This document shows, in pieces, positions 1 through 64,000 of a stretch of 64,000 nucleotides of DNA. The notes beneath the pieces are model-generated. The model was not told where the DNA came from. It made no database searches and saw only the letters and a program-made list of their open reading frames with translations. The translations under genes and the position numbers were made by a program. The stretch lies in NCBI RefSeq assembly GCF_900119385.1, contig NZ_FPKO01000009.1, positions 1,201,405 through 1,265,404 of the forward strand. Reading direction: 5' to 3'. Source of the stretch: Thermophilibacter mediterraneus. GTDB lineage: Bacteria; Actinomycetota; Coriobacteriia; Coriobacteriales; Atopobiaceae. The number at the start of each line of letters is the position of its first letter. The stretch's first letter is position 1.

Positions 1-1
1 C

Positions 2-448
2 GACGCCATCATGGGCCGCAAGGGCACCATCTGCCTCGACGCCGCCTCCGACGCGACGAGCCGCTGCCTCGGCTGCGCCACCGTGTGCGAGGTCTGCTGC
101 GACGTCTGCCCCAACCGCGCCAACGTGGCGATCAAGGTGCCGGGCCTCGCGCAGCAGCAGGTCGTCCACGTGGACGGCATGTGCAACGAGTGCGGCAACT
201 GCGCCGTGTTCTGCCCGTGGAGCGGCCGCCCGTACAAGGACAAGCTCACGCTCTTCTGGAGCGCCGGCGACATGGACGCGAGCGAGAACCGCGGCTTCCT
301 GCCGCAGGCCGACGGCACGTTCCGCGTGCGCCTGGCCTCCGGCGAGGGCCTCTACGACGTGGACGACGCCGCGTGCGGCCTGCCCGAGGACGTGCGCCTC
401 ACCATCCGCGCCGTCCGCGACGACTACGGCTACCTGCTGGCCAAGTAA
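2..448 (+). CDS. YgfK-like putative selenate reductase subunit, C-terminal part
   Basis: The reading frame is open at the left window edge, so only the last 148 codons are present. The visible part carries two cysteine-rich clusters, CLGCATVCEVCCDVCP and CNECGNCAVFCP, which look like ferredoxin-type [4Fe-4S] ligands. This layout matches the C-terminus of YgfK, a large flavin/iron-sulfur protein found beside selenium-dependent molybdenum hydroxylases. The gene downstream is a fused xanthine dehydrogenase, which supports the assignment. Its probable role is electron transfer to or from the hydroxylase; the physiological reaction is not settled. ATG at 11 is internal, not the start. Confidence 0.75.
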   Translation, partial: DAIMGRKGTICLDAASDATSRCLGCATVCEVCCDVCPNRANVAIKVPGLAQQQVVHVDGMCNECGNCAVFCPWSGRPYKDKLTLFWSAGDMDASENRGFLPQADGTFRVRLASGEGLYDVDDAACGLPEDVRLTIRAVRDDYGYLLAK

Positions 449-456
449 CGCATCCG

Positions 457-545
457 CGTGGCGTGCAAAAGGGACAGTCACTTTTGCACGCCACGCGCTT
501 TTCGGGGAGTCCGTGCAAAAGTGACTGTCCCTTTTGCACGCCACG
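457..545. repeat. 34-bp perfect inverted repeat, REP-like nested palindrome
   Basis: Left arm 457-490 and right arm 512-545 are exact reverse complements, separated by a 21-nt loop. Each arm is itself a hairpin: GTGCAAAAG pairs with CTTTTGCAC around a centre of GGACAGTCA or TGACTGTCC. It lies between the YgfK-like and ferredoxin genes and ends 2 nt before the ferredoxin Shine-Dalgarno tract. REP or MITE-like elements typically look like this. A role in attenuation or mRNA processing is possible. Confidence 0.85.
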
Positions 546-556
546 AGGGGAGAGAC

Positions 557-769
557 ATGGACGACGAGATCAGGCGCATCTGGGTCGCCGACACCGGCTG
601 CATAGGGTGCCGCCTCTGCGAGCGCGCCTGCCCGGCGGGCGCCATGCGCGTCGAGGACAAGCAGGCGCGCATCGACTACTCGCTCTGCATCGCGTGCGGC
701 ATGTGCGCCACCACGTGCCGCAAGGGCGTCATCCACGACACGCTGGGCATCTACGCCCCGGCGGAGTAG
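557..769 (+). CDS. 2x[4Fe-4S] ferredoxin-like protein
   Basis: Seventy-residue ferredoxin with two CxxCxxCxxxC clusters: CIGCRLCERACP near the N-terminus and CIACGMCATTCR further on. The second cluster ends in Arg where Pro is usual. ATG 557 is chosen because AGGGGAGAG sits just upstream; an in-frame ATG at 458 would run through the palindrome and has no ribosome site. It lies 15 nt upstream of the xanthine dehydrogenase gene, and small ferredoxins often occur in selenium-dependent hydroxylase operons, so it probably shuttles electrons between the YgfK-like protein and the dehydrogenase in the cytoplasm. Confidence 0.85.
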   Translation: MDDEIRRIWVADTGCIGCRLCERACPAGAMRVEDKQARIDYSLCIACGMCATTCRKGVIHDTLGIYAPAE

Positions 770-784
770 GGAGGGAAAAAGAAC

Positions 785-3550
785 ATGGCAGCCAACGCCA
801 AGGCGCCCGCCGAGTACCGCTTCACCGTCAACGGCGAGGAGTGCCTCGTTACCGCGGACAAGCCGCTCCTGCGCTACCTGCGCGACGACCTCAGGCTCAC
901 CTCCGTCAAGGACGGCTGCTCCGAGGGCGCGTGCGGCACCTGCACCGTGCTCGTGGACGACCGCGCGACCAAGGCGTGCGTCCTCACCACGCGCCTGGCA
1001 AACGGCCGCGACATCGTGACCGTGGAGGGCCTGCCGCACGAGGAGCAGGAGGCCTTCGTCTACGCCTTCGGCGCCGTCGGCGCCGTGCAGTGCGGCTTCT
1101 GCATCCCCGGCATGGTCATGGCGGGCGCGGCCCTCGTCCACAAGGTGCCCGACCCCACCGAGGACCAGGTCAAGCTCGCCATCCGTGGCAACGTCTGCCG
1201 CTGCACCGGCTACAAGAAGATCATCGAGGGCATCCTGCTGGCCGCCGCCATCCTGCGGGGCGAGAAGAGCATCGACCCCGAGCTCGAGCGCGGCGACGAC
1301 TACGGCGTGGGCAAGCGCGCCTTCCGCGTGGACGTGCGCCGCAAGGTGCTCGGCTACGGCAAGTACCCCGACGACATCGACGAGCGCGACTTCCCCGACC
1401 TCGCCTACGCGAGCGCCGTGCGCTCCAAGCACCCGCGCGCCCGCGTGGTCAGGATCGACGCCGAGAAGGCCCGCGCCATGCCGGGCGTGCTCGCCGTGCT
1501 CACGGCCGCCGACGTGCCGGTGAACGCCGTGGGGCACCTGCTCTACGACTGGGACGTCATGACCGCGGAGGGCGACGTCACGCACTGCGTGGGCGACGCG
1601 ATCGCGCTCGTGGTGGCCGAGGACGCGGCCACGCTCGAGAAGGCCAAGAGGGCCGTGAAGGTGACCTACGAGGTGCTCGAGCCCGTGCGTAGCATCGAGG
1701 AGGCCCGCGCGGAGGGCGCGCCCGTGCTCCACAAGCCCTACCTCGCCTTCGGCAACTGGGTCACGCCCGAGAACAACATCTGCCAGCAGCGCCACGTGGT
1801 CCGCGGCGACGCGGCCGCCGCGCTCGCGGGCGCCGCGCACAAGGTGACGCGCACCTTCAGGACGCCGTTCACCGAGCACGCGTTCCTCGAGCCGGAGTGC
1901 GCCGTGGCCTTCCCCTACAAGGGCGGCGTGAAGGTCTGCTCGTCCGACCAGGGCGCCTACGACTCCCGTAAGGAGATCGCCCACATGCTCGGCTGGGACG
2001 CGACGCCGGAGCGCGTGGTCGTGGAGACCATGCTCGTGGGCGGCGGCTTCGGCGGCAAGGAGGACGTCTCCGTGCAGCACCTGGCGGCGCTCGCGGCGCT
2101 CGCCGTGAACCGTCCGGTTAAGGTGCGCCTCACGCGCCAGGAATCCATCAACTTCCACCCCAAGCGCCACTACATGGAGGGCACCTTCACGCTCGGCTGC
2201 GACGAGGACGGCACCTTCGTGGGCCTGGACTGCGAGATCAACTTCGACACCGGCGCCTACGCGAGCCTGTGCGGCCCGGTCCTGGAGCGCGCCTGCACGC
2301 ACTCCGTGGGCCCGTACTGCTACCAGAACACCGACATCCGCGGCTTCGGCTGGTACACCAACAACCCGCCCGCCGGCGCGTTCCGCGGCTTCGGCGTGTG
2401 CCAGAGCGAGTTTGCGCTCGAGAGCCTCATCGACCTTCTCGCCGACGAGGTGGGCATCTCGCCGTGGGAGATTCGCTACAGGAACGCCATCGAGCCGGGC
2501 AAGGTCCTGCCCAACGGCCAGATCGCGGACCGGTCCACGGCGCTCAAGGAGACGCTGCTCGCGGTCAAGGACGTCTACGAGGCGCACCCCGGCCACGCCG
2601 GCATCGCGTGCGCGATGAAGAACTCCGGCGTGGGCGTGGGCCTGCCCGACGCGGGCCGCTGCAAGATCCGCGTGGAGGACGGGCGCGCGGTGGTCTACTC
2701 CGCCACGTCCGACATCGGCCAGGGCTGCAACACGGTGTTTCTGCAGGACGTGGCCGAGGCCACGGGGCTGCCCCTGTCGTGCATCGCCAACGGCGAGTGC
2801 TCCACCGAGAACGCGCCCGACTCCGGCACCACCTCCGGATCGCGCCAGACGCTCATCACCGGCGAGGCCGTGCGCGGCGCGGCGTTTTTGCTGCGCGACG
2901 CCATGCTCGCGGTGGAGGAGGGGACCGAGACCGGGACCGAGCCGGTGGTCGCGCACGGCGACGGCTTCGTGGTCGAGTACGTCGACGGCACGCCCTACGT
3001 GGGGCCGGGAGCGGGCTACCACGCGAGCGACCCGGTCGCCGCGCTGAGGGCGCTCGAGGGCCGCGAGTTCTCCTACGAGTACCTCGAGAAGACCGACAAG
3101 CTCGGCGCGGACGTCCCCAACCCCAAGAGCCACGTGGCCTACGGCTACGCGACGCACGTGGTGATCCTGGACGACGACGGCCGCGTGACCGAGGTCCACG
3201 CCGCGCACGACTCCGGCAAGGTCGTGAACCCCATCGCCATCCAGGGCCAGATCGAGGGCGGCGTGCTCATGGGCATGGGCTACGCGCTCACGGAGCGCTT
3301 CGACCTCGAGGACTGCGTCCCGCAGGTGAAGTTTGGCACGCTCGGGCTCTTCCGCGCGCCGGACATCCCCGACATCCACGCGATCTACGTCGAGAAGGAC
3401 GAGCTGCTCGACGTGGCGTACGGCGGCAAGGGCATCGGCGAGATCGCCACGATCCCGACGGCGCCCGCCGTGCAGAACGCCTACCGCGCGCTCACCGGCG
3501 AGCTCCAGTGCGAGCTGCCGCTGCGACACTCGTACTACGCGCGCGACTAG
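785..3550 (+). CDS. Fused 2Fe-2S/molybdopterin xanthine dehydrogenase, XdhD-like (probably selenium-dependent)
   Basis: The 921-residue protein joins an N-terminal [2Fe-2S] module to a molybdopterin-binding catalytic module. Residues 45-65 hold the plant-type cluster (Cys45, 50, 53, 65) and Cys103, 106, 138, 140 form the second. The rest has molybdenum-hydroxylase motifs: VGGGFGGKED, RGFGVCQSE, GQGC and GKGIGEIAT with the catalytic Glu near residue 886. No FAD domain is present, as in E. coli XdhD. It should hydroxylate purines such as xanthine or hypoxanthine. The start follows GGAGGG (770-775). Selenium dependence is inferred from the YgfK neighbour and family type; no selenium gene is visible here. 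Confidence 0.9.
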   Translation: MAANAKAPAEYRFTVNGEECLVTADKPLLRYLRDDLRLTSVKDGCSEGACGTCTVLVDDRATKACVLTTRLANGRDIVTVEGLPHEEQEAFVYAFGAVGAVQCGFCIPGMVMAGAALVHKVPDPTEDQVKLAIRGNVCRCTGYKKIIEGILLAAAILRGEKSIDPELERGDDYGVGKRAFRVDVRRKVLGYGKYPDDIDERDFPDLAYASAVRSKHPRARVVRIDAEKARAMPGVLAVLTAADVPVNAVGHLLYDWDVMTAEGDVTHCVGDAIALVVAEDAATLEKAKRAVKVTYEVLEPVRSIEEARAEGAPVLHKPYLAFGNWVTPENNICQQRHVVRGDAAAALAGAAHKVTRTFRTPFTEHAFLEPECAVAFPYKGGVKVCSSDQGAYDSRKEIAHMLGWDATPERVVVETMLVGGGFGGKEDVSVQHLAALAALAVNRPVKVRLTRQESINFHPKRHYMEGTFTLGCDEDGTFVGLDCEINFDTGAYASLCGPVLERACTHSVGPYCYQNTDIRGFGWYTNNPPAGAFRGFGVCQSEFALESLIDLLADEVGISPWEIRYRNAIEPGKVLPNGQIADRSTALKETLLAVKDVYEAHPGHAGIACAMKNSGVGVGLPDAGRCKIRVEDGRAVVYSATSDIGQGCNTVFLQDVAEATGLPLSCIANGECSTENAPDSGTTSGSRQTLITGEAVRGAAFLLRDAMLAVEEGTETGTEPVVAHGDGFVVEYVDGTPYVGPGAGYHASDPVAALRALEGREFSYEYLEKTDKLGADVPNPKSHVAYGYATHVVILDDDGRVTEVHAAHDSGKVVNPIAIQGQIEGGVLMGMGYALTERFDLEDCVPQVKFGTLGLFRAPDIPDIHAIYVEKDELLDVAYGGKGIGEIATIPTAPAVQNAYRALTGELQCELPLRHSYYARD

Positions 3551-3644
3551 GGGCGCGCGGCCGACCCGGGGCGCCCTCGCGGGGGCGCCCGACCTGACAT
3601 ACCCAGCGACAAGTAGCTCCGCTTCGTCGCGCATCCCTTGCTTG

Positions 3645-3676
3645 GGGCCCGCCGGTTTGCCATGCCCGGCGGGCCC
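3645..3676 (+). terminator. Rho-independent-type hairpin after the xdh operon
   Basis: An 11-bp perfect GC stem (3645-3655 with 3666-3676, loop of 10) is followed by TCGATTTGTGTG, a weak T-rich run. It lies 95 nt past the dehydrogenase stop. A second GC hairpin without a T run lies at 3569-3590. Together they probably end the operon. Confidence 0.6.
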
Positions 3677-4159
3677 TCGATTTGTGTGTAGGTACGAGTA
3701 CGGGATCTTCCGCGTCGTAGTAAGATGTTGCCAGTTAATCCGGGCTGGCCACTCAACGATGCACGCTAGCGGATTTTCTTCTTTTATCTCGACGCGGGCG
3801 TGATGGATGTTGACGTTTATCTTAGTTTGGGGATTCTAAGCGGGACGGCATCGACTTGCGTTTCGAGTCCTTCCTCGTAGAATCCATTCTTCGTGGCTCA
3901 CGTTGCCGCGCGCACAGTGCTGGTCTGTAGTCATCTTCTTGTTCGTCGTTGCTCTGAGTAGTTCCCTGGTGAGGTTTGTGAGGCCCTTGCCTCTCCCCTC
4001 GGTGAGCTTCAGGCATTGCGAATGCGTTATGACAGAAAGTTCGTTGTGGCGATTGTTTTTCGAATTTTTCTTGATTGAAAGAGGCCTCAGATCGAAGGCC
4101 GTTGCCCTTTCATGTCTTCCGTACATCACTGTTCGTGAAATAGCGTTCAGTATAGAACA
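3677..4159. other. Gene-free AT-rich stretch before the RloA gene
   Basis: No credible gene is seen on either strand. An open frame runs in from 3903 into the RloA gene but has no ribosome site and crosses the palindrome at 4160-4200. Base composition falls sharply compared with the xdh operon, which marks the left edge of the acquired region. TATAGA at 4151-4156 could be a -10 box for the downstream operon, but I see no good -35 box. Confidence 0.5.
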
Positions 4160-4200
4160 GTACAGCACCGAATGTGATATTATCACATTCGGTGCTGTAC
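4160..4200 (+). promoter_or_regulatory. 20-bp-arm palindrome just upstream of rloA ribosome site
   Basis: Bases 4160-4179 and 4181-4200 are exact reverse complements around a single T. The palindrome ends one base before the Shine-Dalgarno AAGGAGGA (4202-4209). In DNA it could be an operator; in RNA it would fold into a strong hairpin next to the ribosome site. Its place suggests control of the defence operon by a dimeric repressor or by RNA structure. Confidence 0.7.
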
Positions 4201-4214
4201 CAAGGAGGATACAG

Positions 4215-5561
4215 ATGCTGCTGAATTTCACTCTGAGCAATTGGATGTCCTATCGTGACGAAGCTTCCCTCAACATGATTTCTTCGCTCGAACGGCAGCA
4301 TGGGGAGACTCGTTCAGAGCTTCCGGGCTTTCGAAGCAAGAAGGTTCTCCCAGTTGCCGCCGTGTATGGTGGCAACTCTTCCGGAAAGACTGCTCTTTTC
4401 AAGGGGCTTGCCGCGCTTCGAGAGATGGTTCTTACCGATCCCGGGGTGGACGGGTTGCTTCCCATCCAGCCTTTCATGCTTGATTCCCAGTCGGCGACGA
4501 GCCCAACGATGTTCGATATCACCTTCCTCGCCGGAGAGACGACGTATCGGCTTGTGGTTGAAGCCACGCGCTTCTCCGTCTCCTACGAATGCCTCGAGAT
4601 AGTCAAAGAGGGTCAATCGATAGATGTGTATGAGCGCAACGCCTCTGGCGATGGGCGCTTCCAGTTCAATAGGGAGCTCTTCAGCGACTCCGATCACGTG
4701 CTGTACGCCGCAAAGAGCACTCGGAGTAACCAGGTTTTTCTCGGCGCAGGATTCTCTCAGAACGTCGACGAGCTGAGTGAGCCGTTTGGGTGGTTCTCCG
4801 AGACTCTCGAGCTGGTGGGTGTGGAGTCGCAGGCATGGTCGTTTGCCACGGCAGCAACTAACCGCGAGGACTTCCTCCGATATGCGGGCGACGCGCTTTC
4901 GCGCATGGACACGGGAATATGCGGCCTGGTTGGTGAGCGTGTCGAGGTTGATGCCCTTCCCCCTGACGCTCGTCTGCTCAAGAAGGCCTCGGAGCTTAGG
5001 GAGGACGAGACCATTACCGTCGTTGCCGACAGGGCTCCTGGTGACTATGGGTTCGAAATGCTCTCTGTTCGAGGCGGCGGCTCTCGGCCGGACGTCCAGA
5101 GGCTCAGAACGCTTCACTGCGGTCCCGATGGCGAGGAGCATTCGTTTGGGTTGAGCGCGGAGTCTTCTGGCACCCAGAGGCTCATGGGCCTCCTCCCAAT
5201 GCTATTCGATCTCTCCGGCGAGAGTGGATCAAGCGGCTCGAAGGTTTTTGTGGTGGACGAGCTCGACCGATGCTTTCACACCATGCTTACCTCCCGTCTC
5301 ATAGAGGACTTCCTTGTGACGTGCGGGCCTGACAAGCGAAAGCAGCTCCTCTTTACGACGCACGACCTTCTCCTCATGGACCAGTCGATCATGCGCAGGG
5401 ATGAGATGTACATTGCCCAGCGAGGGTCCGATGGGCGTTCGCAACTCGTTGCCCTGAGTGATTTTGAGGGGATTCGCTTTGACAGGGACTTGATTAAGAG
5501 CTATCTCGAAGGGCGCTTCGGTGGCATCCCGATGCTGGGTGAGGTGTCCGACCATGGGTAA
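4215..5561 (+). CDS. RloA / AbiLi-like AAA ATPase
   Basis: The 448-residue protein is an SMC/ABC-type AAA ATPase of the kind used in phage-defence pairs. It has Walker A GGNSSGKT at residues 52-59, a signature-like SSGTQRL around 315, Walker B VFVVDELD around 345 and a switch-like TTHD around 378. ATG 4215 follows a perfect AAGGAGGA. Its last 8 nt overlap the RloB-like gene, the usual arrangement for RloA-RloB and AbiL. By family analogy it senses infection and controls its TOPRIM partner; which signal it senses is not known. Confidence 0.82.
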   Translation: MLLNFTLSNWMSYRDEASLNMISSLERQHGETRSELPGFRSKKVLPVAAVYGGNSSGKTALFKGLAALREMVLTDPGVDGLLPIQPFMLDSQSATSPTMFDITFLAGETTYRLVVEATRFSVSYECLEIVKEGQSIDVYERNASGDGRFQFNRELFSDSDHVLYAAKSTRSNQVFLGAGFSQNVDELSEPFGWFSETLELVGVESQAWSFATAATNREDFLRYAGDALSRMDTGICGLVGERVEVDALPPDARLLKKASELREDETITVVADRAPGDYGFEMLSVRGGGSRPDVQRLRTLHCGPDGEEHSFGLSAESSGTQRLMGLLPMLFDLSGESGSSGSKVFVVDELDRCFHTMLTSRLIEDFLVTCGPDKRKQLLFTTHDLLLMDQSIMRRDEMYIAQRGSDGRSQLVALSDFEGIRFDRDLIKSYLEGRFGGIPMLGEVSDHG

Positions 5562-6150
5562 AAGAAAGAACAACACGCTGGTAAGGCGGACGGGACAGCG
5601 GGCCTACCGTCCTGTCTGCTGGGTTTCTGTCGAGGGTGCCACCGAACGAGACTACTTTCGTATGGTGGTTTTCAAGGATGCTCGCGCCTCAGTGAAGTAC
5701 CCGAAGAATGTCCACCCCTCAAGAAGGAATCCTGCGGCAGTTCTCAAGAGGCTCCAAAAGGAGATTGGGCCCGGGGGGCTTAGATATGGGGACGAGGCGT
5801 GGGTCGTTGTGGACGTAGATGACTACGAGAGCGAGCTTGTCGACCTTCTCGAGTGGTGTGACAGTCACGCGGGCTTTCACCTCGCCGTGAGTAACCCCAA
5901 GTTCGAGTTATTCCTCGTCATGCATTTTGAAAAGGCCAACGGGTGTACCACGGCGGCAAAAGTTGACGCTGCTCTTAAGCGCTACATGCCCGGATACAAC
6001 AAGCGTTTACCTCCGATGCAGTTCTCGCTCGAGAACGTAAGGGGTGCGGTGGCTAACGCGAGGGAGAAGCGCACTGCTTGTACGGAAGAGTTGCCCAGAC
6101 CTGGCATGACAGACGTGTTCAAGCTGGTGGAGAGCCTGCTGGGGGTATAG
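5554..6150 (+). CDS. RloB / AbiLii-like TOPRIM-fold protein
   Basis: Residues 25-31 read WVSVEGATE, a TOPRIM-type acidic motif (Glu27, Glu31), and VVVDVDD near residues 84-90 supplies the second acidic cluster. SNPKFELFLVMHF further on is typical of the RloB family. The 198-residue length fits. It begins inside the rloA reading frame (8-nt overlap), so translation is coupled. TOPRIM proteins of this type are thought to be nucleases that are released or activated by the ATPase, causing abortive infection. That mechanism is inferred from related systems. Confidence 0.82.
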   Translation: MGKRKNNTLVRRTGQRAYRPVCWVSVEGATERDYFRMVVFKDARASVKYPKNVHPSRRNPAAVLKRLQKEIGPGGLRYGDEAWVVVDVDDYESELVDLLEWCDSHAGFHLAVSNPKFELFLVMHFEKANGCTTAAKVDAALKRYMPGYNKRLPPMQFSLENVRGAVANAREKRTACTEELPRPGMTDVFKLVESLLGV

Positions 6151-6151
6151 A

Positions 6152-7099
6152 TTGGTTGGAAGAAGCCTTCTGGATAGGTTCACTGAGAAACTTGAATTTG
6201 AGACCGTGATGCCGCTTAGCCCTTATGACGGCGAGGTGTATCACTATTCCTCGCTTGGGAATGTCAATTCAATCCTTCTGGGTAAGCAAGGCCTGTGCCT
6301 CTGGGCGAGCAGGATTGATTGCTTGAACGACGTTTCCGAGGGAACGTTGCCAGAAATGCGGTTCGTTCAGGCTTGCGACGAGCTTAAAGCCGATGGAAGA
6401 ATTGACAGTCGGTTCTACGAATTAATCCGGAATGTGCGCCCCAACCGCACCGGACTCGTTCTCTATGCGGCAAATGGAAAGACTCGTCCGGTGAGAGATG
6501 AGTTTAAGACGTATATCACGTCGTTTTCTGAGGACTCCGATGCACTGGCGATGTGGAACTACTATTCCAAAGGCAGCCGATATGAAGGGATGAACATAGG
6601 AATCTCTTCCCGCAGACTGCTGAATTCCCTCAACTCACGCCAGAACCAACATGGAACCGTGATGGCACTCATGGTGAAGGTGATATATAACGAAAGGGAG
6701 CAGCTTGAGTTAATCGAGAGGGTCCTTCTCGATTTGCATGAGAACTATGAGCGGGGCTATGAGAGTTCCGTTAGGTATCACATCGGAACGTTGCTCAGCA
6801 ACCTGAAACCTGTTTTTAAGTGCGCCTGCTTCTCCCATGAGAAAGAGGTACGTCTGTTCATCAACGTGTACAGGAAGTTTGAATCTGAGCTGCGGGTTGA
6901 GTACAGAACCTGTGCCGGATACGTGATACCTTATGTTTCTCTCAACTTTGATAGGTCTGTTGTTTCTCGGATTACGCTAGGACCGGGCCTTGGGAGCGAC
7001 GATCAGAAGGCTGTGCAGAAGAAGGTTGTTGAGGAGATGCTGATAAATCACGGCTATCAGGCTGTAGTTGCGCAGTCGATTATTCCAGTGAGGTACTGA
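6152..7099 (+). CDS. DUF2971 domain protein
   Basis: The N-terminal part contains YHYSSLGNVNSILL and LWASRIDCLNDVSEG, the hallmark of DUF2971, a family often seen in defence and abortive-infection contexts with no known activity. Start TTG 6152 follows GGGGGT and lies 1 nt past the rloB-like stop, so it is probably the third gene of that operon. An ATG at 6209 is an alternative start but would remove little of the domain. At 315 residues it is near full length. Whether it works with RloAB or merely rides with it is unknown. Confidence 0.7.
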   Translation: MVGRSLLDRFTEKLEFETVMPLSPYDGEVYHYSSLGNVNSILLGKQGLCLWASRIDCLNDVSEGTLPEMRFVQACDELKADGRIDSRFYELIRNVRPNRTGLVLYAANGKTRPVRDEFKTYITSFSEDSDALAMWNYYSKGSRYEGMNIGISSRRLLNSLNSRQNQHGTVMALMVKVIYNEREQLELIERVLLDLHENYERGYESSVRYHIGTLLSNLKPVFKCACFSHEKEVRLFINVYRKFESELRVEYRTCAGYVIPYVSLNFDRSVVSRITLGPGLGSDDQKAVQKKVVEEMLINHGYQAVVAQSIIPVRY

Positions 7100-7144
7100 G
7101 TCCTTCTCGGGTGATCTTTCAGTGACCTTATGGGGCGGGTTTTC

Positions 7145-7594
7145 TCATTGTGAAGAACTGGATAAAGACCGCGAGTGCTTATGAGTGGTAGTGTCGTCTT
7201 GTGGACGGGAGATGCGATGGTTTGATGCTGCACTGCTGTCTCGCGCGGTGCACTGAATCTCAATACTTCCGGTGAGCTGGGTCGTCAAATATCGTTGGTG
7301 TCGAGCGCAACCATATACCGGCTCATGATAGGGTTCCATCTTCTTGAGCTCGAGTGTGGCCCCGTCGAGGATGAGCGTCTTATAAGTACGCAACGACCTT
7401 GGGCTTGTGGCGAGTCCGGCCAGGGCGGTGGTTGGTAGCTCGCTTCCGAGGACGTAGCCAACAACGACGCGCCAGCTGGTCCCGTCCTCGCTCAGCTCGA
7501 TGCCCTCGAGGGCAGTGTACTTTGCCTCTGGGATGAGCTCGACAAGCAGTTCGACCGCCTTCTTCGCAGCGGCCTGAGCTGACGAAACGTCCAT
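7145..7594 (-). CDS. Hypothetical protein (149 aa)
   Basis: ATG at 7594 follows a strong GGAGGGG tract, so the start is well supported; a TTG at 7609 is less likely. Residues 1-95 look like a real alpha/beta protein. The last 60 residues become serine, arginine and histidine rich and lose protein-like character, which suggests that an older stop was lost through a frameshift or truncation near 7300. I recognise no domain. It is next to another hypothetical gene on the same strand, 49 nt away. Confidence 0.5.
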   Translation of the reverse strand: MDVSSAQAAAKKAVELLVELIPEAKYTALEGIELSEDGTSWRVVVGYVLGSELPTTALAGLATSPRSLRTYKTLILDGATLELKKMEPYHEPVYGCARHQRYLTTQLTGSIEIQCTARDSSAASNHRISRPQDDTTTHKHSRSLSSSSQ

Positions 7595-7642
7595 GATGGC
7601 CCCCTCCAACTTGCTCCCCCCTCATCGATTGTATCAACGCGA

Positions 7643-8485
7643 TCAGCACGCCGACTGCTCCTCTCGCATCCTCTCGATCTCCTGCGCCCGCACCTCCTCC
7701 TGGCTCCACCCGTTGAGGCCCCAGAGGGGAAGCTCCCGGTAGACCTTCTCCATGGCGAGAAGCACGTTGGGGTCCGGCTCGTCTCGGAAGGGGTCGTAGT
7801 CCCGCGGGCCGGGCGGGAAGGTGTAGATCATGAGAAACTCGGCGTCCTCGTATGCGCTGTTGCCGCTGACGTCGATCATGGTCGAGGCAATGCGTGCGGA
7901 CCGGTTGACCTCCTGGGCTATCCTGAACCGCTCCACGTCCTTCTTGGCGCGGTCCTTTCGCCCGAGGCGGATGGCAAGGAGCTCCTTAATGAGTCTCTGC
8001 GTGCAGGGAGCCTCCTCGATAAGGGCTGGGTGTCCCTTGACCAGCTCGTCGAAGGTCAGCTCCTTGATGGGAAGCGCGCGGTGACGCTTGACGAGCTCCG
8101 CCCTGAGCTCCCGCTCGCGCTCAAGCTCGGCGGGGAGCTCCTTCTCGTAGCGTTCCGTGTGCTCAAAGTCGTTGTGCTTGATGTGATAGAAGAGCCACTC
8201 GGCATGTCCGGCATCCGAGAAGGCGGCGGCGAGGGCGTACTCGACGCCCTCGTGCGTCCAGGTCTTGCAGGTTCCGTTCCAGGAGGCTGGCCTTTGCGCC
8301 GCCGCCTCGCGCATGGTCTCGTAGTCCATCGGCAGCTCGGGGAATGCCTTGACGTACAGCTCCACCAGGTCGTCAATGGGTACGACCCCGCAGAGCTCCG
8401 CGTAGGCGTCCGCAAACGCTTCCGGGTCGGACGCAACCTCGAGCGGGGTGTGCTGGGCGCGCTCGTACATGATGTGGTTCTGCAT
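7643..8485 (-). CDS. Hypothetical protein, charged helical (280 aa)
   Basis: The start ATG 8485 follows AGGGAGT, and upstream in-frame codons lack protein character. Residues 30-60 contain ELCGVVPIDDLVELYVKAFP, then come two long acidic and basic helical stretches. There is no signal peptide or membrane segment. I do not recognise the family. It lies upstream of, and is codirectional with, the 149-aa hypothetical, with which it may form a small operon. Confidence 0.6.
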   Translation of the reverse strand: MQNHIMYERAQHTPLEVASDPEAFADAYAELCGVVPIDDLVELYVKAFPELPMDYETMREAAAQRPASWNGTCKTWTHEGVEYALAAAFSDAGHAEWLFYHIKHNDFEHTERYEKELPAELERERELRAELVKRHRALPIKELTFDELVKGHPALIEEAPCTQRLIKELLAIRLGRKDRAKKDVERFRIAQEVNRSARIASTMIDVSGNSAYEDAEFLMIYTFPPGPRDYDPFRDEPDPNVLLAMEKVYRELPLWGLNGWSQEEVRAQEIERMREEQSAC

Positions 8486-8708
8486 GGGGACTCCCTGTCT
8501 CTCGTGGTGGGGAGGCCCTAGCGCCTCGGCCGTGCCCCTCGTCTTGCACGCAGCTTCCGCTTGGCTGCGCGCCCAGCTCAGGGCGGTCGTTCTTCTCGAT
8601 AGGGGCGGGTTCGCGTCGGCGAGCGGCATGGTTTTGCCTCCCGGCGGAGGGGATCTTCGCGGTAGGCCTCTCTCGACTGGCCTCGTTCGCACGGGGCGTT
8701 ACCGTTCG

Positions 8709-9230
8709 TCACGATTGGTCCCGCGCCAGGCGCGCCTCCTTGACGCGCTGCCCCAAGCGATCCGTGGCCGAACCCAGCGCTCGCACCGCGGCGCGCACGG
8801 CCGGGCCCGCCACGAAGAGCTGCCAGAGAAGCGCCATGGGGAAGTTGAGCGCGACGGTCTGGAGCCACGTGGCCACGAGCTCGCTCGCGGCAGGCCGCTT
8901 GAAGGCGAGCGTCGCGACCAGGCTCATCATGGGGCACATGGTCCAGCAGGTGAAGGCGCCGCGCAGGATGGTGGCGAGCACCTCCGGGCGGCGGGCGGGG
9001 TCGCTTCCGAGCGTCCGCTCGACCAGGCGAGCCGCGACCCTGCCGCCGACGAGCGTCTCGAGCACGATGACGGCCGCCATGAGCGGGACGATGTCCGCGA
9101 ACGGTGCTGCAAAGAGCTCGGTCCTGAGGCCGCCCGCAAGGAGCGCCTGGTTGTAGAGCTCCATGCCGTAGACCATGGCAAAGGCCATGAGGATCGAGAA
9201 GACGATGCGCTGGGTGCGGGTTCTGGGCAT
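8709..9230 (-). CDS. DUF2798 family membrane protein
   Basis: The 173-residue hydrophobic protein has about four membrane segments in two similar halves, starting RIVFSILMAFAMVYGMELYN and ATILRGAFTCWTMCPMMSLV, the duplicated pattern of DUF2798. ATG 9230 is preceded by GGGGGAAA. The function of the family is unknown. It is transcribed away from the symporter gene. Confidence 0.75.
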   Translation of the reverse strand: MPRTRTQRIVFSILMAFAMVYGMELYNQALLAGGLRTELFAAPFADIVPLMAAVIVLETLVGGRVAARLVERTLGSDPARRPEVLATILRGAFTCWTMCPMMSLVATLAFKRPAASELVATWLQTVALNFPMALLWQLFVAGPAVRAAVRALGSATDRLGQRVKEARLARDQS

Positions 9231-9562
9231 GGTTTCCCCCTCTGCCCAGCCCTCTTGGGTGCGTCGACGCGCCGCGGAAGGGCAACTGGACTTATGCCTT
9301 CCGCAGCGCGTTGCAGCGTCCCATGGTAGCGCGCCGGGTGGGGTGGGACGCCAAATCTTCACAGAGGGCGGCTTGGCGACGGAGGTTATTCCAGAGTGGA
9401 TAATTCTCTAGAGAATAATCTTCGATGAACGTGGTGCTCGTCGACGACTCGGAATGGGAGGTGTTGACATTCAGCACGGCCGTCACGGGGCGGAAACACG
9501 GTCCATGTACAGTGGGCACTTCAACAGCCCGTGCTGCCCGCGCCCCAGACGAGAGGTGCCTC
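9231..9562. other. Divergent intergenic region with a 14-bp palindrome
   Basis: This 332-nt gap separates the DUF2798 gene from the symporter. It holds the palindrome ATTCTCTAGAGAAT at 9403-9416, a plausible operator. A TTGACA at 9464-9469 resembles a -35 box, but no matching -10 box is found at the usual distance. No gene is seen. Confidence 0.5.
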
Positions 9563-10996
9563 ATGTTCGAAAGCTTCATGTCCGCCATTGCCGCGCTCAA
9601 CACCAACGTGCTATGGGGTGTCCCCATGGTCGTGCTGATGCTCGGTACCGGGGCGTTCCTGCTCGTCGTCACCAGGGGTGCCATGTTCACGCGCTTTAAC
9701 GTGGTCATGCGCTACACCACCAAGACGCTCTTCCAGCGCCGGGACCCGTCCGAGGCGGGGGAGGGCACCATCTCGCCCTTCCAGGCGGTGTGCACCGCGC
9801 TCGCCGCGACGCTCGGCACCGGCAACATCGTGGGCGTGGCGCTCGCGGTGGCAACGGGCGGGCCAGGTTCGATCTTCTGGCTGTGGCTGAGCGCGCTGGC
9901 CGGTATGGTCATCAAGTTCTGCGAGGTCACGCTGTCGGTGGCGTACCGTACGCGCAACGAGCGCGACGAGATCGTGGGCGGTCCTATGTACTACATCTCC
10001 CGCGGCCTGGGGGTTGGCTGGCTCGCGGCGCTGTTCGCCGTCTTCGGCTTCCTCGCGTCGTTCGGCATCGGGGCGAGCGTGCAGGCCAACTCGCTCGCCG
10101 GCAGCGTGAACGCGACCTTCGGGGTGCCGCTTCCCGTAATCGGCGTTGTCGTGGCGCTTCTCGCGGGCCTTGTCCTTATCGGCGGCATCACCCGCATCGC
10201 GCAGATCGCCGAGAGGCTCGTGCCCCTCGCGGCGGTGTTCTACCTCCTCGGGGCCGCGGCGGTGCTCGTGGTCAACGCCGCGGAGATCCCGGCGGCGATC
10301 GCCCGGATCTTCCGCGACGCCTTCACCGGCACGGCCGCCACGGGCGGATTTCTGGGCGCCACGGTCATGTACGCCTGCCGCGTTGGTATGTCGCGCGGCG
10401 TGTTCACGCACGAGGCGGGCATGGGCTCGGCGCCCATCGCGCACGCCTCCGCTGACACTGACCACCCCGCCCGCCAGGGCCTGTGGGGTACGTTCGAGGT
10501 GTTCTTCGACAGTATCGTCATGTGCACGGTCACGGGTCTTGTGATCCTCACCTCGGGGCTGTGGCACGCCGACCCCATGATGTCCGAGGGCGCCATGAGT
10601 TCGGCGGCCTTTGGGCAGAGCATTCCCGGTGGGCAGTACGTCGTGACGGTGGGCCTCATGCTCTTTGCGTTTGCCACGCTCATCGCGTGGTACTACTACG
10701 GCGAGAAGTGCGTGGAGTACCTGTTCCGCAGGCGTCGCGGTTGGCACGTGGCCGTGCGCGTCTACCAGGTTGCCTACGTCGCCATGGTGTTCGCGGGCTG
10801 CGTGACCAACCTCGACGTGGTGTGGGAGTTCGCCGACTGCTTCAACGGCCTCATGGCGATTCCGAACCTCATCGCGCTGATCGCGCTCTCGCCTGTGATC
10901 CGCCGGCTTGCGACGGACTTCTTCCGCGACCCCGACCGCAGGCGCCCGCGGGACGCGGATTACAATGAGATGCTGGTGTTTAGGGACAAGCGGTAA
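9563..10996 (+). CDS. Sodium:alanine/amino-acid symporter, AgcS family
   Basis: The 477-residue integral membrane protein has about ten hydrophobic helices. Family motifs are clear: AATLGTGNIVGVA, PGSIFWLWLSALAGMVIKF, GGPMYYI and GMGSAPIAHASADTDHP. These are diagnostic of the alanine or glycine:cation symporter family (AlsT/DagA). It should import a small amino acid with Na+ in the cytoplasmic membrane. ATG 9563 follows GAGAGGTG. GC content matches the host backbone. Confidence 0.92.
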   Translation: MFESFMSAIAALNTNVLWGVPMVVLMLGTGAFLLVVTRGAMFTRFNVVMRYTTKTLFQRRDPSEAGEGTISPFQAVCTALAATLGTGNIVGVALAVATGGPGSIFWLWLSALAGMVIKFCEVTLSVAYRTRNERDEIVGGPMYYISRGLGVGWLAALFAVFGFLASFGIGASVQANSLAGSVNATFGVPLPVIGVVVALLAGLVLIGGITRIAQIAERLVPLAAVFYLLGAAAVLVVNAAEIPAAIARIFRDAFTGTAATGGFLGATVMYACRVGMSRGVFTHEAGMGSAPIAHASADTDHPARQGLWGTFEVFFDSIVMCTVTGLVILTSGLWHADPMMSEGAMSSAAFGQSIPGGQYVVTVGLMLFAFATLIAWYYYGEKCVEYLFRRRRGWHVAVRVYQVAYVAMVFAGCVTNLDVVWEFADCFNGLMAIPNLIALIALSPVIRRLATDFFRDPDRRRPRDADYNEMLVFRDKR

Positions 10997-11016
10997 CGCG
11001 TCTGGGACGATAAGCC

Positions 11017-11295
11017 TTAGATGTAGAAATGCAGCGAGTCCTCTCCGAACGTCTCGCACCATCGCCTGCAGATGAGTTCGTGGTTCGAGCGGACGAACTT
11101 TGCCACCCTACGGAGGTCTCGCTCGGGAAGCTGGCTGTTGTTGTGAGCCACGAGGCAGCCGCCGCTTGCCGTGAGCCAGAGCTTGGTCGCATCCTTGCTA
11201 GGCCGCTTGACGGAAACGTGCACGTGGACCGGCTCGCCCTGCTCGCCCGTCCAAAAGAAGATGATATATGGGCCAAAGGCGAACAGACTGGGCAT
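11017..11295 (-). CDS. DUF4160 domain protein
   Basis: The 92-residue protein carries the DUF4160 pattern, with EPVHVHVSV near residue 22, a lysine-rich middle and the C-terminal DSLHFYI. Its ATG at 11295 overlaps the stop of the upstream gene by one base (TGATG), so translation is coupled. DUF4160 genes usually sit with a small DUF2442-like partner and have been suggested as toxin-antitoxin-like pairs; that is not proven. Confidence 0.75.
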   Translation of the reverse strand: MPSLFAFGPYIIFFWTGEQGEPVHVHVSVKRPSKDATKLWLTASGGCLVAHNNSQLPERDLRRVAKFVRSNHELICRRWCETFGEDSLHFYI

Positions 11296-11564
11296 CAGGC
11301 GACCTCCCACCTCTCCTCGGGAGGGCACTCGGCAAGCTCGAATATGAGGGGGGCGTTGTTTCTCAGGAACGCGTCAAGCTCCTCGATCTCCTGATCGGTG
11401 AACCCGTCGACGTCCGACCACCGGTAAGCGGGCATGATGCAGCGAGCAGAGTCAAAGCCCCAGTCACGGGGGCGTTCGATGTCGATGCGAACGGTTCCGT
11501 CCTCCTGGACGTCGGAGTATGCAACCTGTGTCTCATCGGGGAATTGCACATAGTTCCACATCAT
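11295..11564 (-). CDS. Small partner of the DUF4160 protein (89 aa)
   Basis: Start ATG 11564 lies 6 nt after GGAGGTG. The protein opens MMWNYVQFPDETQVAYSD and ends in a helical stretch, DQEIEELDAFLRNNAPLIF. I recognise it only as a recurrent partner of DUF4160 in actinobacteria, functionally in place of DUF2442. It overlaps the DUF4160 gene by one base. Confidence 0.65.
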   Translation of the reverse strand: MMWNYVQFPDETQVAYSDVQEDGTVRIDIERPRDWGFDSARCIMPAYRWSDVDGFTDQEIEELDAFLRNNAPLIFELAECPPEERWEVA

Positions 11565-11982
11565 GTTCGGCACCTCCGTCTGGCCATCCTCGATATTGTA
11601 CCCACGAAGGCGTGCTGTAAATTCTGGGAACACGCAGCGAGGCTCCTCGGATACGACGCGCCCGGGAACATTCGTCGACGGAAGCGTGGCATGCGTGTGT
11701 GAGGACGCCTGTCACGAGCGCCTGTGAGAGCTGGCGGCCCCCGGAGAGCTTGGGTTCGTGCCGTCACGGGCGGGGCGTTGGACGGATGCGCCGCGACGTG
11801 TTTTTCAAAAAGCGACTTTTTGGTCCCCCGGCACGACGCTCCTGAGCACGTTGCGCCGTTGTCTGGGGCAACGGTCCCCACCGCGCCCCCCGAACTACCA
11901 AGCACAGCTTGATGGTGTGCATCGTGGCCGCGCCGCAGAATTGGTGTCGTTACGAGAGAGGAACGACGAAAGGAGCCACGAG
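11565..11982. other. Gene-free spacer
   Basis: This spacer of 418 nt separates two genes transcribed away from each other. A short hairpin CAAAAAG-CGA-CTTTTTG occurs at 11806-11822. In-frame codons extend upstream of the next gene but have no start with a ribosome site, so I leave them out. No RNA gene is evident. Confidence 0.4.
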
Positions 11983-13500
11983 ATGGCACTCACCCTCATC
12001 CGCGACCCGCGCACCACCACCCCCGACGGCGCCGAGCGAATCGACTTCGGGGCGTTCGAGCGCATGGGGCGCGAGCTCGCGCACCTGCGCGACGAGGTCC
12101 CCGCCAAGAGCGAGGAGTTCGAGGACGCGCTCGACGAGATCGTCGACTTCCAGCGCGAGGACGGCAGCTTCTCCCTTGTGAGCGACTACCGAATCGAGTC
12201 CGACTCCCGCGTCGAGTACGTCTATCGCCCGAGCTACGCGTGCTGCCAGATTCTCGTCAAGGCCGTCCTCTCGGGGTCCGAGGGCCTCGTCAACGGCATC
12301 GACGAGTTTCTCGACGCCCTGCGCCGCGGCCTTGCGTTCTGCTGCGGGCGCAGCCTCGCCGGCCACGGCTACGAGAGCGAGCGGCAGCAGGTCGAGGACC
12401 TGCGCAACTTCATGAGCGCGGGCTACCTCAGGCTGGCCCACGCCCGCCCCGGCCTCTGCCCCGAGTTCGACGAGATGGTCCACGGCATCGTGGCCGGCTA
12501 CGAGCGCCGTCTCCGTGACTGCGCGACCGTCTTCGGCTTCGGGACCGACCTCACCCTGGGGATGTCGGATGTCGTCGAGGCGTTCGGCGGCGACGGGCGC
12601 GTGGCGGTTTTCGTCTACGGGACCCTCATGGAGGGGGCGTCCAGGGCGGGCGCGCTGGAGGGCTGCGCGCACCTCGGCTCGGCGCGCCTCGACGGCCACG
12701 CCCTCTACGACCTGGGCGAGTTCCCCGGCATCAGGCCCTCTGACGACGGTGGCTGCGTGCTGGGCGAGCTCCGCCTGGTGGACGCGCGTCACCTCGATGA
12801 GCTCGACCGCATCGAGGGGTCGGGGCGCCTGTTCGACCGCGCTCCCGTTGACGTCGTGGTCGCGGGCGCCACGCGGACCTTCACGCGTCGGGCCTTCGCC
12901 TACGTCTACCGCGGCGAGGTCGCGCCCTGGAGGCGCGTGCCCGAGGCCCTCCAGCCGTGGACCCGTACGGTGAGCCTGCGCAGGACGCACGTCTGGTACG
13001 TCGCCTATGGCTCCTGCCTGCTGCGCGAGCGCTTCATGCGCTACCTCGCGGGCGGGGTGTGCGCGGACAACGGGCGGGAGTACGAGCCCTGCTCCGACCC
13101 CACGCCGCCCGTCTGCGACGTCCCCTTCATCATCGGCCACAGCGTCTACTTCGGCAACAGGAGCCGCAGCTGGGGCGGCGCGGGCGCGGCGTTTCTTGAC
13201 GTGGACCACGACGGCATCGCCCACGGGCGCGCCTACCTCATCACGCGCGAGCAGTACGAGTGGGTCCGCAACAAGGAGGGGAGGAGCGCGGACTGGTACG
13301 GGCGCGAGGTCAATCTGGGGAGCCTCGCGGGCATCCCGGCCGTGACCTTCACGAGCGAGAAGCCGCGCCCGTCCAACGCGCCGAGCGCCGCCTACCTCGA
13401 CGTGGTGCGCCGCGGCATGGAGGAGGCGTACCCCGCCCTGGGAAGGGACGTGGTGAGCGAGCTTCTTCTCGACATGTGCGCGCAGAGGCGCGAGGACTAG
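11983..13500 (+). CDS. Fusion protein with two gamma-glutamylcyclotransferase-like domains
   Basis: ATG 11983 follows AAAGGAG. The 505-residue protein has three parts. Residues 1-200 form an acidic helical domain I do not recognise. Residues about 205-320 start VFVYGTLMEG and run through GELRLVD to LDELDRIEG, a GGCT/AIG2 domain. Residues about 330-505 start VWYVAYGSCLLRERF, a second, longer GGCT-like domain. Such enzymes cleave gamma-glutamyl amides or peptides to pyroglutamate. Substrate is unknown. Its stop overlaps the convergent regulator gene by 4 nt. Confidence 0.75.
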   Translation: MALTLIRDPRTTTPDGAERIDFGAFERMGRELAHLRDEVPAKSEEFEDALDEIVDFQREDGSFSLVSDYRIESDSRVEYVYRPSYACCQILVKAVLSGSEGLVNGIDEFLDALRRGLAFCCGRSLAGHGYESERQQVEDLRNFMSAGYLRLAHARPGLCPEFDEMVHGIVAGYERRLRDCATVFGFGTDLTLGMSDVVEAFGGDGRVAVFVYGTLMEGASRAGALEGCAHLGSARLDGHALYDLGEFPGIRPSDDGGCVLGELRLVDARHLDELDRIEGSGRLFDRAPVDVVVAGATRTFTRRAFAYVYRGEVAPWRRVPEALQPWTRTVSLRRTHVWYVAYGSCLLRERFMRYLAGGVCADNGREYEPCSDPTPPVCDVPFIIGHSVYFGNRSRSWGGAGAAFLDVDHDGIAHGRAYLITREQYEWVRNKEGRSADWYGREVNLGSLAGIPAVTFTSEKPRPSNAPSAAYLDVVRRGMEEAYPALGRDVVSELLLDMCAQRRED

Positions 13501-14486
13501 GGCTGCTCGCCCGATGCCCTCCTGACGTCGGTGACGTCGCCCCAGTGGAGGGCGACAAACGAGCCGTCCTCCCGGCGCAGGGTGAAGAAGTTGGCGGGGT
13601 TGCGCACGTCCCCCGCGGGGATGTGCGGCTCGGGGCGCTCCCGGGGGCACAGGGTCCCGCGATAGGTCGTCGGCTCGCCGTTCTTCTCGCCGACGGTGAC
13701 CTCCACGGACTCCCCGGTCTTCTCGAGAAACGCCCACTCGCGCGACCTGAGGAGGCTGGCAAGGGGCCCGCTCGCGGCGGACCGGTCGACCTCGACGCAG
13801 TTTGCTGGGGGCGTCCCGTGGTCAGGCAGCGCCCCCTGCTCCTCGAGGCGCTGGTCGATCCGCCCCCTTGCGTAGTCGCTCAGCTGAAAGTAGACCTTCT
13901 GTGCCAGGTCGCGGGCGATGACGGAGTGCGGGTCGAGTTGCTCGCCGCCCCGCGCCGCCCTGCCCAGGATGCCGAGCAGGACGTAGACCTCGGTGAGGTT
14001 GAGGGGGAGAAGGACCGGGTGGACCGTCGACTCGAGCCTGCCCCCGTACCTCGGGGCGATCCTCACCAGCATGTCTCCAAGGCGCCAGCCGTCCTGAAGC
14101 GCGGATGCGCGCTCGCTGACGGCCTGGGTCGAGCAGCGGAGCACGCTCGACGCGAGCTCCTCCTGGGACATGGGCGTCTGGAGCGCGCGGAGGATGGCGA
14201 GGTTCACCTCGTCGCTGCTGAGAAACGAGTTCCTGAGCTCGTAGCGATGCGTGGCGAGGCCGTCCGCACGGAGGCGCTCCATGAGGTCGTGCGCCTCGCG
14301 GTAGAGCTCCAGGCGGTCGTCGAGGCGCGCGAGCTCGTTTGCCCGTCGCGAGAGGTCCCTCCTGAAGGCGGGGAAGCGCGCGTCGAGCTGCGAGGCCTCG
14401 AGGTCTCTGTAGGGCGCGACGCCGAGGGCGGCAAGAAGCGCGTTGGCGTCGGGGAGCCTGCGCCTGACGTACTCGAGGAGGTTCAT
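13497..14486 (-). CDS. Probable WYL-type transcriptional regulator
   Basis: The 329-residue protein has a winged-helix-like stretch near residues 95-130 (ILRALQTPMSQEELASSV) followed by VHPVLLPLNLTEVYVLLGIL, a phrase typical of WYL-domain regulators. The C-terminal beta-rich part could bind a ligand. It is transcribed toward the GGCT fusion and away from the gene at 14654. ATG 14486 follows AAAGG. The domain call rests on short motifs only. Confidence 0.45.
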   Translation of the reverse strand: MNLLEYVRRRLPDANALLAALGVAPYRDLEASQLDARFPAFRRDLSRRANELARLDDRLELYREAHDLMERLRADGLATHRYELRNSFLSSDEVNLAILRALQTPMSQEELASSVLRCSTQAVSERASALQDGWRLGDMLVRIAPRYGGRLESTVHPVLLPLNLTEVYVLLGILGRAARGGEQLDPHSVIARDLAQKVYFQLSDYARGRIDQRLEEQGALPDHGTPPANCVEVDRSAASGPLASLLRSREWAFLEKTGESVEVTVGEKNGEPTTYRGTLCPRERPEPHIPAGDVRNPANFFTLRREDGSFVALHWGDVTDVRRASGEQP

Positions 14487-14653
14487 GGCGGAGCCTTTCT
14501 CTGCGTTGGGCGGGTGCGCCTAGCATAGCGCGGCCGCCGGACAGATCGGCGCACCCGGGAGCCTCGCGCCACCGGCGCCCCGGGGTGAGGGGCGAGCGCC
14601 AGCCAAGGGGTTTCTGACAACGCGATGGATGCGTGGAAAAGGAGTGACTGAGC

Positions 14654-15151
14654 ATGTGCAGGATTGCTGCGACCGACCAGTACTACGGGGCCCTTCTCTC
14701 CGTCATGTGCAACGAGGGGAAGGTTCCGGTGCGTCTTGACCGCGAGGGGGAGCGCGGCGCCCACCGCGTCTACGGGCTCGTGGGCGAGGACGGGAGGGAC
14801 AGGGGCCACTCGCTCTTCGCCAAGTACGTGAGGGCGGCCGATAACATGAGGGAGGGGTACGACCGCTGGACCTTCTACTTCTCGGAGGCCGAGGTCGACG
14901 CCCTCATGAGGCTTCGCGAGCGCGGGCGGAGGGTCTGGGCGGCCCTCATCTGCTGGAAGGGGAAGGGCGGCGAGGTCGCGCTGCTCGACTGCGACCAGGT
15001 CCTCGACTGCCTTGGCGTGAGCATCGGGGCGAGGAGCAAGTCGGTCACGATTCAGCGCTTTGCCGGGAAGCGCGGCCTGCGGGCGTACGGCACGGGTCGG
15101 GACATGGACCACGCCATCGTCATCGCGAGAGGAGTCATCGCGTCGCTGTAG
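14654..15151 (+). CDS. Hypothetical protein (165 aa)
   Basis: The start ATG 14654 lies after AAAAGGAG. The protein is a compact alpha/beta fold by composition, with DRWTFYFSEAEVDALMRL and RRVWAALICWKGKGGEVALL. There are no membrane segments. I recognise no family; the WAALIC...GEVALLD strand pattern could be nuclease-like, but no catalytic set is clear. It is divergent from the WYL-like regulator, 167 nt away, which might regulate it. Confidence 0.6.
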   Translation: MCRIAATDQYYGALLSVMCNEGKVPVRLDREGERGAHRVYGLVGEDGRDRGHSLFAKYVRAADNMREGYDRWTFYFSEAEVDALMRLRERGRRVWAALICWKGKGGEVALLDCDQVLDCLGVSIGARSKSVTIQRFAGKRGLRAYGTGRDMDHAIVIARGVIASL

Positions 15152-15210
15152 ATGCTTGCGGCGGGGCCGCGGCAGGCGGGTCGCGCGGCCATGGACGGAT
15201 TGGAGGAGAG

Positions 15211-15414
15211 GTGCTCTCTGACGAGGAGATTGAGGAGAGGCTCGCGGGAAGGCGCTGGGTCTTTGCCTACGACCCGGTGACGGGCGAGCGCGTGGGGTTC
15301 ACCAGCTGCCCCGAGCGGCGGGTCCCCGCGACGAGGATGCTCTACGAGATGGAAGGGTATCGGGTCGAGGTGATGACGGTGGGGGAGGTCGACGAGATGG
15401 TGGGGCGGCGGTGA
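15211..15414 (+). CDS. Small hypothetical protein (67 aa)
   Basis: GTG 15211 follows GGAGGAGAG directly. The product is charged and includes the phrase WVFAYDPVTGERVGF. It lies 59 nt after the 165-aa gene on the same strand and probably belongs to that operon. Family unknown. Confidence 0.55.
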   Translation: MLSDEEIEERLAGRRWVFAYDPVTGERVGFTSCPERRVPATRMLYEMEGYRVEVMTVGEVDEMVGRR

Positions 15415-15449
15415 CGCAGGGGCACGGCCCCGCCGCCGTCTCGACGGCC

Positions 15450-15484
15450 GGGGCGGCGGACTCGGGATGCGGGTCCGCCGCCCC
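15450..15484. terminator. GC-rich hairpin between convergent genes
   Basis: GGGGCGGCGGA (15450-15460) pairs perfectly with 15474-15484 around a 13-nt loop. It lies between two convergent genes and could stop transcription from both sides, though neither side has a T run. Confidence 0.45.
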
Positions 15485-15521
15485 CTGACGGCCTCGGTCG
15501 GGTCTCGCGCGGAGCCGGGTC

Positions 15522-16511
15522 CTAGGCCTGCTTCTTGATTCCCTTGCGAACGGACCCGACCGCGCCTCGCGCGCCGCGTCGGGCGTCGCGGGCCCTCTGC
15601 TGCAGCGCGGCGACGGGAACCTCGATCTTGATGCCGAGCAGCATGTTCGCCACCCACAGGAAGAGGAGCAGCACGAGCACCGGCACCGCGCACGACGTGA
15701 CGACCATGACCGCGAACGCCTCGACGAGGGCGTTCACCTGGTCGAGGATGTCCTGGGTGACGCTCGTCACGCCGTCCGCGACGGTCTGCGGGAGGTTGGC
15801 GACGGCCTCGGGGATGCCCGTGATGAACTCGAGGATCCCCCCGTCCCCCTCGTCCGACTGAGGCTGCTCCTGCGCCTCGGCCTCCTGCTCGGTCGACGCG
15901 ACGGCGACGGACGTCTCGTAGGTTTCGTCGATGCGGTCGGTCACCCACACGCTCGCGGGCACCACGGAGACGAGGATTGCGCCGAGCAGGAGCAGGCGAA
16001 CGGCGACGTGGGTGAACGTCCGCGATATGGCCGAGCGCCCGAGGAGCGCCACCGCCGCCGCGAGACCCGCGAGCCCGATGGGCATAAGGACGCCAAAGGA
16101 GAGGAACCCGAAGATCGTGAGCAGGTACTTCTCGAGGTAGATGACCACGAGCACGATTCCCAGGTCGACGCTCACGTCCATGAGCTTGTCCGCGATGGCG
16201 CTGCCCGTGTCGTCCGGCAGGACGGAGATCCCCGCCGAGAGCGCCGTCGAGGACGCGACGAGGGCGGTGACGTTGGCCTTCTTCTCGTCGAGCGTCGAGA
16301 TGGTGGCCGTGTAGGTCTCCGGGGATGAGAAGGTCTCCCTGAGCGGGAAGAGCGACACGAGCGCGAGCACGGCGAGAAGGGCGACGATGGCGTAACGGAA
16401 GCGCCCGAGCAGGCCGACTATGGGATCGAGCTCTGGGGAGGCGAGCTCGTTGACCTCGTAGAGGCCCTCCTCGGCGGCGGGCTCGAGGGCGTTCTGATCG
16501 ATTTGGTCCAT
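15522..16511 (-). CDS. Multi-pass membrane protein, unknown
   Basis: The 329-residue protein has hydrophobic segments near residues 38-55, 115-160, 170-190 and 270-295. An extracytoplasmic Glu/Gln-rich loop (EQEAEAQEQPQSDEGDGG) and a basic C-terminal tail complete it. ATG 16511 is preferred over ATG 16517 because AAAGGAG touches the earlier one and lies 6 nt from the later one. It stands alone, convergent with the 67-aa gene. No family recognised. Confidence 0.65.
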   Translation of the reverse strand: MDQIDQNALEPAAEEGLYEVNELASPELDPIVGLLGRFRYAIVALLAVLALVSLFPLRETFSSPETYTATISTLDEKKANVTALVASSTALSAGISVLPDDTGSAIADKLMDVSVDLGIVLVVIYLEKYLLTIFGFLSFGVLMPIGLAGLAAAVALLGRSAISRTFTHVAVRLLLLGAILVSVVPASVWVTDRIDETYETSVAVASTEQEAEAQEQPQSDEGDGGILEFITGIPEAVANLPQTVADGVTSVTQDILDQVNALVEAFAVMVVTSCAVPVLVLLLFLWVANMLLGIKIEVPVAALQQRARDARRGARGAVGSVRKGIKKQA

Positions 16512-16705
16512 GCGCATCTCCTTTCAGGATACTGACAGGCACACTTTACGCTTGCGCGGGTGCCATGGCGGTCGTGACTCCTTCTCCCGTGCGATAATGA
16601 GCTCAGGGGGCTCTATTCTGGGGAAAGGCACGGACGGACGGGCATCGAGTGGACGCCTGACGACGAGACCCGTCGGCCTGCTCCCAACCATCCTAGGAGG
16701 CCGTA

Positions 16706-17041
16706 ATGAACTTTTCTGACGCCCAGCGGGAGGCCCTCGCCTTCCGCGACGAGCGTGACTGGAGGCAGTTTCACAACGCTAAGGACCTTGCCATCTCGAT
16801 TTCGCTCGAGGCGGCGGAGCTCCTGGAGTGCTTCCAGTGGAGCGGTGTTGACCTCAATCCGTCCTTGTCGCGGGAGCGCATGCGCGAGGAGCTCGCCGAC
16901 GTCATGATGTACTGCATCTATTTCGCGGATTCGGTCGGAATAGACATCCCTTCCGCGCTGCATGACAAGATTCTGCGCAATGCCGAGCACTATCCCGTGG
17001 ACAAGGCCGCAGGCTCGGCGAAGAAGTACACAGAGCTGTGA
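16706..17041 (+). CDS. MazG-like nucleotide pyrophosphohydrolase
   Basis: The 111-residue all-helical protein contains SLEAAELLECFQW and EELADVMMY, the two acidic metal-binding helices of MazG/RS21-C6 enzymes. These hydrolyse NTPs or dNTPs to monophosphates. ATG 16706 follows CTAGGAGG. It is convergent with the DUF2075 gene, 8 nt apart. MazG-like genes next to DUF2075 helicases recur in defence islands, which suggests they are linked even though they are not in one operon here. Confidence 0.85.
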   Translation: MNFSDAQREALAFRDERDWRQFHNAKDLAISISLEAAELLECFQWSGVDLNPSLSRERMREELADVMMYCIYFADSVGIDIPSALHDKILRNAEHYPVDKAAGSAKKYTEL

Positions 17042-17049
17042 CCTTCCGG

Positions 17050-19134
17050 CTACAGTCCGCCCGCATCTTGGGCTCGCAGCAGCTTTGCTTGCAGCTCAGG
17101 GTCGACGGCAAACAGGTAGAGGCCGTGCACGCCTCGCCTCAGAAGAACGCTGAGCTCGTTTCTGAGGTTCTTCTCGGAATAGTCGAGCGTGCTGTTCCTC
17201 TTGTTCGTCGCCTGGGAGTTCTTGCTCGAGGAGGCGTCGAAGCAGATCCTGCCGTCGCGGAACTTCACGGACGGTCCGATGATCACTCCGGCGTAGTTGA
17301 GGTCAAACCCCTGAATCGTATAGGTGGAGCCAATCTCATCGATGGTCTCGGGCTTCTCGGCCCACGCCGTCTCCTCCTCAAGCTTTGAGGAGCCCGGGTG
17401 AACGAGGCAGTAGTTCCAGGGATGGCAGAACCTCGTCGGGTCAGCAGCGTCGGCACCTCTCTCGAAGCCCCTGTCATCGTCTTCCGAGAGCCCCATCTTC
17501 CAGGTGCCGTCGTAGTCAAGGTGCAGCTCGACGTTCCACATGCCGTCGGGGTCAAGCTCGTTCTTCTTCTTGCTCTTGTATGCCCAGTCATAGGTGGCGA
17601 GGACTCTGGAGAGGCCCTTGTCCTGCGCATCGATGGCCTTCTGCTTGATGGCAAGAAAGAGGTCGATGGGTGACGAGAAGACCTTTATCTCGTAGGCGTC
17701 ACGAATCTTCTTTCCTCTCCTCCGCTCCGAGTGGTCATGGGGGATGGCGCCGATTCGGAGACCGGAGGCGAAGTCGTCAATCCACCTTATGACCTCCTCT
17801 CCGGCGGAAATGCGCATCTGCTGTCCGAGGTGGATTGAGGAGCGAAAGAAGCGAACCCCATCCTTGAGCGTCACCTCTGAGTCCTCGTGGCCGGTGGGGT
17901 CGTTGGTGGGGGCGAGGAGCGCCGCGAGGTCATCTTCGTCCCACTGCTGCGAAGTCTGGAGAATCTGGGCGGGATCAAAGACCGCAACGGTCACCTTGGC
18001 CCGACGCATGACGTCTAGCAGCATGTTATTGCCCTGATACCCTTGACTGCCCTGCGTGAGGAGAAGGTGGGCCTCGTCGATGAGGGCGATGTCCGCTCGG
18101 CCCTGGGGCTTGTTGACGTCGCGCTTCCCGCGAATCGGATTGCCGGCCTCATCTAGCTTGGGGGCACTGAAGGAGTTGATGAACGAGGTCGGCTTCTGGA
18201 CGACCTCGTCGACCTTCTTTTGTAGGCCGAGCTTCTTTGCGACTTGGTTATAGACGTGACGCTGTTCGTGGTGCTGGATGAGCATGTAGGCGGTGACACC
18301 CTTCGTGCGGACGTCCTCGTCCCCGCTCTCGTCGTCATCGATGATGGCTTCGCCCTTCACGGACACTTCCCTCGAGAGGCGGTTGAACAGATGGCTGATA
18401 AGAACCGTCTTTCCTGTTCCTGCGGCCCCTTGGACGATGATGAGCTGGCCGAACTCCCCATCTTCGAGAGTCTCCTCGGCAGACTGCCGCATCAAGGCAG
18501 CTCGGGTTATGGCGAGAATCCTCTCCTCTGCGGCGCGCTGCTCCTCGGTGAGCCGATGGAAGGGGGACGCCTTGAACAGCGCGGAATCCCTGATGACGCT
18601 CTCTAGTGGGAAGAGCTCAGGATTACGCTTGTGCAGGGCCCTCCAAGTCTTCGAGAAGATCTCGTCGAACTCATGCTGGGGGTAATAGTTGCCCTGGGCG
18701 TTCGCACGCCTGTTGTTGAGCTGTTTAATCGCATCTACGCCGAGAAGATACTGCATCATGCGGTTCTCGACGTCGAGCGTCAGGGACTTGTTGAAGTGGG
18801 CGTTTCCAATGATGTACTGACGGACGGAGCCGCGGTCGCTCTCCGCCCGCTTGGCAAGGTCTCGCCAGTCCTCACGTGACCTGGCGTCCGGTCCGAAGTG
18901 CTGATAGGTTCTTGAGACGATGTCATTGGTCTCGCCGACATAGGCCAGGTATTCGGTCCTGTGGCTGTGTCGATTCTCTGCTTGAGAGTAGATGATGTAC
19001 ACGGTGGGGTAGTCGAAGACGAGCTCGTTGTCTTGGAACCCCGGGTGCGTCTGGCAGAACGAATCCCTTGTGAAGTCCCAGCACTCAACCTCAGCGATGA
19101 CGGAATCTGGAATGCGCGTTTTACGATGGCTCAC
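17050..19134 (-). CDS. GIY-YIG nuclease fused to DUF2075 helicase/ATPase
   Basis: In the 694-residue protein, residues 44-125 form a GIY-YIG nuclease-like domain with TVYIIY, YLAYVGETNDIVSR (Arg75) and Glu123 in DVENRMM. Residues about 230-690 are a DUF2075 (COG3410) superfamily-1-like ATPase with Walker A GAAGTGKT (236-243) and Walker B LIDEAH (351-356). It probably cuts and unwinds nucleic acid, a pattern expected in phage defence. Upstream there is only a short fragment of transposase-like sequence. The key residues of both domains appear intact. Confidence 0.8.
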   Translation of the reverse strand: MSHRKTRIPDSVIAEVECWDFTRDSFCQTHPGFQDNELVFDYPTVYIIYSQAENRHSHRTEYLAYVGETNDIVSRTYQHFGPDARSREDWRDLAKRAESDRGSVRQYIIGNAHFNKSLTLDVENRMMQYLLGVDAIKQLNNRRANAQGNYYPQHEFDEIFSKTWRALHKRNPELFPLESVIRDSALFKASPFHRLTEEQRAAEERILAITRAALMRQSAEETLEDGEFGQLIIVQGAAGTGKTVLISHLFNRLSREVSVKGEAIIDDDESGDEDVRTKGVTAYMLIQHHEQRHVYNQVAKKLGLQKKVDEVVQKPTSFINSFSAPKLDEAGNPIRGKRDVNKPQGRADIALIDEAHLLLTQGSQGYQGNNMLLDVMRRAKVTVAVFDPAQILQTSQQWDEDDLAALLAPTNDPTGHEDSEVTLKDGVRFFRSSIHLGQQMRISAGEEVIRWIDDFASGLRIGAIPHDHSERRRGKKIRDAYEIKVFSSPIDLFLAIKQKAIDAQDKGLSRVLATYDWAYKSKKKNELDPDGMWNVELHLDYDGTWKMGLSEDDDRGFERGADAADPTRFCHPWNYCLVHPGSSKLEEETAWAEKPETIDEIGSTYTIQGFDLNYAGVIIGPSVKFRDGRICFDASSSKNSQATNKRNSTLDYSEKNLRNELSVLLRRGVHGLYLFAVDPELQAKLLRAQDAGGL

Positions 19135-19901
19135 GGGCGGTCCAATCGATGGCAGTGTGTGGCAATAGTATATCGGCGTCCTCTCATGCGGCTCTGGATG
19201 CTTGCGGGCGGCGGGTGTCTCTTTGATTCTGTCGTGGGGCTAGGTTTTCGCTCGCCCAAATACCTGTGACGCTGTTATTGACAGGAGCTTGTCGACAAGG
19301 TGCAGGGCATGATGCTGCGGTCGAAGCGAGCGCGGCTGAGCTAGAACGTCGCCGCGCCACGCGCCGGGGCGCTCCAGCGGTGGATGAGCACATCACTCCG
19401 GGCACGCCACGGCCGCCCCGGGCGCCCCGCCCACGCGGATGCGCAGCCCCTCGTCGCCGGACTCGGGCGACTCGAACCACACGTCCTCGACCCGCCACTC
19501 GGGCCCCGGGCCCATCGAGCGCTCGAAGAGCCTCGCCAGCATCCCGGCCCGCGCGTCCATGTGGGCACCTCCCGTCGCCGCCCGACGACAGAATGGTGCC
19601 GCTCGGGGTCACGCGGTCACGAGGGGCTGGGTGCGCTACCCACTAAAAGTTCCGAAGAGCCCCAAAAAAGTCGGCAAGTGGATCTTGATCTTTTCCCTCC
19701 CCAGAGAGATCATACTCTCGCTTCCCGGATGGGAGGCCGGAGTATGGAGGATCGGAGATCCTTGGGCATAGCAGGAGCGCGCCATGAGAGAAGTGCACTC
19801 TCGAATGTCTGAGGCCGGGTTACCGGCTTTTCTCTTCTCTCGGAGAAGTTCTTCGAATCCCTGCCCGCTTGCAGGCATCGCAAATGAAGAAAGGGCACAC
19901 C
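19135..19901. other. Spacer with transposon scrap and AIPR gene leader
   Basis: Bases 19135-19300 and 19620-19901 hold no gene I can support. The centre (19393-19560) is a transposase-like fragment. At 19814-19827 a small hairpin GCCGG-CCGGC is followed by TTTT, a weak terminator or attenuator about 75 nt before the AIPR-like gene. Confidence 0.45.
19393..19560 (-). pseudogene. N-terminal fragment of an ISL3-like transposase
   Basis: ATG 19560 sits 6 nt after GGGAGGTG. The 55 codons read like the start of an ISL3 transposase: a helix (MLARLFERSMGPGPEW), a short strand (RVEDVWFE) and the first half of a zinc motif, ACPE, where a Cys would be expected next but a TGA stop occurs. Nothing downstream continues the protein. 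It is high-GC, unlike the defence genes on both sides. Confidence 0.4.
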
Positions 19902-21326
19902 ATGAAGAACGACAACGCCACCATCATTAGGCTTCACCAGAGCTTCAAGCAGCAGATCGGGCACATCACCCGTGTCATTGGCCTCATGTCGCCCAAGTTC
20001 CTCGTCGGGCTGATCGACAAGCTCGACCTCGACGCCAACCCCAGGAACTCGCGCCTCGGCAACGTCACGAACGCCATCCAGGAATCCATCGAGAAAGACG
20101 AGGAGGCCAAGGGGGACTCCAAGCTCTTCCCCCTCAAGTCCAAGGGCATCCTCATCGCGGCGTCCGGCTACGAGGTGCTCGACCGGAACCGCTACATGCT
20201 CGAGTTCGTCGACCGCAGCACCGAGGGCATCCTTGACGGCGGTCACAATACGCTCGCAATCGGCGCCTACATCCTAGCTCAGGCGGCAAAGTGCGCGGGC
20301 ACCCCCACGCCCACGCATCGCGCCATGGCCATCTGGGACGACTTCAAGAGCGTGTGGGGCGAGCGCCGCGATGAGGTCGATGCGTACATCAGGGCGATCA
20401 AGGAGGATCCCAACGGTCTTGTAGAGCACGGCGCCGGAAAGCTCGACTTCCTCGTTCCCGTCGAGCTCATCCTTCCCGCCGACCCCAATGACGAGCTCTG
20501 CCTCGAGGAGTTCCGCTCGTCCCTTCTGGAGATCTGTGACGCTCGAAACAACAACGCCCAGCTTACACAGGGCACAAAGGGCAACCAGGAGGGCCTGTTC
20601 GACTCCTTCAAGACGCTGTTTGGCCAGAAGTACCCCGAATTCGCCAAGCAGATCAGCTGGAAGACCAACGACGGCGGCAGCATTCAGAGCAGGAGCCTCG
20701 TGGCGCTCGCTTGGATCGTGCTCTCAAAGACGAAGTATGTCCAGGACGGCAACGACAAGATTCTCGACGCCCCAGCCGCCTCCTCAATCTACAGCGGTAA
20801 GGAGAAGTGCCTCGAGAAGTACCTGCACCTGTTGCGTGACGATAGGGTCTCGAATCTTTACGGACAGAAGCGTGAGCTCAAGGACCCGCAGGTCGCCAGC
20901 GCCCTTAAGGTCGCCACTGACCTGCCACTTCTCTATGACCGCATCTACCGAATCTTCCCCGACTGCTACAACACCATCGGGACTTACGGAAGGATCGGCG
21001 CGGTCAAGAGCCTCATGAACAAGACCAACGACTACAAGACCCCGTTCTTCCACGAGAAGGCGGAAAAGCCCGTCCCTGACGGCTTCATCTACCCGCTCGT
21101 CTATGGCCTGAGGGCAATCATCGACATCGACGAGAGCACGGGCGAAATCACCTGGAAGACCGACCCTTACCAGTTCGTCGAGTCCGACGCCTTCAGGCTC
21201 GCGGTTGCCCAGTACTGCGGAGTCATCCAGCAGTCCGACTACGACCCGCAGAAGGTCGGCAAGGGTGCCTTCAGCTACACTTCCGCAGAGAACGCTGTCA
21301 AACTGGCGTACCTAATGACAAAGTAG
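19902..21326 (+). CDS. AIPR-like protein (stand-alone)
   Basis: The 474-residue protein has LDANPRNSRLGNVTNAIQES near the N-terminus and ILDGGHNTLAIGAYIL around residue 110, which resembles the DGGHT segment of AIPR (abortive infection phage resistance) proteins. No nuclease motif is obvious. ATG 19902 is preferred over 19884 because AAAGGG lies 9 nt upstream of it. It stands between the DUF2075 gene and the dynamin operon, with a second, longer AIPR protein at 44351. Function inferred from the family only. Confidence 0.55.
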   Translation: MKNDNATIIRLHQSFKQQIGHITRVIGLMSPKFLVGLIDKLDLDANPRNSRLGNVTNAIQESIEKDEEAKGDSKLFPLKSKGILIAASGYEVLDRNRYMLEFVDRSTEGILDGGHNTLAIGAYILAQAAKCAGTPTPTHRAMAIWDDFKSVWGERRDEVDAYIRAIKEDPNGLVEHGAGKLDFLVPVELILPADPNDELCLEEFRSSLLEICDARNNNAQLTQGTKGNQEGLFDSFKTLFGQKYPEFAKQISWKTNDGGSIQSRSLVALAWIVLSKTKYVQDGNDKILDAPAASSIYSGKEKCLEKYLHLLRDDRVSNLYGQKRELKDPQVASALKVATDLPLLYDRIYRIFPDCYNTIGTYGRIGAVKSLMNKTNDYKTPFFHEKAEKPVPDGFIYPLVYGLRAIIDIDESTGEITWKTDPYQFVESDAFRLAVAQYCGVIQQSDYDPQKVGKGAFSYTSAENAVKLAYLMTK

Positions 21327-21608
21327 CCGGAACTCATCACCATCAAGCGCGGCGGCAGTCCCAAGCCTCATCTGGGCTGCCGCCGCACTTCTATCACCCC
21401 GCAGCTCTGCCTCGATCTCCTCAATTGTGGGCAGCATCCCGCCCAGTTCCTCCGACATCATCTTGGAGAGCTCGTATTCGGATATGCCAATCGGCTGGCT
21501 GAAGCCTTCCGCTGCATTCCGCGCAAGTGTATTGCGCTGCACTTGGAATGAGTATTCAAGGGACAATCCGAGCGTCACTGCACCCACGTTTGGTAGACAC
21601 CGGGCCAT
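21312..21608 (-). pseudogene. C-terminal remnant of a DUF1016/YhcG-type PDDEXK protein
   Basis: The 98-codon frame ends ISEYELSKMMSEELGGMLPTIEEIEAEL-like, matching the end of DUF1016 nucleases, in which a PIGVxEY segment is followed by LPTIEELEAEL. The nuclease core is absent and no ribosome site precedes ATG 21608, so it is a leftover fragment. It overlaps the AIPR-like gene end by 15 nt. Confidence 0.4.
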
Positions 21609-21662
21609 TCGGACGTAGGATAATAATCAATGACGTCACAGGGCTCCGTGAAGGACGGATAG

Positions 21663-24122
21663 ATGAAAAAGGCAACACGTATCTCATACGACCCATATGA
21701 GAACTCGCTTAGATTCAAGGTCTATCACAGTGATGAAGATGCATGGGCTTGCCTTTCGGAAGGTTCCGACCTGTTGAAATACGAGAACCAGCTCGTTCTG
21801 TTCTCGAACTGCGTAAAAGATATCGTCAACACCATCAATGACAAGCAGAACTCCGCATCGGAAGGTCTGGAAATCCAGTTTGTGGGACCGAAGGATGACT
21901 ACGAGCTGCTTGAGCACGAGGTCAAAGATGTTTACGACCAGCGGGGAGGAGCTGGACCGCTAACGTGCCGGCACATCGGAAGCTACCGAAATGCCAATGA
22001 GGTCCTCAGGACCATCAGATCCGATTACAAGTCAATCGCAAAGGAGTTCTCGCCATTTCTGCCGGGTGGGGAACGATATGAGGATGAATGGAGGAGAATC
22101 GGCGACAGCATCGTGAAGTTCGACGAAACGATCAGTGACGCCATCCCCGTCTGCATTATCGGTAATTACAGCGTAGGAAAATCGGCCTTAATCAATTCCC
22201 TGATAGGAGAGGACGTCCTTCCCAGCAAGGTCAACCCAAGCACCGCTAAGAACGTTGAAGTCATCAGATCCGATAGGTTCAGGGTCACTCTGTTCCTCCC
22301 CGACGAGAAATCCGAGATGTGTCCCCATAGCTTTGACATCGATGGCGGATGCCTAAAGGCAAAGTCAGAAGATCACGCTCTGTGCGACATAGCAAGGAGG
22401 CTGAACAAGATCGTCTCCTCCGATGGAGCGGACGAGAATGCCGTGATCAGACGCCTCTTAGATGCCCTCAACGACGGGTACCACCATGAGAGCGAATCGG
22501 AGCTTCTTTCCTCGTTTGGATGCAACGTCATCCTCGAGCTCCCGTTTAAGAAGTCATTACTCGACAGAGCAGACAACAAGATCGTGTTCTACGACACCCC
22601 GGGAAATGATAATGCGGAAGTCGACCAGCAGGAACACCGCCATGCTCTCGAGGACCTTCTTGGAACGCAGACCAACGCCCTGCCCATACTCGTCACAGAG
22701 CGAAGCAGAACCTCAGGAAGAAGCACGGGCGACGTCATGCACATGCTCGACGAATATAAGGAGAACTTCTCGAGCCCAAGCTGCCTGATTGTGCTCACAA
22801 AATGCGACAAGCATACCCGCTCCGAGCTCCAGGAAGCCTTGTCCCCCGAGCTGAGGAACTGGCACGGCAAGTCGATAATCCTCTTTACCACCCCGATCGG
22901 CGCGCTAGGCGAACGTAAGGGCGACGGCTCGTCATGGCTCGACGAATCGTATAGGGACATCTATGAAGAATGGAGCGATAAGCAGCTGGGACCGAAAAGG
23001 GTCTGCTTGCCCGACTATAACTGCTATCCGTGCGGCAGGCGCGGCACAAAGGAGGAAACTGGGGCGAGTGATAGTTTATATAACACCGGCATCCCCTCAC
23101 TTGAGTATGAGATTCTTTACTATATCGAGAAGCATTCGAAGTATAAGAAGTGCGTCAGGGGTAGAAAGGACCTTCTCAACGCGTTGGCAACAGTAAAGCA
23201 AGAGCTCGACAATCGGAAAGCGAAGGCCACAGAAGCGCATAGGGAAGCAAAGAGGCGCAAAGCCACAAAGCGCGCAGCCCTACTCGCCGAGCTCGACGCC
23301 ATTCACATCTCACTAACCAAGGGATTGGATGAGAACCTCGCCCACCAGTTTCAAAAGGAGCTTGACGATTATTGCGCCAAACTTCCCGAGATAATGGGCA
23401 ACATTTATGATCGCCTTAACCCTGACGACCCCTTCGCTCTGGATGACAAGCTCAATGAGGCAATCAGGCAACACTGCCAGAAGAACCTCATTGACGCGGT
23501 CTACCTAGCAAATGGTGGCGCTAGAGAGAAGATCATTGAAAACATGACGGCGTATGCAGAGGACTATGCCGAGAAGCTCCAAGAGTACGTCAGCAAGAAC
23601 GAATCACACTTTTCCGACTATGGAAAAGAACAGCTGAAGAAGTACCTCGGCAAGAATCTCGAGCCCCCGACCTTTAGTGAGGTAAAGAGCGTCCTAGACA
23701 GCATCGGTGAACTTTTCGAAAAGGCTTCGCTTGCCACACATGCCATCCTGAGACTGCTCAACAATCCCGATGCTGCAAAGAGCCAATTGGTCTCCGCTAA
23801 GTCCAGCTTCTTCGAGGGGCGTCTCAGGGACAAAACCGACTTCTTTGGACAAAAGATCCCCGGTCTCTTCCTCGAAACTGTCTTCACAAGGCCCATCAAT
23901 GAATACTTTGAACAAATAACTGTCTGGACAAATATCTATAGAAAACATATAAAAATGCAGCTCGATAGCGACAACGCTCTGCTCAGCGATATGGAGACCC
24001 GGATAGAGGAGCTTGAACGAACAATAAGCGACCTCGAGGGCAGGCTCTCCGCCATCGCCGGAGTAGAGACGAGACTCGAAAGAATCCTCGAGCCGACTGA
24101 AGTGGAGCGCAACGAATGTTAA
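21663..24122 (+). CDS. Dynamin-like large GTPase
   Basis: The 819-residue protein has an N-terminal domain of about 150 residues with no known family, then a dynamin-type GTPase: G1 GNYSVGKS (167-174), a G2 threonine near 194, G3 DTPG (311-314) and G4 TKCD (379-382). The C-terminal 450 residues are helical with a very basic coiled coil (about 515-550) and a final coiled coil (about 770-810). No clear membrane helix is seen, so membrane contact would be peripheral. ATG 21663 follows AAGGACGG. Its end overlaps the HerA-like gene by 7 nt, so the two are probably made together. Bacterial dynamins remodel membranes, and some act in phage defence. Confidence 0.85.
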   Translation: MKKATRISYDPYENSLRFKVYHSDEDAWACLSEGSDLLKYENQLVLFSNCVKDIVNTINDKQNSASEGLEIQFVGPKDDYELLEHEVKDVYDQRGGAGPLTCRHIGSYRNANEVLRTIRSDYKSIAKEFSPFLPGGERYEDEWRRIGDSIVKFDETISDAIPVCIIGNYSVGKSALINSLIGEDVLPSKVNPSTAKNVEVIRSDRFRVTLFLPDEKSEMCPHSFDIDGGCLKAKSEDHALCDIARRLNKIVSSDGADENAVIRRLLDALNDGYHHESESELLSSFGCNVILELPFKKSLLDRADNKIVFYDTPGNDNAEVDQQEHRHALEDLLGTQTNALPILVTERSRTSGRSTGDVMHMLDEYKENFSSPSCLIVLTKCDKHTRSELQEALSPELRNWHGKSIILFTTPIGALGERKGDGSSWLDESYRDIYEEWSDKQLGPKRVCLPDYNCYPCGRRGTKEETGASDSLYNTGIPSLEYEILYYIEKHSKYKKCVRGRKDLLNALATVKQELDNRKAKATEAHREAKRRKATKRAALLAELDAIHISLTKGLDENLAHQFQKELDDYCAKLPEIMGNIYDRLNPDDPFALDDKLNEAIRQHCQKNLIDAVYLANGGAREKIIENMTAYAEDYAEKLQEYVSKNESHFSDYGKEQLKKYLGKNLEPPTFSEVKSVLDSIGELFEKASLATHAILRLLNNPDAAKSQLVSAKSSFFEGRLRDKTDFFGQKIPGLFLETVFTRPINEYFEQITVWTNIYRKHIKMQLDSDNALLSDMETRIEELERTISDLEGRLSAIAGVETRLERILEPTEVERNEC

Positions 24123-27100
24123 ATCAGCCATTGAGCAGCACGGAAATTGAGGGGCGGAGCGATACAACATCGACCGCTCCGGCGCAGTCACCAGACGAGC
24201 TGTATGGCAGGTGCCTCGCTGAGGTATTCAGAGAGTATGCGCCGTATGTCGCTGAATGCTACTCGGTCGAAGAGCACCCCAGCCGCACCAGTCCGACCGA
24301 GTCCGTCGCGAGCTTCGAAATTACCAAGCTTGTTCTCGAGCAAGACGACCACATTGCCGCAAAGCTCAAGAACGTATATCACCTGCTTGCTTACTCGAGA
24401 AACAGCATCGCAATCGTTATCAGTCGGACCCATCGAGACTGCCGTATCTACATCGCAGTTGGAACCGAGGAGAACGATTCCGAGAAATCGAAAGACCTCA
24501 CAGCAAACGTTCGTGACGCATTTTTGGGCAACTTCCCAGGTTCGGAATGCGGGCCCGTACGACACTATTCTGATGACTGGGACTCCGCATTTGGGTTCCT
24601 TAATGAGAGCACGCGTTTTGGCAACGTGAGCTTCAGCTCGGTGGGCATCGTGTCGAACGTTGCGACCGATTTCTCGGAAGAGTTTTCAGAGCAGAGTATT
24701 GAAAAGCTAATCGACGGCGTATCCCTCAACCAGGATGAGGAATACACGGTCATGCTCGTCGGCAAGGCGCTTCCACACGATGAAGTCGTTCGAAGGAAGA
24801 ACAGGCTCTATAGCATCTATACCGGACTGAGCCCCTTCGCCAGCGTCCAGAGAAGTTGGGGCGTTCAGGAAAGTACAACCTGGACAAAAAGTGTGAGTGT
24901 TGGCAATTCCATCAACGTCCCGTTTTGTCCTTTCGGCCCGAGCCTCGGAGCAAACATCGGTTTTGGTTCCTCGATCGGAAGCGCCACAGGCACCACGTCC
25001 AGCGACACAGTAACCATCACAGAATATGGCGTGAAGCATATGCTCGACACGATAGAAAGACAGCTTGAACGCCTTGAGAGATGTGAGGCGCTCGGCCTTT
25101 GGCAGTTCTCAGCATACGTCATCTCGCCAGAAGTTCGTCTGGTGGATGAAGTGTCACGCATGTATCTGTCCCTCACCCAGGGACGGGATTCACATTTCGA
25201 AAGCCCCGCGGTTAATATCTGGAATGCGCTCAAAAACGGCGGCGCTCGCAAGGGGGAGTTATCCCGCCTGCGCGAGTACATGATGCATCTTGAGCATCCC
25301 GTGTTCAACAAACACCTTGGTTCAGGAGAACAAAGTTTTAACAGCCAAAACTGGCCACGCCGTGTCTCGTGTGCCGCAGAACTATCCGGCGCCGAACTCA
25401 CCAAGGCCATGAGTCTCCCCCGAACGTCAATCCCGGGTCTACCCGTCATCAAGTGCGCAGCCTTCGGACGAGAAGTATCTTCCTATGACGGACAACGTGA
25501 CAACGATATCCGCATTGGATGCATCCACCATATGCACCGTGATGAGGACATGCCGGTCGCCCTCTCGACAAAATCACTCGCGTCTCATGTATTCGTCACC
25601 GGTTCGACGGGATGCGGCAAATCAAACACGGTCTACAAGTTGCTCGATGAAGCAGAAACGAACTTCTTGGTTATCGAGCCAGCAAAGGGCGAGTACCGCT
25701 ACGAATTCGAGGGCATCGCAAAGGTCTACGGAACCAACCCCCTTGCAGACAATCTCTTGAAAATCAATCCCTTCGTCTTTCCGGAAGGCATCCATGTATT
25801 CGAACATATCGATCGAATACTCGAGGTGTTCAACGTGTGCTGGCCGATGTACGCCGCCATGCCCGCCGTCCTCAAGGAAGCCGTGATTCGCGCCTACAGG
25901 CGAGTGGGCTGGAATCTCAGCACATCGACAAACCGTTTCGGCAATCTTTTCCCAACATTTAGAGACGTATGCGAGGAAGTGGACGCTTACATCGAGTCCT
26001 CTGACTACTCCACCGACACAAGGGGCGATTACAAGGGCTCCTTAAAGACACGACTGGAATCGCTCACGAATGGCATCAACGAGCTGGTATTCTGCAACGG
26101 CTGCATCCCAGACGCGAACCTCTTCGACAGCAAGGCAATCGTCGACCTCAGCCGCGTTGGCTCCGGCGAGAATAAAGCCCTCATCATGGGCATCCTCGTG
26201 ATCAAGCTTCAAGAGCACCGGATGATTCAAAGAGGCCGCAACACCAATGAGGAGCTGAGGCACATCACGGTAATCGAAGAGGCTCACAATCTTCTGAGAA
26301 ACTCCCAAGCATCCACATCCGCGGAGATGGGAGGGGGCATTACCGCCAAATCTGTGGAGATGATCTCGAACGCTATCGCCGAGATGAGAACATACGGCGA
26401 GGCATTCATCATAGTCGACCAAGCACCCGGTCTGCTTGACATGTCTGCAATCCGCAACACAAACACCAAGATTATCATGAGGCTTCCTGATGAACGCGAT
26501 CGGAAACTCGTAGGAAGGGCGGCAAACCTCAACGACGCCCAGATTAGGGAGTTAGCTAGGCTGCAGACAGGCATCGCGGCGGTATATCAGAACGAGTGGA
26601 TAGAACCAGTTCTCTGCCATATCGGAAAGCATGAGTCCATCTCCACGCCGTCCCCACGCACTGCCAACATCGCAGAAGGCACTCAAAAGCTAGGTGACGA
26701 TGAGCTCCGTTACATGAACACCTGTCTTTTCGACCCCTCGAGGATTGATAGGCCGAGCGACCATGACTTTTCCGAGTGCGTCAGGAAATCAGATATGCCC
26801 GACTCCCTGAAGGCAAGAGCACTTGAGATGGCATACGTCCCCTATCAAAGAAGGCGTGAATCTTTTGCTAAGAGCGCTTACGGATACTTCAAGATGAGAG
26901 GGACTCTCAACCGAATGAGAGGACTTAATGCCGATGAGCTATCCAAAGCGATACGGCTCTACCTCTCCTCCGGCTGGAAGTTCGAGAGCGAAGTCAATCC
27001 CAAGCTGTGGGGACAGGCCCAATACTTGTTTATCCAGACTATGCTTAGCGAGCACGCCAACGCGCTTGCAGCATCGATCAAGGGAGTAGAAGCGGCAGAG

Positions 27101-27160
27101 TATCTTTCAGATCTCTCCGAAATTGCACGCGAACTCGCCACTCTGAAACCGGTGATGTAA
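24116..27160 (+). CDS. HerA/FtsK-type DUF87 ATPase
   Basis: The 1014-residue protein has a 480-residue N-terminal part, including a Gly/Ser-rich segment at about 262-298 (FGPSLGANIGFGSSIG), followed by a HerA-like motor. The motor has Walker A GSTGCGKS (496-503), Walker B VIEEAH (719-724), a sensor-like IVDQAP (767-772) and MRLPDERDR near 788, typical of hexameric HerA/VirB4 pumps. Such motors move DNA or proteins. The stop is directly followed by the ATG of the nuclease-toxin gene, and the start overlaps the dynamin gene, so it is the centre of a four-gene operon. Confidence 0.85.
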   Translation: MLNQPLSSTEIEGRSDTTSTAPAQSPDELYGRCLAEVFREYAPYVAECYSVEEHPSRTSPTESVASFEITKLVLEQDDHIAAKLKNVYHLLAYSRNSIAIVISRTHRDCRIYIAVGTEENDSEKSKDLTANVRDAFLGNFPGSECGPVRHYSDDWDSAFGFLNESTRFGNVSFSSVGIVSNVATDFSEEFSEQSIEKLIDGVSLNQDEEYTVMLVGKALPHDEVVRRKNRLYSIYTGLSPFASVQRSWGVQESTTWTKSVSVGNSINVPFCPFGPSLGANIGFGSSIGSATGTTSSDTVTITEYGVKHMLDTIERQLERLERCEALGLWQFSAYVISPEVRLVDEVSRMYLSLTQGRDSHFESPAVNIWNALKNGGARKGELSRLREYMMHLEHPVFNKHLGSGEQSFNSQNWPRRVSCAAELSGAELTKAMSLPRTSIPGLPVIKCAAFGREVSSYDGQRDNDIRIGCIHHMHRDEDMPVALSTKSLASHVFVTGSTGCGKSNTVYKLLDEAETNFLVIEPAKGEYRYEFEGIAKVYGTNPLADNLLKINPFVFPEGIHVFEHIDRILEVFNVCWPMYAAMPAVLKEAVIRAYRRVGWNLSTSTNRFGNLFPTFRDVCEEVDAYIESSDYSTDTRGDYKGSLKTRLESLTNGINELVFCNGCIPDANLFDSKAIVDLSRVGSGENKALIMGILVIKLQEHRMIQRGRNTNEELRHITVIEEAHNLLRNSQASTSAEMGGGITAKSVEMISNAIAEMRTYGEAFIIVDQAPGLLDMSAIRNTNTKIIMRLPDERDRKLVGRAANLNDAQIRELARLQTGIAAVYQNEWIEPVLCHIGKHESISTPSPRTANIAEGTQKLGDDELRYMNTCLFDPSRIDRPSDHDFSECVRKSDMPDSLKARALEMAYVPYQRRRESFAKSAYGYFKMRGTLNRMRGLNADELSKAIRLYLSSGWKFESEVNPKLWGQAQYLFIQTMLSEHANALAASIKGVEAAEYLSDLSEIARELATLKPVM

Positions 27161-28441
27161 ATGGCACTTGAAAACCGCGAAGGTATCGAGTCCCCCCTCG
27201 ACAAGATGGGCGCGGCCATTGACAGCGCCAAGCAGACGGTGACGGAATGCGCCAACAATACATGGAATGAAATTACCTCAAACGACGCGATATCCATGAG
27301 CATAAAAGCAATGCAGGATATTGCTGATGACGCATGGTCAACATGCTCGCCGCTTCTTGAGCAGGCAGGCGATATCGCCACCAAGGGTGCCAAAAATGTC
27401 GCCTACATCAGTGGTCGCGTCGGGCTGGGAGCCGCTGACCTCGTTGAGGATGCCTATATCGGTATCCGCTCGAACATCGAGTTCGTCACAACTGGAGAAG
27501 ACGCTGCCGTTGAATCCGCCCAAACCGGTCTTATAGACAATGCGGTGGACGCATGGAACGACTACATGCAGGTCGACGATCAGGTTCGTGATATTGGAGA
27601 TATGGCGCAGACAACTGGGCGATTCGCCGCAGAGGCGGCCGTAGGCACGGCAGCCGTTATTACTTCGACACCGTTAGCCGTAGCATCAGGAGCAGCTCTT
27701 GTAGCAAGCGAAATGGGCAAAACGCTCGAAGCCAATACCGAAGATGGCGAAATCTCCACTGGAGATATTGTCGAGCAGATAGCAGCAGGCGGCCTCACTG
27801 CAGCCACCCTTGCAGGAGGCAGACTATTGAGCAACTCTCTCCTGCCAAAAGGAGGGGCAAAAGAGCTAGGGAAGGCCGGTCAACTTGTAGATGATGCCGG
27901 CAATATCATTGACGATGTCGACAGCTTGGCTCCAAGGAAAAGCTACTTCGTCGACGGCACAAAATGTTCAACGGATGATCTTGGTAAGGTGTATAGGGTT
28001 GGTGATGACCTGGTGCCGGACACCACCTATGAGATAAATGGATATCGGTACACAACCGACTCGAAGGGCCGAATCACATCGGCAGAGGGAACGCTTCGCT
28101 TAAAAGCGCATGACGATCGCCTGTCGATACGCGACACCTTAGAGAAAATTGGAAAGGGTTTCCAACAGGCCTTCGATGAGCGCGGCCACTTGATTGGTGA
28201 CAGATTTGATGGCTCTGCCGGCATGGAAAACATCATTGCTATGAACGGAACGGTCAACCGAGGAGCATATGCGAATATCGAAAGGAAATGCGCGGATGCT
28301 CTCAAACAAGGGAAGGACGTGTTTTACAGAGTCGAACCCGTATATGACGGATCATCACATAGACCTACAGCATTTGCCGTAACAGATATCATAGATGGGG
28401 AAGAAACCGTCACGTTTCTCCGCAACATCGCGAAAGGCTAA
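27161..28441 (+). CDS. Polymorphic-toxin-like protein with DNA/RNA non-specific nuclease domain
   Basis: In the 426-residue protein, residues 1-150 are helical. Residues 155-230 are Ala/Gly-rich and hydrophobic (AAVGTAAVITSTPLAVASGA), a possible membrane or translocation segment. Residues about 290-420 match the C-terminal nuclease of YeeF-type toxins (EndoNS_2): ERGHLIGDRF (His343), GMENIIAMNGTVNRGAY and RPTAFAV. There is no LXG or WXG motif and no signal peptide. Its start abuts the HerA stop with no gap. It should cut DNA or RNA when free of the immunity protein. Confidence 0.75.
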   Translation: MALENREGIESPLDKMGAAIDSAKQTVTECANNTWNEITSNDAISMSIKAMQDIADDAWSTCSPLLEQAGDIATKGAKNVAYISGRVGLGAADLVEDAYIGIRSNIEFVTTGEDAAVESAQTGLIDNAVDAWNDYMQVDDQVRDIGDMAQTTGRFAAEAAVGTAAVITSTPLAVASGAALVASEMGKTLEANTEDGEISTGDIVEQIAAGGLTAATLAGGRLLSNSLLPKGGAKELGKAGQLVDDAGNIIDDVDSLAPRKSYFVDGTKCSTDDLGKVYRVGDDLVPDTTYEINGYRYTTDSKGRITSAEGTLRLKAHDDRLSIRDTLEKIGKGFQQAFDERGHLIGDRFDGSAGMENIIAMNGTVNRGAYANIERKCADALKQGKDVFYRVEPVYDGSSHRPTAFAVTDIIDGEETVTFLRNIAKG

Positions 28442-28443
28442 TC

Positions 28444-28836
28444 ATGAGCGAGCAAACTATGTTTCCCGGAATCGTCTCCGTTCTCGAGCATACCCTTCCC
28501 GATGGCTGGAACACCGTTATCTTTTACGCAGAGTATTCCGACGATGCCTTCTCCATTGAGTATTATGTAAAGATGCAGCGGTTGGACAATTTTATCAAAT
28601 GTTTCAGTATTCCGGGAATTGAGAGAGCTGCCCTCCTCAATGACTTCCTTGAGATCGATGAGGTCATCTCCGCGGAAAGAGAGTCGCTCGACCAGTCCAA
28701 GCGCTGGAGTTCCATGACACTCGTCCTCCAGGCAAGCGGGAAGTTCCGAGTCGACTACGGATATGATAATTCGGACGAATCTCCTTACTTGAAAAAGCAG
28801 GAGTGGAAGAAGAAGTACCTTGGAGTCTCCAGCTGA
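28444..28836 (+). CDS. YezG-like (DUF600) immunity protein
   Basis: The 130-residue acidic protein fits the YezG/DUF600 immunity pattern: a first strand pair (TVIFYAEYSDDAFSIEYYV), then WSSMTLVLQASGKFRVDYGY and the ending KKQEWKKKYLG. YezG proteins bind and block YeeF-type nucleases, the same class as the toxin directly upstream. It starts 2 nt after the toxin stop, with AAAGG in the toxin's last codons. This pairing strengthens both calls. Confidence 0.7.
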   Translation: MSEQTMFPGIVSVLEHTLPDGWNTVIFYAEYSDDAFSIEYYVKMQRLDNFIKCFSIPGIERAALLNDFLEIDEVISAERESLDQSKRWSSMTLVLQASGKFRVDYGYDNSDESPYLKKQEWKKKYLGVSS

Positions 28837-29544
28837 CCTGCCCCGCTTTGCCGTTGCATACTACATATAAAGCACCGCGCACTTCGCGATGGCGTTTCGG
28901 CTGACGCGGAGCCTACGGGCAGTCTTGGCCCTCGGCACGCCCGGCGCCCATCGACCATATATTATCCCTGTGTCCAGGGCACAACCCTCGCGATTAATCT
29001 GCTCTTTTTTCAGTGCTCGCAACTGCCCAGAAGCCGATGACCACTCAGACCCGTTCCTAGCGAACATCAACACGCGCACGGCTCGGACCCGTCTCGCCCT
29101 GCGCACAGCGAGCGATACGTACGGCCCCGCCCGCCGCTCCGGCTGTGTATTGCGCCGCGGCTCGGGTCAGCCGGCTCCGCTTTCGTATTGCTCCCGGCTC
29201 AGGCCAGCCGGCTACGCCGTCTGCCCTTCGCATCGGTCGCACACTCCGGCTGCGCCGTCTGCCCCTCGCACCGCGCGCATACACATCCTCCGCTCTGGGC
29301 GGCGCCTGACGGAAGTCTTACGTCGCGCAAGGCGGGGCGGGCCCTCGCTGCGGCGCGCACTCCGCTTCGGCGGACGGGCTGCTGCGTTTCCGTGCTCGCC
29401 CACGGGTGGTGGTGGGGTGTGGCATCCGCTCGCGACCCTCTCTGCGGGCGCCTGGGAGCGTCTCGGGCCCCCGGGGGGTGTCTCTATGGTTTTGTCAAGC
29501 CTTGAGCCCGCGACCTCTCGGCATGCTGGCGCCGGCCCCGCTGG
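28837..29544. other. Junkyard of IS fragments and GC-rich imperfect repeats
   Basis: No intact gene. A piece of IS21 transposase lies at 28880-28990 (reverse strand). At about 29130-29290 related units recur: CAGCCGGCT twice and GCGCCGTCTGCCC/ACGCCGTCTGCCC. Near 29485 TGGTTTTGTCAAGCCTTGAGC resembles the end of the IS21 element that starts at 30034. Together this looks like a site hit repeatedly by insertion and deletion. Confidence 0.5.
28880..28990 (-). pseudogene. Fragment of IS21 IstA N-terminus
   Basis: Read on the reverse strand, it gives GVPRAKTARRLRVSRNAIAK, close to GVPRAEIARRLRVSRNTVAK at the start of the IstA gene ending at 34744. The DNA similarity extends through the CATCGACC(A/G)TATAT segment and CCAGGG. 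It stops soon after, so only about 35 codons of the helix-turn-helix region survive. Confidence 0.7.
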
Positions 29545-30033
29545 TGTGTTTGATAGCCTCGAAGTTGCAGGTTTGAGCGTCGGAAAGTTTCGGGTCTGAG
29601 CACGAAATTCTTTCGGCTTTGAGCATGGGCACGCCGACCATCCGCAGTCGGCCCGACAATGTCGTTGCTTCGGTTTACGACGTGGGGAGGGCCAGAGAGG
29701 AATGATCGGCGTGGACAAGATAGAGGATATACGCAAAAGGGCCAGGGGCGGCGAGCCAATCGCCGCGATCGCGAGGGCGGTCGGCGTGTCGGAGCCGACG
29801 GCCAGGAAGCACGCCAGGATGGAGGACCTGTCGCCCGAGCCCCCGAGGCGGCACGAGCCTGAGAGCGAGCTGCTCGCGCCCTACGAGGAGACAATCGACT
29901 CCTGGCTCGACGACGACTGCAGGAACTGGCGCAAGCAGCGCCACACGGCGACGAGGGTCTACGTGAGGCTCCGCGACGAGGAGGGCTACGCGGGCAGCTA
30001 CTCCACCGTGCAGCGCTACGTCAAGCGCCGCCG
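29545..30033 (+). mobile_element. Truncated IS21-type element (left end plus istA start)
   Basis: It begins TGTGTTTGATA, the same end as the IS21 element at 34847, and shares internal end repeats (CTTTCGG, GAGCATGGGCACGCCGAC). It keeps the first 110 codons of istA and is cut off at about 30033, where another IS21 element starts. The rest is not found after 38887, so it was lost by deletion. Confidence 0.75.
29702..30032 (+). pseudogene. Truncated IS21 transposase IstA (N-terminal 110 codons)
   Basis: It starts MIGVDKIEDIRKRARGG, like the intact copy at 35004. The helix-turn-helix part ends at QRYVKRRR, after which the frame runs 14 codons into foreign sequence. The DDE catalytic core is missing, so it is non-functional. 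Confidence 0.85.
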
Positions 30034-30118
30034 TGTGTTTTGTCAACTAGATTTGAGCAAAATGAGCACCGGAATCTGAGCAGCCTGCGCACGCGACGTG
30101 CGCAGGCTTTTTGAGCGC

Positions 30119-30811
30119 CTACCCCTCCTGCATGAGGGCGTGCCTCACTCGGTAGGACTCGCCCCGGAACTGGACCAGCCGCCCGTGGTGGACGATGCGG
30201 TCGATGACGGCGGCCGCCATCTGGTCGTCGCCGAACACCGAGCCCCAGCGGCTGAACTCGAGGTTGGTCGTGATCACCACGCCCTGCCTCTCGTAGGCGT
30301 CCGCGAAGACCTGGAACAGCAGCCTCGCCCCGTCCGGGTCCAGCGGCAGGAACCCGAGCTCGTCGACCACGAGCAGCCTCGCCCGCCCGATCTGGGAGGC
30401 CTCCCTGTCCAGGCGGCCCTCGTCGCGCGCCCGCCTGAGGCGCGCGACGAGCGAGGAGGCCGCGAGGAAGCGGGCCTCCATGCGCCTGTCGCACGCCAGC
30501 CGGCACAGCGCGCTCGCCATGTGGGTCTTGCCCGTGCCGACGTCGCCCATCAGCACGAGGTCCTCGCGGCGGTCCAGGAACGAGAGCGAGAGCAGGTCCT
30601 CGCGGCCGAGCCCCTCGGGCCACGACACCGCCGACCAGTCGTACCCGTCGAAGGTCTTGGGCGCCGGCAGCCCGCAGCGCCGAAGCAGGGAGGCGCGCTT
30701 GGAGGCGTCGCGGCTCGCGGCCTCGGCCTCGAGGTAGCGGGCGAGGTACTCGACCTGCCTCGGGCCGCCGGCCTCCACGACCCTGCGCGCGAGCTCCCCG
30801 CTAGCGGGCAT
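30119..30811 (-). CDS. istB: IS21 helper ATPase IstB (outer element)
   Basis: The 230-residue AAA+ ATPase has Walker A GDVGTGKT and Walker B LLVVDELGFLP, then VITTNLEFSRWG and the C-terminal HHGRLVQFRGESYR, all standard for IstB. It regulates target choice by IstA. It overlaps the istA fragment stop by 11 nt. The gene is intact but its istA partner is split, so the element cannot move by itself. Confidence 0.92.
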   Translation of the reverse strand: MPASGELARRVVEAGGPRQVEYLARYLEAEAASRDASKRASLLRRCGLPAPKTFDGYDWSAVSWPEGLGREDLLSLSFLDRREDLVLMGDVGTGKTHMASALCRLACDRRMEARFLAASSLVARLRRARDEGRLDREASQIGRARLLVVDELGFLPLDPDGARLLFQVFADAYERQGVVITTNLEFSRWGSVFGDDQMAAAVIDRIVHHGRLVQFRGESYRVRHALMQEG

Positions 30812-30928
30812 CGGCCTCGCCTCCCCTCAGGAAGCCGTCGCAGGCGGACAGGTCGGCCCCGCCCTCCCCGCCGAGCGCGCCGGAGGCGATCCGCCTGGCG
30901 AGCACGTCGACCGTGGCGTCGTCGGGCA
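30801..30928 (-). pseudogene. C-terminal piece of the outer istA
   Basis: This is the last 40 codons of the istA whose first 453 codons end at 33386. Removing the inserted element at 30929-33385 and one copy of the 8-bp duplication restores a continuous 492-codon frame, reading ...GRVPD then DATVDVLARR... The join keeps frame exactly. Confidence 0.88.
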
Positions 30929-31013
30929 TGTCTGTGTCAACGATAATTTGCCCTGATTCACAATCCGTCCGGGACACCTTCACGACGGGGAAATCCCCAG
31001 CTTCACGATTCCG

Positions 31014-31754
31014 CTACGACGACCGCATCAGTGCGTGTCGGAGCCTGTAGCTTTCGCCCTCGAAGACGACGAGCTGCCCGTGGTGCGCGACCCGGTCGAT
31101 GATCGCGGCTGCCATCTGGTCGTCGGTCAGCACCGCTCCCCACCTGGAGAAGTCCACGTTGGTCGTTATGGCCAGCGACCGCCTCTCGTAGCTCGCGTCG
31201 ATCGCCTGGAAGAGGAGGCGCGCGCCGTCCCGGTCGACCGGGACGTAGCCGAACTCGTCGAGCAGGATCAGGTCGGTCCTCTCCAGGGACCTCATGAGCT
31301 TTCTCGCCGTGCCGTCCCTCTTCGCCTCCGAGAGGAGCGTCGCCGGCTCCGTCGTCGTGAAGTAGCGCACCCTCATTCCCATGGAGCACGCGACCGTCCC
31401 CATCGCGACGAGCATGTGCGTCTTCCCGGTCCCGACCGGGCCGAACAGGACGAGGTTCTGGGCCTTCCTCACGAACGCGCACGTCGTCACGTCCTCCCGG
31501 GACAGCCTGGGCGGCAGCCTCACTGCCGACCAGTCGTACCCCTCGAAGGTCTTCGGGACCGGGAAGTTCGCGCGCTTGAGCAGGCGCCTCCTCCTGTTCG
31601 AGTCGCGGAAGGCGAGCTCGGCCTCCAGCATCCTGGAGATCGCCCCCTTCTCGACGTCCGAGTAGTTCTCCACGACGTCGCCCATGGTGTGGTTGGAGAG
31701 CATCACGGCCCTCCCGCAGGCCCTGAGCCTGGCGTCCGAGGCGGAGTCCGCCAT
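31014..31754 (-). CDS. istB: IS21 helper ATPase IstB (intact element)
   Basis: This IstB has 246 residues, with Walker A GPVGTGKT, Walker B ILLDEFGYVP and AITTNVDFSRWG. The start lies 1 nt after the istA stop. It is divergent from the outer element's istB in sequence, so it is a different IS21 subtype. Confidence 0.92.
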   Translation of the reverse strand: MADSASDARLRACGRAVMLSNHTMGDVVENYSDVEKGAISRMLEAELAFRDSNRRRRLLKRANFPVPKTFEGYDWSAVRLPPRLSREDVTTCAFVRKAQNLVLFGPVGTGKTHMLVAMGTVACSMGMRVRYFTTTEPATLLSEAKRDGTARKLMRSLERTDLILLDEFGYVPVDRDGARLLFQAIDASYERRSLAITTNVDFSRWGAVLTDDQMAAAIIDRVAHHGQLVVFEGESYRLRHALMRSS

Positions 31755-31755
31755 G

Positions 31756-33210
31756 CTACACCGCCTCCTTCCCGAGGAACGCGCGGTCGTACTCGGAGAG
31801 GTCCGGTCCCGGGTCGGGCCCGGAGACGCCGGAGAGCAGCCTCAGGGAGAGGACGCGGAGGTCGCTGCGGCTGAAGTCGCCGCCACGCCTCACGAGCTCG
31901 AGCATCGACTCGCCCGCGGCCTCGATCCCCTCCTCCCCGGCGACCTCCGAGAGCATCGTCACGCTCCTCGACAGCGACGCCCTGTCGAGCCCGTCCAGGT
32001 ACTCGACCACCCCGGCGGGCAGCGCCGAGCGCACGCGGGACTCGCGCCAGGCCCCAGGCCGCCGGCCAAGGAGCCCGAGCTCCGCCACGGGGTCGACGTC
32101 GACCGTGACGCCCCCGCCGAACCTCCTGCGGTACCTGGCGACGAGCTCGCCCGTCCCCTGGCTGACGATCGTCACCTCGTGGGCGCCGAGACCGACCGCG
32201 ACGTCGGCGCCCGCGAGCTCGGGCCCGGCGCCGTAGGAGTGGGTGCCCACGGTGACCTCGCCCCACTTGTCGCACGGTCTCACGAGCCAGGTCACGCAGG
32301 AGAACGGCCTGGAGGGCAGGGGGCGGAGGGCGGCGCGGTCCGACTCGAAGAGCTCGCCCCACGTGCCGTCCCTCCTCCAGTGTCCCCTCTCGCCGAAGCC
32401 GTCTGCCACCCCGAGGAGGGACTCGTCGTGCTCCCGCAGGTCGCCGACGCGGGGGACGGGGACGAATACGTTGGAGCGCACGAAGGCGACCTTGCGCTCG
32501 ACGTGACCCTTCTCGTGCCCCGCGTCGGGGCTGCAGAACCTCGCCTCGAAGCCGTAGTGGAGCCTGAACCTGCGGAAGAGCTCGGCCTCCCTCACCTCGT
32601 CGAGGACCCGGCGCCCCGCCCAGGCCGCGTTGTCGAACACGACGACGGGAGGGACTCCCCCTATGTGGCGAAAGACGTCGGCGAGGCCCTGACACACGCA
32701 CTCCGACGCGCGCCCTCGGAACACCTGGAACCACGACATGCTGGAGTGCGGGAACGAGACCACGAGGAACAGCATCCGCTCCCTGCCGTCCGCGGTGTCG
32801 AAGTCGGCCTCGCCGAAGTCGGCCTGCGCGGTTCCGGGGGACCACTCGAGGTCGAGGAAGCCCTCGGGGGCTCGGCCCCTCATCTCGAGCTTCCTGTCGT
32901 GGACGTACTTCTGGACCAGGGTGTACCCGCCGTCGTAGCCGGCGCGGCGGAGCTCGGCGAGGATCTTCCTCGCGGTGTGGCGCTGCTTCCTCCAGACGTG
33001 CCTGTCGGCCTCCAGTATGGAGTCGATCGTCGGCTTGTACGGATCCAGCTTCGACGGCCCCGGGACGACGCCGGCGGGAGGCTCGGGCGAGAAGTCGACC
33101 TCGTCGAGGAACTTTCTGACCGTCTTCCTGTCGTGCCCCGTCCTGCGGGCTATCTCGGATATGCAGTACCCCTCCGACCACAGCCTTCGTATATCATCGA
33201 TTTGCGGCAT
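31756..33210 (-). CDS. istA: IS21 transposase IstA (intact element)
   Basis: Transposase of about 484 residues with an N-terminal helix-turn-helix (ISEIARRTGHDRKTVRKFL), the DDE core (GTAQADFGEADF, VVVFDNAAWAG, GHEKGHVERKVAF) and a C-terminal beta domain. All three acidic positions seem present. ATG 33210 lies 9 nt after GGAGAGG; ATG 33219 or 33261 are alternatives. Confidence 0.92.
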   Translation of the reverse strand: MPQIDDIRRLWSEGYCISEIARRTGHDRKTVRKFLDEVDFSPEPPAGVVPGPSKLDPYKPTIDSILEADRHVWRKQRHTARKILAELRRAGYDGGYTLVQKYVHDRKLEMRGRAPEGFLDLEWSPGTAQADFGEADFDTADGRERMLFLVVSFPHSSMSWFQVFRGRASECVCQGLADVFRHIGGVPPVVVFDNAAWAGRRVLDEVREAELFRRFRLHYGFEARFCSPDAGHEKGHVERKVAFVRSNVFVPVPRVGDLREHDESLLGVADGFGERGHWRRDGTWGELFESDRAALRPLPSRPFSCVTWLVRPCDKWGEVTVGTHSYGAGPELAGADVAVGLGAHEVTIVSQGTGELVARYRRRFGGGVTVDVDPVAELGLLGRRPGAWRESRVRSALPAGVVEYLDGLDRASLSRSVTMLSEVAGEEGIEAAGESMLELVRRGGDFSRSDLRVLSLRLLSGVSGPDPGPDLSEYDRAFLGKEAV

Positions 33211-33373
33211 GCCCGGCATCCTCTCCACGACCCTTCTCCTCATCGCTGGCTTGGACCCCAACGACTCGAGGGTAGGTCGTCTCTAGGTTGTTCGGCATGC
33301 CGTCACTAACAAACTGGGGAATTCCCCGCCGTGATTCCGGGGCAGAGCCCCTGTGAATCCGGCCATTTATAGG

Positions 33374-34744
33374 CTATCTCAGACAGTCGGGCACGCGCCC
33401 GCCCTCGACGACGCGCAGCGCGGCCCGGCACGCCGCGCCGAGGCCCGACGCGGCGCTCGCGCGCGCCATGGACCCGGGCGTCTGCCTGCGGCCGGCGGCG
33501 CCCGTGCGGTCGATGCCCTCGACCAGCCCCTCGGGCATGTCCCGCCGTATCGTGGACTCGCCGAACGCGCGCGGCCTGGCGACGATCGCCGGGACGAGCG
33601 ACAGCGGGTTGCGCACGGCGGGCCCGGCGCCGTAGGCCCTCGGGAGCACGGCCACCCTGCGCCCGCGGTCGGCGACGATCTCGACCGAGCCGGGGCGCAT
33701 CCCGACGAGCAGCTCCCCTCCGTGCCACGCCGGGCCGGCGACGCACTCGCGGCCGTCGACCTCGACGTAGCCGCGCTTGTCCGCCCTGGCCCGCACCCAC
33801 CGCACCGCGTCGAACGCGGCGCCGGGCAGCGCGCGCATCTCGGCGAGGTCCTCGCGCAGGGCCTCCGCCGACGCCCGGCCGTCGCGGCACCCCGCAGCGG
33901 CGTTCAGGCGCGCGCACCCCTCCGCCAGCAGGGCGCTCGGCTCGGCGAGCGACCCGACCCCGGGCACCGGCACGAGGAGGTTGCGCCTCAGGTAGCCGAC
34001 CGCGCTCCCCGCCGACCCCTTCTCGTTGCCCGAGTAGGGGCTGCGGTACCTCGACTCGACGCGGTAGTGCCCCCTGAGCAGGGAGAGCGGCCCGGACTCC
34101 GTCACCTCGCCGCGGACCATCCTGCCCGCCTCGGTCGCGTTGTCCAGGACCAGCACCCTCGGGGCGCGGCCCCAGCGCGAGAAGATCGCCGCGAGCCCCG
34201 CGCACAGGCACTCCGACCTCTGAGACCCCGGCGCGAAGCACTGCCTGTCGTTGGAGTGGGGAGGGGTCGCCACCAGCAGCTCGGGGGCAAGCCCCTCGCC
34301 CGCGACGACGGCGCGGAAGTTGCCGAAGTCCGCCTGGCAGGTGCCCGGGGCCCACTCGAGCTCCAGGTAGCCCTCGCCCGCGCCGGCCGAGCGCGCGAGC
34401 CCCCGCTCGCGCACGAAGCGCTGGACGGTCGAGTAGGAGCCGGCGTAGCCCCTCTCCTCGACCAGCCGGTCGTAGATCCTCCTGGCGGTGTGGCGCTGCT
34501 TGCGCGGCGCGCCGAGGTCGGCCTCCAGGACCGACTCGACCCACCCCGCGTGCTCGCCGAGCGCGGGCCTCTCGCGCCGCGCCGGCACGGGGGCGGCAGG
34601 CGACATGTCCTCCATGTCGGCATACTTCGCGACGGTGTTGCGGCTGACGCGGAGCCTGCGGGCGATCTCGGCCCTCGGCACCCCGTCGGCGTCCATCGAC
34701 CGTATATCATTCCTTGTGTCCAGGGGCACGGTCATCTCCTCCAT
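33374..34744 (-). pseudogene. N-terminal 453 codons of the outer istA
   Basis: Helix-turn-helix ARRLRVSRNTVAK, then the DDE core with GTCQADFGNF, LVLDNATEAG and SGNEKGSAGS. Codons up to 33386 are genuine; the last four codons (33374-33385) belong to the inserted element. The Glu after GNEKGS, where a VEN or VER triplet is usual, appears as AGS, so the catalytic Glu assignment is uncertain. The remaining C-terminus is at 30801-30928. Confidence 0.88.
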
Positions 34745-35003
34745 CCTTCCCGGGCGGCCTCGCCAAAGTGCCCGCCCGGGACAACCCTACGGCGAGGGCC
34801 GCGCCCCTGGTCCAGGGGGCGCGGCCCTCGTGCTGAAGCTGCTCATTGTGTTTGATAACGTCTGACTTGCGGATTTAATCACCCGGAACTTTCGGGAATG
34901 ATCACGAAAAACTTTCGGGTTTGGGCATGGGCACGCCGACCACCCCCGGCGGGCCTACCGTTGTCGATGCTTCGGTATTCGACGAGGGGAGGCCGGGAAG
35001 GAA

Positions 35004-36506
35004 ATGATCGGCGTGGACAAGATTGACGATATCAGAAGGCTCGGGAGGAGCGGCGCGAGCGTCGCCTCGATAGCCCGGGACACCGGGGTCTCCGAGCCCA
35101 CAGTGAGGAAGTACCTGAGGGAGCCGGACCTCTCCGAGAGGCCGCCGGCGGTCGGGAGGACGCCCGAGTCGCCGCTGCTGGAGCCCTTCGCGGAGACGAT
35201 CGACTCGTGGCTGCGCGAGGACAGGCGCTGCTGGCACAAGCAGCGCCACACCGCGAGGAAGGTCTTCGACCGGCTGGTCGCGGAGGAGGGGTTCAGGGGG
35301 TCGTACTCGACGGTCCAGAGGTACGTGAGGCGCAGGCGCGGGGAGCTCGCCGCCGAGCTCGACGCCCGCGAGGCGCAGGGATTCCTGCTGCTCGACTGGG
35401 CGCCCGGCGAGTGCCAGGTCGACTTCGGGCAGGCGGACTTCCGCGTGCGCGGCGTCGTCACGCGGGGCCACTTCCTCGTGGTGGAATTCCCGCACTCCAA
35501 CGTCGGGCTCGCGCAGGTCTTCTGGGGCGAGACGGCCGAGTGCGTCTGCCAGGGGCTGCGCGACGTCTTCGAGTTCCTCGGGGGCGTGCCGCTGCGGGCC
35601 GTCTTCGACAACGCCACCGAGGTCGGCCGCAGGGTCGGAGCCGAGATCAGGACCTCGGAGCTCTTCCGCCGCTTCGCCGCGCACTACGGGCTCGACTACA
35701 GCTTCACCAACCCCCACTCCGGCAACGAGAAGGGATCCGTGGAGAACAAGGTCGGGACGCTCAGGAGGAACCTCTTCGTGCCGATGCCGCAGGTGTGGGA
35801 CGTCAGGTCGTACAACGAGCGGCTACTCGGGACGTGCCTGGAACTCTCGGACGGCAAGCCGCACTACCGCAAGGGCGCGAGCGAGTCCGAGCTCTTCGGG
35901 GACGACCGCGCCGCGCTCTCGCCGCTGCCCGCGGCGCCGTTCGCGTGCGTGACGTGGCTCACTCGGAAGTGCGACAAGCAGGGCTCGTTCAAGGCAGGCG
36001 GCGAGCACCGCTACTCGGCGGGCCCCGCCAACGCGTCGCGCGAGGTCGCCGTCGCGATGGGCGCCTTCGACGTCACGGTCGTCGGCGCCGGCGGCGAGGT
36101 CGTCGCCGAGTATATCCGCGAGTGGGGCGACGCGCCGACCGACTCCGCCGACCCCACGCTGCAGCTGAGGCTGCTCTGCGTGCGCCCCGGCGGCTGGCGC
36201 GACAGCGTGGTCAGGCGGTCCCTCCCGGGGGACCTCGTCGCCTTCCTCGACTCGGAGGCGCCCGCCGACCTCGGCGCGGACCTCAGGGCGCTGCGCGACG
36301 TGAGCGCCAGGCGGGGCTGGGCCGCCACCGTGGAGGGCGCGCTGAGGTCGCTCGGGGCCACGGGCGGCGTCGACGCCGCCACCCTCGAGCTCGCCGCCGC
36401 CAGGGCGGCCGCCGGCGACGCGCTCGTCGAGTACGACGAGCCGGTCGACCTCGCGGGGTACGACCGGGCCTTCGAGCTGCTGGAGGGGGGCGCCGCAAGT
36501 GCCTAG
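35004..36506 (+). CDS. istA: IS21 transposase IstA
   Basis: The 500-residue transposase has an intact helix-turn-helix (SIARDTGVSEPTVRKYL) and DDE core (GECQVDFGQADF, AVFDNATEVG, SGNEKGSVENKVG). It should be active in strand transfer, but its istB partner is disrupted. The start follows GGGAAGGAA. The istB start GTG lies inside its last codons (8-nt overlap). Confidence 0.92.
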   Translation: MIGVDKIDDIRRLGRSGASVASIARDTGVSEPTVRKYLREPDLSERPPAVGRTPESPLLEPFAETIDSWLREDRRCWHKQRHTARKVFDRLVAEEGFRGSYSTVQRYVRRRRGELAAELDAREAQGFLLLDWAPGECQVDFGQADFRVRGVVTRGHFLVVEFPHSNVGLAQVFWGETAECVCQGLRDVFEFLGGVPLRAVFDNATEVGRRVGAEIRTSELFRRFAAHYGLDYSFTNPHSGNEKGSVENKVGTLRRNLFVPMPQVWDVRSYNERLLGTCLELSDGKPHYRKGASESELFGDDRAALSPLPAAPFACVTWLTRKCDKQGSFKAGGEHRYSAGPANASREVAVAMGAFDVTVVGAGGEVVAEYIREWGDAPTDSADPTLQLRLLCVRPGGWRDSVVRRSLPGDLVAFLDSEAPADLGADLRALRDVSARRGWAATVEGALRSLGATGGVDAATLELAAARAAAGDALVEYDEPVDLAGYDRAFELLEGGAASA

Positions 36507-37031
36507 GGTCCCGGACTCCGAGCGCGAGGAGTTCTCCTCGCGCGCCAGGTCGCTGTTCATATCGAAGGCGACGGTGGCATGGTTCCTCGAGACCGCTACG
36601 CCCGGTCAGCTCGCCGCCTGCTCGGGGATGCTGGCCCGGGAGCTCGAGTCCCGGGAGCGGTCCAAGCGGGCGAGGCTGCTGCGCCAGGCGAGGTTCCCCG
36701 TGCCCAAGGCCGTCGAGGGGTTCGACTGGTCGAACGTGCGCTTCCCCGAGGGCTGGGGGCGCGACGAGATGCTCTCGCTCGACTTCGTCGGGCGCGCCGA
36801 GGACCTCGTCTTCCACGGGCCGACGGGCCGCGGCAAGACGCACGTGGCGACGGCCCTCGGCATCGAGGCGACCCGGCAAGGGATGCCGGTGCGCTTCTTC
36901 CAGACGGCGGCGCTGGTCCTGCAGCTCGGCAAGGCCAAGCGCGAGGGGACTCTGGATCGGGTCATCGCCGACATCGGGAAGGCGTCGCTCGTCGTCCTCG
37001 ACGAGTTCGGCTACGTGCCGTTCGACGTGGA
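36499..37031 (+). pseudogene. 5' part of istB interrupted by IS256
   Basis: GTG 36499 starts an IstB with Walker A GPTGRGKT and Walker B VVLDEFGYVP. At codon 178 the frame is broken by the IS256 element. Joining 37031 to 38503 restores ...PFDV then DGARLLYQ and a 251-residue protein. Confidence 0.9.
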
Positions 37032-38493
37032 GATTGCGTGCCAAAAGTTGGTGTCACGGGCCGATTGGCTAAAGAAACGGCCATCACCTAGAATCTTGAA
37101 GTGTCGAAGTTCGAGATGAAAGGGATGGCCGCAATGGACACTTTACACGATGAAGGGGCTTCCGTGCTCGATATACCCCGATATAGCGACGGAATGATAA
37201 ACATCCAAGAGCTCGGGCGCATGCAGCTCGAGCAAGCGATCAACCAGATAATGGACTGGCAGGCCGATGAGATATGCGGCGAGGGAAACAGGCGGAACGG
37301 ATATCGCGAGCGAAAGCTGCTGACGCCATTCGGCGAGGTCACGCTGCGGATTCCCAAGCTCAGAGAGGGAAGCTACTTCCCCGATGAGCTGATCAGGCCG
37401 TACTCGCGCGCCGATAGGGCGATGATCGGCGTGGTCAAGGAGGCCTACGCGAAGGGCCTTTCCACGAGGAAGATAGAGAAGGTGGCCGACAATCTGGAAA
37501 TAGGGTCTTTGAGCCCCTCCCGCATCTCCAGGATGGTCTCGGAGCTCGATGAGGAGGTGGCGGCGCTCGCCGAGAGGCGATTCGACGGGATGGCCTTCCC
37601 CTATCTTTGGCTCGATGCCACCTACATCAATTGCCGGGACGAGGGGCACGTTCAATCCCTGGGCCTGGTCACGGCGATAGCCTGCGCCCAAGATGGCTCG
37701 AGGCGCTTCGTCGGATTCGACGTCGTGGACACCGAGTCGGCGGCATCCTGGAAGGCTTTCCTGCGCAGCCTGCGGAGACGCGGGATAACCGGAGTGATGT
37801 GCGTGGTCTCCGATGACCACGGCGGGCTCGTGCAGGCCATAGCCGAGATATTCCAGGGCGCGGCATGGCAGCGCTGCATAGTCCATCTCGAGCGCGATGT
37901 CGCGAGGTGGTTCAAGTCGAAGAACGATAAGGGCATCGCCTTGGCCGCGATGAAGGCCGTGTTCGCGGAAAGGGATCCGCAGCTCGTCCGCGCGGCCTAT
38001 CGTCGTGCAGCGGAGATCATATCCGGGCTGAGCAGGCGTGCCGGCGAGCTGCTCGAGGATGCGGAGGCGGATGCCTTGGCGTATCTGGACTTCCCCCGCG
38101 AGCATCACATCAAGCTCCGCACGAACAACGTCCAGGAGCGCGCCAACGAGGAGATCAAGCGCAGAACCAAGGCGGTGGGCGTCTTTCCGTCCATAGAGTC
38201 GATGAAGCGGCTGGCCGGCTCCGTGATCCTGGACATCAACGAAGATTGGATGGGCGGGCGATTCATCGATGCGGAATCCCTCGAGGACATCGCGAGAACG
38301 AAAGATGAGGACCCGACGATACCCATCGAGACGATGGAGAAGGCGAAGATGCTTATAGAGGCAGCGATCCGGGAAAGGAAGGCCGCATGATGCTGTAGAA
38401 TAGAGCTGATTCCGGGTGATGCTCCGATTGCTCGGGCAGGCTAAAGCCTGCACCTCGCAATCGGAGAGATGACACCAACTTTTGGCACGCAAC
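37032..38493 (+). mobile_element. IS256-family insertion inside istB
   Basis: It is bounded by inverted repeats containing TTGCGTGCCAAAAGTTGG on the left and its complement on the right. A direct duplication CGACGTGGA flanks it (37023-37031 and 38494-38502), matching the 8-9 bp produced by IS256 elements. Removing it and one copy of the duplication rebuilds istB in frame. It is lower in GC than its host element, suggesting it arrived last. Confidence 0.93.
37116..38390 (+). CDS. IS256 (mutator) family transposase
   Basis: Transposase of about 424 residues with RRNGYRERKLLTPFGEVTLR, the catalytic Asp in WLDATYIN, the second in VVSDDHGGL and Glu in NNVQERANEEIKRRTK, spaced as in IS256. The central CIVHLERD motif is also typical. 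The start is uncertain: in-frame GTG 37101, ATG 37116, 37125 and 37134; the last lies 9 nt after AAAGGG. The gene looks intact. Confidence 0.93.
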   Translation: MKGMAAMDTLHDEGASVLDIPRYSDGMINIQELGRMQLEQAINQIMDWQADEICGEGNRRNGYRERKLLTPFGEVTLRIPKLREGSYFPDELIRPYSRADRAMIGVVKEAYAKGLSTRKIEKVADNLEIGSLSPSRISRMVSELDEEVAALAERRFDGMAFPYLWLDATYINCRDEGHVQSLGLVTAIACAQDGSRRFVGFDVVDTESAASWKAFLRSLRRRGITGVMCVVSDDHGGLVQAIAEIFQGAAWQRCIVHLERDVARWFKSKNDKGIALAAMKAVFAERDPQLVRAAYRRAAEIISGLSRRAGELLEDAEADALAYLDFPREHHIKLRTNNVQERANEEIKRRTKAVGVFPSIESMKRLAGSVILDINEDWMGGRFIDAESLEDIARTKDEDPTIPIETMEKAKMLIEAAIRERKAA

Positions 38494-38502
38494 CGACGTG
38501 GA

Positions 38503-38725
38503 CGGCGCCCGTCTGCTCTACCAGGTCATATCCGACTCTTACGAAAGGAGGAGCATAGTGTTCACCACGAATGTCGAGTTCAGCCGGTGGGGCACGGTCT
38601 TCGCGGACGACAAGCTCGCCGCCGCGATCGTGGACCGCGTCGTCCACCACGGCAGGCTCGTGGAGTTCGGAGGGCCCAGCCACCGGCTCGAGGAGTCGCT
38701 CATGCTGGGCAAGTCAGGAAGCTAG
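38503..38725 (+). pseudogene. 3' part of istB interrupted by IS256
   Basis: Carries the C-terminal IstB motifs VFTTNVEFSRWG and VHHGRLVEFGGPSHR. With 36499-37031 it makes one istB; a stand-alone start is not expected. Confidence 0.88.
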
Positions 38726-39090
38726 CGGCGCGCCCGTGACCGAACCCGAAAAAGTTGCGTGCCCAAACCCGAAAACTCTCCGTGATCATTTCCGAAAGAG
38801 GGACTTGACCAAACACACTCATTTCTAGATGCACGCGGTGCTCAAAAACCGGTGCTCATTCGGACCATTTCTTATTGCACATCAACAGGCGTCGGGTGCG
38901 TCGGCTACGCGGGCGCACACGTCGCCCTCCGGGGCCCCGAGGCGCTCTTGGGTGCCCGCAGTGTGGCCCTCGGGATCTTCGTTTGAGAGCTCACCGTTCT
39001 TCTCGTTCTCTACGCCGTATTGGCTTTGCATAGTGGTTGATGTAGTGGGCTTCCGCTCACCTTATGGGTCAAGATTGCGCTCTATCGTGC

Positions 39091-39099
39091 TGATATACT
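39091..39099 (+). promoter_or_regulatory. Extended -10 promoter candidate for the MORC operon
   Basis: TGATATACT fits an extended -10 element (TG-n-TATAAT type) 35 nt before the first gene. The closest -35-like box, TTGCGC at 39075-39080, is too near, so the promoter would depend on the extended -10. Confidence 0.35.
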
Positions 39100-39133
39100 C
39101 TTTGCATGGGAAGCACTTCGAGTTAGGCATTAT

Positions 39134-40606
39134 ATGAGCGAATCCGACTTCACTTCGGACGTCCTCGATCCGGAGCCAGGTATATTAATTGAAAGCCTTC
39201 GTGATATAGGCTATTCATTCAATAGCGCGCTCGCAGACATCATTGATAACTCAATTTCCGCAAATGCGTCCCATATCGATGTTCTCGCCATCCCAGCCGA
39301 CGACTTCCACGTCAGCATCATCGATAACGGCGCCGGGATGAGTGCAAGCGAGCTACGAAAGGCGATGCGACTGGGCAGTACAAGTCCTCGCGCCGAAAGG
39401 GCCCCAAAAGACTTGGGGCGGTTTGGCCTTGGTATGAAAACTGCGTCGTTCTCCCAGTGTCGCAGGCTGACAGTTGCCTCGCGATGTGAAGGCTCTCTCT
39501 CGGCGTTTACCTGGGATCTCGACGTAGTGATTAACGATAATTCTTGGAAGATTATTGAAAGACATGATTTTGAGAGCATTCGAGGTCTTGAGTATCTGAC
39601 CGGCGATGGGACTCTAGTTCTCTGGGAGAAAGTCGACCGACTCTCCGGCGCAAGTGGTTCTGCGAAAGTTTCTTATTACGCTCGCGTTATTAGTGAAGCT
39701 CAGAGCCACCTCGCCCTCGTCTTCCATCGTTTTCTTGCTGGCGAGCCGGGGCTCTCTCGCATAGACATCTCATTTAATGGTCGCAAGCTTGACCCAATTG
39801 ACCCATTCAACTCGAGACACAAGGCAACGCAAGTTCAGCCCTTCGAGGTAATCTGCCCTGGCGTCACCATGCAGGCATTTACCCTGCCGCACCGGTCTCA
39901 TTACACGAGCCAACAAGAATATGATTACTATGGCCTCCGTGATGGGTATCTCAAAAACCAAGGTGTATACCTTTATAGAGCAAAGCGTCTTATCCTTTAT
40001 GGCACTTGGTTCGGCGTCGCCAAGAAGACCGCGTTGACCCAACTTACTCGGGTAAAGATTGACATTGGCGTCGACCAAGACGAGCTGTGGAAAATAGACG
40101 TCAAGAAGGTCTCGGCTCAGATGCCTGAGGTCGTCCGAAACAGAATCAAGACCTTAATCGCATCCATTGGGGCGCCTTCGAAAAAGACCTATCGCAGGCG
40201 CGCGATCCGCCTGACCTCTCCCGAGGCGTATCCCGCATGGGCCGTGGAACAATCAGGAGAGAAGAGAATTTATCGCATCAACCGAGAGAACCCAGTCATA
40301 TCAGCGTTACGCGCCGACGTTGGTGAAGAGAACGCAAAAGCTCTGGAGTCAGTCTTTTCCTTAATTGAGTCGACATTCCCCACTGAGTCGCTTTTCTACG
40401 ATCTTGAAAACAACACGGAGAGCGTGTCTTTTGAGCCGATTGACAATGAGAGCTTCTCAGTTGCCGCAAAGGCATTCTTCTCCCAGCTCAAGCAACGGGG
40501 CATACCGGAAGAGGACGTTCTCGGCATCATGAGAGCTGCAGAGCCCTTCGCCTCAAGCTGGAGTAAGACCCTAGGTGCACTTGGAATCGATGAAACAGAG
40601 GAATAA
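39134..40606 (+). CDS. MORC/MutL-like HATPase
   Basis: The N-terminal 150 residues of this 490-residue protein form a GHKL ATPase. The N-box is ALADIIDNSISAN (residues 32-44), with Asp35 where Glu is usual; then come DNGAGM (64-69) and GRFGLGMKTAS (95-105). The rest resembles the S5 domain and C-terminal part of MORC-type ATPases described in predicted restriction systems. It overlaps the Z1 gene by one base (TAATG). It probably acts as an ATP-driven clamp or sensor. Confidence 0.82.
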   Translation: MSESDFTSDVLDPEPGILIESLRDIGYSFNSALADIIDNSISANASHIDVLAIPADDFHVSIIDNGAGMSASELRKAMRLGSTSPRAERAPKDLGRFGLGMKTASFSQCRRLTVASRCEGSLSAFTWDLDVVINDNSWKIIERHDFESIRGLEYLTGDGTLVLWEKVDRLSGASGSAKVSYYARVISEAQSHLALVFHRFLAGEPGLSRIDISFNGRKLDPIDPFNSRHKATQVQPFEVICPGVTMQAFTLPHRSHYTSQQEYDYYGLRDGYLKNQGVYLYRAKRLILYGTWFGVAKKTALTQLTRVKIDIGVDQDELWKIDVKKVSAQMPEVVRNRIKTLIASIGAPSKKTYRRRAIRLTSPEAYPAWAVEQSGEKRIYRINRENPVISALRADVGEENAKALESVFSLIESTFPTESLFYDLENNTESVSFEPIDNESFSVAAKAFFSQLKQRGIPEEDVLGIMRAAEPFASSWSKTLGALGIDETEE

Positions 40607-43380
40607 TGGTTGTGACTAGAGACGAGTTTTCCAGACTGGTGGATGAAACTGTTCGACGTATTCTTTCTTTGGGGGGCGAGAGCCCTGAGGAGGGACAGGT
40701 TAGGCAAGAGTACGAGCGATATTACGATATCCTTCAGCCTGCCTCGTTTCCAACTGCGACTGAGGAGGACAAGCTTTCCATCGTCCCGGCATTGGTAAAG
40801 CGATACTGCTCCGAGTTCACCATCAAAAAGAAGGTCGGGTTCGCCTATTTCGACGACTCGACTCATAAGTGGCTCGACGATGTTGAGGCCCAGATCGGAT
40901 GGAAGTATTGGAATCGATACAAAGACTATTTGCTCTTTACGAAGAGATGGTCGAAAAACGCTGTGAGGACGCTCGATCGGGACACCTATAACCTTCTTGA
41001 TCTCATGGCAGATCCTAGAGGCAGCGAATGTTTTGAGAGGCGAGGGCTAGTTGTAGCCTCCGTTCAATCGGGGAAGACGTCGAACTACATTGGTGTTATC
41101 TCGAGGGCGGCTGATGCGGGCTTCAAGCTCATCATCGTCATGGCAGGCGTCCACAACGTCCTGAGGAGCCAGACTCAGCAGCGCATCGAAGAGGGATTTA
41201 CGGGCTTTACGATAGAGAACAATACTCGCCAACCTGTTGGTGTCGGATTGACAAAGCCCATTGAGCCCCACGTCATGATGTGCACGACTAGGGCGGAGGA
41301 CTTTAATAAGCGACGCGCCGGAGCCCTGATGTCAATTCAGGTGCAGCACGTCACGCAAAACGTACCGCTGATTTTCGTCATAAAGAAGAACAGCAACGCA
41401 TTGAAGCAGGTATATGAGTGGCTTAAGTCTAATGCGAACTCTAACGATCCCATCCTCATCATCGATGACGAGGCGGATAACGCCTCAATTAACGGAAAGT
41501 ACAAGCGAGAGCATCGTGACGACGAGCCGACCAGAATCAATGGGCAGATTCGCAACATTCTCAGCCTCTTCAGTCGCTGCTGTTATCTCGGATATACTGC
41601 CACCCCGTACGCCAATATCCTGATTGACCCCGACCTCGAGTCCGAAGACTACGGAAGGGACTTGTTCCCCGGCAGCTTCATCTACACCCTAAGCGACTCG
41701 TCGGACTACTTCGGCGCCGAGAAGGTGTTTGGTGACTTTGACGAACCCCGCCCAAGACATCTTAGGTTCATCGACGACATCGACGACTTCCTTCCCCCGA
41801 AGCACAAGAGCACGTACAAGATGCACGCTCTTCCTGACAGCCTGAAAGAGGCTATAAGAGCTTTCGTCTTGGCCGACACTATACGTAGCCTAAGGGGACA
41901 ATCATCTGAACACTGCACGATGATGGTCAACGTCTCCCCGTACAAGATTCCCCAGAAGTCAGTTGCTGACTGCATCTCAGACTACCTAGAGGTCCTCCGT
42001 GAATCGGTAAACGCTCTTGCCGGGCTGCCCGTTTCCATGGCTCTGAGCTGTCCCAGCGACAACGAGATCGTCATGCTCAAGGAGACGTGGTCTAGAGAGT
42101 ATGAGACCACTCTGGACGACCGCTTCATCTGGGATGAGGTGCAGCCGGCGCTGATTGACTCGGTTGCCCGAATCCACGTCGTTAGCATCAACACCGACTC
42201 GAACGACGTCCTGAACTACGATGGCCAAGTCGAGCACGTTATCGCCGTCGGAGGCTATAGGCTTTCTCGAGGGCTCACCCTTGAGGGTCTGACAGTTTCC
42301 TACTACTCAAGAAACGCAAAGGCATATGACGCACTCATGCAGATGGCGCGCTGGTTCGGCTATCGTGCTGGCTACGAGGACTTGTGCAGGATTTGGATGT
42401 CACAGCAGGCAGCCGGTTGGTACAAGTTCGTCGCCGACTCCACAGATGATCTGATTGCGGACCTCCGAGAGATGAGGCAGCTAAGGAGCAACCCAAGGGA
42501 CTACGGCCTAAAAATCCAGCGGTCTCCCGACTCTCTTACCGTGACCGCCCGAAACAAGATGGGGACCGGCAAGATCGTTAAGGCTCCAATTGACCTTAAC
42601 AATGGTTTCGCGGAAACCGTGTCGTTTGTTAGAGACCGGAGAGTCATTGATAGCAATATTCAGGCGTGCTTCGACCTCCTTAGGAGTCTAGACAAAGCAA
42701 GTAGGGATGCGACGGAGCGGTTCCTCTTTAGAAACGTTCCGGTGTGTCACATCAAATCATTTCTTAGCTGCTACAAAAACGATGACACTGAGTCAATTCG
42801 ATCCCAGACAACGCCGATTCTCAACTACATCGACGGCTGCCTTTCCATTGACGAGCTCACATTGTGGGACGTCCTCGTCGCACAGGGGGGCGATTCCGAC
42901 GCTTCCATGGATCTTCCCGTGGTTGGTCGAGTCAGTTGCGAGCGGAGGTCACCAGGCTTGCGCACAAATGGCGCCTCGCTCGTCGTTGGCGAGAACAACC
43001 GCTTGGCAAGCCGCGGTGTCGAGAAGGCCGGACTTACCGAGGGTCAGATAGAGCGTGCCGAGGAGAGGTTCAGGGCCGAAAACCCGGAGAGAACTAAGAA
43101 CTGCTCCGATAGGTACTATCGCGCCGAGAGGACGAAACCCCTTTTGGTGATTCATCCCGTGAACATGAAGTTCGGAAACAACGAGCGCTCGAAGAACTGG
43201 ACGAAAATCGACGGCTGGGGCTCCCCTGAGCATCAAGAAAAAGCAATTGGATGGAGCATCAGCTTCCCCAAGAGCAGCGCCCAGGCAAACCTTGTTGATT
43301 ACGTCTTCAACGAAGTCGCACTTAAGAACATCAGCAGCGATTTCAGGGAAGAGAGCGATGACGACTATGCGGACGACTAG
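40606..43380 (+). CDS. Z1-domain superfamily-2-like ATPase
   Basis: The 924-residue protein has Walker A ASVQSGKT (151-158), Walker B ILIIDDEAD (283-291), motif III-like LGYTATPYANI and VGGYRLSRGLTLEGL later, the standard Z1 pattern. Z1 proteins are helicase-like ATPases that accompany MORC-type ATPases and PD-(D/E)XK nucleases. It is translated from an ATG overlapping the previous stop. Its end overlaps the next gene by 23 nt. Confidence 0.88.
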   Translation: MVVTRDEFSRLVDETVRRILSLGGESPEEGQVRQEYERYYDILQPASFPTATEEDKLSIVPALVKRYCSEFTIKKKVGFAYFDDSTHKWLDDVEAQIGWKYWNRYKDYLLFTKRWSKNAVRTLDRDTYNLLDLMADPRGSECFERRGLVVASVQSGKTSNYIGVISRAADAGFKLIIVMAGVHNVLRSQTQQRIEEGFTGFTIENNTRQPVGVGLTKPIEPHVMMCTTRAEDFNKRRAGALMSIQVQHVTQNVPLIFVIKKNSNALKQVYEWLKSNANSNDPILIIDDEADNASINGKYKREHRDDEPTRINGQIRNILSLFSRCCYLGYTATPYANILIDPDLESEDYGRDLFPGSFIYTLSDSSDYFGAEKVFGDFDEPRPRHLRFIDDIDDFLPPKHKSTYKMHALPDSLKEAIRAFVLADTIRSLRGQSSEHCTMMVNVSPYKIPQKSVADCISDYLEVLRESVNALAGLPVSMALSCPSDNEIVMLKETWSREYETTLDDRFIWDEVQPALIDSVARIHVVSINTDSNDVLNYDGQVEHVIAVGGYRLSRGLTLEGLTVSYYSRNAKAYDALMQMARWFGYRAGYEDLCRIWMSQQAAGWYKFVADSTDDLIADLREMRQLRSNPRDYGLKIQRSPDSLTVTARNKMGTGKIVKAPIDLNNGFAETVSFVRDRRVIDSNIQACFDLLRSLDKASRDATERFLFRNVPVCHIKSFLSCYKNDDTESIRSQTTPILNYIDGCLSIDELTLWDVLVAQGGDSDASMDLPVVGRVSCERRSPGLRTNGASLVVGENNRLASRGVEKAGLTEGQIERAEERFRAENPERTKNCSDRYYRAERTKPLLVIHPVNMKFGNNERSKNWTKIDGWGSPEHQEKAIGWSISFPKSSAQANLVDYVFNEVALKNISSDFREESDDDYADD

Positions 43381-44347
43381 CACACAATTTCCTTGGTTGG
43401 AAATCGAGAATTCGTCGGCTTCATCCGATTTCAACGTGCGCCTTGTCGGCGAAGCCGACAACCCCTCCGGCAGGCGGATCTTTTGGGGAAAGAGTTACGA
43501 AGGGCATCCGGCACTTCTAATCGAATATGGCACTGAACATTGGGAGCCGATAGCCATCCCCCTATTCGAGCATCTTGTGGTCTACGACTATAAGCACACG
43601 AGCACGCTGGCCATCATCTTAAGAAGCAACAGCATGGAGGACTTCTTCTATCGAGTTGCGCTAGACATCGTCCACTCGATTCAGGGCCTCAGCAAGGATG
43701 CCATACGAGCTGCGGCCATTCTCCGCCTGCAACGATGGAGCGCCTTCCTCAAGCCTACGCGAGCTCGGCTGTCCCGTGAGGAGCAAAAGGGCCTCATCGC
43801 TGAACTCATGTTCCTGCAAAGGTTTGCATTCGAGGTCTATTCACAGGGAGAGGCGTTGGCACATTGGGCGGGCCCTGACGCCGGAAGAAGAGACTTCGAG
43901 TTTGGCCAGACCTTCGTCGAAGTTAAAAGCAAGCGCGACTCCGCGAGCCCCGCAATATTGATCTCTTCCGAAATGCAGCTCAATAAGAACGAGTCTGAAA
44001 GGCTCTTCCTTTGCGTTGTAGAGCTTAGCGAGTCCATGGAGGACAACCCGAAGGCCTTTACTGTCTCGGACCTCGTTAGGGAGATCAAAATGTGTCTCGT
44101 GTCTCCATTCGACATCGCGATGTTTGAGAAGAAGCTTGCCAACGTTGGATACTTCGACGAGGACGACTACTCTGCCGACCGATGGACCGAAGGCGAAACG
44201 TCAATCTTCGAGGTACGCGGGGAGTTTCCAAGGATAACCTCTGAGAACTGTCCGGCTGGGATAATGAAGGTGAAATACCAAATCGACCTTAGTTGTTGCC
44301 AAGACTACTTGGCTAACGAGGATTCGCTGCTCGGCGCGATGGGATAA
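43358..44347 (+). CDS. DUF4420 PD-(D/E)XK family protein
   Basis: The 329-residue protein has the family pattern EEQKGLIAELMFLQRF, then WAGPDAGRRDFEFG and TFVEVKSK, which provide the Glu, Asp and Glu-x-Lys of a PD-(D/E)XK nuclease. This is the likely DNA-cutting subunit of the system. ATG 43358 follows AGGGAAGAG and lies inside the Z1 gene; ATG 43367 is possible. Three nt separate it from the AIPR gene. Confidence 0.85.
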   Translation: MTTMRTTSTQFPWLEIENSSASSDFNVRLVGEADNPSGRRIFWGKSYEGHPALLIEYGTEHWEPIAIPLFEHLVVYDYKHTSTLAIILRSNSMEDFFYRVALDIVHSIQGLSKDAIRAAAILRLQRWSAFLKPTRARLSREEQKGLIAELMFLQRFAFEVYSQGEALAHWAGPDAGRRDFEFGQTFVEVKSKRDSASPAILISSEMQLNKNESERLFLCVVELSESMEDNPKAFTVSDLVREIKMCLVSPFDIAMFEKKLANVGYFDEDDYSADRWTEGETSIFEVRGEFPRITSENCPAGIMKVKYQIDLSCCQDYLANEDSLLGAMG

Positions 44348-44350
44348 GAC

Positions 44351-46462
44351 ATGCAAACCATTGAAGAGTATTACGAAGAGCTGTATCAGGAAGTCGTCTC
44401 GTCAGCAGAGGCACAAGGCGAGTTCAAGGAGGACGCCTTCTTCGATCAAATGGTGGAGCTCCTCATCGATGCAGGCGAGTTCGACTATGCAGAGCGCTCT
44501 TACTTTCAGCCCTCGTCTCAACGGGGCATTAGGGTCGATGGCTTCTGCGGCGACCCCCTAGAGGTGGGGGTCCCATCCCAGGAGGAAGGCTATACGCTCG
44601 GCCTCATCGTGCTCGACTACTCTCAAGACACGAGCTTGAGCACGCTGACAAACACAGATATGGAGGCCGACTTTCGAAGGCTCGAAAAATACCTTATTAA
44701 GGCGCTGGATGCTAGGTTCAGGGCCTCCCTTGAGCCAACGGACCCGGGGTTTAATCTTGCTGACATGATTAGCTCGAGATGGGAGAAGATTTCTCGCGTC
44801 AACCTGTTCCTCCTTACCAACAAGCTTCTCAGCAAAAGGATTGAAGGCAAGAAGCAGGGCGATCTCGACAATAGGGAGATCGTTTACAACGTCTGGGACA
44901 TCGAACGAATAAAGAACCTCGTTGAATCCGGCAAGGAGCGGGAACCCCTCCATATTGATTTTAACGAGCTTCCAACTGGTCCAATCCCCACCCTTCTCGC
45001 AAGCTCAACGAAGGATCGACGCAGGGTGTTCCTCGCCGCGATTCCCGGCGCTGACCTTGCCGCAATCTACGACCGCTGGGGGACAAGGCTCCTAGAGGCA
45101 AACGTCAGAGTCTTCCTTCAAGCCCGAAGCAACGTCAACAAAGGCATCAGGAGGACACTGGAGAATGAACCCGAGCTCTTCTTCTCCTTTAATAACGGAA
45201 TAACGGCAACCGCTGAACGCGTTGGCGTTGTTGAGGATGACGGTGGACTAAAGATTGCAAGCCTTGAGAACCTGCAGATTGTCAACGGGGCACAGACGAC
45301 GGCCTCTATTTATGCCGCGTTCAAGGCGAAGAAAGATCTTCGGAAAGTTTTTGTTCAGATGAAGCTGAGCGAGATTAGTCCCGAGGACGCCAAGGACCTC
45401 GTCCCCAGAATCTCCGAGTTTGCCAACAGCCAGAACAAGGTCTCTGCTGCGGACTTCTTTGCGAACCATCCCTATCACATTCGGATTGAAGACTTCTCGA
45501 GAAGGATTCTGGCTCCGATGAAGACCGATAGCTTCACTCAGACAAAGTGGTACTACGAAAGGGCTAGGGGCTCGTATCGGGATGCTCAGGCATATCTAAC
45601 CCCTGCAAAGAAGCGCGCATTCGTTCGTACGTATCCCAAGGCTCAGACTTTTTCGAAAACCGACCTCGCTAAGTATCTCATGGTTTGGGGAGATAAGGGT
45701 TATCTGGTCAACAGGGGCGCTCAAAAGAACTTCGCCGAGTTCGCAAAGACAATAACCGACGAGTGGGAGAAGAACGACAAACAGTTCAACGAATACTATT
45801 TCAAAAGGCTCATTGCAAAGAAAATAATCTTCGACTCGACTGGGAAGATCGTCCAAGGCAGAGATTGGTATGAGGCTGGCGGATATAGGTCCCAGCACGT
45901 TGTCCTCACGATTGGAGTGCTCTCGGGTTCCTTGGAGAGAATGGGGAAGTCTCTCGACTTTCTAGCAATTTGGAATAGGCAGGATATTGATCCGCAGCTT
46001 GAGAAGGCTTTGGAGCTTGCGGCTGATAAAGCTCATGAGGTACTGATGAGCCCGGCGGAGGGATATCGGAACATCTCAGAGTGGGCAAAGCAGCAGAAGT
46101 GCTGGCTCACGGTCAGAAAGGCAGACATCCAATGGGACGAAGAGTGGATTAAGAAGCTCAATAGCTTGGAGGACGAGCGTGACATTGAGCGCCAGGAGGC
46201 CAAGAGCCAGGGAGAGCTCAACGGAATAGAGGCGCAGACTGAAGTTGTCGAAGCTGGCCCCGAATTCTGGAAGAAGTTCCTCAGCTGGTGTCTACGTGAG
46301 GGCGAAGGCTCCGAAAAGGAGCTTGGCATTCTAAAGGTTGCGGCGCAGATTCCTGCCAAGCTCCCCAGTGACAAGCAGTCTGTCATCTTGATTGACTTCT
46401 ACAAGCGAATGAGAGGCAGCGGTTGCCCATATAAAATCAGGGCCAGCCGAAGTCGCGTTTAG
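44351..46462 (+). CDS. AIPR family protein
   Basis: The core of this 703-residue protein reads FFSFNNGITATA then LQIVNGAQTTASIY, the AIPR (abortive infection phage resistance) signature. It is the last gene of the MORC-Z1-DUF4420 operon, as in published predicted restriction systems. AIPR proteins have been proposed as nucleases or nucleic-acid binders; no catalytic set is evident to me. Confidence 0.85.
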   Translation: MQTIEEYYEELYQEVVSSAEAQGEFKEDAFFDQMVELLIDAGEFDYAERSYFQPSSQRGIRVDGFCGDPLEVGVPSQEEGYTLGLIVLDYSQDTSLSTLTNTDMEADFRRLEKYLIKALDARFRASLEPTDPGFNLADMISSRWEKISRVNLFLLTNKLLSKRIEGKKQGDLDNREIVYNVWDIERIKNLVESGKEREPLHIDFNELPTGPIPTLLASSTKDRRRVFLAAIPGADLAAIYDRWGTRLLEANVRVFLQARSNVNKGIRRTLENEPELFFSFNNGITATAERVGVVEDDGGLKIASLENLQIVNGAQTTASIYAAFKAKKDLRKVFVQMKLSEISPEDAKDLVPRISEFANSQNKVSAADFFANHPYHIRIEDFSRRILAPMKTDSFTQTKWYYERARGSYRDAQAYLTPAKKRAFVRTYPKAQTFSKTDLAKYLMVWGDKGYLVNRGAQKNFAEFAKTITDEWEKNDKQFNEYYFKRLIAKKIIFDSTGKIVQGRDWYEAGGYRSQHVVLTIGVLSGSLERMGKSLDFLAIWNRQDIDPQLEKALELAADKAHEVLMSPAEGYRNISEWAKQQKCWLTVRKADIQWDEEWIKKLNSLEDERDIERQEAKSQGELNGIEAQTEVVEAGPEFWKKFLSWCLREGEGSEKELGILKVAAQIPAKLPSDKQSVILIDFYKRMRGSGCPYKIRASRSRV

Positions 46463-46474
46463 CCCTTCATTGGC

Positions 46475-47974
46475 TTAGACCGGCTTTCTCCCAAGCGCAT
46501 TGGCGACGACGACCGCGATTTGCTGGGCGAGCATTGGCGGCACGGCGTTTCCAACCTGCGTGTATTGAGAGGTTCGGTTTCCCTCGAACAGGTAGTCATC
46601 TGGGAATGTCTGGAGCCTTGCCGCTTCGCGCACGGTCAGGCTTCGACATTGGACGGGATCGGGATGGATGTAATGATGTCCGTCCTTTGCTATGTGCGAC
46701 GTGATGGTTGTTGAGGGGCTGTCGGCCATCTGGACGCGGAACCGATCGTTGAACTTGAATGACCCTTCCTCCGCGCTTTGAACATTCTTATGATTGGGAA
46801 GGAGCTGCCGAGGGAAATCATCCAAGCGAGGGGGGACACCCTTAACTTCTGCATATGCTGAGCAGAACAAGTAGCGGTCCAAGTCCGAGGCAAGGTGGGC
46901 CCTTGCGACATGGCTTGTCAGCACCTTCCTATTCCCAAGCCTGCCCCGGTACCAGGAGTCATAGATGCCGTGGTCGGAAGTTATTTCCGTCCTCTCGTCT
47001 TTTCTGGGCGGATGGCTTGAGAGGACTCGCTTGAGAGCGGGGGCGATCTCCTCTCCCGCACTCGTCTCGAGAAGCCTCTTGGCTGCGGCGTCGACGTATG
47101 CCGCCCAGCTCGTGATTTCTGAGCTTTTGTTCCTTTTCGAGAAGTCGCTCCGTATCTTCGGAATTCCCATGAGCGCTTCTCCGAGGCTAACTCTCCTCTT
47201 CTTTTCCAAGATAGTCGTTTCGATGCCGAGGTCTTTTCTGACCCCCAGCAAGATGACGCGATGGCGTGTCTGCGGAATGCCGTAGTCTTCCGCGCGAACC
47301 ACGTAGTCGCGCGGGCTTTCGGGGCTTTCAGTCACAAGGGAGCGAATCTCGTATCCCGCTCCCTCCATGTCAGCGACGATGCGAGAGAACATCTCATGGC
47401 CGTCATGGGTTGCGGATAGCAAGCCCTTGACGTTCTCCATTACGAATATGTCCGGCTTCAGGGCTTCGATGAACGACAGGTAGCACTTGTATAGAGTGTG
47501 CTTCTCGTCGTTCTCGAAGTTCTCGTCATGGGCCCTTCTTGATCTGCCGGCGAGTGAGTATGCTTGGCAGGGCGGTCCGCCTATGATGACAAGGGGGCCG
47601 TTACCGTTCTTCTTTCGCCAGTTCTCGAGACGCCTTTTTGCGATGTCTACGTGAGTGTTGTCGCCTTCCTTTAGTCTGGCTAGAAGGGCCTCTTCGTCGG
47701 ATTGCTTCCAGAGGCGAGGCTTGTAAGAGATGAGCTCTTGGAAGCTCCTCTCATCGTGCTCCCGCATGTACTTGATATAGACAGAAGGCACCTTTCCGTC
47801 AGCCTTGAGGATCTTCCGAAGATAGGCGCGAAGCCTTAACGTCCTATGGGCTTGCTCGTCACACTCAATTGACAGGATGCTCTGAAAGATGGGTTTTCCC
47901 ATCTCATCCCGCAACGAGGAGAATCCTTCACCGAGCCCCCCGGGACCAGCAAATAGATCAATCATGGGTATCAC
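46475..47974 (-). CDS. C5 cytosine-specific DNA methyltransferase
   Basis: The 499-residue enzyme has all key motifs: I DLFAGPGGLGEGF, IV GGPPCQAYS (catalytic Cys136), VI ENVKG (180-184), VIII QTRHRV (235-240) and X QVGNAVPP near the C-terminus. It methylates cytosine in a specific DNA site, probably protecting the host from the convergent MORC-Z1-DUF4420-AIPR genes, 12 nt away end to end. GTG 47974 follows AAAGGG; ATG 47965 is the alternative. Confidence 0.93.
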   Translation of the reverse strand: MIPMIDLFAGPGGLGEGFSSLRDEMGKPIFQSILSIECDEQAHRTLRLRAYLRKILKADGKVPSVYIKYMREHDERSFQELISYKPRLWKQSDEEALLARLKEGDNTHVDIAKRRLENWRKKNGNGPLVIIGGPPCQAYSLAGRSRRAHDENFENDEKHTLYKCYLSFIEALKPDIFVMENVKGLLSATHDGHEMFSRIVADMEGAGYEIRSLVTESPESPRDYVVRAEDYGIPQTRHRVILLGVRKDLGIETTILEKKRRVSLGEALMGIPKIRSDFSKRNKSSEITSWAAYVDAAAKRLLETSAGEEIAPALKRVLSSHPPRKDERTEITSDHGIYDSWYRGRLGNRKVLTSHVARAHLASDLDRYLFCSAYAEVKGVPPRLDDFPRQLLPNHKNVQSAEEGSFKFNDRFRVQMADSPSTTITSHIAKDGHHYIHPDPVQCRSLTVREAARLQTFPDDYLFEGNRTSQYTQVGNAVPPMLAQQIAVVVANALGRKPV

Positions 47975-48088
47975 TGTGCTTCACCCTTTCTAAGATACAT
48001 CCCCCAGGTTACCAGGGAACCGCATCTTTTTCCAGGGCGAGTCTTGTCTCCATGAGTTTGGTTATTACAAAAGGAATTGAACTTGTAT

Positions 48089-48706
48089 CTATATGCTTGG
48101 CCTAGATAGAAGAGTGGTCTGATTGCGGTCCGCCAAGGCGGCGAAGCCCGGGCCCAACCACACGCTCGACTCCCCGGGCCCGAGCACGAGCGGCATGCGG
48201 TCGTGGATTGGCGCGACGCTGGCGTTCGGCCTGGTGGTGACGATCGAGAACCGGTCGCCCTCGCGCACGGCGGCGAGCAGGAACGCCCTGGCGCCGGGGA
48301 GGCGGAAGAGGTACTGTCGCTTCACAGGCTTGCCAGTCTTCTCGCTGGCGACCCTCTCCGTGGCGTGCCCCTCGTAGAAGGCGCGCACGGGGACGAGGCA
48401 GCGGCCCTCCGCTATGGCCATGGCCCACATGCCGCGCCTTCCCAGGCGCAGCTGCTCGAGGGCGGACTCTATGCGCGTGTTGAAGACGGCGTTGGGCTTG
48501 CCGTCGAGCGGGAAGCCCCACGTGAGGCGCGCGACGGCGAGGCCGCCGCCTTCGGGGACGTAGACGGGCACGATGCTGCCCGGGCGGGCGTCGCGCAGGG
48601 GGTCGGGGCGCTCGATGTAGCGGATCGCGTGCGCGCCGGGAGTGGCGCGCGCGTCCAGCACGGCCTGAGCCTCCTCGAGTGTGAGCGGGCACATCCTCAC
48701 GCACAT
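48089..48706 (-). CDS. SRAP (YedK/HMCES-like) protein
   Basis: The 205-residue SRAP domain protein keeps the catalytic Cys as residue 2 (MCVRM), the Asn in FNTRIES, the Glu in FYEGH and the His in PIHDRMP. These crosslink abasic sites in single-stranded DNA. Most homologues begin MCGR, so V3 is unusual. ATG 48706 follows GGAGG. High GC suggests it belongs to the host backbone or an older insertion. Confidence 0.85.
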   Translation of the reverse strand: MCVRMCPLTLEEAQAVLDARATPGAHAIRYIERPDPLRDARPGSIVPVYVPEGGGLAVARLTWGFPLDGKPNAVFNTRIESALEQLRLGRRGMWAMAIAEGRCLVPVRAFYEGHATERVASEKTGKPVKRQYLFRLPGARAFLLAAVREGDRFSIVTTRPNASVAPIHDRMPLVLGPGESSVWLGPGFAALADRNQTTLLSRPSI

Positions 48707-48837
48707 CGCTGCCTCCTCTCGCCCTCGTCCTTCTCCCCATTATCCCCTCGTCGTGCCACTTGTGACACGCCCATAGCCTGTACCCATCGTTTGGGTGCGG
48801 GTTATTCCTTTGCCCGCCTTACTGGAAGGACGGGCAG

Positions 48838-49368
48838 ATGGATGGCTTGCAGGACGAGGCGAGGCTCGAGGAGCAGGGAGCGCAGCAGCAGGCGCTGCAG
48901 CGCGACGACCAGGAAGAGGCGTCGCAGGCGCAGGTGAGCGCGGCGGCTGCCGGCGGCGACACGGCCGCCCAGGCCCGCGCTGACTACGAGGCGGCGCTCG
49001 CGGAGCGCGACGCCCGCATCGCGGAGCTCGAGGGCGAGATCGCGGAGGCCGCGAAGACCGCCGAGGGCGCCGAGAGGCTGCGCGCCGAGATGGACGAGCT
49101 GCGCCGCAGGGGCGACGAGGAGCGCGTCGGCTTCGAGCTGCAGCTCGCAGGGGCGCGCAACGTCAAGGCGGCCCGCGCCCTTCTCGCCGACCACGACAAC
49201 GACATCGAGAAGCTCAAGGCCGCGGAGCCCTGGCTCTTCTCGGCGCCCGCCGCCCCGGCGCCCGCGGGCGCGACGGGCCTCCCGAGCGCGGGCGCGGCCG
49301 GGGCCGACGAGTCGACGCAGATGAGCCGCTGGCGCAGGATCGCCGGCCTTCCCGAGAGCGAGGAGTAG
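48838..49368 (+). CDS. Phage scaffolding protein
   Basis: The acidic coiled-coil protein of 176 residues has VGFELQLAGARNVKAARALL and a Pro/Ala-rich tail ending near ATGLPSAG, characteristic of phage minor structural (scaffolding) proteins that precede the capsid gene. ATG 48838 follows AAGGAC. It is the first gene of a prophage remnant, 3 nt from the capsid fragment. Confidence 0.7.
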   Translation: MDGLQDEARLEEQGAQQQALQRDDQEEASQAQVSAAAAGGDTAAQARADYEAALAERDARIAELEGEIAEAAKTAEGAERLRAEMDELRRRGDEERVGFELQLAGARNVKAARALLADHDNDIEKLKAAEPWLFSAPAAPAPAGATGLPSAGAAGADESTQMSRWRRIAGLPESEE

Positions 49369-49371
49369 CAG

Positions 49372-49743
49372 ATGGCGAACAGCATCGCGTACACCAAGAA
49401 CTACACGGCCGTCCTGGACGAGGTCTACAAGAGGGCCGCGTGCTCGACGTGCCTGAACTCGCCGCGCCGCATGGCTCGCGCGGAGCGCAACGCCAAGGAG
49501 ATCATGATTCCGAAGATCGAGGTCACGGGCCTCGGCGACTACACGCGCAACGTGGGGTACAAGACCGGGTCGATCACCTACGAGTTCGAGACCAAGACGT
49601 TCAACTACGACCGCGGGATCAAGCTGCTCGCGGACGTCATGGACGTGGAGGAGGCGGGGGTGCTGGTGTGGATATTTGCTGCTAGGTTGATGCGATCCGC
49701 TAACTATATGGATAGCGGTTACTTTCCGAGACGACGAGAATAG
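49372..49743 (+). pseudogene. Truncated phage major capsid protein
   Basis: The frame reads as a capsid N-terminus (GSITYEFETKTFNYDRG, ADVMDVEEAGVLV) up to about 49665. It then turns into unrelated, lower-GC codons and stops after 123 residues; intact capsids are about 300 residues. The break marks a deletion or insertion edge next to the KAP gene. Confidence 0.75.
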
Positions 49744-49932
49744 AAACAATCGGGAAGAGGTCAGGAGGGCAGTAATGGTCCATTAACAGCTGCTTTGCGC
49801 TGAATCGAGCCGACCTCTTGGGGTTTTGCCAGGAAGAATGGACATGTCGTTATAGAAGAGACTTAGGATTAATCCACCTTCAAAATGAGATGCTGATACT
49901 GGCTGGTGAACTGCTTTGGTAACGGAGAGAAT

Positions 49933-52107
49933 ATGAACTCAGACCATCCCATTGAATCGTGCCCTGACGATGCGCTTGGAAGAGCGTCGGTTGCTCGTCG
50001 TGTTGCAGACCAGCTTGCGCTCGCCCCCATGGACCACTCGATTGTGTTTGGGTTGTATGGACCTTGGGGGTCAGGCAAGACTTCGCTGTTGAACATGGTT
50101 TGCGAGAAGTTGGAAGGTGTCGACAATCCACCAGTTATCGTCAAGTTCAACCCCTGGAACTATACGTCATCGGAGAATCTTGCCACACCCTTTCTAGCAT
50201 TACTCTCTGAATGTATACAGCACGGGGCGCACAGCACTATCCCGGAGAAAGCTGCCAGGAAGCTCAGCAAAACAATGAAGAGGTACTCAGATGTGCTCGC
50301 TTCGGCTGCGGATGCCTTTAACTGGGTTCCTGCGGTGGGGGTTGTTTCGACTCTCCTTCGTCATATTGGTAGGGATGACGAGAAAAGCGCCTCTCCAACC
50401 AATCTAAAGAATCGCCTATCCAAGCTTCTAATTGACACAAATACTCGGGTAGTGGTGATAATCGATGACCTTGATCGTCTTTCAAACGATGCCGTTCGCT
50501 CGGTATTCCAGCTAGTAGCCGCTGTCGCCGACTTTCCGGGGGTGAACTATCTGCTTGCCTACGATCTAAACAATGTAATAAAGGCGCTGGGGTCGGTTCA
50601 AGAGTGTGAGGGCGAGCGTTATCTCGAGAAGATAGTCCAGATTCCCATTGAGCTTCACGAGCCGAATCCTGGAAGCATTCTTGAGCTGTTAGTGGATGGA
50701 CTTAATCAGCTCCTCTCCAACCATAGGCTAAGTGACGACGAGGTGAACGACGTGGAATCCTGTCTTCATTTGGTATTCAGGAGGATTAGGTCGGTGCGCG
50801 ATTTGCGGCGTCTGCTCAATGTGTTTGAGGTCGATTTGGCTGAGTCGTGCGGTGGGGTCGCTCCTGCGGACGTGCTTGTCATGTCCTCTCTCCGACTCTT
50901 TGCCCCAAGGCTGTTTCCGTGGATAAGCGCGCGTCGAAACGAGCTGGCAGGAGGAGCGCGGGGTGGTTATGAGCTCGCTTTGGCAAAGGAAAAGAGAGAC
51001 GAGTTCAGCAAAGAGCTGAGGAGTATTCTTAATGGAGATGACGAGGCTGAGCTCTACGTGTTTGACCTGCTATGTAAGGCTTTTCCTCGATTTGAGAACA
51101 ATTGCGGCGTCCGGGCGGTAGGCGTCTCTGAAGCCATGCTAAGACTGAACAGAAGGATTGCCTGCCCGGAGATTCTAGATGGATATCTGTCTGGATTGCT
51201 TGAGCGATACTCGTTCCCCCGAGAGGACGCCTTGAGACTTGTCAAGACGGGCTCAGCTGACGAGTTGGGGGCCTTTTTTGCCCAAGAGGGAGGGGAGGTT
51301 TCGTCCACGGTCTTGTCTGCAGCTGTGGAGCTTGCCCCTAGCTTGTCCTCTGCCCAGCTCGAAAACATTGTCAGAGCGATGTTGAGATCGGGCGGTGGTA
51401 ATAGTAAAGACCCCACACTAATGGGGCTGTTCAGCGTATTCTGGAACTCGCTTGAGCACCTGATTCGGGAGCTTGGGAAGGAATCCGCAAGTCGGCTTAT
51501 GGTTGAGGAGACACGAGGTAGGAGCTTCCTGGAGCTCGTCCCTCTCGCCGCATTTGTAAATGAGCAGGAGCTTTCCTACGCAAGGCTCGCGGGGGATATC
51601 GAAAAGCCTGATGAGCAGCTGATAACACTGGAGTCTCTCATCGAAGTCGAGAGAAACATTGTGAGCTCATTGAGAGGCGCAGAGATAAAGCCTGCTGATC
51701 TTGAGGACGGCGGATCGAGGATGCTGCTTTATCTCTGGAGCTGCTTCGATTCAGAGAGCTATGACCGTCTTGTGACTAACGGCGTACTGAGAGAACCTTT
51801 GGGCTATGCTCTACATGCGATGCATTATTTGGGGACTTTTGCTACTGGGACAAATCACGGTTGGTCGCTTTCAGAGAGCCGAGATGATATCGACCTTCCA
51901 AGGCTTTGCTCATGTATGGGCGATGTCGCTGAGTCTGAGGACTTCTGGAAGCTGCCCCGGGGTACACGGAGGCTAGTTGCCGCGCTGAGCGTTTGCGCAG
52001 AGAAGGCCGTGGATGGGGCGAGTGGAGTCGACTGGTACAGGGCGACTGCAAGCGAACGCGAAGCGGATATGCGCCTTCGATCATGGGCGGCCAGATTAAT
52101 CTCATAG
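49933..52107 (+). CDS. KAP family P-loop NTPase
   Basis: The 724-residue protein has Walker A GLYGPWGSGKTS near residue 40, FNPWNY soon after and Walker B VVIIDDLDRLS near 175, the classic KAP triplet. KAP NTPases are often membrane-linked and occur in defence islands; no strong membrane helix is seen between the Walker motifs. ATG 49933 follows GGAGAG. It stands alone after the prophage scrap. Confidence 0.88.
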   Translation: MNSDHPIESCPDDALGRASVARRVADQLALAPMDHSIVFGLYGPWGSGKTSLLNMVCEKLEGVDNPPVIVKFNPWNYTSSENLATPFLALLSECIQHGAHSTIPEKAARKLSKTMKRYSDVLASAADAFNWVPAVGVVSTLLRHIGRDDEKSASPTNLKNRLSKLLIDTNTRVVVIIDDLDRLSNDAVRSVFQLVAAVADFPGVNYLLAYDLNNVIKALGSVQECEGERYLEKIVQIPIELHEPNPGSILELLVDGLNQLLSNHRLSDDEVNDVESCLHLVFRRIRSVRDLRRLLNVFEVDLAESCGGVAPADVLVMSSLRLFAPRLFPWISARRNELAGGARGGYELALAKEKRDEFSKELRSILNGDDEAELYVFDLLCKAFPRFENNCGVRAVGVSEAMLRLNRRIACPEILDGYLSGLLERYSFPREDALRLVKTGSADELGAFFAQEGGEVSSTVLSAAVELAPSLSSAQLENIVRAMLRSGGGNSKDPTLMGLFSVFWNSLEHLIRELGKESASRLMVEETRGRSFLELVPLAAFVNEQELSYARLAGDIEKPDEQLITLESLIEVERNIVSSLRGAEIKPADLEDGGSRMLLYLWSCFDSESYDRLVTNGVLREPLGYALHAMHYLGTFATGTNHGWSLSESRDDIDLPRLCSCMGDVAESEDFWKLPRGTRRLVAALSVCAEKAVDGASGVDWYRATASEREADMRLRSWAARLIS

Positions 52108-53046
52108 GCTGGAATGTCGGCATGACGCTGCTTCCTGTGAGGACAAGGAGCTCCGCGCTTTTCTCGCTCGCTTTCATGAGCTGGGCATCTCTCTCGTGAA
52201 CCCTTCTCGTGTTCTTTACTGAAAATCTTTGGCGGTGACGCTCTCTCTTTTGACGGTTTTTTCGCCAAGTCTCGGATGACTTGGTGCATTCTGCTGGAGA
52301 GGCGGTGATGGGGGAAACTGTATCAGGAGCTCTCGATTGACATGGGTGTAGTTGTATGCCTTGTTGAGGATGTGGCTGCATCACGCCTCGACTGCTGCGA
52401 GCACTTTCTCGTTGAAGCCAGGGCCGGTACTTACCGAGACTTTTGAGTTTTGAGAACCATCGAGGTTGCTTTGAAATGCCTAGTGGGGGTTCCTGTCAGG
52501 TGCAGAACAGCTCATTTATCGTTTTTTCTCGACGTTCTTCTCATGCCCACGAGAGCACTCGATGACTATTGTGATGAACTTCTTTATGCCTTTGAGCTTG
52601 GGTATGTGAATCGTGACCTCACCGGAGACCGTCGTGAGCCTGAGCTTGTAGCGTCTGCTCGGCATGTCTTTCGGTTGGCGGTGCACTCGTATCGTCTGCG
52701 CCAACTAAGGTCGTTGACCTCCTCGTCAAGAAGGTCATTCGGCGTTATCTGGTGCTCTTCCAGACGAGTTTGCGTAGGGTGGTTCCCGGACCACCTCACT
52801 AAATGCTACGACGGACTCGGGGGCGGCTTTCCTCCAATACGCTTCTTGTCACGATATCTTGAATCATGCTGAGATTAGCCGTTTCTTCCCTACATTCTGG
52901 ATGCAATTCCGCTATCAAAGAGCATATGAGAATGTACGTTACTACGAGTGAGGTGTGGCATCACAAGATAGTGGTCTACGATAGCTGGTCCATAGATATT
53001 GACTGAGCAGATTAAGAAGAGTGTCGAATTGGTACGGGAGGCAGCT
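52108..53046. other. Degenerate spacer with IS256 remnant
   Basis: No intact gene. The only recognisable item is a frameshifted IS256-type transposase start on the reverse strand (about 52480-52800). Bases 52108-52480 and 52800-53046 show nothing I can name. Confidence 0.5.
52480..52800 (-). pseudogene. IS256-type transposase remnant, frameshifted
   Basis: On the reverse strand one frame reads LLDEEVNDL and RRYECTANRKTCRAD, and a second frame continues YKLRLTTVSGEVTIHIPKLKG. Together these match the N-terminal third of an IS256 transposase, with at least one frameshift near 52650. It is not close to the intact IS256 at 37032, so it is a different subtype. Confidence 0.65.
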
Positions 53047-54123
53047 TTGATTGCATTATGGATTATCGGTAACGGGTTTGACCTGAACGTGGGCCTGCGT
53101 ACCGGATACCAGGATTTTCTTAACGATGTCTACTTGAAAGATGGGCCACATTCCGTGCGTAGGGACCTGCTTGTCAAGCTCGTTGACGAGGACCCTAGAT
53201 TGAAAGGGGGCAAGTATTGGTCAGACCTGGAGGGTCTGCTTGCGTTTGCAACATCGATGTGTCCAGAACGGGTAAGTGAGCGTGACTTTACCGGTATTTT
53301 TGAGGAGATGCAGAAGCTGTTTGTGAAGAAGGTCGCAGCGGAGCAGTCGCGCTTGATGTTGCCCTTGCCGGCAGAAGCGATTTCAGAGTTCCGGGATTCC
53401 ATCATCCGTGTGTCTTCTAGGATGTGCCCGCGAGATCGGCGAAAACTTCCTTGTAATCTATCTGTGCGTGAGAGCATCACCTGGGAGTTCATCGCTCTGA
53501 ATTACACCACGGTTTTCGACGCCTTTCTTCGCTCTGCTATCAAGGAGAAGGGGGCAGAGTTCAATCGAAACACCAGTGGTCGTATTTTCGTCGACACTTT
53601 GAGAAATGATATTCTTCATCCGCACGGAATCATCTCTGACGATTCTGATGGAACGGAAATCATCTTCGGCACTTCCTCCCCTGATCAGTTTGGGGCTGAA
53701 AACCCCAGTGAGTTCGAACTTCTTAACGAGTTGTGGGTAAAACCCAACAAGAATCAAGTTATCTATGGTAACGAAAAGACCGAACGCCTTTCTGAACGTA
53801 TATCTAATGCGCGAGTCTTTCTTTTGTATGGGGTTTCGCTTGGAGATAGCGATCGATACATATGGGAGATGATTGGAGAGCGCATGGCAGAAGCGACTGC
53901 TTGGACGGTACTCTTTTGCCATGGCTTGCCCCGATCCAGTTCACAGGATTCGTTGCTGTATTTAGACAAGAGAAGGCGACTCCAGAACCGGTTCCTGGAC
54001 GCTATCGGCATTGATGACAAGAACCGGGACAACGTCCGAGATCGGATAATCGTTGTTCCGTCGGATGAGTACTTTATGTTTAAAGATATGCAGTTGGTGA
54101 ATGAAGCTTCTGACGTATCTTAA
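53047..54123 (+). CDS. AbiH-like abortive infection protein
   Basis: The 358-residue protein has the AbiH motifs WIIGNGFDLN (residues 5-14), FIALNYTTVFD, ILHPHG and FLLYGVSLGDSD. TTG 53047 is chosen because GGGAGG lies 5 nt upstream and it places the motif next to the N-terminus; TTG 52999 is the longer alternative. AbiH blocks phage growth by an unknown route. It is convergent with the 457-aa unknown gene. Confidence 0.82.
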   Translation: MIALWIIGNGFDLNVGLRTGYQDFLNDVYLKDGPHSVRRDLLVKLVDEDPRLKGGKYWSDLEGLLAFATSMCPERVSERDFTGIFEEMQKLFVKKVAAEQSRLMLPLPAEAISEFRDSIIRVSSRMCPRDRRKLPCNLSVRESITWEFIALNYTTVFDAFLRSAIKEKGAEFNRNTSGRIFVDTLRNDILHPHGIISDDSDGTEIIFGTSSPDQFGAENPSEFELLNELWVKPNKNQVIYGNEKTERLSERISNARVFLLYGVSLGDSDRYIWEMIGERMAEATAWTVLFCHGLPRSSSQDSLLYLDKRRRLQNRFLDAIGIDDKNRDNVRDRIIVVPSDEYFMFKDMQLVNEASDVS

Positions 54124-54185
54124 TGGACCTTCCGCTGATGACTCATGTGAGGATAAGGAGAATCTCCATCTTTTGGTGAAATGCG

Positions 54186-55559
54186 TTAGAGGACTATCGT
54201 CTCGCTTTTCAACTCTTCGAACATCCTATCAATATCGTCGTAGACCTCTCGTGCCTGCTGTTCGATTTCCGCCCTGACGTACTTGTCTCGTGCCTCTGGT
54301 TTCTCGATGAGCGTCCATTTAAGCTGTTGGTAGGAGTACTTTGCAAAGGCAATCCACTGGGCATAGCTAACTGCCATTGGATCCTTGGTGAAGGCTATCC
54401 TTCCTGCATTAGCTGCGGTCGCAATGGAGTGAGAGATGAAGAGCATTGTCCCGAGCTTGGGATACTTTTCTCGGTCCGTTGAGAAGGGAATCGCCTCTTT
54501 GATGGGGACGCCGTCCTTGATTTTGCGCAATGCATAAGCGAGGCGTACAACGATTTCATTCACAGCTACGGGGATTGACTGGGCGCAGAACTGTATGAAG
54601 TCGTATCCCTCGTAATACATTCCCTGTACGATTTCGGCTATGGTCGCCTCTTCTTCTCCAATCTTTCCAAATTGCATGAGGCTGAACAAGGCCATCCCGG
54701 GAGCGGGGAGTCCAGCAGGGGTGGTGACATCGGAGAAGAAATGCAAGATTTGGGTGATGAGTGCCTGTACAATATCTGTCTTCTGCAGATGGGCGTAGCG
54801 TTCGATAACCTGAACGACAACCTTGCCGTTCTTGTCGATGGTGGTCATGCGTCCGGTGAGGATGTCGGAGACGCCAACGACGAGACCAAGCAAGGGATCG
54901 TGGCCCAAGGAATAGAGTCGATGCATGCCGGGGAAGAGGCCTTCGACTCGTGTGGTTGTGAAGCCGTCGTTGATTGGAGCGTCATACGGAACCTTGCTCG
55001 CCTTCTCGAGCTGTCGGATTTGCTCCGGGCTAAGGGAGTTCTCGATGTGGTCTCTGATGAAGTTCGATAGTGGCCCTGCCTCTGTGCCGCTTGGCGTTTT
55101 CTTTGGGAGACCAATAAGCAGGATATCGATGGCTGCAGCAAGCAATCCCGCACCGGCGGCGATGGCAACATCAAGTTGATCGAGCTTGTGAATGGCATCG
55201 TACTCTGCGTTGAGTCGCCTGATTTCAGCAGAGTTTGTCTCGAGCTCTTCTTCCGAGAACAGGTTCTCTAGAGTGTCGTTGCCATGGCCACTTGCGGTTG
55301 CTTCGCTGAGCAGCACGTCCCAAGAGGGGAGTGCGATGGGGCGATGGGCTAGCGCAAGCGCAGACTGCCGTTCGTCGGCCCCGGCATCATCAGCGGGGAG
55401 GTCATACCCGAGTGATTTGAGCAGGGCTTCTGAAGAGCTGATGGCACTCTCGGCATCAGACAAATCTGGCATGGTGATGCCCTTCAGCTGGGCATCCTGA
55501 AACCCGAGCACCGCATTGAGTTCCTGCTCAGATTGGTTGTACTCGTAACGGCCCATCAT
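54186..55559 (-). CDS. Unknown 457-aa protein, partner of the glycine-zipper protein
   Basis: Residues 1-130 are acidic and variable. A hydrophobic segment follows at 132-150 (AIAAGAGLLAAAIDILLIG). The core has MHRLYSLGHDPLLGLVVGV at about 212-230, then TTIDKNG and a long helical C-terminus. I recognise no named family. Its ATG overlaps the stop of the upstream gene (ATGA), so the two are coupled. A 5'-truncated second copy of this gene lies at 59971-60933. The surrounding genes are all defence-like, which suggests but does not prove a defence role. Confidence 0.7.
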   Translation of the reverse strand: MMGRYEYNQSEQELNAVLGFQDAQLKGITMPDLSDAESAISSSEALLKSLGYDLPADDAGADERQSALALAHRPIALPSWDVLLSEATASGHGNDTLENLFSEEELETNSAEIRRLNAEYDAIHKLDQLDVAIAAGAGLLAAAIDILLIGLPKKTPSGTEAGPLSNFIRDHIENSLSPEQIRQLEKASKVPYDAPINDGFTTTRVEGLFPGMHRLYSLGHDPLLGLVVGVSDILTGRMTTIDKNGKVVVQVIERYAHLQKTDIVQALITQILHFFSDVTTPAGLPAPGMALFSLMQFGKIGEEEATIAEIVQGMYYEGYDFIQFCAQSIPVAVNEIVVRLAYALRKIKDGVPIKEAIPFSTDREKYPKLGTMLFISHSIATAANAGRIAFTKDPMAVSYAQWIAFAKYSYQQLKWTLIEKPEARDKYVRAEIEQQAREVYDDIDRMFEELKSETIVL

Positions 55560-56386
55560 TTCCCCAGATCGGCTCTCAGGTCATTGACGGCCTTGGTCAG
55601 GAGGACATTGAGGGACTGCAGGTAGTCGAGGCGCTCTTTTGAGGCGTCTGCCTCATCCTTGAGGGCTTGGATAATCGCCTGGTGTTTCCTCAGGGCCTCC
55701 TTGTACAGGCGCTCCTTCTCTTGTTTGAGTTGATCGGCCTTCAGCTTTGCCGCAAGACCGATTCCTACCCCCGCTCCAATTGCCACCGGAGCGGCAAGAA
55801 CGAACACTCCCGCCGCCATGCCGCCACCAACAAGAGCCCCTGCCGTTGCGAGGGCCGAGGTCATCCCTGCAGCTGAAAGACCTACTGTTCCGAGGCCGTA
55901 TAGGGCTGCGAATGAGGCGATTCCGCCGGCCGTTGCGCCCAGAGCTCCGCCAAGGACCTCGGGAATTGCGCTCTCACCGATGGTCCTGTCCTTATCGCTT
56001 AAGGCTGCCGATGCCTCGTTTACCACGTTGACTACGGGTTGAAGGGCTTCGATGCTTTGGAAGTTCATCGATTTCTTCTTTTCGAAGTCTCTCTTTGCAT
56101 TCTCGATTCCGTCAGATATGGCACCCGCGGCATCACCTGCTGCTTTGCTGGCTTGGGACAGGGCCTCTCCCGTTGCCTTGCCAGCCTGAGATAACGCATC
56201 TCCGGCTGCCTTGCCAGCCTGAGATGCGGCCTCACCAGCAGCGTCTCCAATCTGGGAGGCAAGGTCGTTTGCTGCGCCACCAATTTGCAGGGCGGCCTCG
56301 TTTGCGGCGTTTGCCGCGTTGCCAGCGAAGCCTTGGATGGCAGCACCAGCGCTTTTGATTCCATCGAGCGGGTTCGGGAAGTCCAT
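55556..56386 (-). CDS. Apolipoprotein-like/glycine-zipper membrane-active protein
   Basis: In the 276-residue protein, residues 20-95 form an amphipathic helix built of 11-residue units (QAGKAAGDALS, QAGKATGEALS, QASKAAGDAAG). Residues 141-213 form a long Gly/Ala-rich hydrophobic stretch (GGALGATAGGIASFAALYG), a glycine zipper. Residues 214-276 form a charged coiled coil. This layout suits a protein that inserts in or tubulates membranes. ATG 56386 lies after GGAGGT. It is the first gene of the pair with the 457-aa protein; no enzyme motif is present. Confidence 0.7.
   Translation of the reverse strand: MDFPNPLDGIKSAGAAIQGFAGNAANAANEAALQIGGAANDLASQIGDAAGEAASQAGKAAGDALSQAGKATGEALSQASKAAGDAAGAISDGIENAKRDFEKKKSMNFQSIEALQPVVNVVNEASAALSDKDRTIGESAIPEVLGGALGATAGGIASFAALYGLGTVGLSAAGMTSALATAGALVGGGMAAGVFVLAAPVAIGAGVGIGLAAKLKADQLKQEKERLYKEALRKHQAIIQALKDEADASKERLDYLQSLNVLLTKAVNDLRADLGK
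56123..56254 (-). repeat. 33-bp imperfect tandem repeats coding 11-residue helix units
   Basis: Three to four units of about 33 bp share CTTGCCAGCCTGAGAT-like segments. They code the amphipathic 11-residue repeats of the protein above. The number of copies could vary by slippage. Confidence 0.7.
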
Positions 56387-56696
56387 GCGATACCTCCGCG
56401 GTGAAAATGCATTAGCCAAGCATGTTTGATGGTAGTTCAAGAGAGTCGTGATGGAGTGAGCAACGTGGTTGGCGGTCTTGGTGGGAAGACCGGCGGTCGA
56501 ATTGGAAGCTGTTTCTCAACCCCTATGCCGTTCAAATGGGGCGTGGTTGAGCACAATCTTGCGGCGTGAATTAGGTGGGCTATCCAGTTGGCCGACGTCC
56601 GACGTCTGAGCCCCTTGTCGACTTCTGACCAAGCATGCCCTCATGGGTATTGGCTTAATATGGACCAGTCGGCAGCCTCATCTCCCCGGAGCCCAC
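56387..56696. other. Divergent promoter region
   Basis: This 310-nt region lies between the glycine-zipper gene (reverse) and the GmrSD-like gene (forward). AATATGG near 56660 and an imperfect hairpin (CTCAACCCC with GGGGCGTGGTTGAG, about 56515-56552) are the only features seen. No gene. Confidence 0.4.
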
Positions 56697-59219
56697 ATGA
56701 ACGCCACGCCACAGACAATCGTCAGCCTGCTCAGCACCGCCAACCAGCGGATGGTCATCCCCGTCTACCAGCGCGCGTACTCTTGGGATGAGGAGCAGTG
56801 CCGGCAGCTCTGGGATGACATCGTGGCCGCTGGGCGCCGGAGCTCCGGCAACCACTTCACCGGTTCCGTGGTCATGGTGCTGGGCGGGGAGTTCAGCGCC
56901 GGCGGGGTGAACAAACTCCTGGTCATCGACGGTCAGCAGCGCATTACCACGATCAGTCTGCTCATCGCTGCGGTTGCCGAGTTCGCGCGCGAGCATCCCG
57001 AGAAGCTTACGCATGCCTCCTACGAGGAGATCATCGACAGTAGCTACCTCGTCCTCAAGCACAAGAAGGGGGAGGACCACTACCGGCTCACCCTCTCGCA
57101 GGGCGACGAGAAGTCGCTTCGCTCCGTCCTCGACCACCTGGAGAACCCGGACGTCGAGGTCGTGAGCGAGTCCCACAGAATCGTGGACAACCTCGCGCTC
57201 TTCCGCACATGGCTGGGAAACATTGACGACCCCAACGTGGTCTGGGACGGCATCCAGCGCCTCGAGATCGTGGCTATCACGCTCGCTCAGGGTCAGGACA
57301 ATCCGCAGCTCATCTTCGAGTCGATGAACTCCACGGGCAAGGATCTCTCAACGGCTGACCTCGTGCGCAACTTCGTGCTCATGGGCCTTCCCATGGACGA
57401 GCAGGAGGACCTCTATGCCAACTATTGGCGCAAGATCGAGGAGACGCTCGGGGCGGACAGCTACGACGAGGTCTTCGACGAGTTTCTGCGCGCCTGGCTC
57501 ACGGTCATCAATGCGCCGGCCAGCATCGTCGCGCGCGACGTGTACCGCCTGTTCAAGCGTCACGTCGTGGACAACGGCTACGACAAGCCCGGGCAGATGG
57601 CGGTCTTGCTCAAGGAGATCAGGCGCTACGCCGGTTACTACGCCCAGATCACGATGGGCGCCGCGAACGACAAGGACCTCCGCATGCGCCTTGCTCGCAT
57701 CAAGGCACTCGACGTTACCGTTGTGAACCCGCTGCTCATGTCCTTCCTTGATGACTACGATGAAGGTTCCTTCGGTCGCGACGACCTTCTGGAGATGCTT
57801 GATGTAACGGAGAGCTATCTCCTGCGCCGCTCCGTGTGCGACATTGCTACGAACAGTCTCGGTAAGTTCTTCTCGTCGGTCGTCGCTCGTCTCAATGCTG
57901 CCCAGGAGGAGGGACGCAACTACTTGGAGGCTTACGAGGCGATTCTTCTGGGCGAGGCGGGGACTGCTCGGCGCATGCCGACCGACGCGGACTTCGAGCG
58001 AGCGCTCAGGACGCGCGACTGCTATGCGTTCCGTCGCGGCTTCTTCCTGCTCTCAGCCCTTGAGAACAGCTACCATCCCAAGGATCCGCGGGACTTTGCG
58101 GGCGGTGCCTATACCATCGAGCACATCATGCCCAGAAACGCGCTTGCTCGGGAGGATTGGCGAAAGATGCTCGGCCCGGAATGCGAGCGCGTTCACGACG
58201 AGCTGGTCAACGCACTGGGCAACCTCACGCTCACGGCGTACAACTCGGAGCTCTCCGATGCGTCCTTTGCCCAGAAGAAGGCGCGCACAGTTGGGGGCTA
58301 TGACAAGGAGCTTCTCGTTATTTCCAAGTCGCTCCAGGACACGGATGTCTGGAATGAGAAGACAATCCGCGCTCGTACGGACGCCCTTGCAAATCGAGCG
58401 CTTGAGATATGGCGGATGCCCCATCTGGATCACTCCGTCATTGATTCCTATCGTCCGGCAAAGAAGGCGGCATCATCCGCTATGCGCAAGATTACGTTCC
58501 GCATGATCTGTGCATCCGGTCATCTCAAGGCGGGAGATACTCTGGTCTCGTTCGAGGACGGGCGCGAAGTTACGGCAAAGATTACGGAGGATTACGCAAT
58601 CCGCCTCTCCAACGGTGAGGAAGTCGACAGCCCCTCGCGTGCGGCCATTCGTGTCAAGGAACTCGAGACGGGCAAGCACTACGCTGTAAACGGCTGGCAG
58701 TACTGGCGGGTTGGCGTGGATGGCCCGTACCTTGCGGAGTTCAAAACAGCGTATCTCTCCGAAGCGGAAAGAGCAGACGAGCTTGATGCCGCTAGCCTTC
58801 GTGCGGCGTTCTGGGACGGCTTCTTTGACTGTTGCTCCGAGCGAGAGGACTTTGTCAGGGTATACGGCGACCAGTCCGAACGGTGGGACAACCGTGGGTG
58901 GAGCGTCTCCTTTGGACTGGGCATCCACGGCGCAAGCGTCCTTGCGTATTATTCGCGGCGTGGGTGGGTCGCTGCAAGCATCTGGATGTCGGACCTTGCC
59001 CTCTACGACAGTCTCCTTGCCCGTCGCAGCGAAGTTGACGAGGTCCTTTCCTCTCTTGGCGGGAAGATCGCCTGGAACGAGGGGAACGAAAAGTCTCGCG
59101 AGCTTCTTGTGCGCTTGGATACCGATGTCACGCCCGAGCATTGGGACGAGCTGTACGCGTGGCTCGTTGACGGGCTGCTCAAGATTCGGACGGTGGCCAG
59201 GCTGCTCGAGGCGGAGTAG
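56697..59219 (+). CDS. GmrSD-like DUF262/DUF1524 restriction protein with RAMA and DUF4268 tails
   Basis: The 840-residue protein begins with a DUF262 (GmrS-like) domain: IPVYQRAYSWDEEQ (21-34) and VIDGQQRIT (76-84). A DUF1524 HNH-like nuclease follows: IEHIMP near 473 and NALGNLTLT near 500. Residues about 595-675 resemble a RAMA domain (AGDTLVSF, VNGWQYWRV). The last 165 residues resemble DUF4268. Such proteins are type IV-like enzymes cutting modified DNA; the RAMA part could recognise modification. ATG 56697 follows CCGGAG. Confidence 0.82.
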   Translation: MNATPQTIVSLLSTANQRMVIPVYQRAYSWDEEQCRQLWDDIVAAGRRSSGNHFTGSVVMVLGGEFSAGGVNKLLVIDGQQRITTISLLIAAVAEFAREHPEKLTHASYEEIIDSSYLVLKHKKGEDHYRLTLSQGDEKSLRSVLDHLENPDVEVVSESHRIVDNLALFRTWLGNIDDPNVVWDGIQRLEIVAITLAQGQDNPQLIFESMNSTGKDLSTADLVRNFVLMGLPMDEQEDLYANYWRKIEETLGADSYDEVFDEFLRAWLTVINAPASIVARDVYRLFKRHVVDNGYDKPGQMAVLLKEIRRYAGYYAQITMGAANDKDLRMRLARIKALDVTVVNPLLMSFLDDYDEGSFGRDDLLEMLDVTESYLLRRSVCDIATNSLGKFFSSVVARLNAAQEEGRNYLEAYEAILLGEAGTARRMPTDADFERALRTRDCYAFRRGFFLLSALENSYHPKDPRDFAGGAYTIEHIMPRNALAREDWRKMLGPECERVHDELVNALGNLTLTAYNSELSDASFAQKKARTVGGYDKELLVISKSLQDTDVWNEKTIRARTDALANRALEIWRMPHLDHSVIDSYRPAKKAASSAMRKITFRMICASGHLKAGDTLVSFEDGREVTAKITEDYAIRLSNGEEVDSPSRAAIRVKELETGKHYAVNGWQYWRVGVDGPYLAEFKTAYLSEAERADELDAASLRAAFWDGFFDCCSEREDFVRVYGDQSERWDNRGWSVSFGLGIHGASVLAYYSRRGWVAASIWMSDLALYDSLLARRSEVDEVLSSLGGKIAWNEGNEKSRELLVRLDTDVTPEHWDELYAWLVDGLLKIRTVARLLEAE

Positions 59220-59296
59220 ATCGAGGCATTATGCTGCCATTGATACGCATGCGCAGGTAATGAATGACGCGTCTCCAGTGCCACATTGATGCAAGC

Positions 59297-59331
59297 TGGC
59301 ATCGTCCGTAAAGTATTCTCGGACGATGCCA
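59297..59331. terminator. 12-bp perfect hairpin
   Basis: TGGCATCGTCCG (59297-59308) pairs with 59320-59331 around an 11-nt loop. It lies 78 nt after the GmrSD-like stop and has no T run. It could end that transcript or fold in the leader of the DUF6998 gene. Confidence 0.5.
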
Positions 59332-59503
59332 CACGGGAATGACGAACCTCGGCAACGCTCTACTTGATATCAGATCAAACTTTGGTCTGAAGGACGCCGT
59401 TCCTGATGAGAAGAACTACGCGAACGCCGATCTTGAATCCGGGATCGATGCCTCTGAGTACCGGTTTGTCTTTTCGAATCGCGAGGGAGGAGTGAGCTCG
59501 ACA

Positions 59504-59959
59504 ATGGACAGGTCGCAGGAACTTGAGGATATCATCAAAGAGCTCTATACGCTCACAGGCAGGCTCGAGGCGATGTACCCCGGCAGGCACTTCACGCCTG
59601 ACGGCCACCTCGTCGGGAGCATCGGTGAGGTGTTCGCCGCCGAGCGCTACGGAATTAGTCTGTTCACGGCGAGCTACGAGACACACGATGGAGTGGCTCC
59701 GGATGGGCGGCTCGTGCAGATCAAGGCGACCCAGCGGCGTGCCGTCGCAATCAGCAGCGAGCCCGACTACCTCTTGGTGTTCAGCATCGACGACAAGGGT
59801 CAGCTGACAGAGGTCTACAACGGCCCCGGGAGGCCGGTGTGGCATCTCGTCTCCGGTCGGAAGAGGCCGAAGACGGGGCAGTACCAGGTCTCGCTCGCGA
59901 GGCTGAGGCGGCTCAACGAGGACGTCTCGCCAGAGGAGAGGATACGGCCGGTCGCGTAG
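59504..59959 (+). CDS. DUF6998 PDDEXK-like protein
   Basis: The protein contains YPGRHFTPDGHLVGSIGEVF, then HDGVAPDGRLVQIKATQ, the signature of DUF6998, which is predicted to have a restriction endonuclease-like fold (Glu in GEV, Asp in APDG, Gln-Ile-Lys). ATG 59504 lies 11 nt after GGGAGGAG; the same frame is open back to ATG 59339, so an extra 55 residues are possible. It follows the GmrSD-like gene on the same strand. Role in defence is inferred. Confidence 0.65.
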   Translation: MDRSQELEDIIKELYTLTGRLEAMYPGRHFTPDGHLVGSIGEVFAAERYGISLFTASYETHDGVAPDGRLVQIKATQRRAVAISSEPDYLLVFSIDDKGQLTEVYNGPGRPVWHLVSGRKRPKTGQYQVSLARLRRLNEDVSPEERIRPVA

Positions 59960-59970
59960 GCGGGCCGCCG

Positions 59971-60933
59971 CTATCCAAGCACAATCGAAGCTGCTGCCAC
60001 CTCCTCGAACAGCTCATCGATGTCACCATAAACGTCTCGCAGCTGTTCATCTATCGCGGTCCTCACATATCGATCCCGTGCCGCGGGCTTTTCTATGAAT
60101 ACCCACCTGAGCTGTTGGTAGGAATACTTGGCAAAGGCTATCCATTGGGGATAGCTGACTGCCATGGGAGTCTTGGTGAATGCGACTATGCCCGCATTCG
60201 CGGCGGTCGCGATGCTGTGGGCTGTGAAGAGCATGGTTCCGAGCTTGGGGTTCTTCTCGCGATTGGTCGAGAGCGGGATGGCGTCCTTAACGGGGGTCCC
60301 TCCCTTGACCTTGCGGAAGGCATAGGCGAAGCGTACCAGGATTTCGCATACGGCAACGGGAATCGACTGGGAGCAGAACTGGACGAAATCGTATCCCTGC
60401 CAGTACATGCCTTGGACAATCTCGGCTATGGTTGCCTTTTCATTCCCAATGCTCCCAAACTGCATGAGGTTGAACAGGGCCATACCGGGCGCGGGCAGGC
60501 CTGCGGGTGTCGTGACGTCCGAGAAGAAGTGCATGAGCTGCGTGACAAGCGCCTGCACGACGTCCGTCTTCTGGAGGTGTGCGTAGCGCTCGATTACCTG
60601 AACGGCGATTTTCCCATTCTTGTCGATGGTGGTCATCCGTCCCGTGAGGATGTCGGAAACTCCCACCACGAGCCCCAGGAGCGGGTCGTGCCCCAACGAG
60701 TACAGACGGTGCATACCGGGGCAGAGTCCCTCGACTCGGGTTGTCGTATAGCCTTCGTTGACTGGTGCGTCATAGGGGACCTTTGCCGCCCTCTCCAGCT
60801 CCCTCAGTTGACTAGGGCTGAGGGAGTGTTCGAGATGACCGCGAATGAAGTTAGTGAGCGGGCCTGCCTCGACTCTGCTCGGCGTCTTGCAGGGAATGCC
60901 CACAAAGAGTGTGTCTGTGTGTCTGAAAGTCAT
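59971..60933 (-). pseudogene. 5'-truncated paralogue of the 457-aa unknown protein
   Basis: From codon 6 on, the 320 codons match residues 145-457 of the protein at 54186-55559, with most residues identical and long runs such as MHRLYSLGHDPLLGLVVGV unchanged. The N-terminal 144 residues and the glycine-zipper partner are missing. The frame is otherwise undamaged, so the loss was recent or the fragment is still used. ATG 60933 has no convincing ribosome site. Confidence 0.75.
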
Positions 60934-61044
60934 TCTATCGTGGACCTGAATGCCGGCAATCGTCCCGTTGCTTCTGGGGATCCTGACCCGCGCCTAGGAG
61001 GGCGTTCGATGAGGGGAGATGATGGCGTGAGCGCTGCAGACTTC

Positions 61045-61078
61045 TTGCCATGGCGTACAATGTAATCATATAATTACA
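61045..61078 (+). promoter_or_regulatory. Promoter with operator for the MqsR/MqsA-like locus
   Basis: -35 TTGCCA (61045-61050) and -10 TATAAT (61069-61074) are 18 nt apart. An inverted repeat TGTAAT...ATTACA (61061-61078) covers the -10 box. MqsA-type antitoxins repress their own operon through such palindromes, so this is a likely autoregulatory site. Confidence 0.7.
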
Positions 61079-61097
61079 CTCTCGGCACGGGAGGGTG

Positions 61098-61439
61098 ATG
61101 GACGCAAGGGCGCTGTTTCTGCACCAAGTCAAGAAGTTCGTCGAGAAGAACGGCTTCGTTCTCGTGCCTCGCGAGCAGAACGTGACGTTCATGGCCGAGC
61201 GTGGCATGACGATGGATGACCTCAGGCGAGTGATTCTTTCGCTTGAGCCGAAGGACATGTTCGACGGCCCCGAGCAAGATCGAGACCCGCGCTTTAGGGA
61301 CAAGTGGACCGTCGCGGAGTTTTCGCCTGCGTATGGGAGCGAGACGCTGTACCTGAAGCTGTCCGGCCGGACTGACGCCGAGCGATGCAAGTGCTTGTCG
61401 GTAAAGTTGTTTGTTGACCGACGGGAGACGAGGAAATGA
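61098..61439 (+). CDS. MqsR-like toxin
   Basis: The 113-residue protein has MTMDDLRRVILSL, then MFDGPEQDRD, WTVAEFSP, LYLKLS and CLSVKLF, following the order of MqsR-type mRNA interferases. ATG 61098 lies just after GGGAGGG. Its stop overlaps the antitoxin start (ATGA). The toxin is first, which is the usual order for MqsRA. Assigned by pattern; conserved catalytic residues cannot be confirmed by eye. Confidence 0.65.
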   Translation: MDARALFLHQVKKFVEKNGFVLVPREQNVTFMAERGMTMDDLRRVILSLEPKDMFDGPEQDRDPRFRDKWTVAEFSPAYGSETLYLKLSGRTDAERCKCLSVKLFVDRRETRK

Positions 61440-62476
61440 GCGTGGAGAAGACCATTAACACCTACTGCCCAGAGTGCGACTGCGAGGTAGTCGCGATTCT
61501 CGAGCATAGGGTTGAGACGTTGTCCGTCAAGGGCGAGCCGACCTCCTATGATGCCGAGGTTGCGGTCTGCCCGTGCTGTGGCGGGGCAATCGGAGACTCC
61601 CGCATTGAGGGCGAGAACCTGCGCCGCGCTTACTCCGCCTACTGCTCCGCCCATGGACTCATGGCTCCGGACGAGGTCAGAAGCCTTCGGAACAGCTACG
61701 GTCTCTCCCTGCGCGAGTTCAGCAAATTCCTCGGGTTCGGCGAGCAGACCGTGGCCCGCTACGAGGCAGGCGCAATCCCCGATGACTCGCACAACACCAC
61801 GCTCATGCTTGCCGCAACGGCTTCCGGGGCTGTCGCCCTGCTCTCGGTGAGGGAGGGCCAGCTGAGTGAGAGGACCGTCGCCGCGGTTCGTCGGTTCGTC
61901 GAGAGCAAGACCCCTGTCTCCGGAGCCTCTTCCGCCTTTACCGCGCGTCAGTGGCCCACCCCGGCAATGCTAGTTCCCGGCAGGTTCAACGGCTATCGCC
62001 CGTTCGATATAGATCGCATTGCCGCAGTCGTATGCGAGCTGGCGTCTCGTTGCGTCGACCTGTACAAGACCAAGCTGCAGAAGGCGATGTTCTTCACCGA
62101 CTTTCTGTGCTACGCGCGCACCACACGGTCGATGACGGGGCTCTCCTATGCGCACGCGGACTACGGCCCCGTCATGGACGGGAAGGACCGAATCGTTGTG
62201 CTCCTTCAGGATTGCGAGGCCATTGACCTTGCCCAGAAGGGGTGGGGAGAGGTGGTTGTGTCCAGACATCGTCCGACTGGCATTTTGAGCGAGGACGAGA
62301 TCCAGCTTGTCGACGAGGTGGCGGCCTTCGTTAATACGTTCGAGAGGGCAACGGACATCTCGTCCTTCTCGCATGGCCTTGATGCGTGGAAGGACACCGA
62401 GAGTGGTCGGCCTATCGATTACGTCGCAAACGCAGGGCAGGTTGCTGACGCAATCGAACGTCGCATGGCGAGATAG
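61436..62476 (+). CDS. MqsA-like zinc finger/HTH antitoxin fused to a Panacea (DUF4065) domain
   Basis: In the 346-residue protein, residues 11-48 are a zinc-binding module with CPEC and CPCC, as in MqsA/YgiT. Residues 89-112 form a helix-turn-helix (LSLREFSKFLGFGEQTVARY). Residues about 190-340 contain KLQKAMFFTDFL and YGPVMDG, a DUF4065/Panacea domain known in SocA-type antitoxins. It should neutralise the upstream toxin and repress the promoter at 61045. It overlaps the toxin gene by 4 nt. Confidence 0.8.
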   Translation: MSVEKTINTYCPECDCEVVAILEHRVETLSVKGEPTSYDAEVAVCPCCGGAIGDSRIEGENLRRAYSAYCSAHGLMAPDEVRSLRNSYGLSLREFSKFLGFGEQTVARYEAGAIPDDSHNTTLMLAATASGAVALLSVREGQLSERTVAAVRRFVESKTPVSGASSAFTARQWPTPAMLVPGRFNGYRPFDIDRIAAVVCELASRCVDLYKTKLQKAMFFTDFLCYARTTRSMTGLSYAHADYGPVMDGKDRIVVLLQDCEAIDLAQKGWGEVVVSRHRPTGILSEDEIQLVDEVAAFVNTFERATDISSFSHGLDAWKDTESGRPIDYVANAGQVADAIERRMAR

Positions 62477-62593
62477 CTTCCCGTTGTCACGGCGGCTTTC
62501 TCGCGTTTGCCGTGCTGGGTTCTGGGCGGGCTGAGGGGGTCAAACAACATCTCTGCGCCTGCCCGTGGTTGCCGCGTTCCACCTCTTCACTTT

Positions 62594-62609
62594 TGCTATA
62601 CTGCTATAC
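62594..62609 (+). promoter_or_regulatory. TGCTATAC direct repeat before the RelB-like gene
   Basis: TGCTATAC occurs twice head to tail. Each copy includes TATAC, which could serve as a -10 box, with the repeat as an operator for the ribbon-helix-helix antitoxin. It lies 21 nt before the gene. Confidence 0.45.
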
Positions 62610-62629
62610 AAGCAAGCGAGGTGATGGGC

Positions 62630-63007
62630 ATGCCTGCGACAAACGCGGCGCCAGCAGCACGTCAGGTGCAGATGAACACGCGCATAGACGCCGAGCTCAA
62701 GGCAGCTGGCGACGCCGTGCTCGCGCATCTTGGCTATACGCCCTCGGCGGCGGTGCGCGGGCTCTGGAGATTCGTGGTGGACCACCAGGACGACGCGGAG
62801 GCCGTACGTGAGGTCATAGAGCCCGACGCTGCCTCCGCGCTCTCCGACGAGGCGTCCCGGAAGGCGGCAGCGATCGCCGGCCTGCGGTCCCTGTACGAGC
62901 AGACGGCCTGCGAGCTCGGCATTCCCGGCGAGGCCGAAGCGGAGCTCCCGTCCTGGGACGGCCTTCGCGAGGACTGGTACGACGAGCGCCTGGAGGGGGA
63001 GGCGTAG
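62630..63007 (+). CDS. RelB/DinJ-like antitoxin
   Basis: The 125-residue protein has VQMNTRIDAELKAAGDAVLA, then LGYTPSAAVRGLWRF, a ribbon-helix-helix typical of RelB/DinJ. The acidic tail (ASALSDEASRKAAAIAGL and beyond) would wrap the toxin. ATG 62630 is favoured over 62624 by its spacing from GAGGTG. The next gene, a PIN toxin, starts directly at its stop. Confidence 0.8.
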   Translation: MPATNAAPAARQVQMNTRIDAELKAAGDAVLAHLGYTPSAAVRGLWRFVVDHQDDAEAVREVIEPDAASALSDEASRKAAAIAGLRSLYEQTACELGIPGEAEAELPSWDGLREDWYDERLEGEA

Positions 63008-63493
63008 ATGCCGCAGCCGTCGCGCGTTCTTCTCGACACCAACGTCTGGCTCGATGCGTTTGACGGCGCGCGACCGCGCTCCCGTGCGGCGAACGAGCTG
63101 CTCAGTGTCTGCGTGCGCAAGGGAATCGAGCTGCTCTACGCGGTCGGCACGGCAAAGGATGTGTACTACCTCGTGGGCGCCTCGCTCAAGCGCCAGGCGC
63201 GGGCGGCGGGGGAGACGCTCTCTGAAGGGCAGGCGCACGCGGCATCCGCCTACGCGGCGGCATGCGTTGCAAACATGGACGAGATCGCAACGGCTGTGGG
63301 CGCCGACTCGTCGGACGTCTGGCTCGCCCGGAAGTACCAGCGCGTCCACGAGGACTTCGAGGACTGCCTCGTGCTCGCCGCCGCGCAGCGTGCAAAGGCG
63401 GATGTCCTCGTGACGAGCGACGAGGCGCTCCTGCGCCATGCACCCGTGGCAGCGCTCTCGGTCGATGACTTCCTTGCATTGGTGGGGGAGTAG
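63008..63493 (+). CDS. PIN-domain toxin
   Basis: The 161-residue protein has LLDTNVWLDAF at the N-terminus, a central acidic helix, and DFEDCLVLAAAQRAKADVLV then TSDEALL. These supply the four acidic residues of a PIN ribonuclease (VapC-like). Its start abuts the antitoxin stop. PIN toxins usually cut tRNA or rRNA; the target here is unknown. Confidence 0.85.
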   Translation: MPQPSRVLLDTNVWLDAFDGARPRSRAANELLSVCVRKGIELLYAVGTAKDVYYLVGASLKRQARAAGETLSEGQAHAASAYAAACVANMDEIATAVGADSSDVWLARKYQRVHEDFEDCLVLAAAQRAKADVLVTSDEALLRHAPVAALSVDDFLALVGE

Positions 63494-63522
63494 TCGGCTA
63501 CACAGAGGCAATCACCATCTAA

Positions 63523-63568
63523 CGTACGTTGTTGCGTACGTTAAACTTGACGTACGCAACAACGTACG
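63523..63568 (+). promoter_or_regulatory. Operator with four CGTACG sites for the Phd/Txe locus
   Basis: A 19-bp perfect inverted repeat (63523-63541 with 63550-63568) has an 8-nt loop. Each arm holds two CGTACG hexamers, at 63523, 63535, 63551 and 63563, that is with 12, 16 and 12-nt steps. It stops 12 nt before ATG 63581, with AGGAGG between. YefM/Phd antitoxins bind such palindromes. Confidence 0.75.
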
Positions 63569-63580
63569 CAAGGAGGCGCA

Positions 63581-63832
63581 ATGACCTCGATCAGCGCGAC
63601 CGCGCTCCGCAAGGACATCTACAACATCATCGCGCGGGCCAACGAGGACTGCTCGCCCATCGTCATCACCAACACCAAGGGCAAGGGTGCGGTGCTCGTC
63701 GGGGAGGACGAGTGGGCCGCCATCGAGGAGACCCTCTACCTCATGGGGATTCCCGGCATGGCCGAGTCTCTCGTAGAGGGTCGCGACGATCCCGTCGAGG
63801 ACTGTGTGGACGAGTCCGCGCTGGAGTGGTAG
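63581..63832 (+). CDS. Phd/YefM-type antitoxin
   Basis: The 83-residue protein starts TSISATALRKDIYNIIARA and includes PIVITNTKGKGAVLVGEDEW and IEETLYLMGIPG, the Phd/YefM DNA-binding and dimer segments. The acidic tail should block the toxin. ATG 63581 follows AGGAGG. The Txe-like gene begins 2 nt later. Confidence 0.92.
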   Translation: MTSISATALRKDIYNIIARANEDCSPIVITNTKGKGAVLVGEDEWAAIEETLYLMGIPGMAESLVEGRDDPVEDCVDESALEW

Positions 63833-63834
63833 CC

Positions 63835-64000
63835 ATGTGGCGGGTTGTCTTCACCAAGCAGGCCGCGAAGGACGCCAAGAACCTCAAGGCGGCGGGGCTG
63901 GCAGGGAAGGCCAAGCGCCTCGTCGAGGTCGTGCGTGCCGACCCCTTTGGGACCCCGCTGGCCTACGAGGGCCTCGTCGGGAGCCTCGCCGGGCTCTGCT
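63835..64000 (+). CDS. Txe/YoeB-type mRNA interferase toxin (5' part)
   Basis: The open frame runs off the right edge after 55 codons. It starts MWRVVFTKQAAKDAKNL and has AKRLVEVVRADPFGTP then YEGLVGSLAGLC, the N-terminal half of YoeB/Txe. It should be a ribosome-dependent mRNA endonuclease. Catalytic Glu, Arg and His of the C-terminal half lie outside the window. Confidence 0.88.
   Translation, partial: MWRVVFTKQAAKDAKNLKAAGLAGKAKRLVEVVRADPFGTPLAYEGLVGSLAGLC

Follow-up and report, generated by a model that had tools for sequence, protein, structure and literature searches.

A probable Bunzi-type anti-phage gene pair without TerB in a defence island of Thermophilibacter mediterraneus

The two-gene locus and its proteins

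The window (the whole 64,000-nucleotide stretch of Thermophilibacter mediterraneus DNA analysed here) carries two coupled genes on its minus strand, a bnzA-like gene followed by a bnzB gene (Table 1). A preliminary description of this DNA had proposed two genes joined by an ATGA overlap, and both open reading frames (ORFs) were confirmed. The length of the first protein is counted from the ATG, a longer TTG start at position 56440 being optional, and ATGA or similar overlaps between the two genes recur in many relatives. The flanking AbiH and GmrSD-like genes named in the same description were recovered with Pfam (PF14253 for the former; PF03235, E 6.7e-36, and PF07510, E 9.5e-23, for the latter). 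The surroundings of the pair, which also hold a KAP NTPase, a DUF6998 gene and an MqsR/MqsA-Panacea-like pair, are a defence island. Elsewhere in the window, positions 28881-38668 consist of repeated DNA, at least partly several IS21-like transposase ORFs and a mutator-type transposase, and the 426-aa product of positions 27161-28441, whose N-terminal half is rich in alanine and glycine, may be an exported, toxin-like protein.

Table 1. Coordinates of the bnzAB pair, its sequence features and other genes in the window.
Feature	Position	Strand	Basis
bnzA-like gene, 276 aa (11-mer repeats, glycine zipper, coiled coil; without TerB domain)	55556..56386	-	PADLOC BnzA match
BnzA 11-residue amphipathic repeat region, residues 18-100	56087..56335	-	lag-11 self-identity
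BnzA glycine zipper / hydrophobic hairpin, residues ~144-216	55739..55957	-	hydropathy and conservation
BnzA charged coiled-coil-like C-terminus, residues 217-275	55562..55738	-	long helices in model, conserved KERLYKEAL...YLQSLN
ATGA overlap of bnzA stop and bnzB start	55556..55559	-	sequence
bnzB gene, 457 aa	54186..55559	-	PADLOC BnzB match and AF2 model
BnzB single strongly hydrophobic helix, residues 128-149	55113..55178	-	hydropathy, helix in model
BnzB motif H213-R-x5-H220-D-P222	54894..54923	-	alignment of 98 sequences
BnzB motif H273-x2-S276-D277	54729..54743	-	alignment of 98 sequences
KAP NTPase, resembles PifA	49906-52107		Pfam and PADLOC
AbiH gene (context)	52999..54123	+	PF14253 E 1e-25
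GmrSD gene, 858 aa, RAMA and DUF4268 at C-terminus (context)	56643..59219	+	PF03235, PF07510, PF18755, PF14088
DUF6998 gene	59339-59959		Pfam
Remnant of a second bnzAB pair: first 10 bnzA codons in frame with bnzB from codon ~153	59971..60933	-	PADLOC, DNA comparison
MqsR/MqsA-Panacea-like pair	61095-62476		profile searches
IS21-like transposase ORFs	31756-33261, 33374-34744, 35004-36506		named by eye from sequence
Mutator-type transposase	37101-38390		named by eye from sequence

The 11-residue repeats, the glycine zipper and the coiled coil that had been read from the first protein were all found again. Residues 18-100 hold about seven repeats of 11 residues, and their self-identity at lag 11 amounts to 36 matches against 11.3 +/- 2.6 in shuffled sequences, a value reached by 0 of 5000 shuffles; this region is helical in a predicted model of low confidence (pLDDT 58), which as a whole is too poor for use. 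Hydropathy peaks at residues 178-215, the sole stretch of the protein with transmembrane-level hydrophobicity, and the charged, coiled-coil-like tail follows. No part of BnzA varies less than the zipper, which is conserved as G-L-S-A-A-G-I-T-S-G-L-A...G-G-G-M-x-A-G across 49 homologues. Two other likenesses were set aside: potassium-channel S6 segments, the best solved-structure sequence matches of the BnzA profile (E 7e-4), are matches of hydrophobic composition, and a suspected resemblance of the zipper to interferon-induced Ifi-6-16 proteins was dropped when a search of the window's genome with PF06140 at E 10 gave no match.

The second protein had been described as unrecognised, a label that no longer holds: it matches the PADLOC BnzB profile of the Bunzi system with an E-value of 1.4e-62 (210 bits, profile positions 132-500 of 504). 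Its AF2 model has a confident fold (pLDDT 89.7, pTM 0.79), and its nearest relative is 85% identical. Numbered from the first Met, H213, R214, H220, P222, H273 and D277 are present in all 98 aligned sequences and D221 in 97. The pattern H-x6-H-x-P is kept in 116 of 118 BnzB sequences, among them most of the fused forms and of the very distant ones. Of the fused and remote forms inspected, almost all have H-x2-S/T-D. The stretch LYSLGHDPLLGLVVGV, previously singled out as a conserved core, is the most conserved part of the family in more than 100 loci. Because three histidines and an aspartate are so conserved, they suggest a metal or catalytic site; the invariant residues could instead serve structure or ion conduction. 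BnzB has no match in Pfam, where no enzyme family was found, and its profile retrieved nothing from PDB sequences. A fold search over the PDB and viral models yielded nothing significant (Foldseek best E 0.38, VIA Z <=5.9), and the closest structural neighbours, weak without exception, are for the most part membrane proteins. Among known hydrolases examined for a comparable motif, YdjM came closest in appearance. The H-x3-D then T-x2-G motif of the YdjM/DUF457 membrane hydrolases (PF04307) resembles BnzB, but this HxxxD-prompted kinship was rejected as a look-alike only, with no Pfam match among 14 members at E 10 and a non-significant profile comparison (hhalign probability 0.2%).

Distribution, modular architecture and a broken second pair

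A BnzB relative was detected in 12 of 150 related genomes. Both genes are present in only 3 of the 31 genomes of the genus, with a weak BnzB match only in a fourth. The bnzAB pair is thus accessory and sporadic in the genus. Scans of public genomes and viral contigs provided 105 further BnzB loci. In 97 of them a zipper protein, or a small protein related to it, is encoded upstream, within 60 bp of bnzB in 78. Among the 101 usable loci, a short zipper protein directly precedes BnzB in 65 and a TerB-zipper protein in 5, while about 25 have a third gene between the zipper gene and bnzB (a gap instead in two broken cases). This third gene usually encodes 85-132 aa with a coiled coil (for example in L033, L044, L050, L077, L089 and L122).

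In a BnzB tree of 56 rows, which has some long, weak branches at depth, one clade (support 100/99) unites the short and three-gene forms found in Bacillota, Coriobacteriia and Bacteroidales; the TerB forms, from cyanobacteria and others, fall outside it. Partners without TerB are the rule in this clade. The form on enterobacterial plasmids is short too and branches elsewhere in the tree, which makes repeated origin of the short form probable. Relatives also occur on plasmids (491 records, of which 436 are predicted to be conjugative) and, in a few cases, in records of phages. One Streptococcus phage record, phi-SsuFJNP8_rum (L024, 8244-25353), holds a Bunzi-like bnzB with Tet(M) on one side and a type VII secretion-like cluster on the other.

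The N-terminus of BnzA varies across the family and consists of TerB (as in L103), 11-residue amphipathic repeats, an ADP-ribosylglycohydrolase or nothing. Two cyanobacterial proteins (L103, L108) have similar 11-mer repeats ahead of TerB, and on a viral contig (L118, 6619-7998) the zipper is joined to an N-terminal ADP-ribosylglycohydrolase (PF03747, E 1.5e-34). BnzB and the zipper form a single chain in L019 and, by sequence, in L017; TerB is fused to BnzB in L012. On enterobacterial IncHI2 plasmids (L027, 6394-9142; L028, 3408-6149) a trypsin-like protease gene is followed by a short Bunzi form. Since the N-termini of BnzA are exchanged and fusions join the parts, zipper plus BnzB is the apparent constant core of the family, and the fusions of BnzB with the zipper argue that both proteins work together.

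Defence and recombinase genes abound around bnzB loci elsewhere, in line with the earlier view of a coupled membrane module among defence genes. At a PADLOC threshold of E 1e-10 or better, 143 neighbour ORFs from about 40 loci match 209 PADLOC families, including type I specificity subunits, against 9 families matched by 74 ORFs from the rest of the window's genome, a contrast that is qualitative only because gene calling was simple, the control comprises six 20-kb stretches of this one genome and a single ORF can be hit by more than one family. Recombinases and GmrSD also turned up among the neighbours in Pfam.

The island contains a second, truncated BnzB copy, which the preliminary description did not mention. 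It matches the PADLOC BnzB profile at E 1.3e-54 and is 77% identical to the 457-aa protein. The remnant shares 92.8% DNA identity with an intact pair of Olsenella sp. An285 (L031), with 93-96% on either side of the joint, and positions 9188-10456 of the An285 locus (1269 bp, 423 codons) are missing from it, with CTT at both ends and at the joint. From this comparison, the remnant is evidently the product of an in-frame 1269-bp deletion and the orthologue of the An285 pair. The intact pair of the window is only 71% identical to the An285 locus; the genome thus keeps the wreck of that locus plus a different intact pair 4 kb away.

Assignment to Bunzi and possible modes of action

The Bunzi system is reportedly due to Millman et al. 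2022, and we know of no phage experiment on its TerB-less form. It consists of BnzA and BnzB (PADLOC PDLC03833 and PDLC03834). The window pair shares with it the BnzB match over most of the length, the two-gene order of A then B, the glycine zipper and coiled coil of BnzA and the defence-island setting. The match of the first protein to BnzA is narrower (E 1e-6), pairing residues 148-244 with profile positions 307-407 of 544 (101 positions, 19%), that is, only the glycine zipper and the start of the coiled coil. Unlike canonical BnzA of about 544 aa, the window protein has 276, carries 11-mer repeats at its N-terminus and is without TerB; a Pfam scan detected TerB in neither window protein, and among 14 BnzA relatives in the alignment 5 have it. 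A published comparison table assigns TerB to Bunzi, as a reported component rather than one shown to be required (PMC10952713). NCBIfam and PHROGs returned nothing useful for either protein, which, together with the empty Pfam result, explains why the pair could not be placed before. With TerB in neither protein, we file the pair as a TerB-less variant of Bunzi, not as canonical Bunzi, and regard this assignment as very likely correct.

Other systems resemble the pair in part. LeoBC, the partner of dynamin-like LeoA (PMC4159319), weakly matches the zipper and coiled-coil part (E 0.6 for the window protein, down to 5e-7 in relatives), but the window pair and its flanking genes are without a dynamin/GTPase domain in Pfam. 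The phage defence candidate PDC-M09A of PADLOC matches the zipper of divergent BnzA and fusion forms (E ~1e-12), whereas the window protein gives no match. Shango (PMC10250203) has TerB in common with canonical BnzA only; it has helicase and ATPase partners, and the window pair is without TerB.

The mechanism of Bunzi is listed as unknown in a review (PMC12926258), and the literature searched gave no published one. We tentatively propose a membrane-bound device in which BnzA is the anchor and oligomeriser and BnzB an enzyme-like effector that acts after phage sensing. The amphipathic 11-mer repeats of BnzA would attach it to the inner membrane, its glycine-zipper hairpin would insert and oligomerise, and its coiled coil would hold BnzB. 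In BnzB, itself presumably membrane-associated, H213, H220, H273 and D277 would form a catalytic site, probably metal-binding, which once infection is sensed may attack a substrate in the membrane or one that contains phosphate; growth arrest or death of the infected cell would follow. TerB, the 11-mers or the ADP-ribosylglycohydrolase at the N-terminus of BnzA would serve as an exchangeable input or tuning part. Of the readings considered we hold this one to be the best: the explanation of the pair as a whole is likely, the mechanism within it less likely than not. A bolder extension, which we regard as speculative, would make BnzB a new fold class of membrane-embedded metal-dependent immune effector enzyme with zipper BnzA as its obligatory anchor, the trigger being set by whichever interchangeable module BnzA carries at its N-terminus (TerB, amphipathic 11-mers or ADP-ribosylglycohydrolase) or by a trypsin-like protease encoded nearby.

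Nearly as likely as this anchor-and-enzyme arrangement, and likewise doubtful in itself, is that BnzA is a pore- or leak-forming effector which BnzB merely restrains or triggers, infected cells depolarising and dying. The transmembrane-level hydrophobicity of the zipper, the amphipathic, membrane-type 11-mers, the constancy of the zipper within BnzA and the similar zippers of LeoBC and PDC-M09A are all consistent with such a pore. It leaves the three invariant histidines, the aspartate and the arginine of BnzB unexplained, however, and the BnzA model is of such low confidence that no pore is predicted. A pore with a regulator had been suggested in the preliminary description; joint action of the two proteins gains from the fusions, whereas a mere regulator fits poorly with a His/Asp cluster that points to an enzyme-like subunit.

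It seems unlikely to us that the pair is a cassette serving mobile elements in maintenance or membrane remodelling and not phage defence in the host. The plasmid-borne relatives, the few phage records and the adjacent recombinases would suit such a cassette, but relatives in the family are catalogued as Bunzi, and defence-gene neighbours, here and elsewhere, lie well above the genome's background. Less probable still is that the intact-looking pair is itself decaying and non-functional like the remnant. A broken pair does lie within the same island and a promoter scan returned no promoter-like sites upstream of the pair, where only about one is expected by chance; against decay, both frames are open and full length, the overlap is kept, all invariant residues are present and BnzB retains its close similarity to the nearest relative.

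The locus, then, represents a widespread stripped-down form of the known Bunzi family, in which the first protein is without the usual TerB and the second retains an invariant histidine/aspartate cluster resembling an active site. A large share of the family does without TerB, and the TerB-less clade points to a minimal core of zipper and BnzB, in which H213, H220, H273 and D277 of BnzB are named targets for mutation. Only a small part of the short forms is matched by the one BnzA profile, so counts of Bunzi-type loci in gut Bacillota and Coriobacteriia may be too low.
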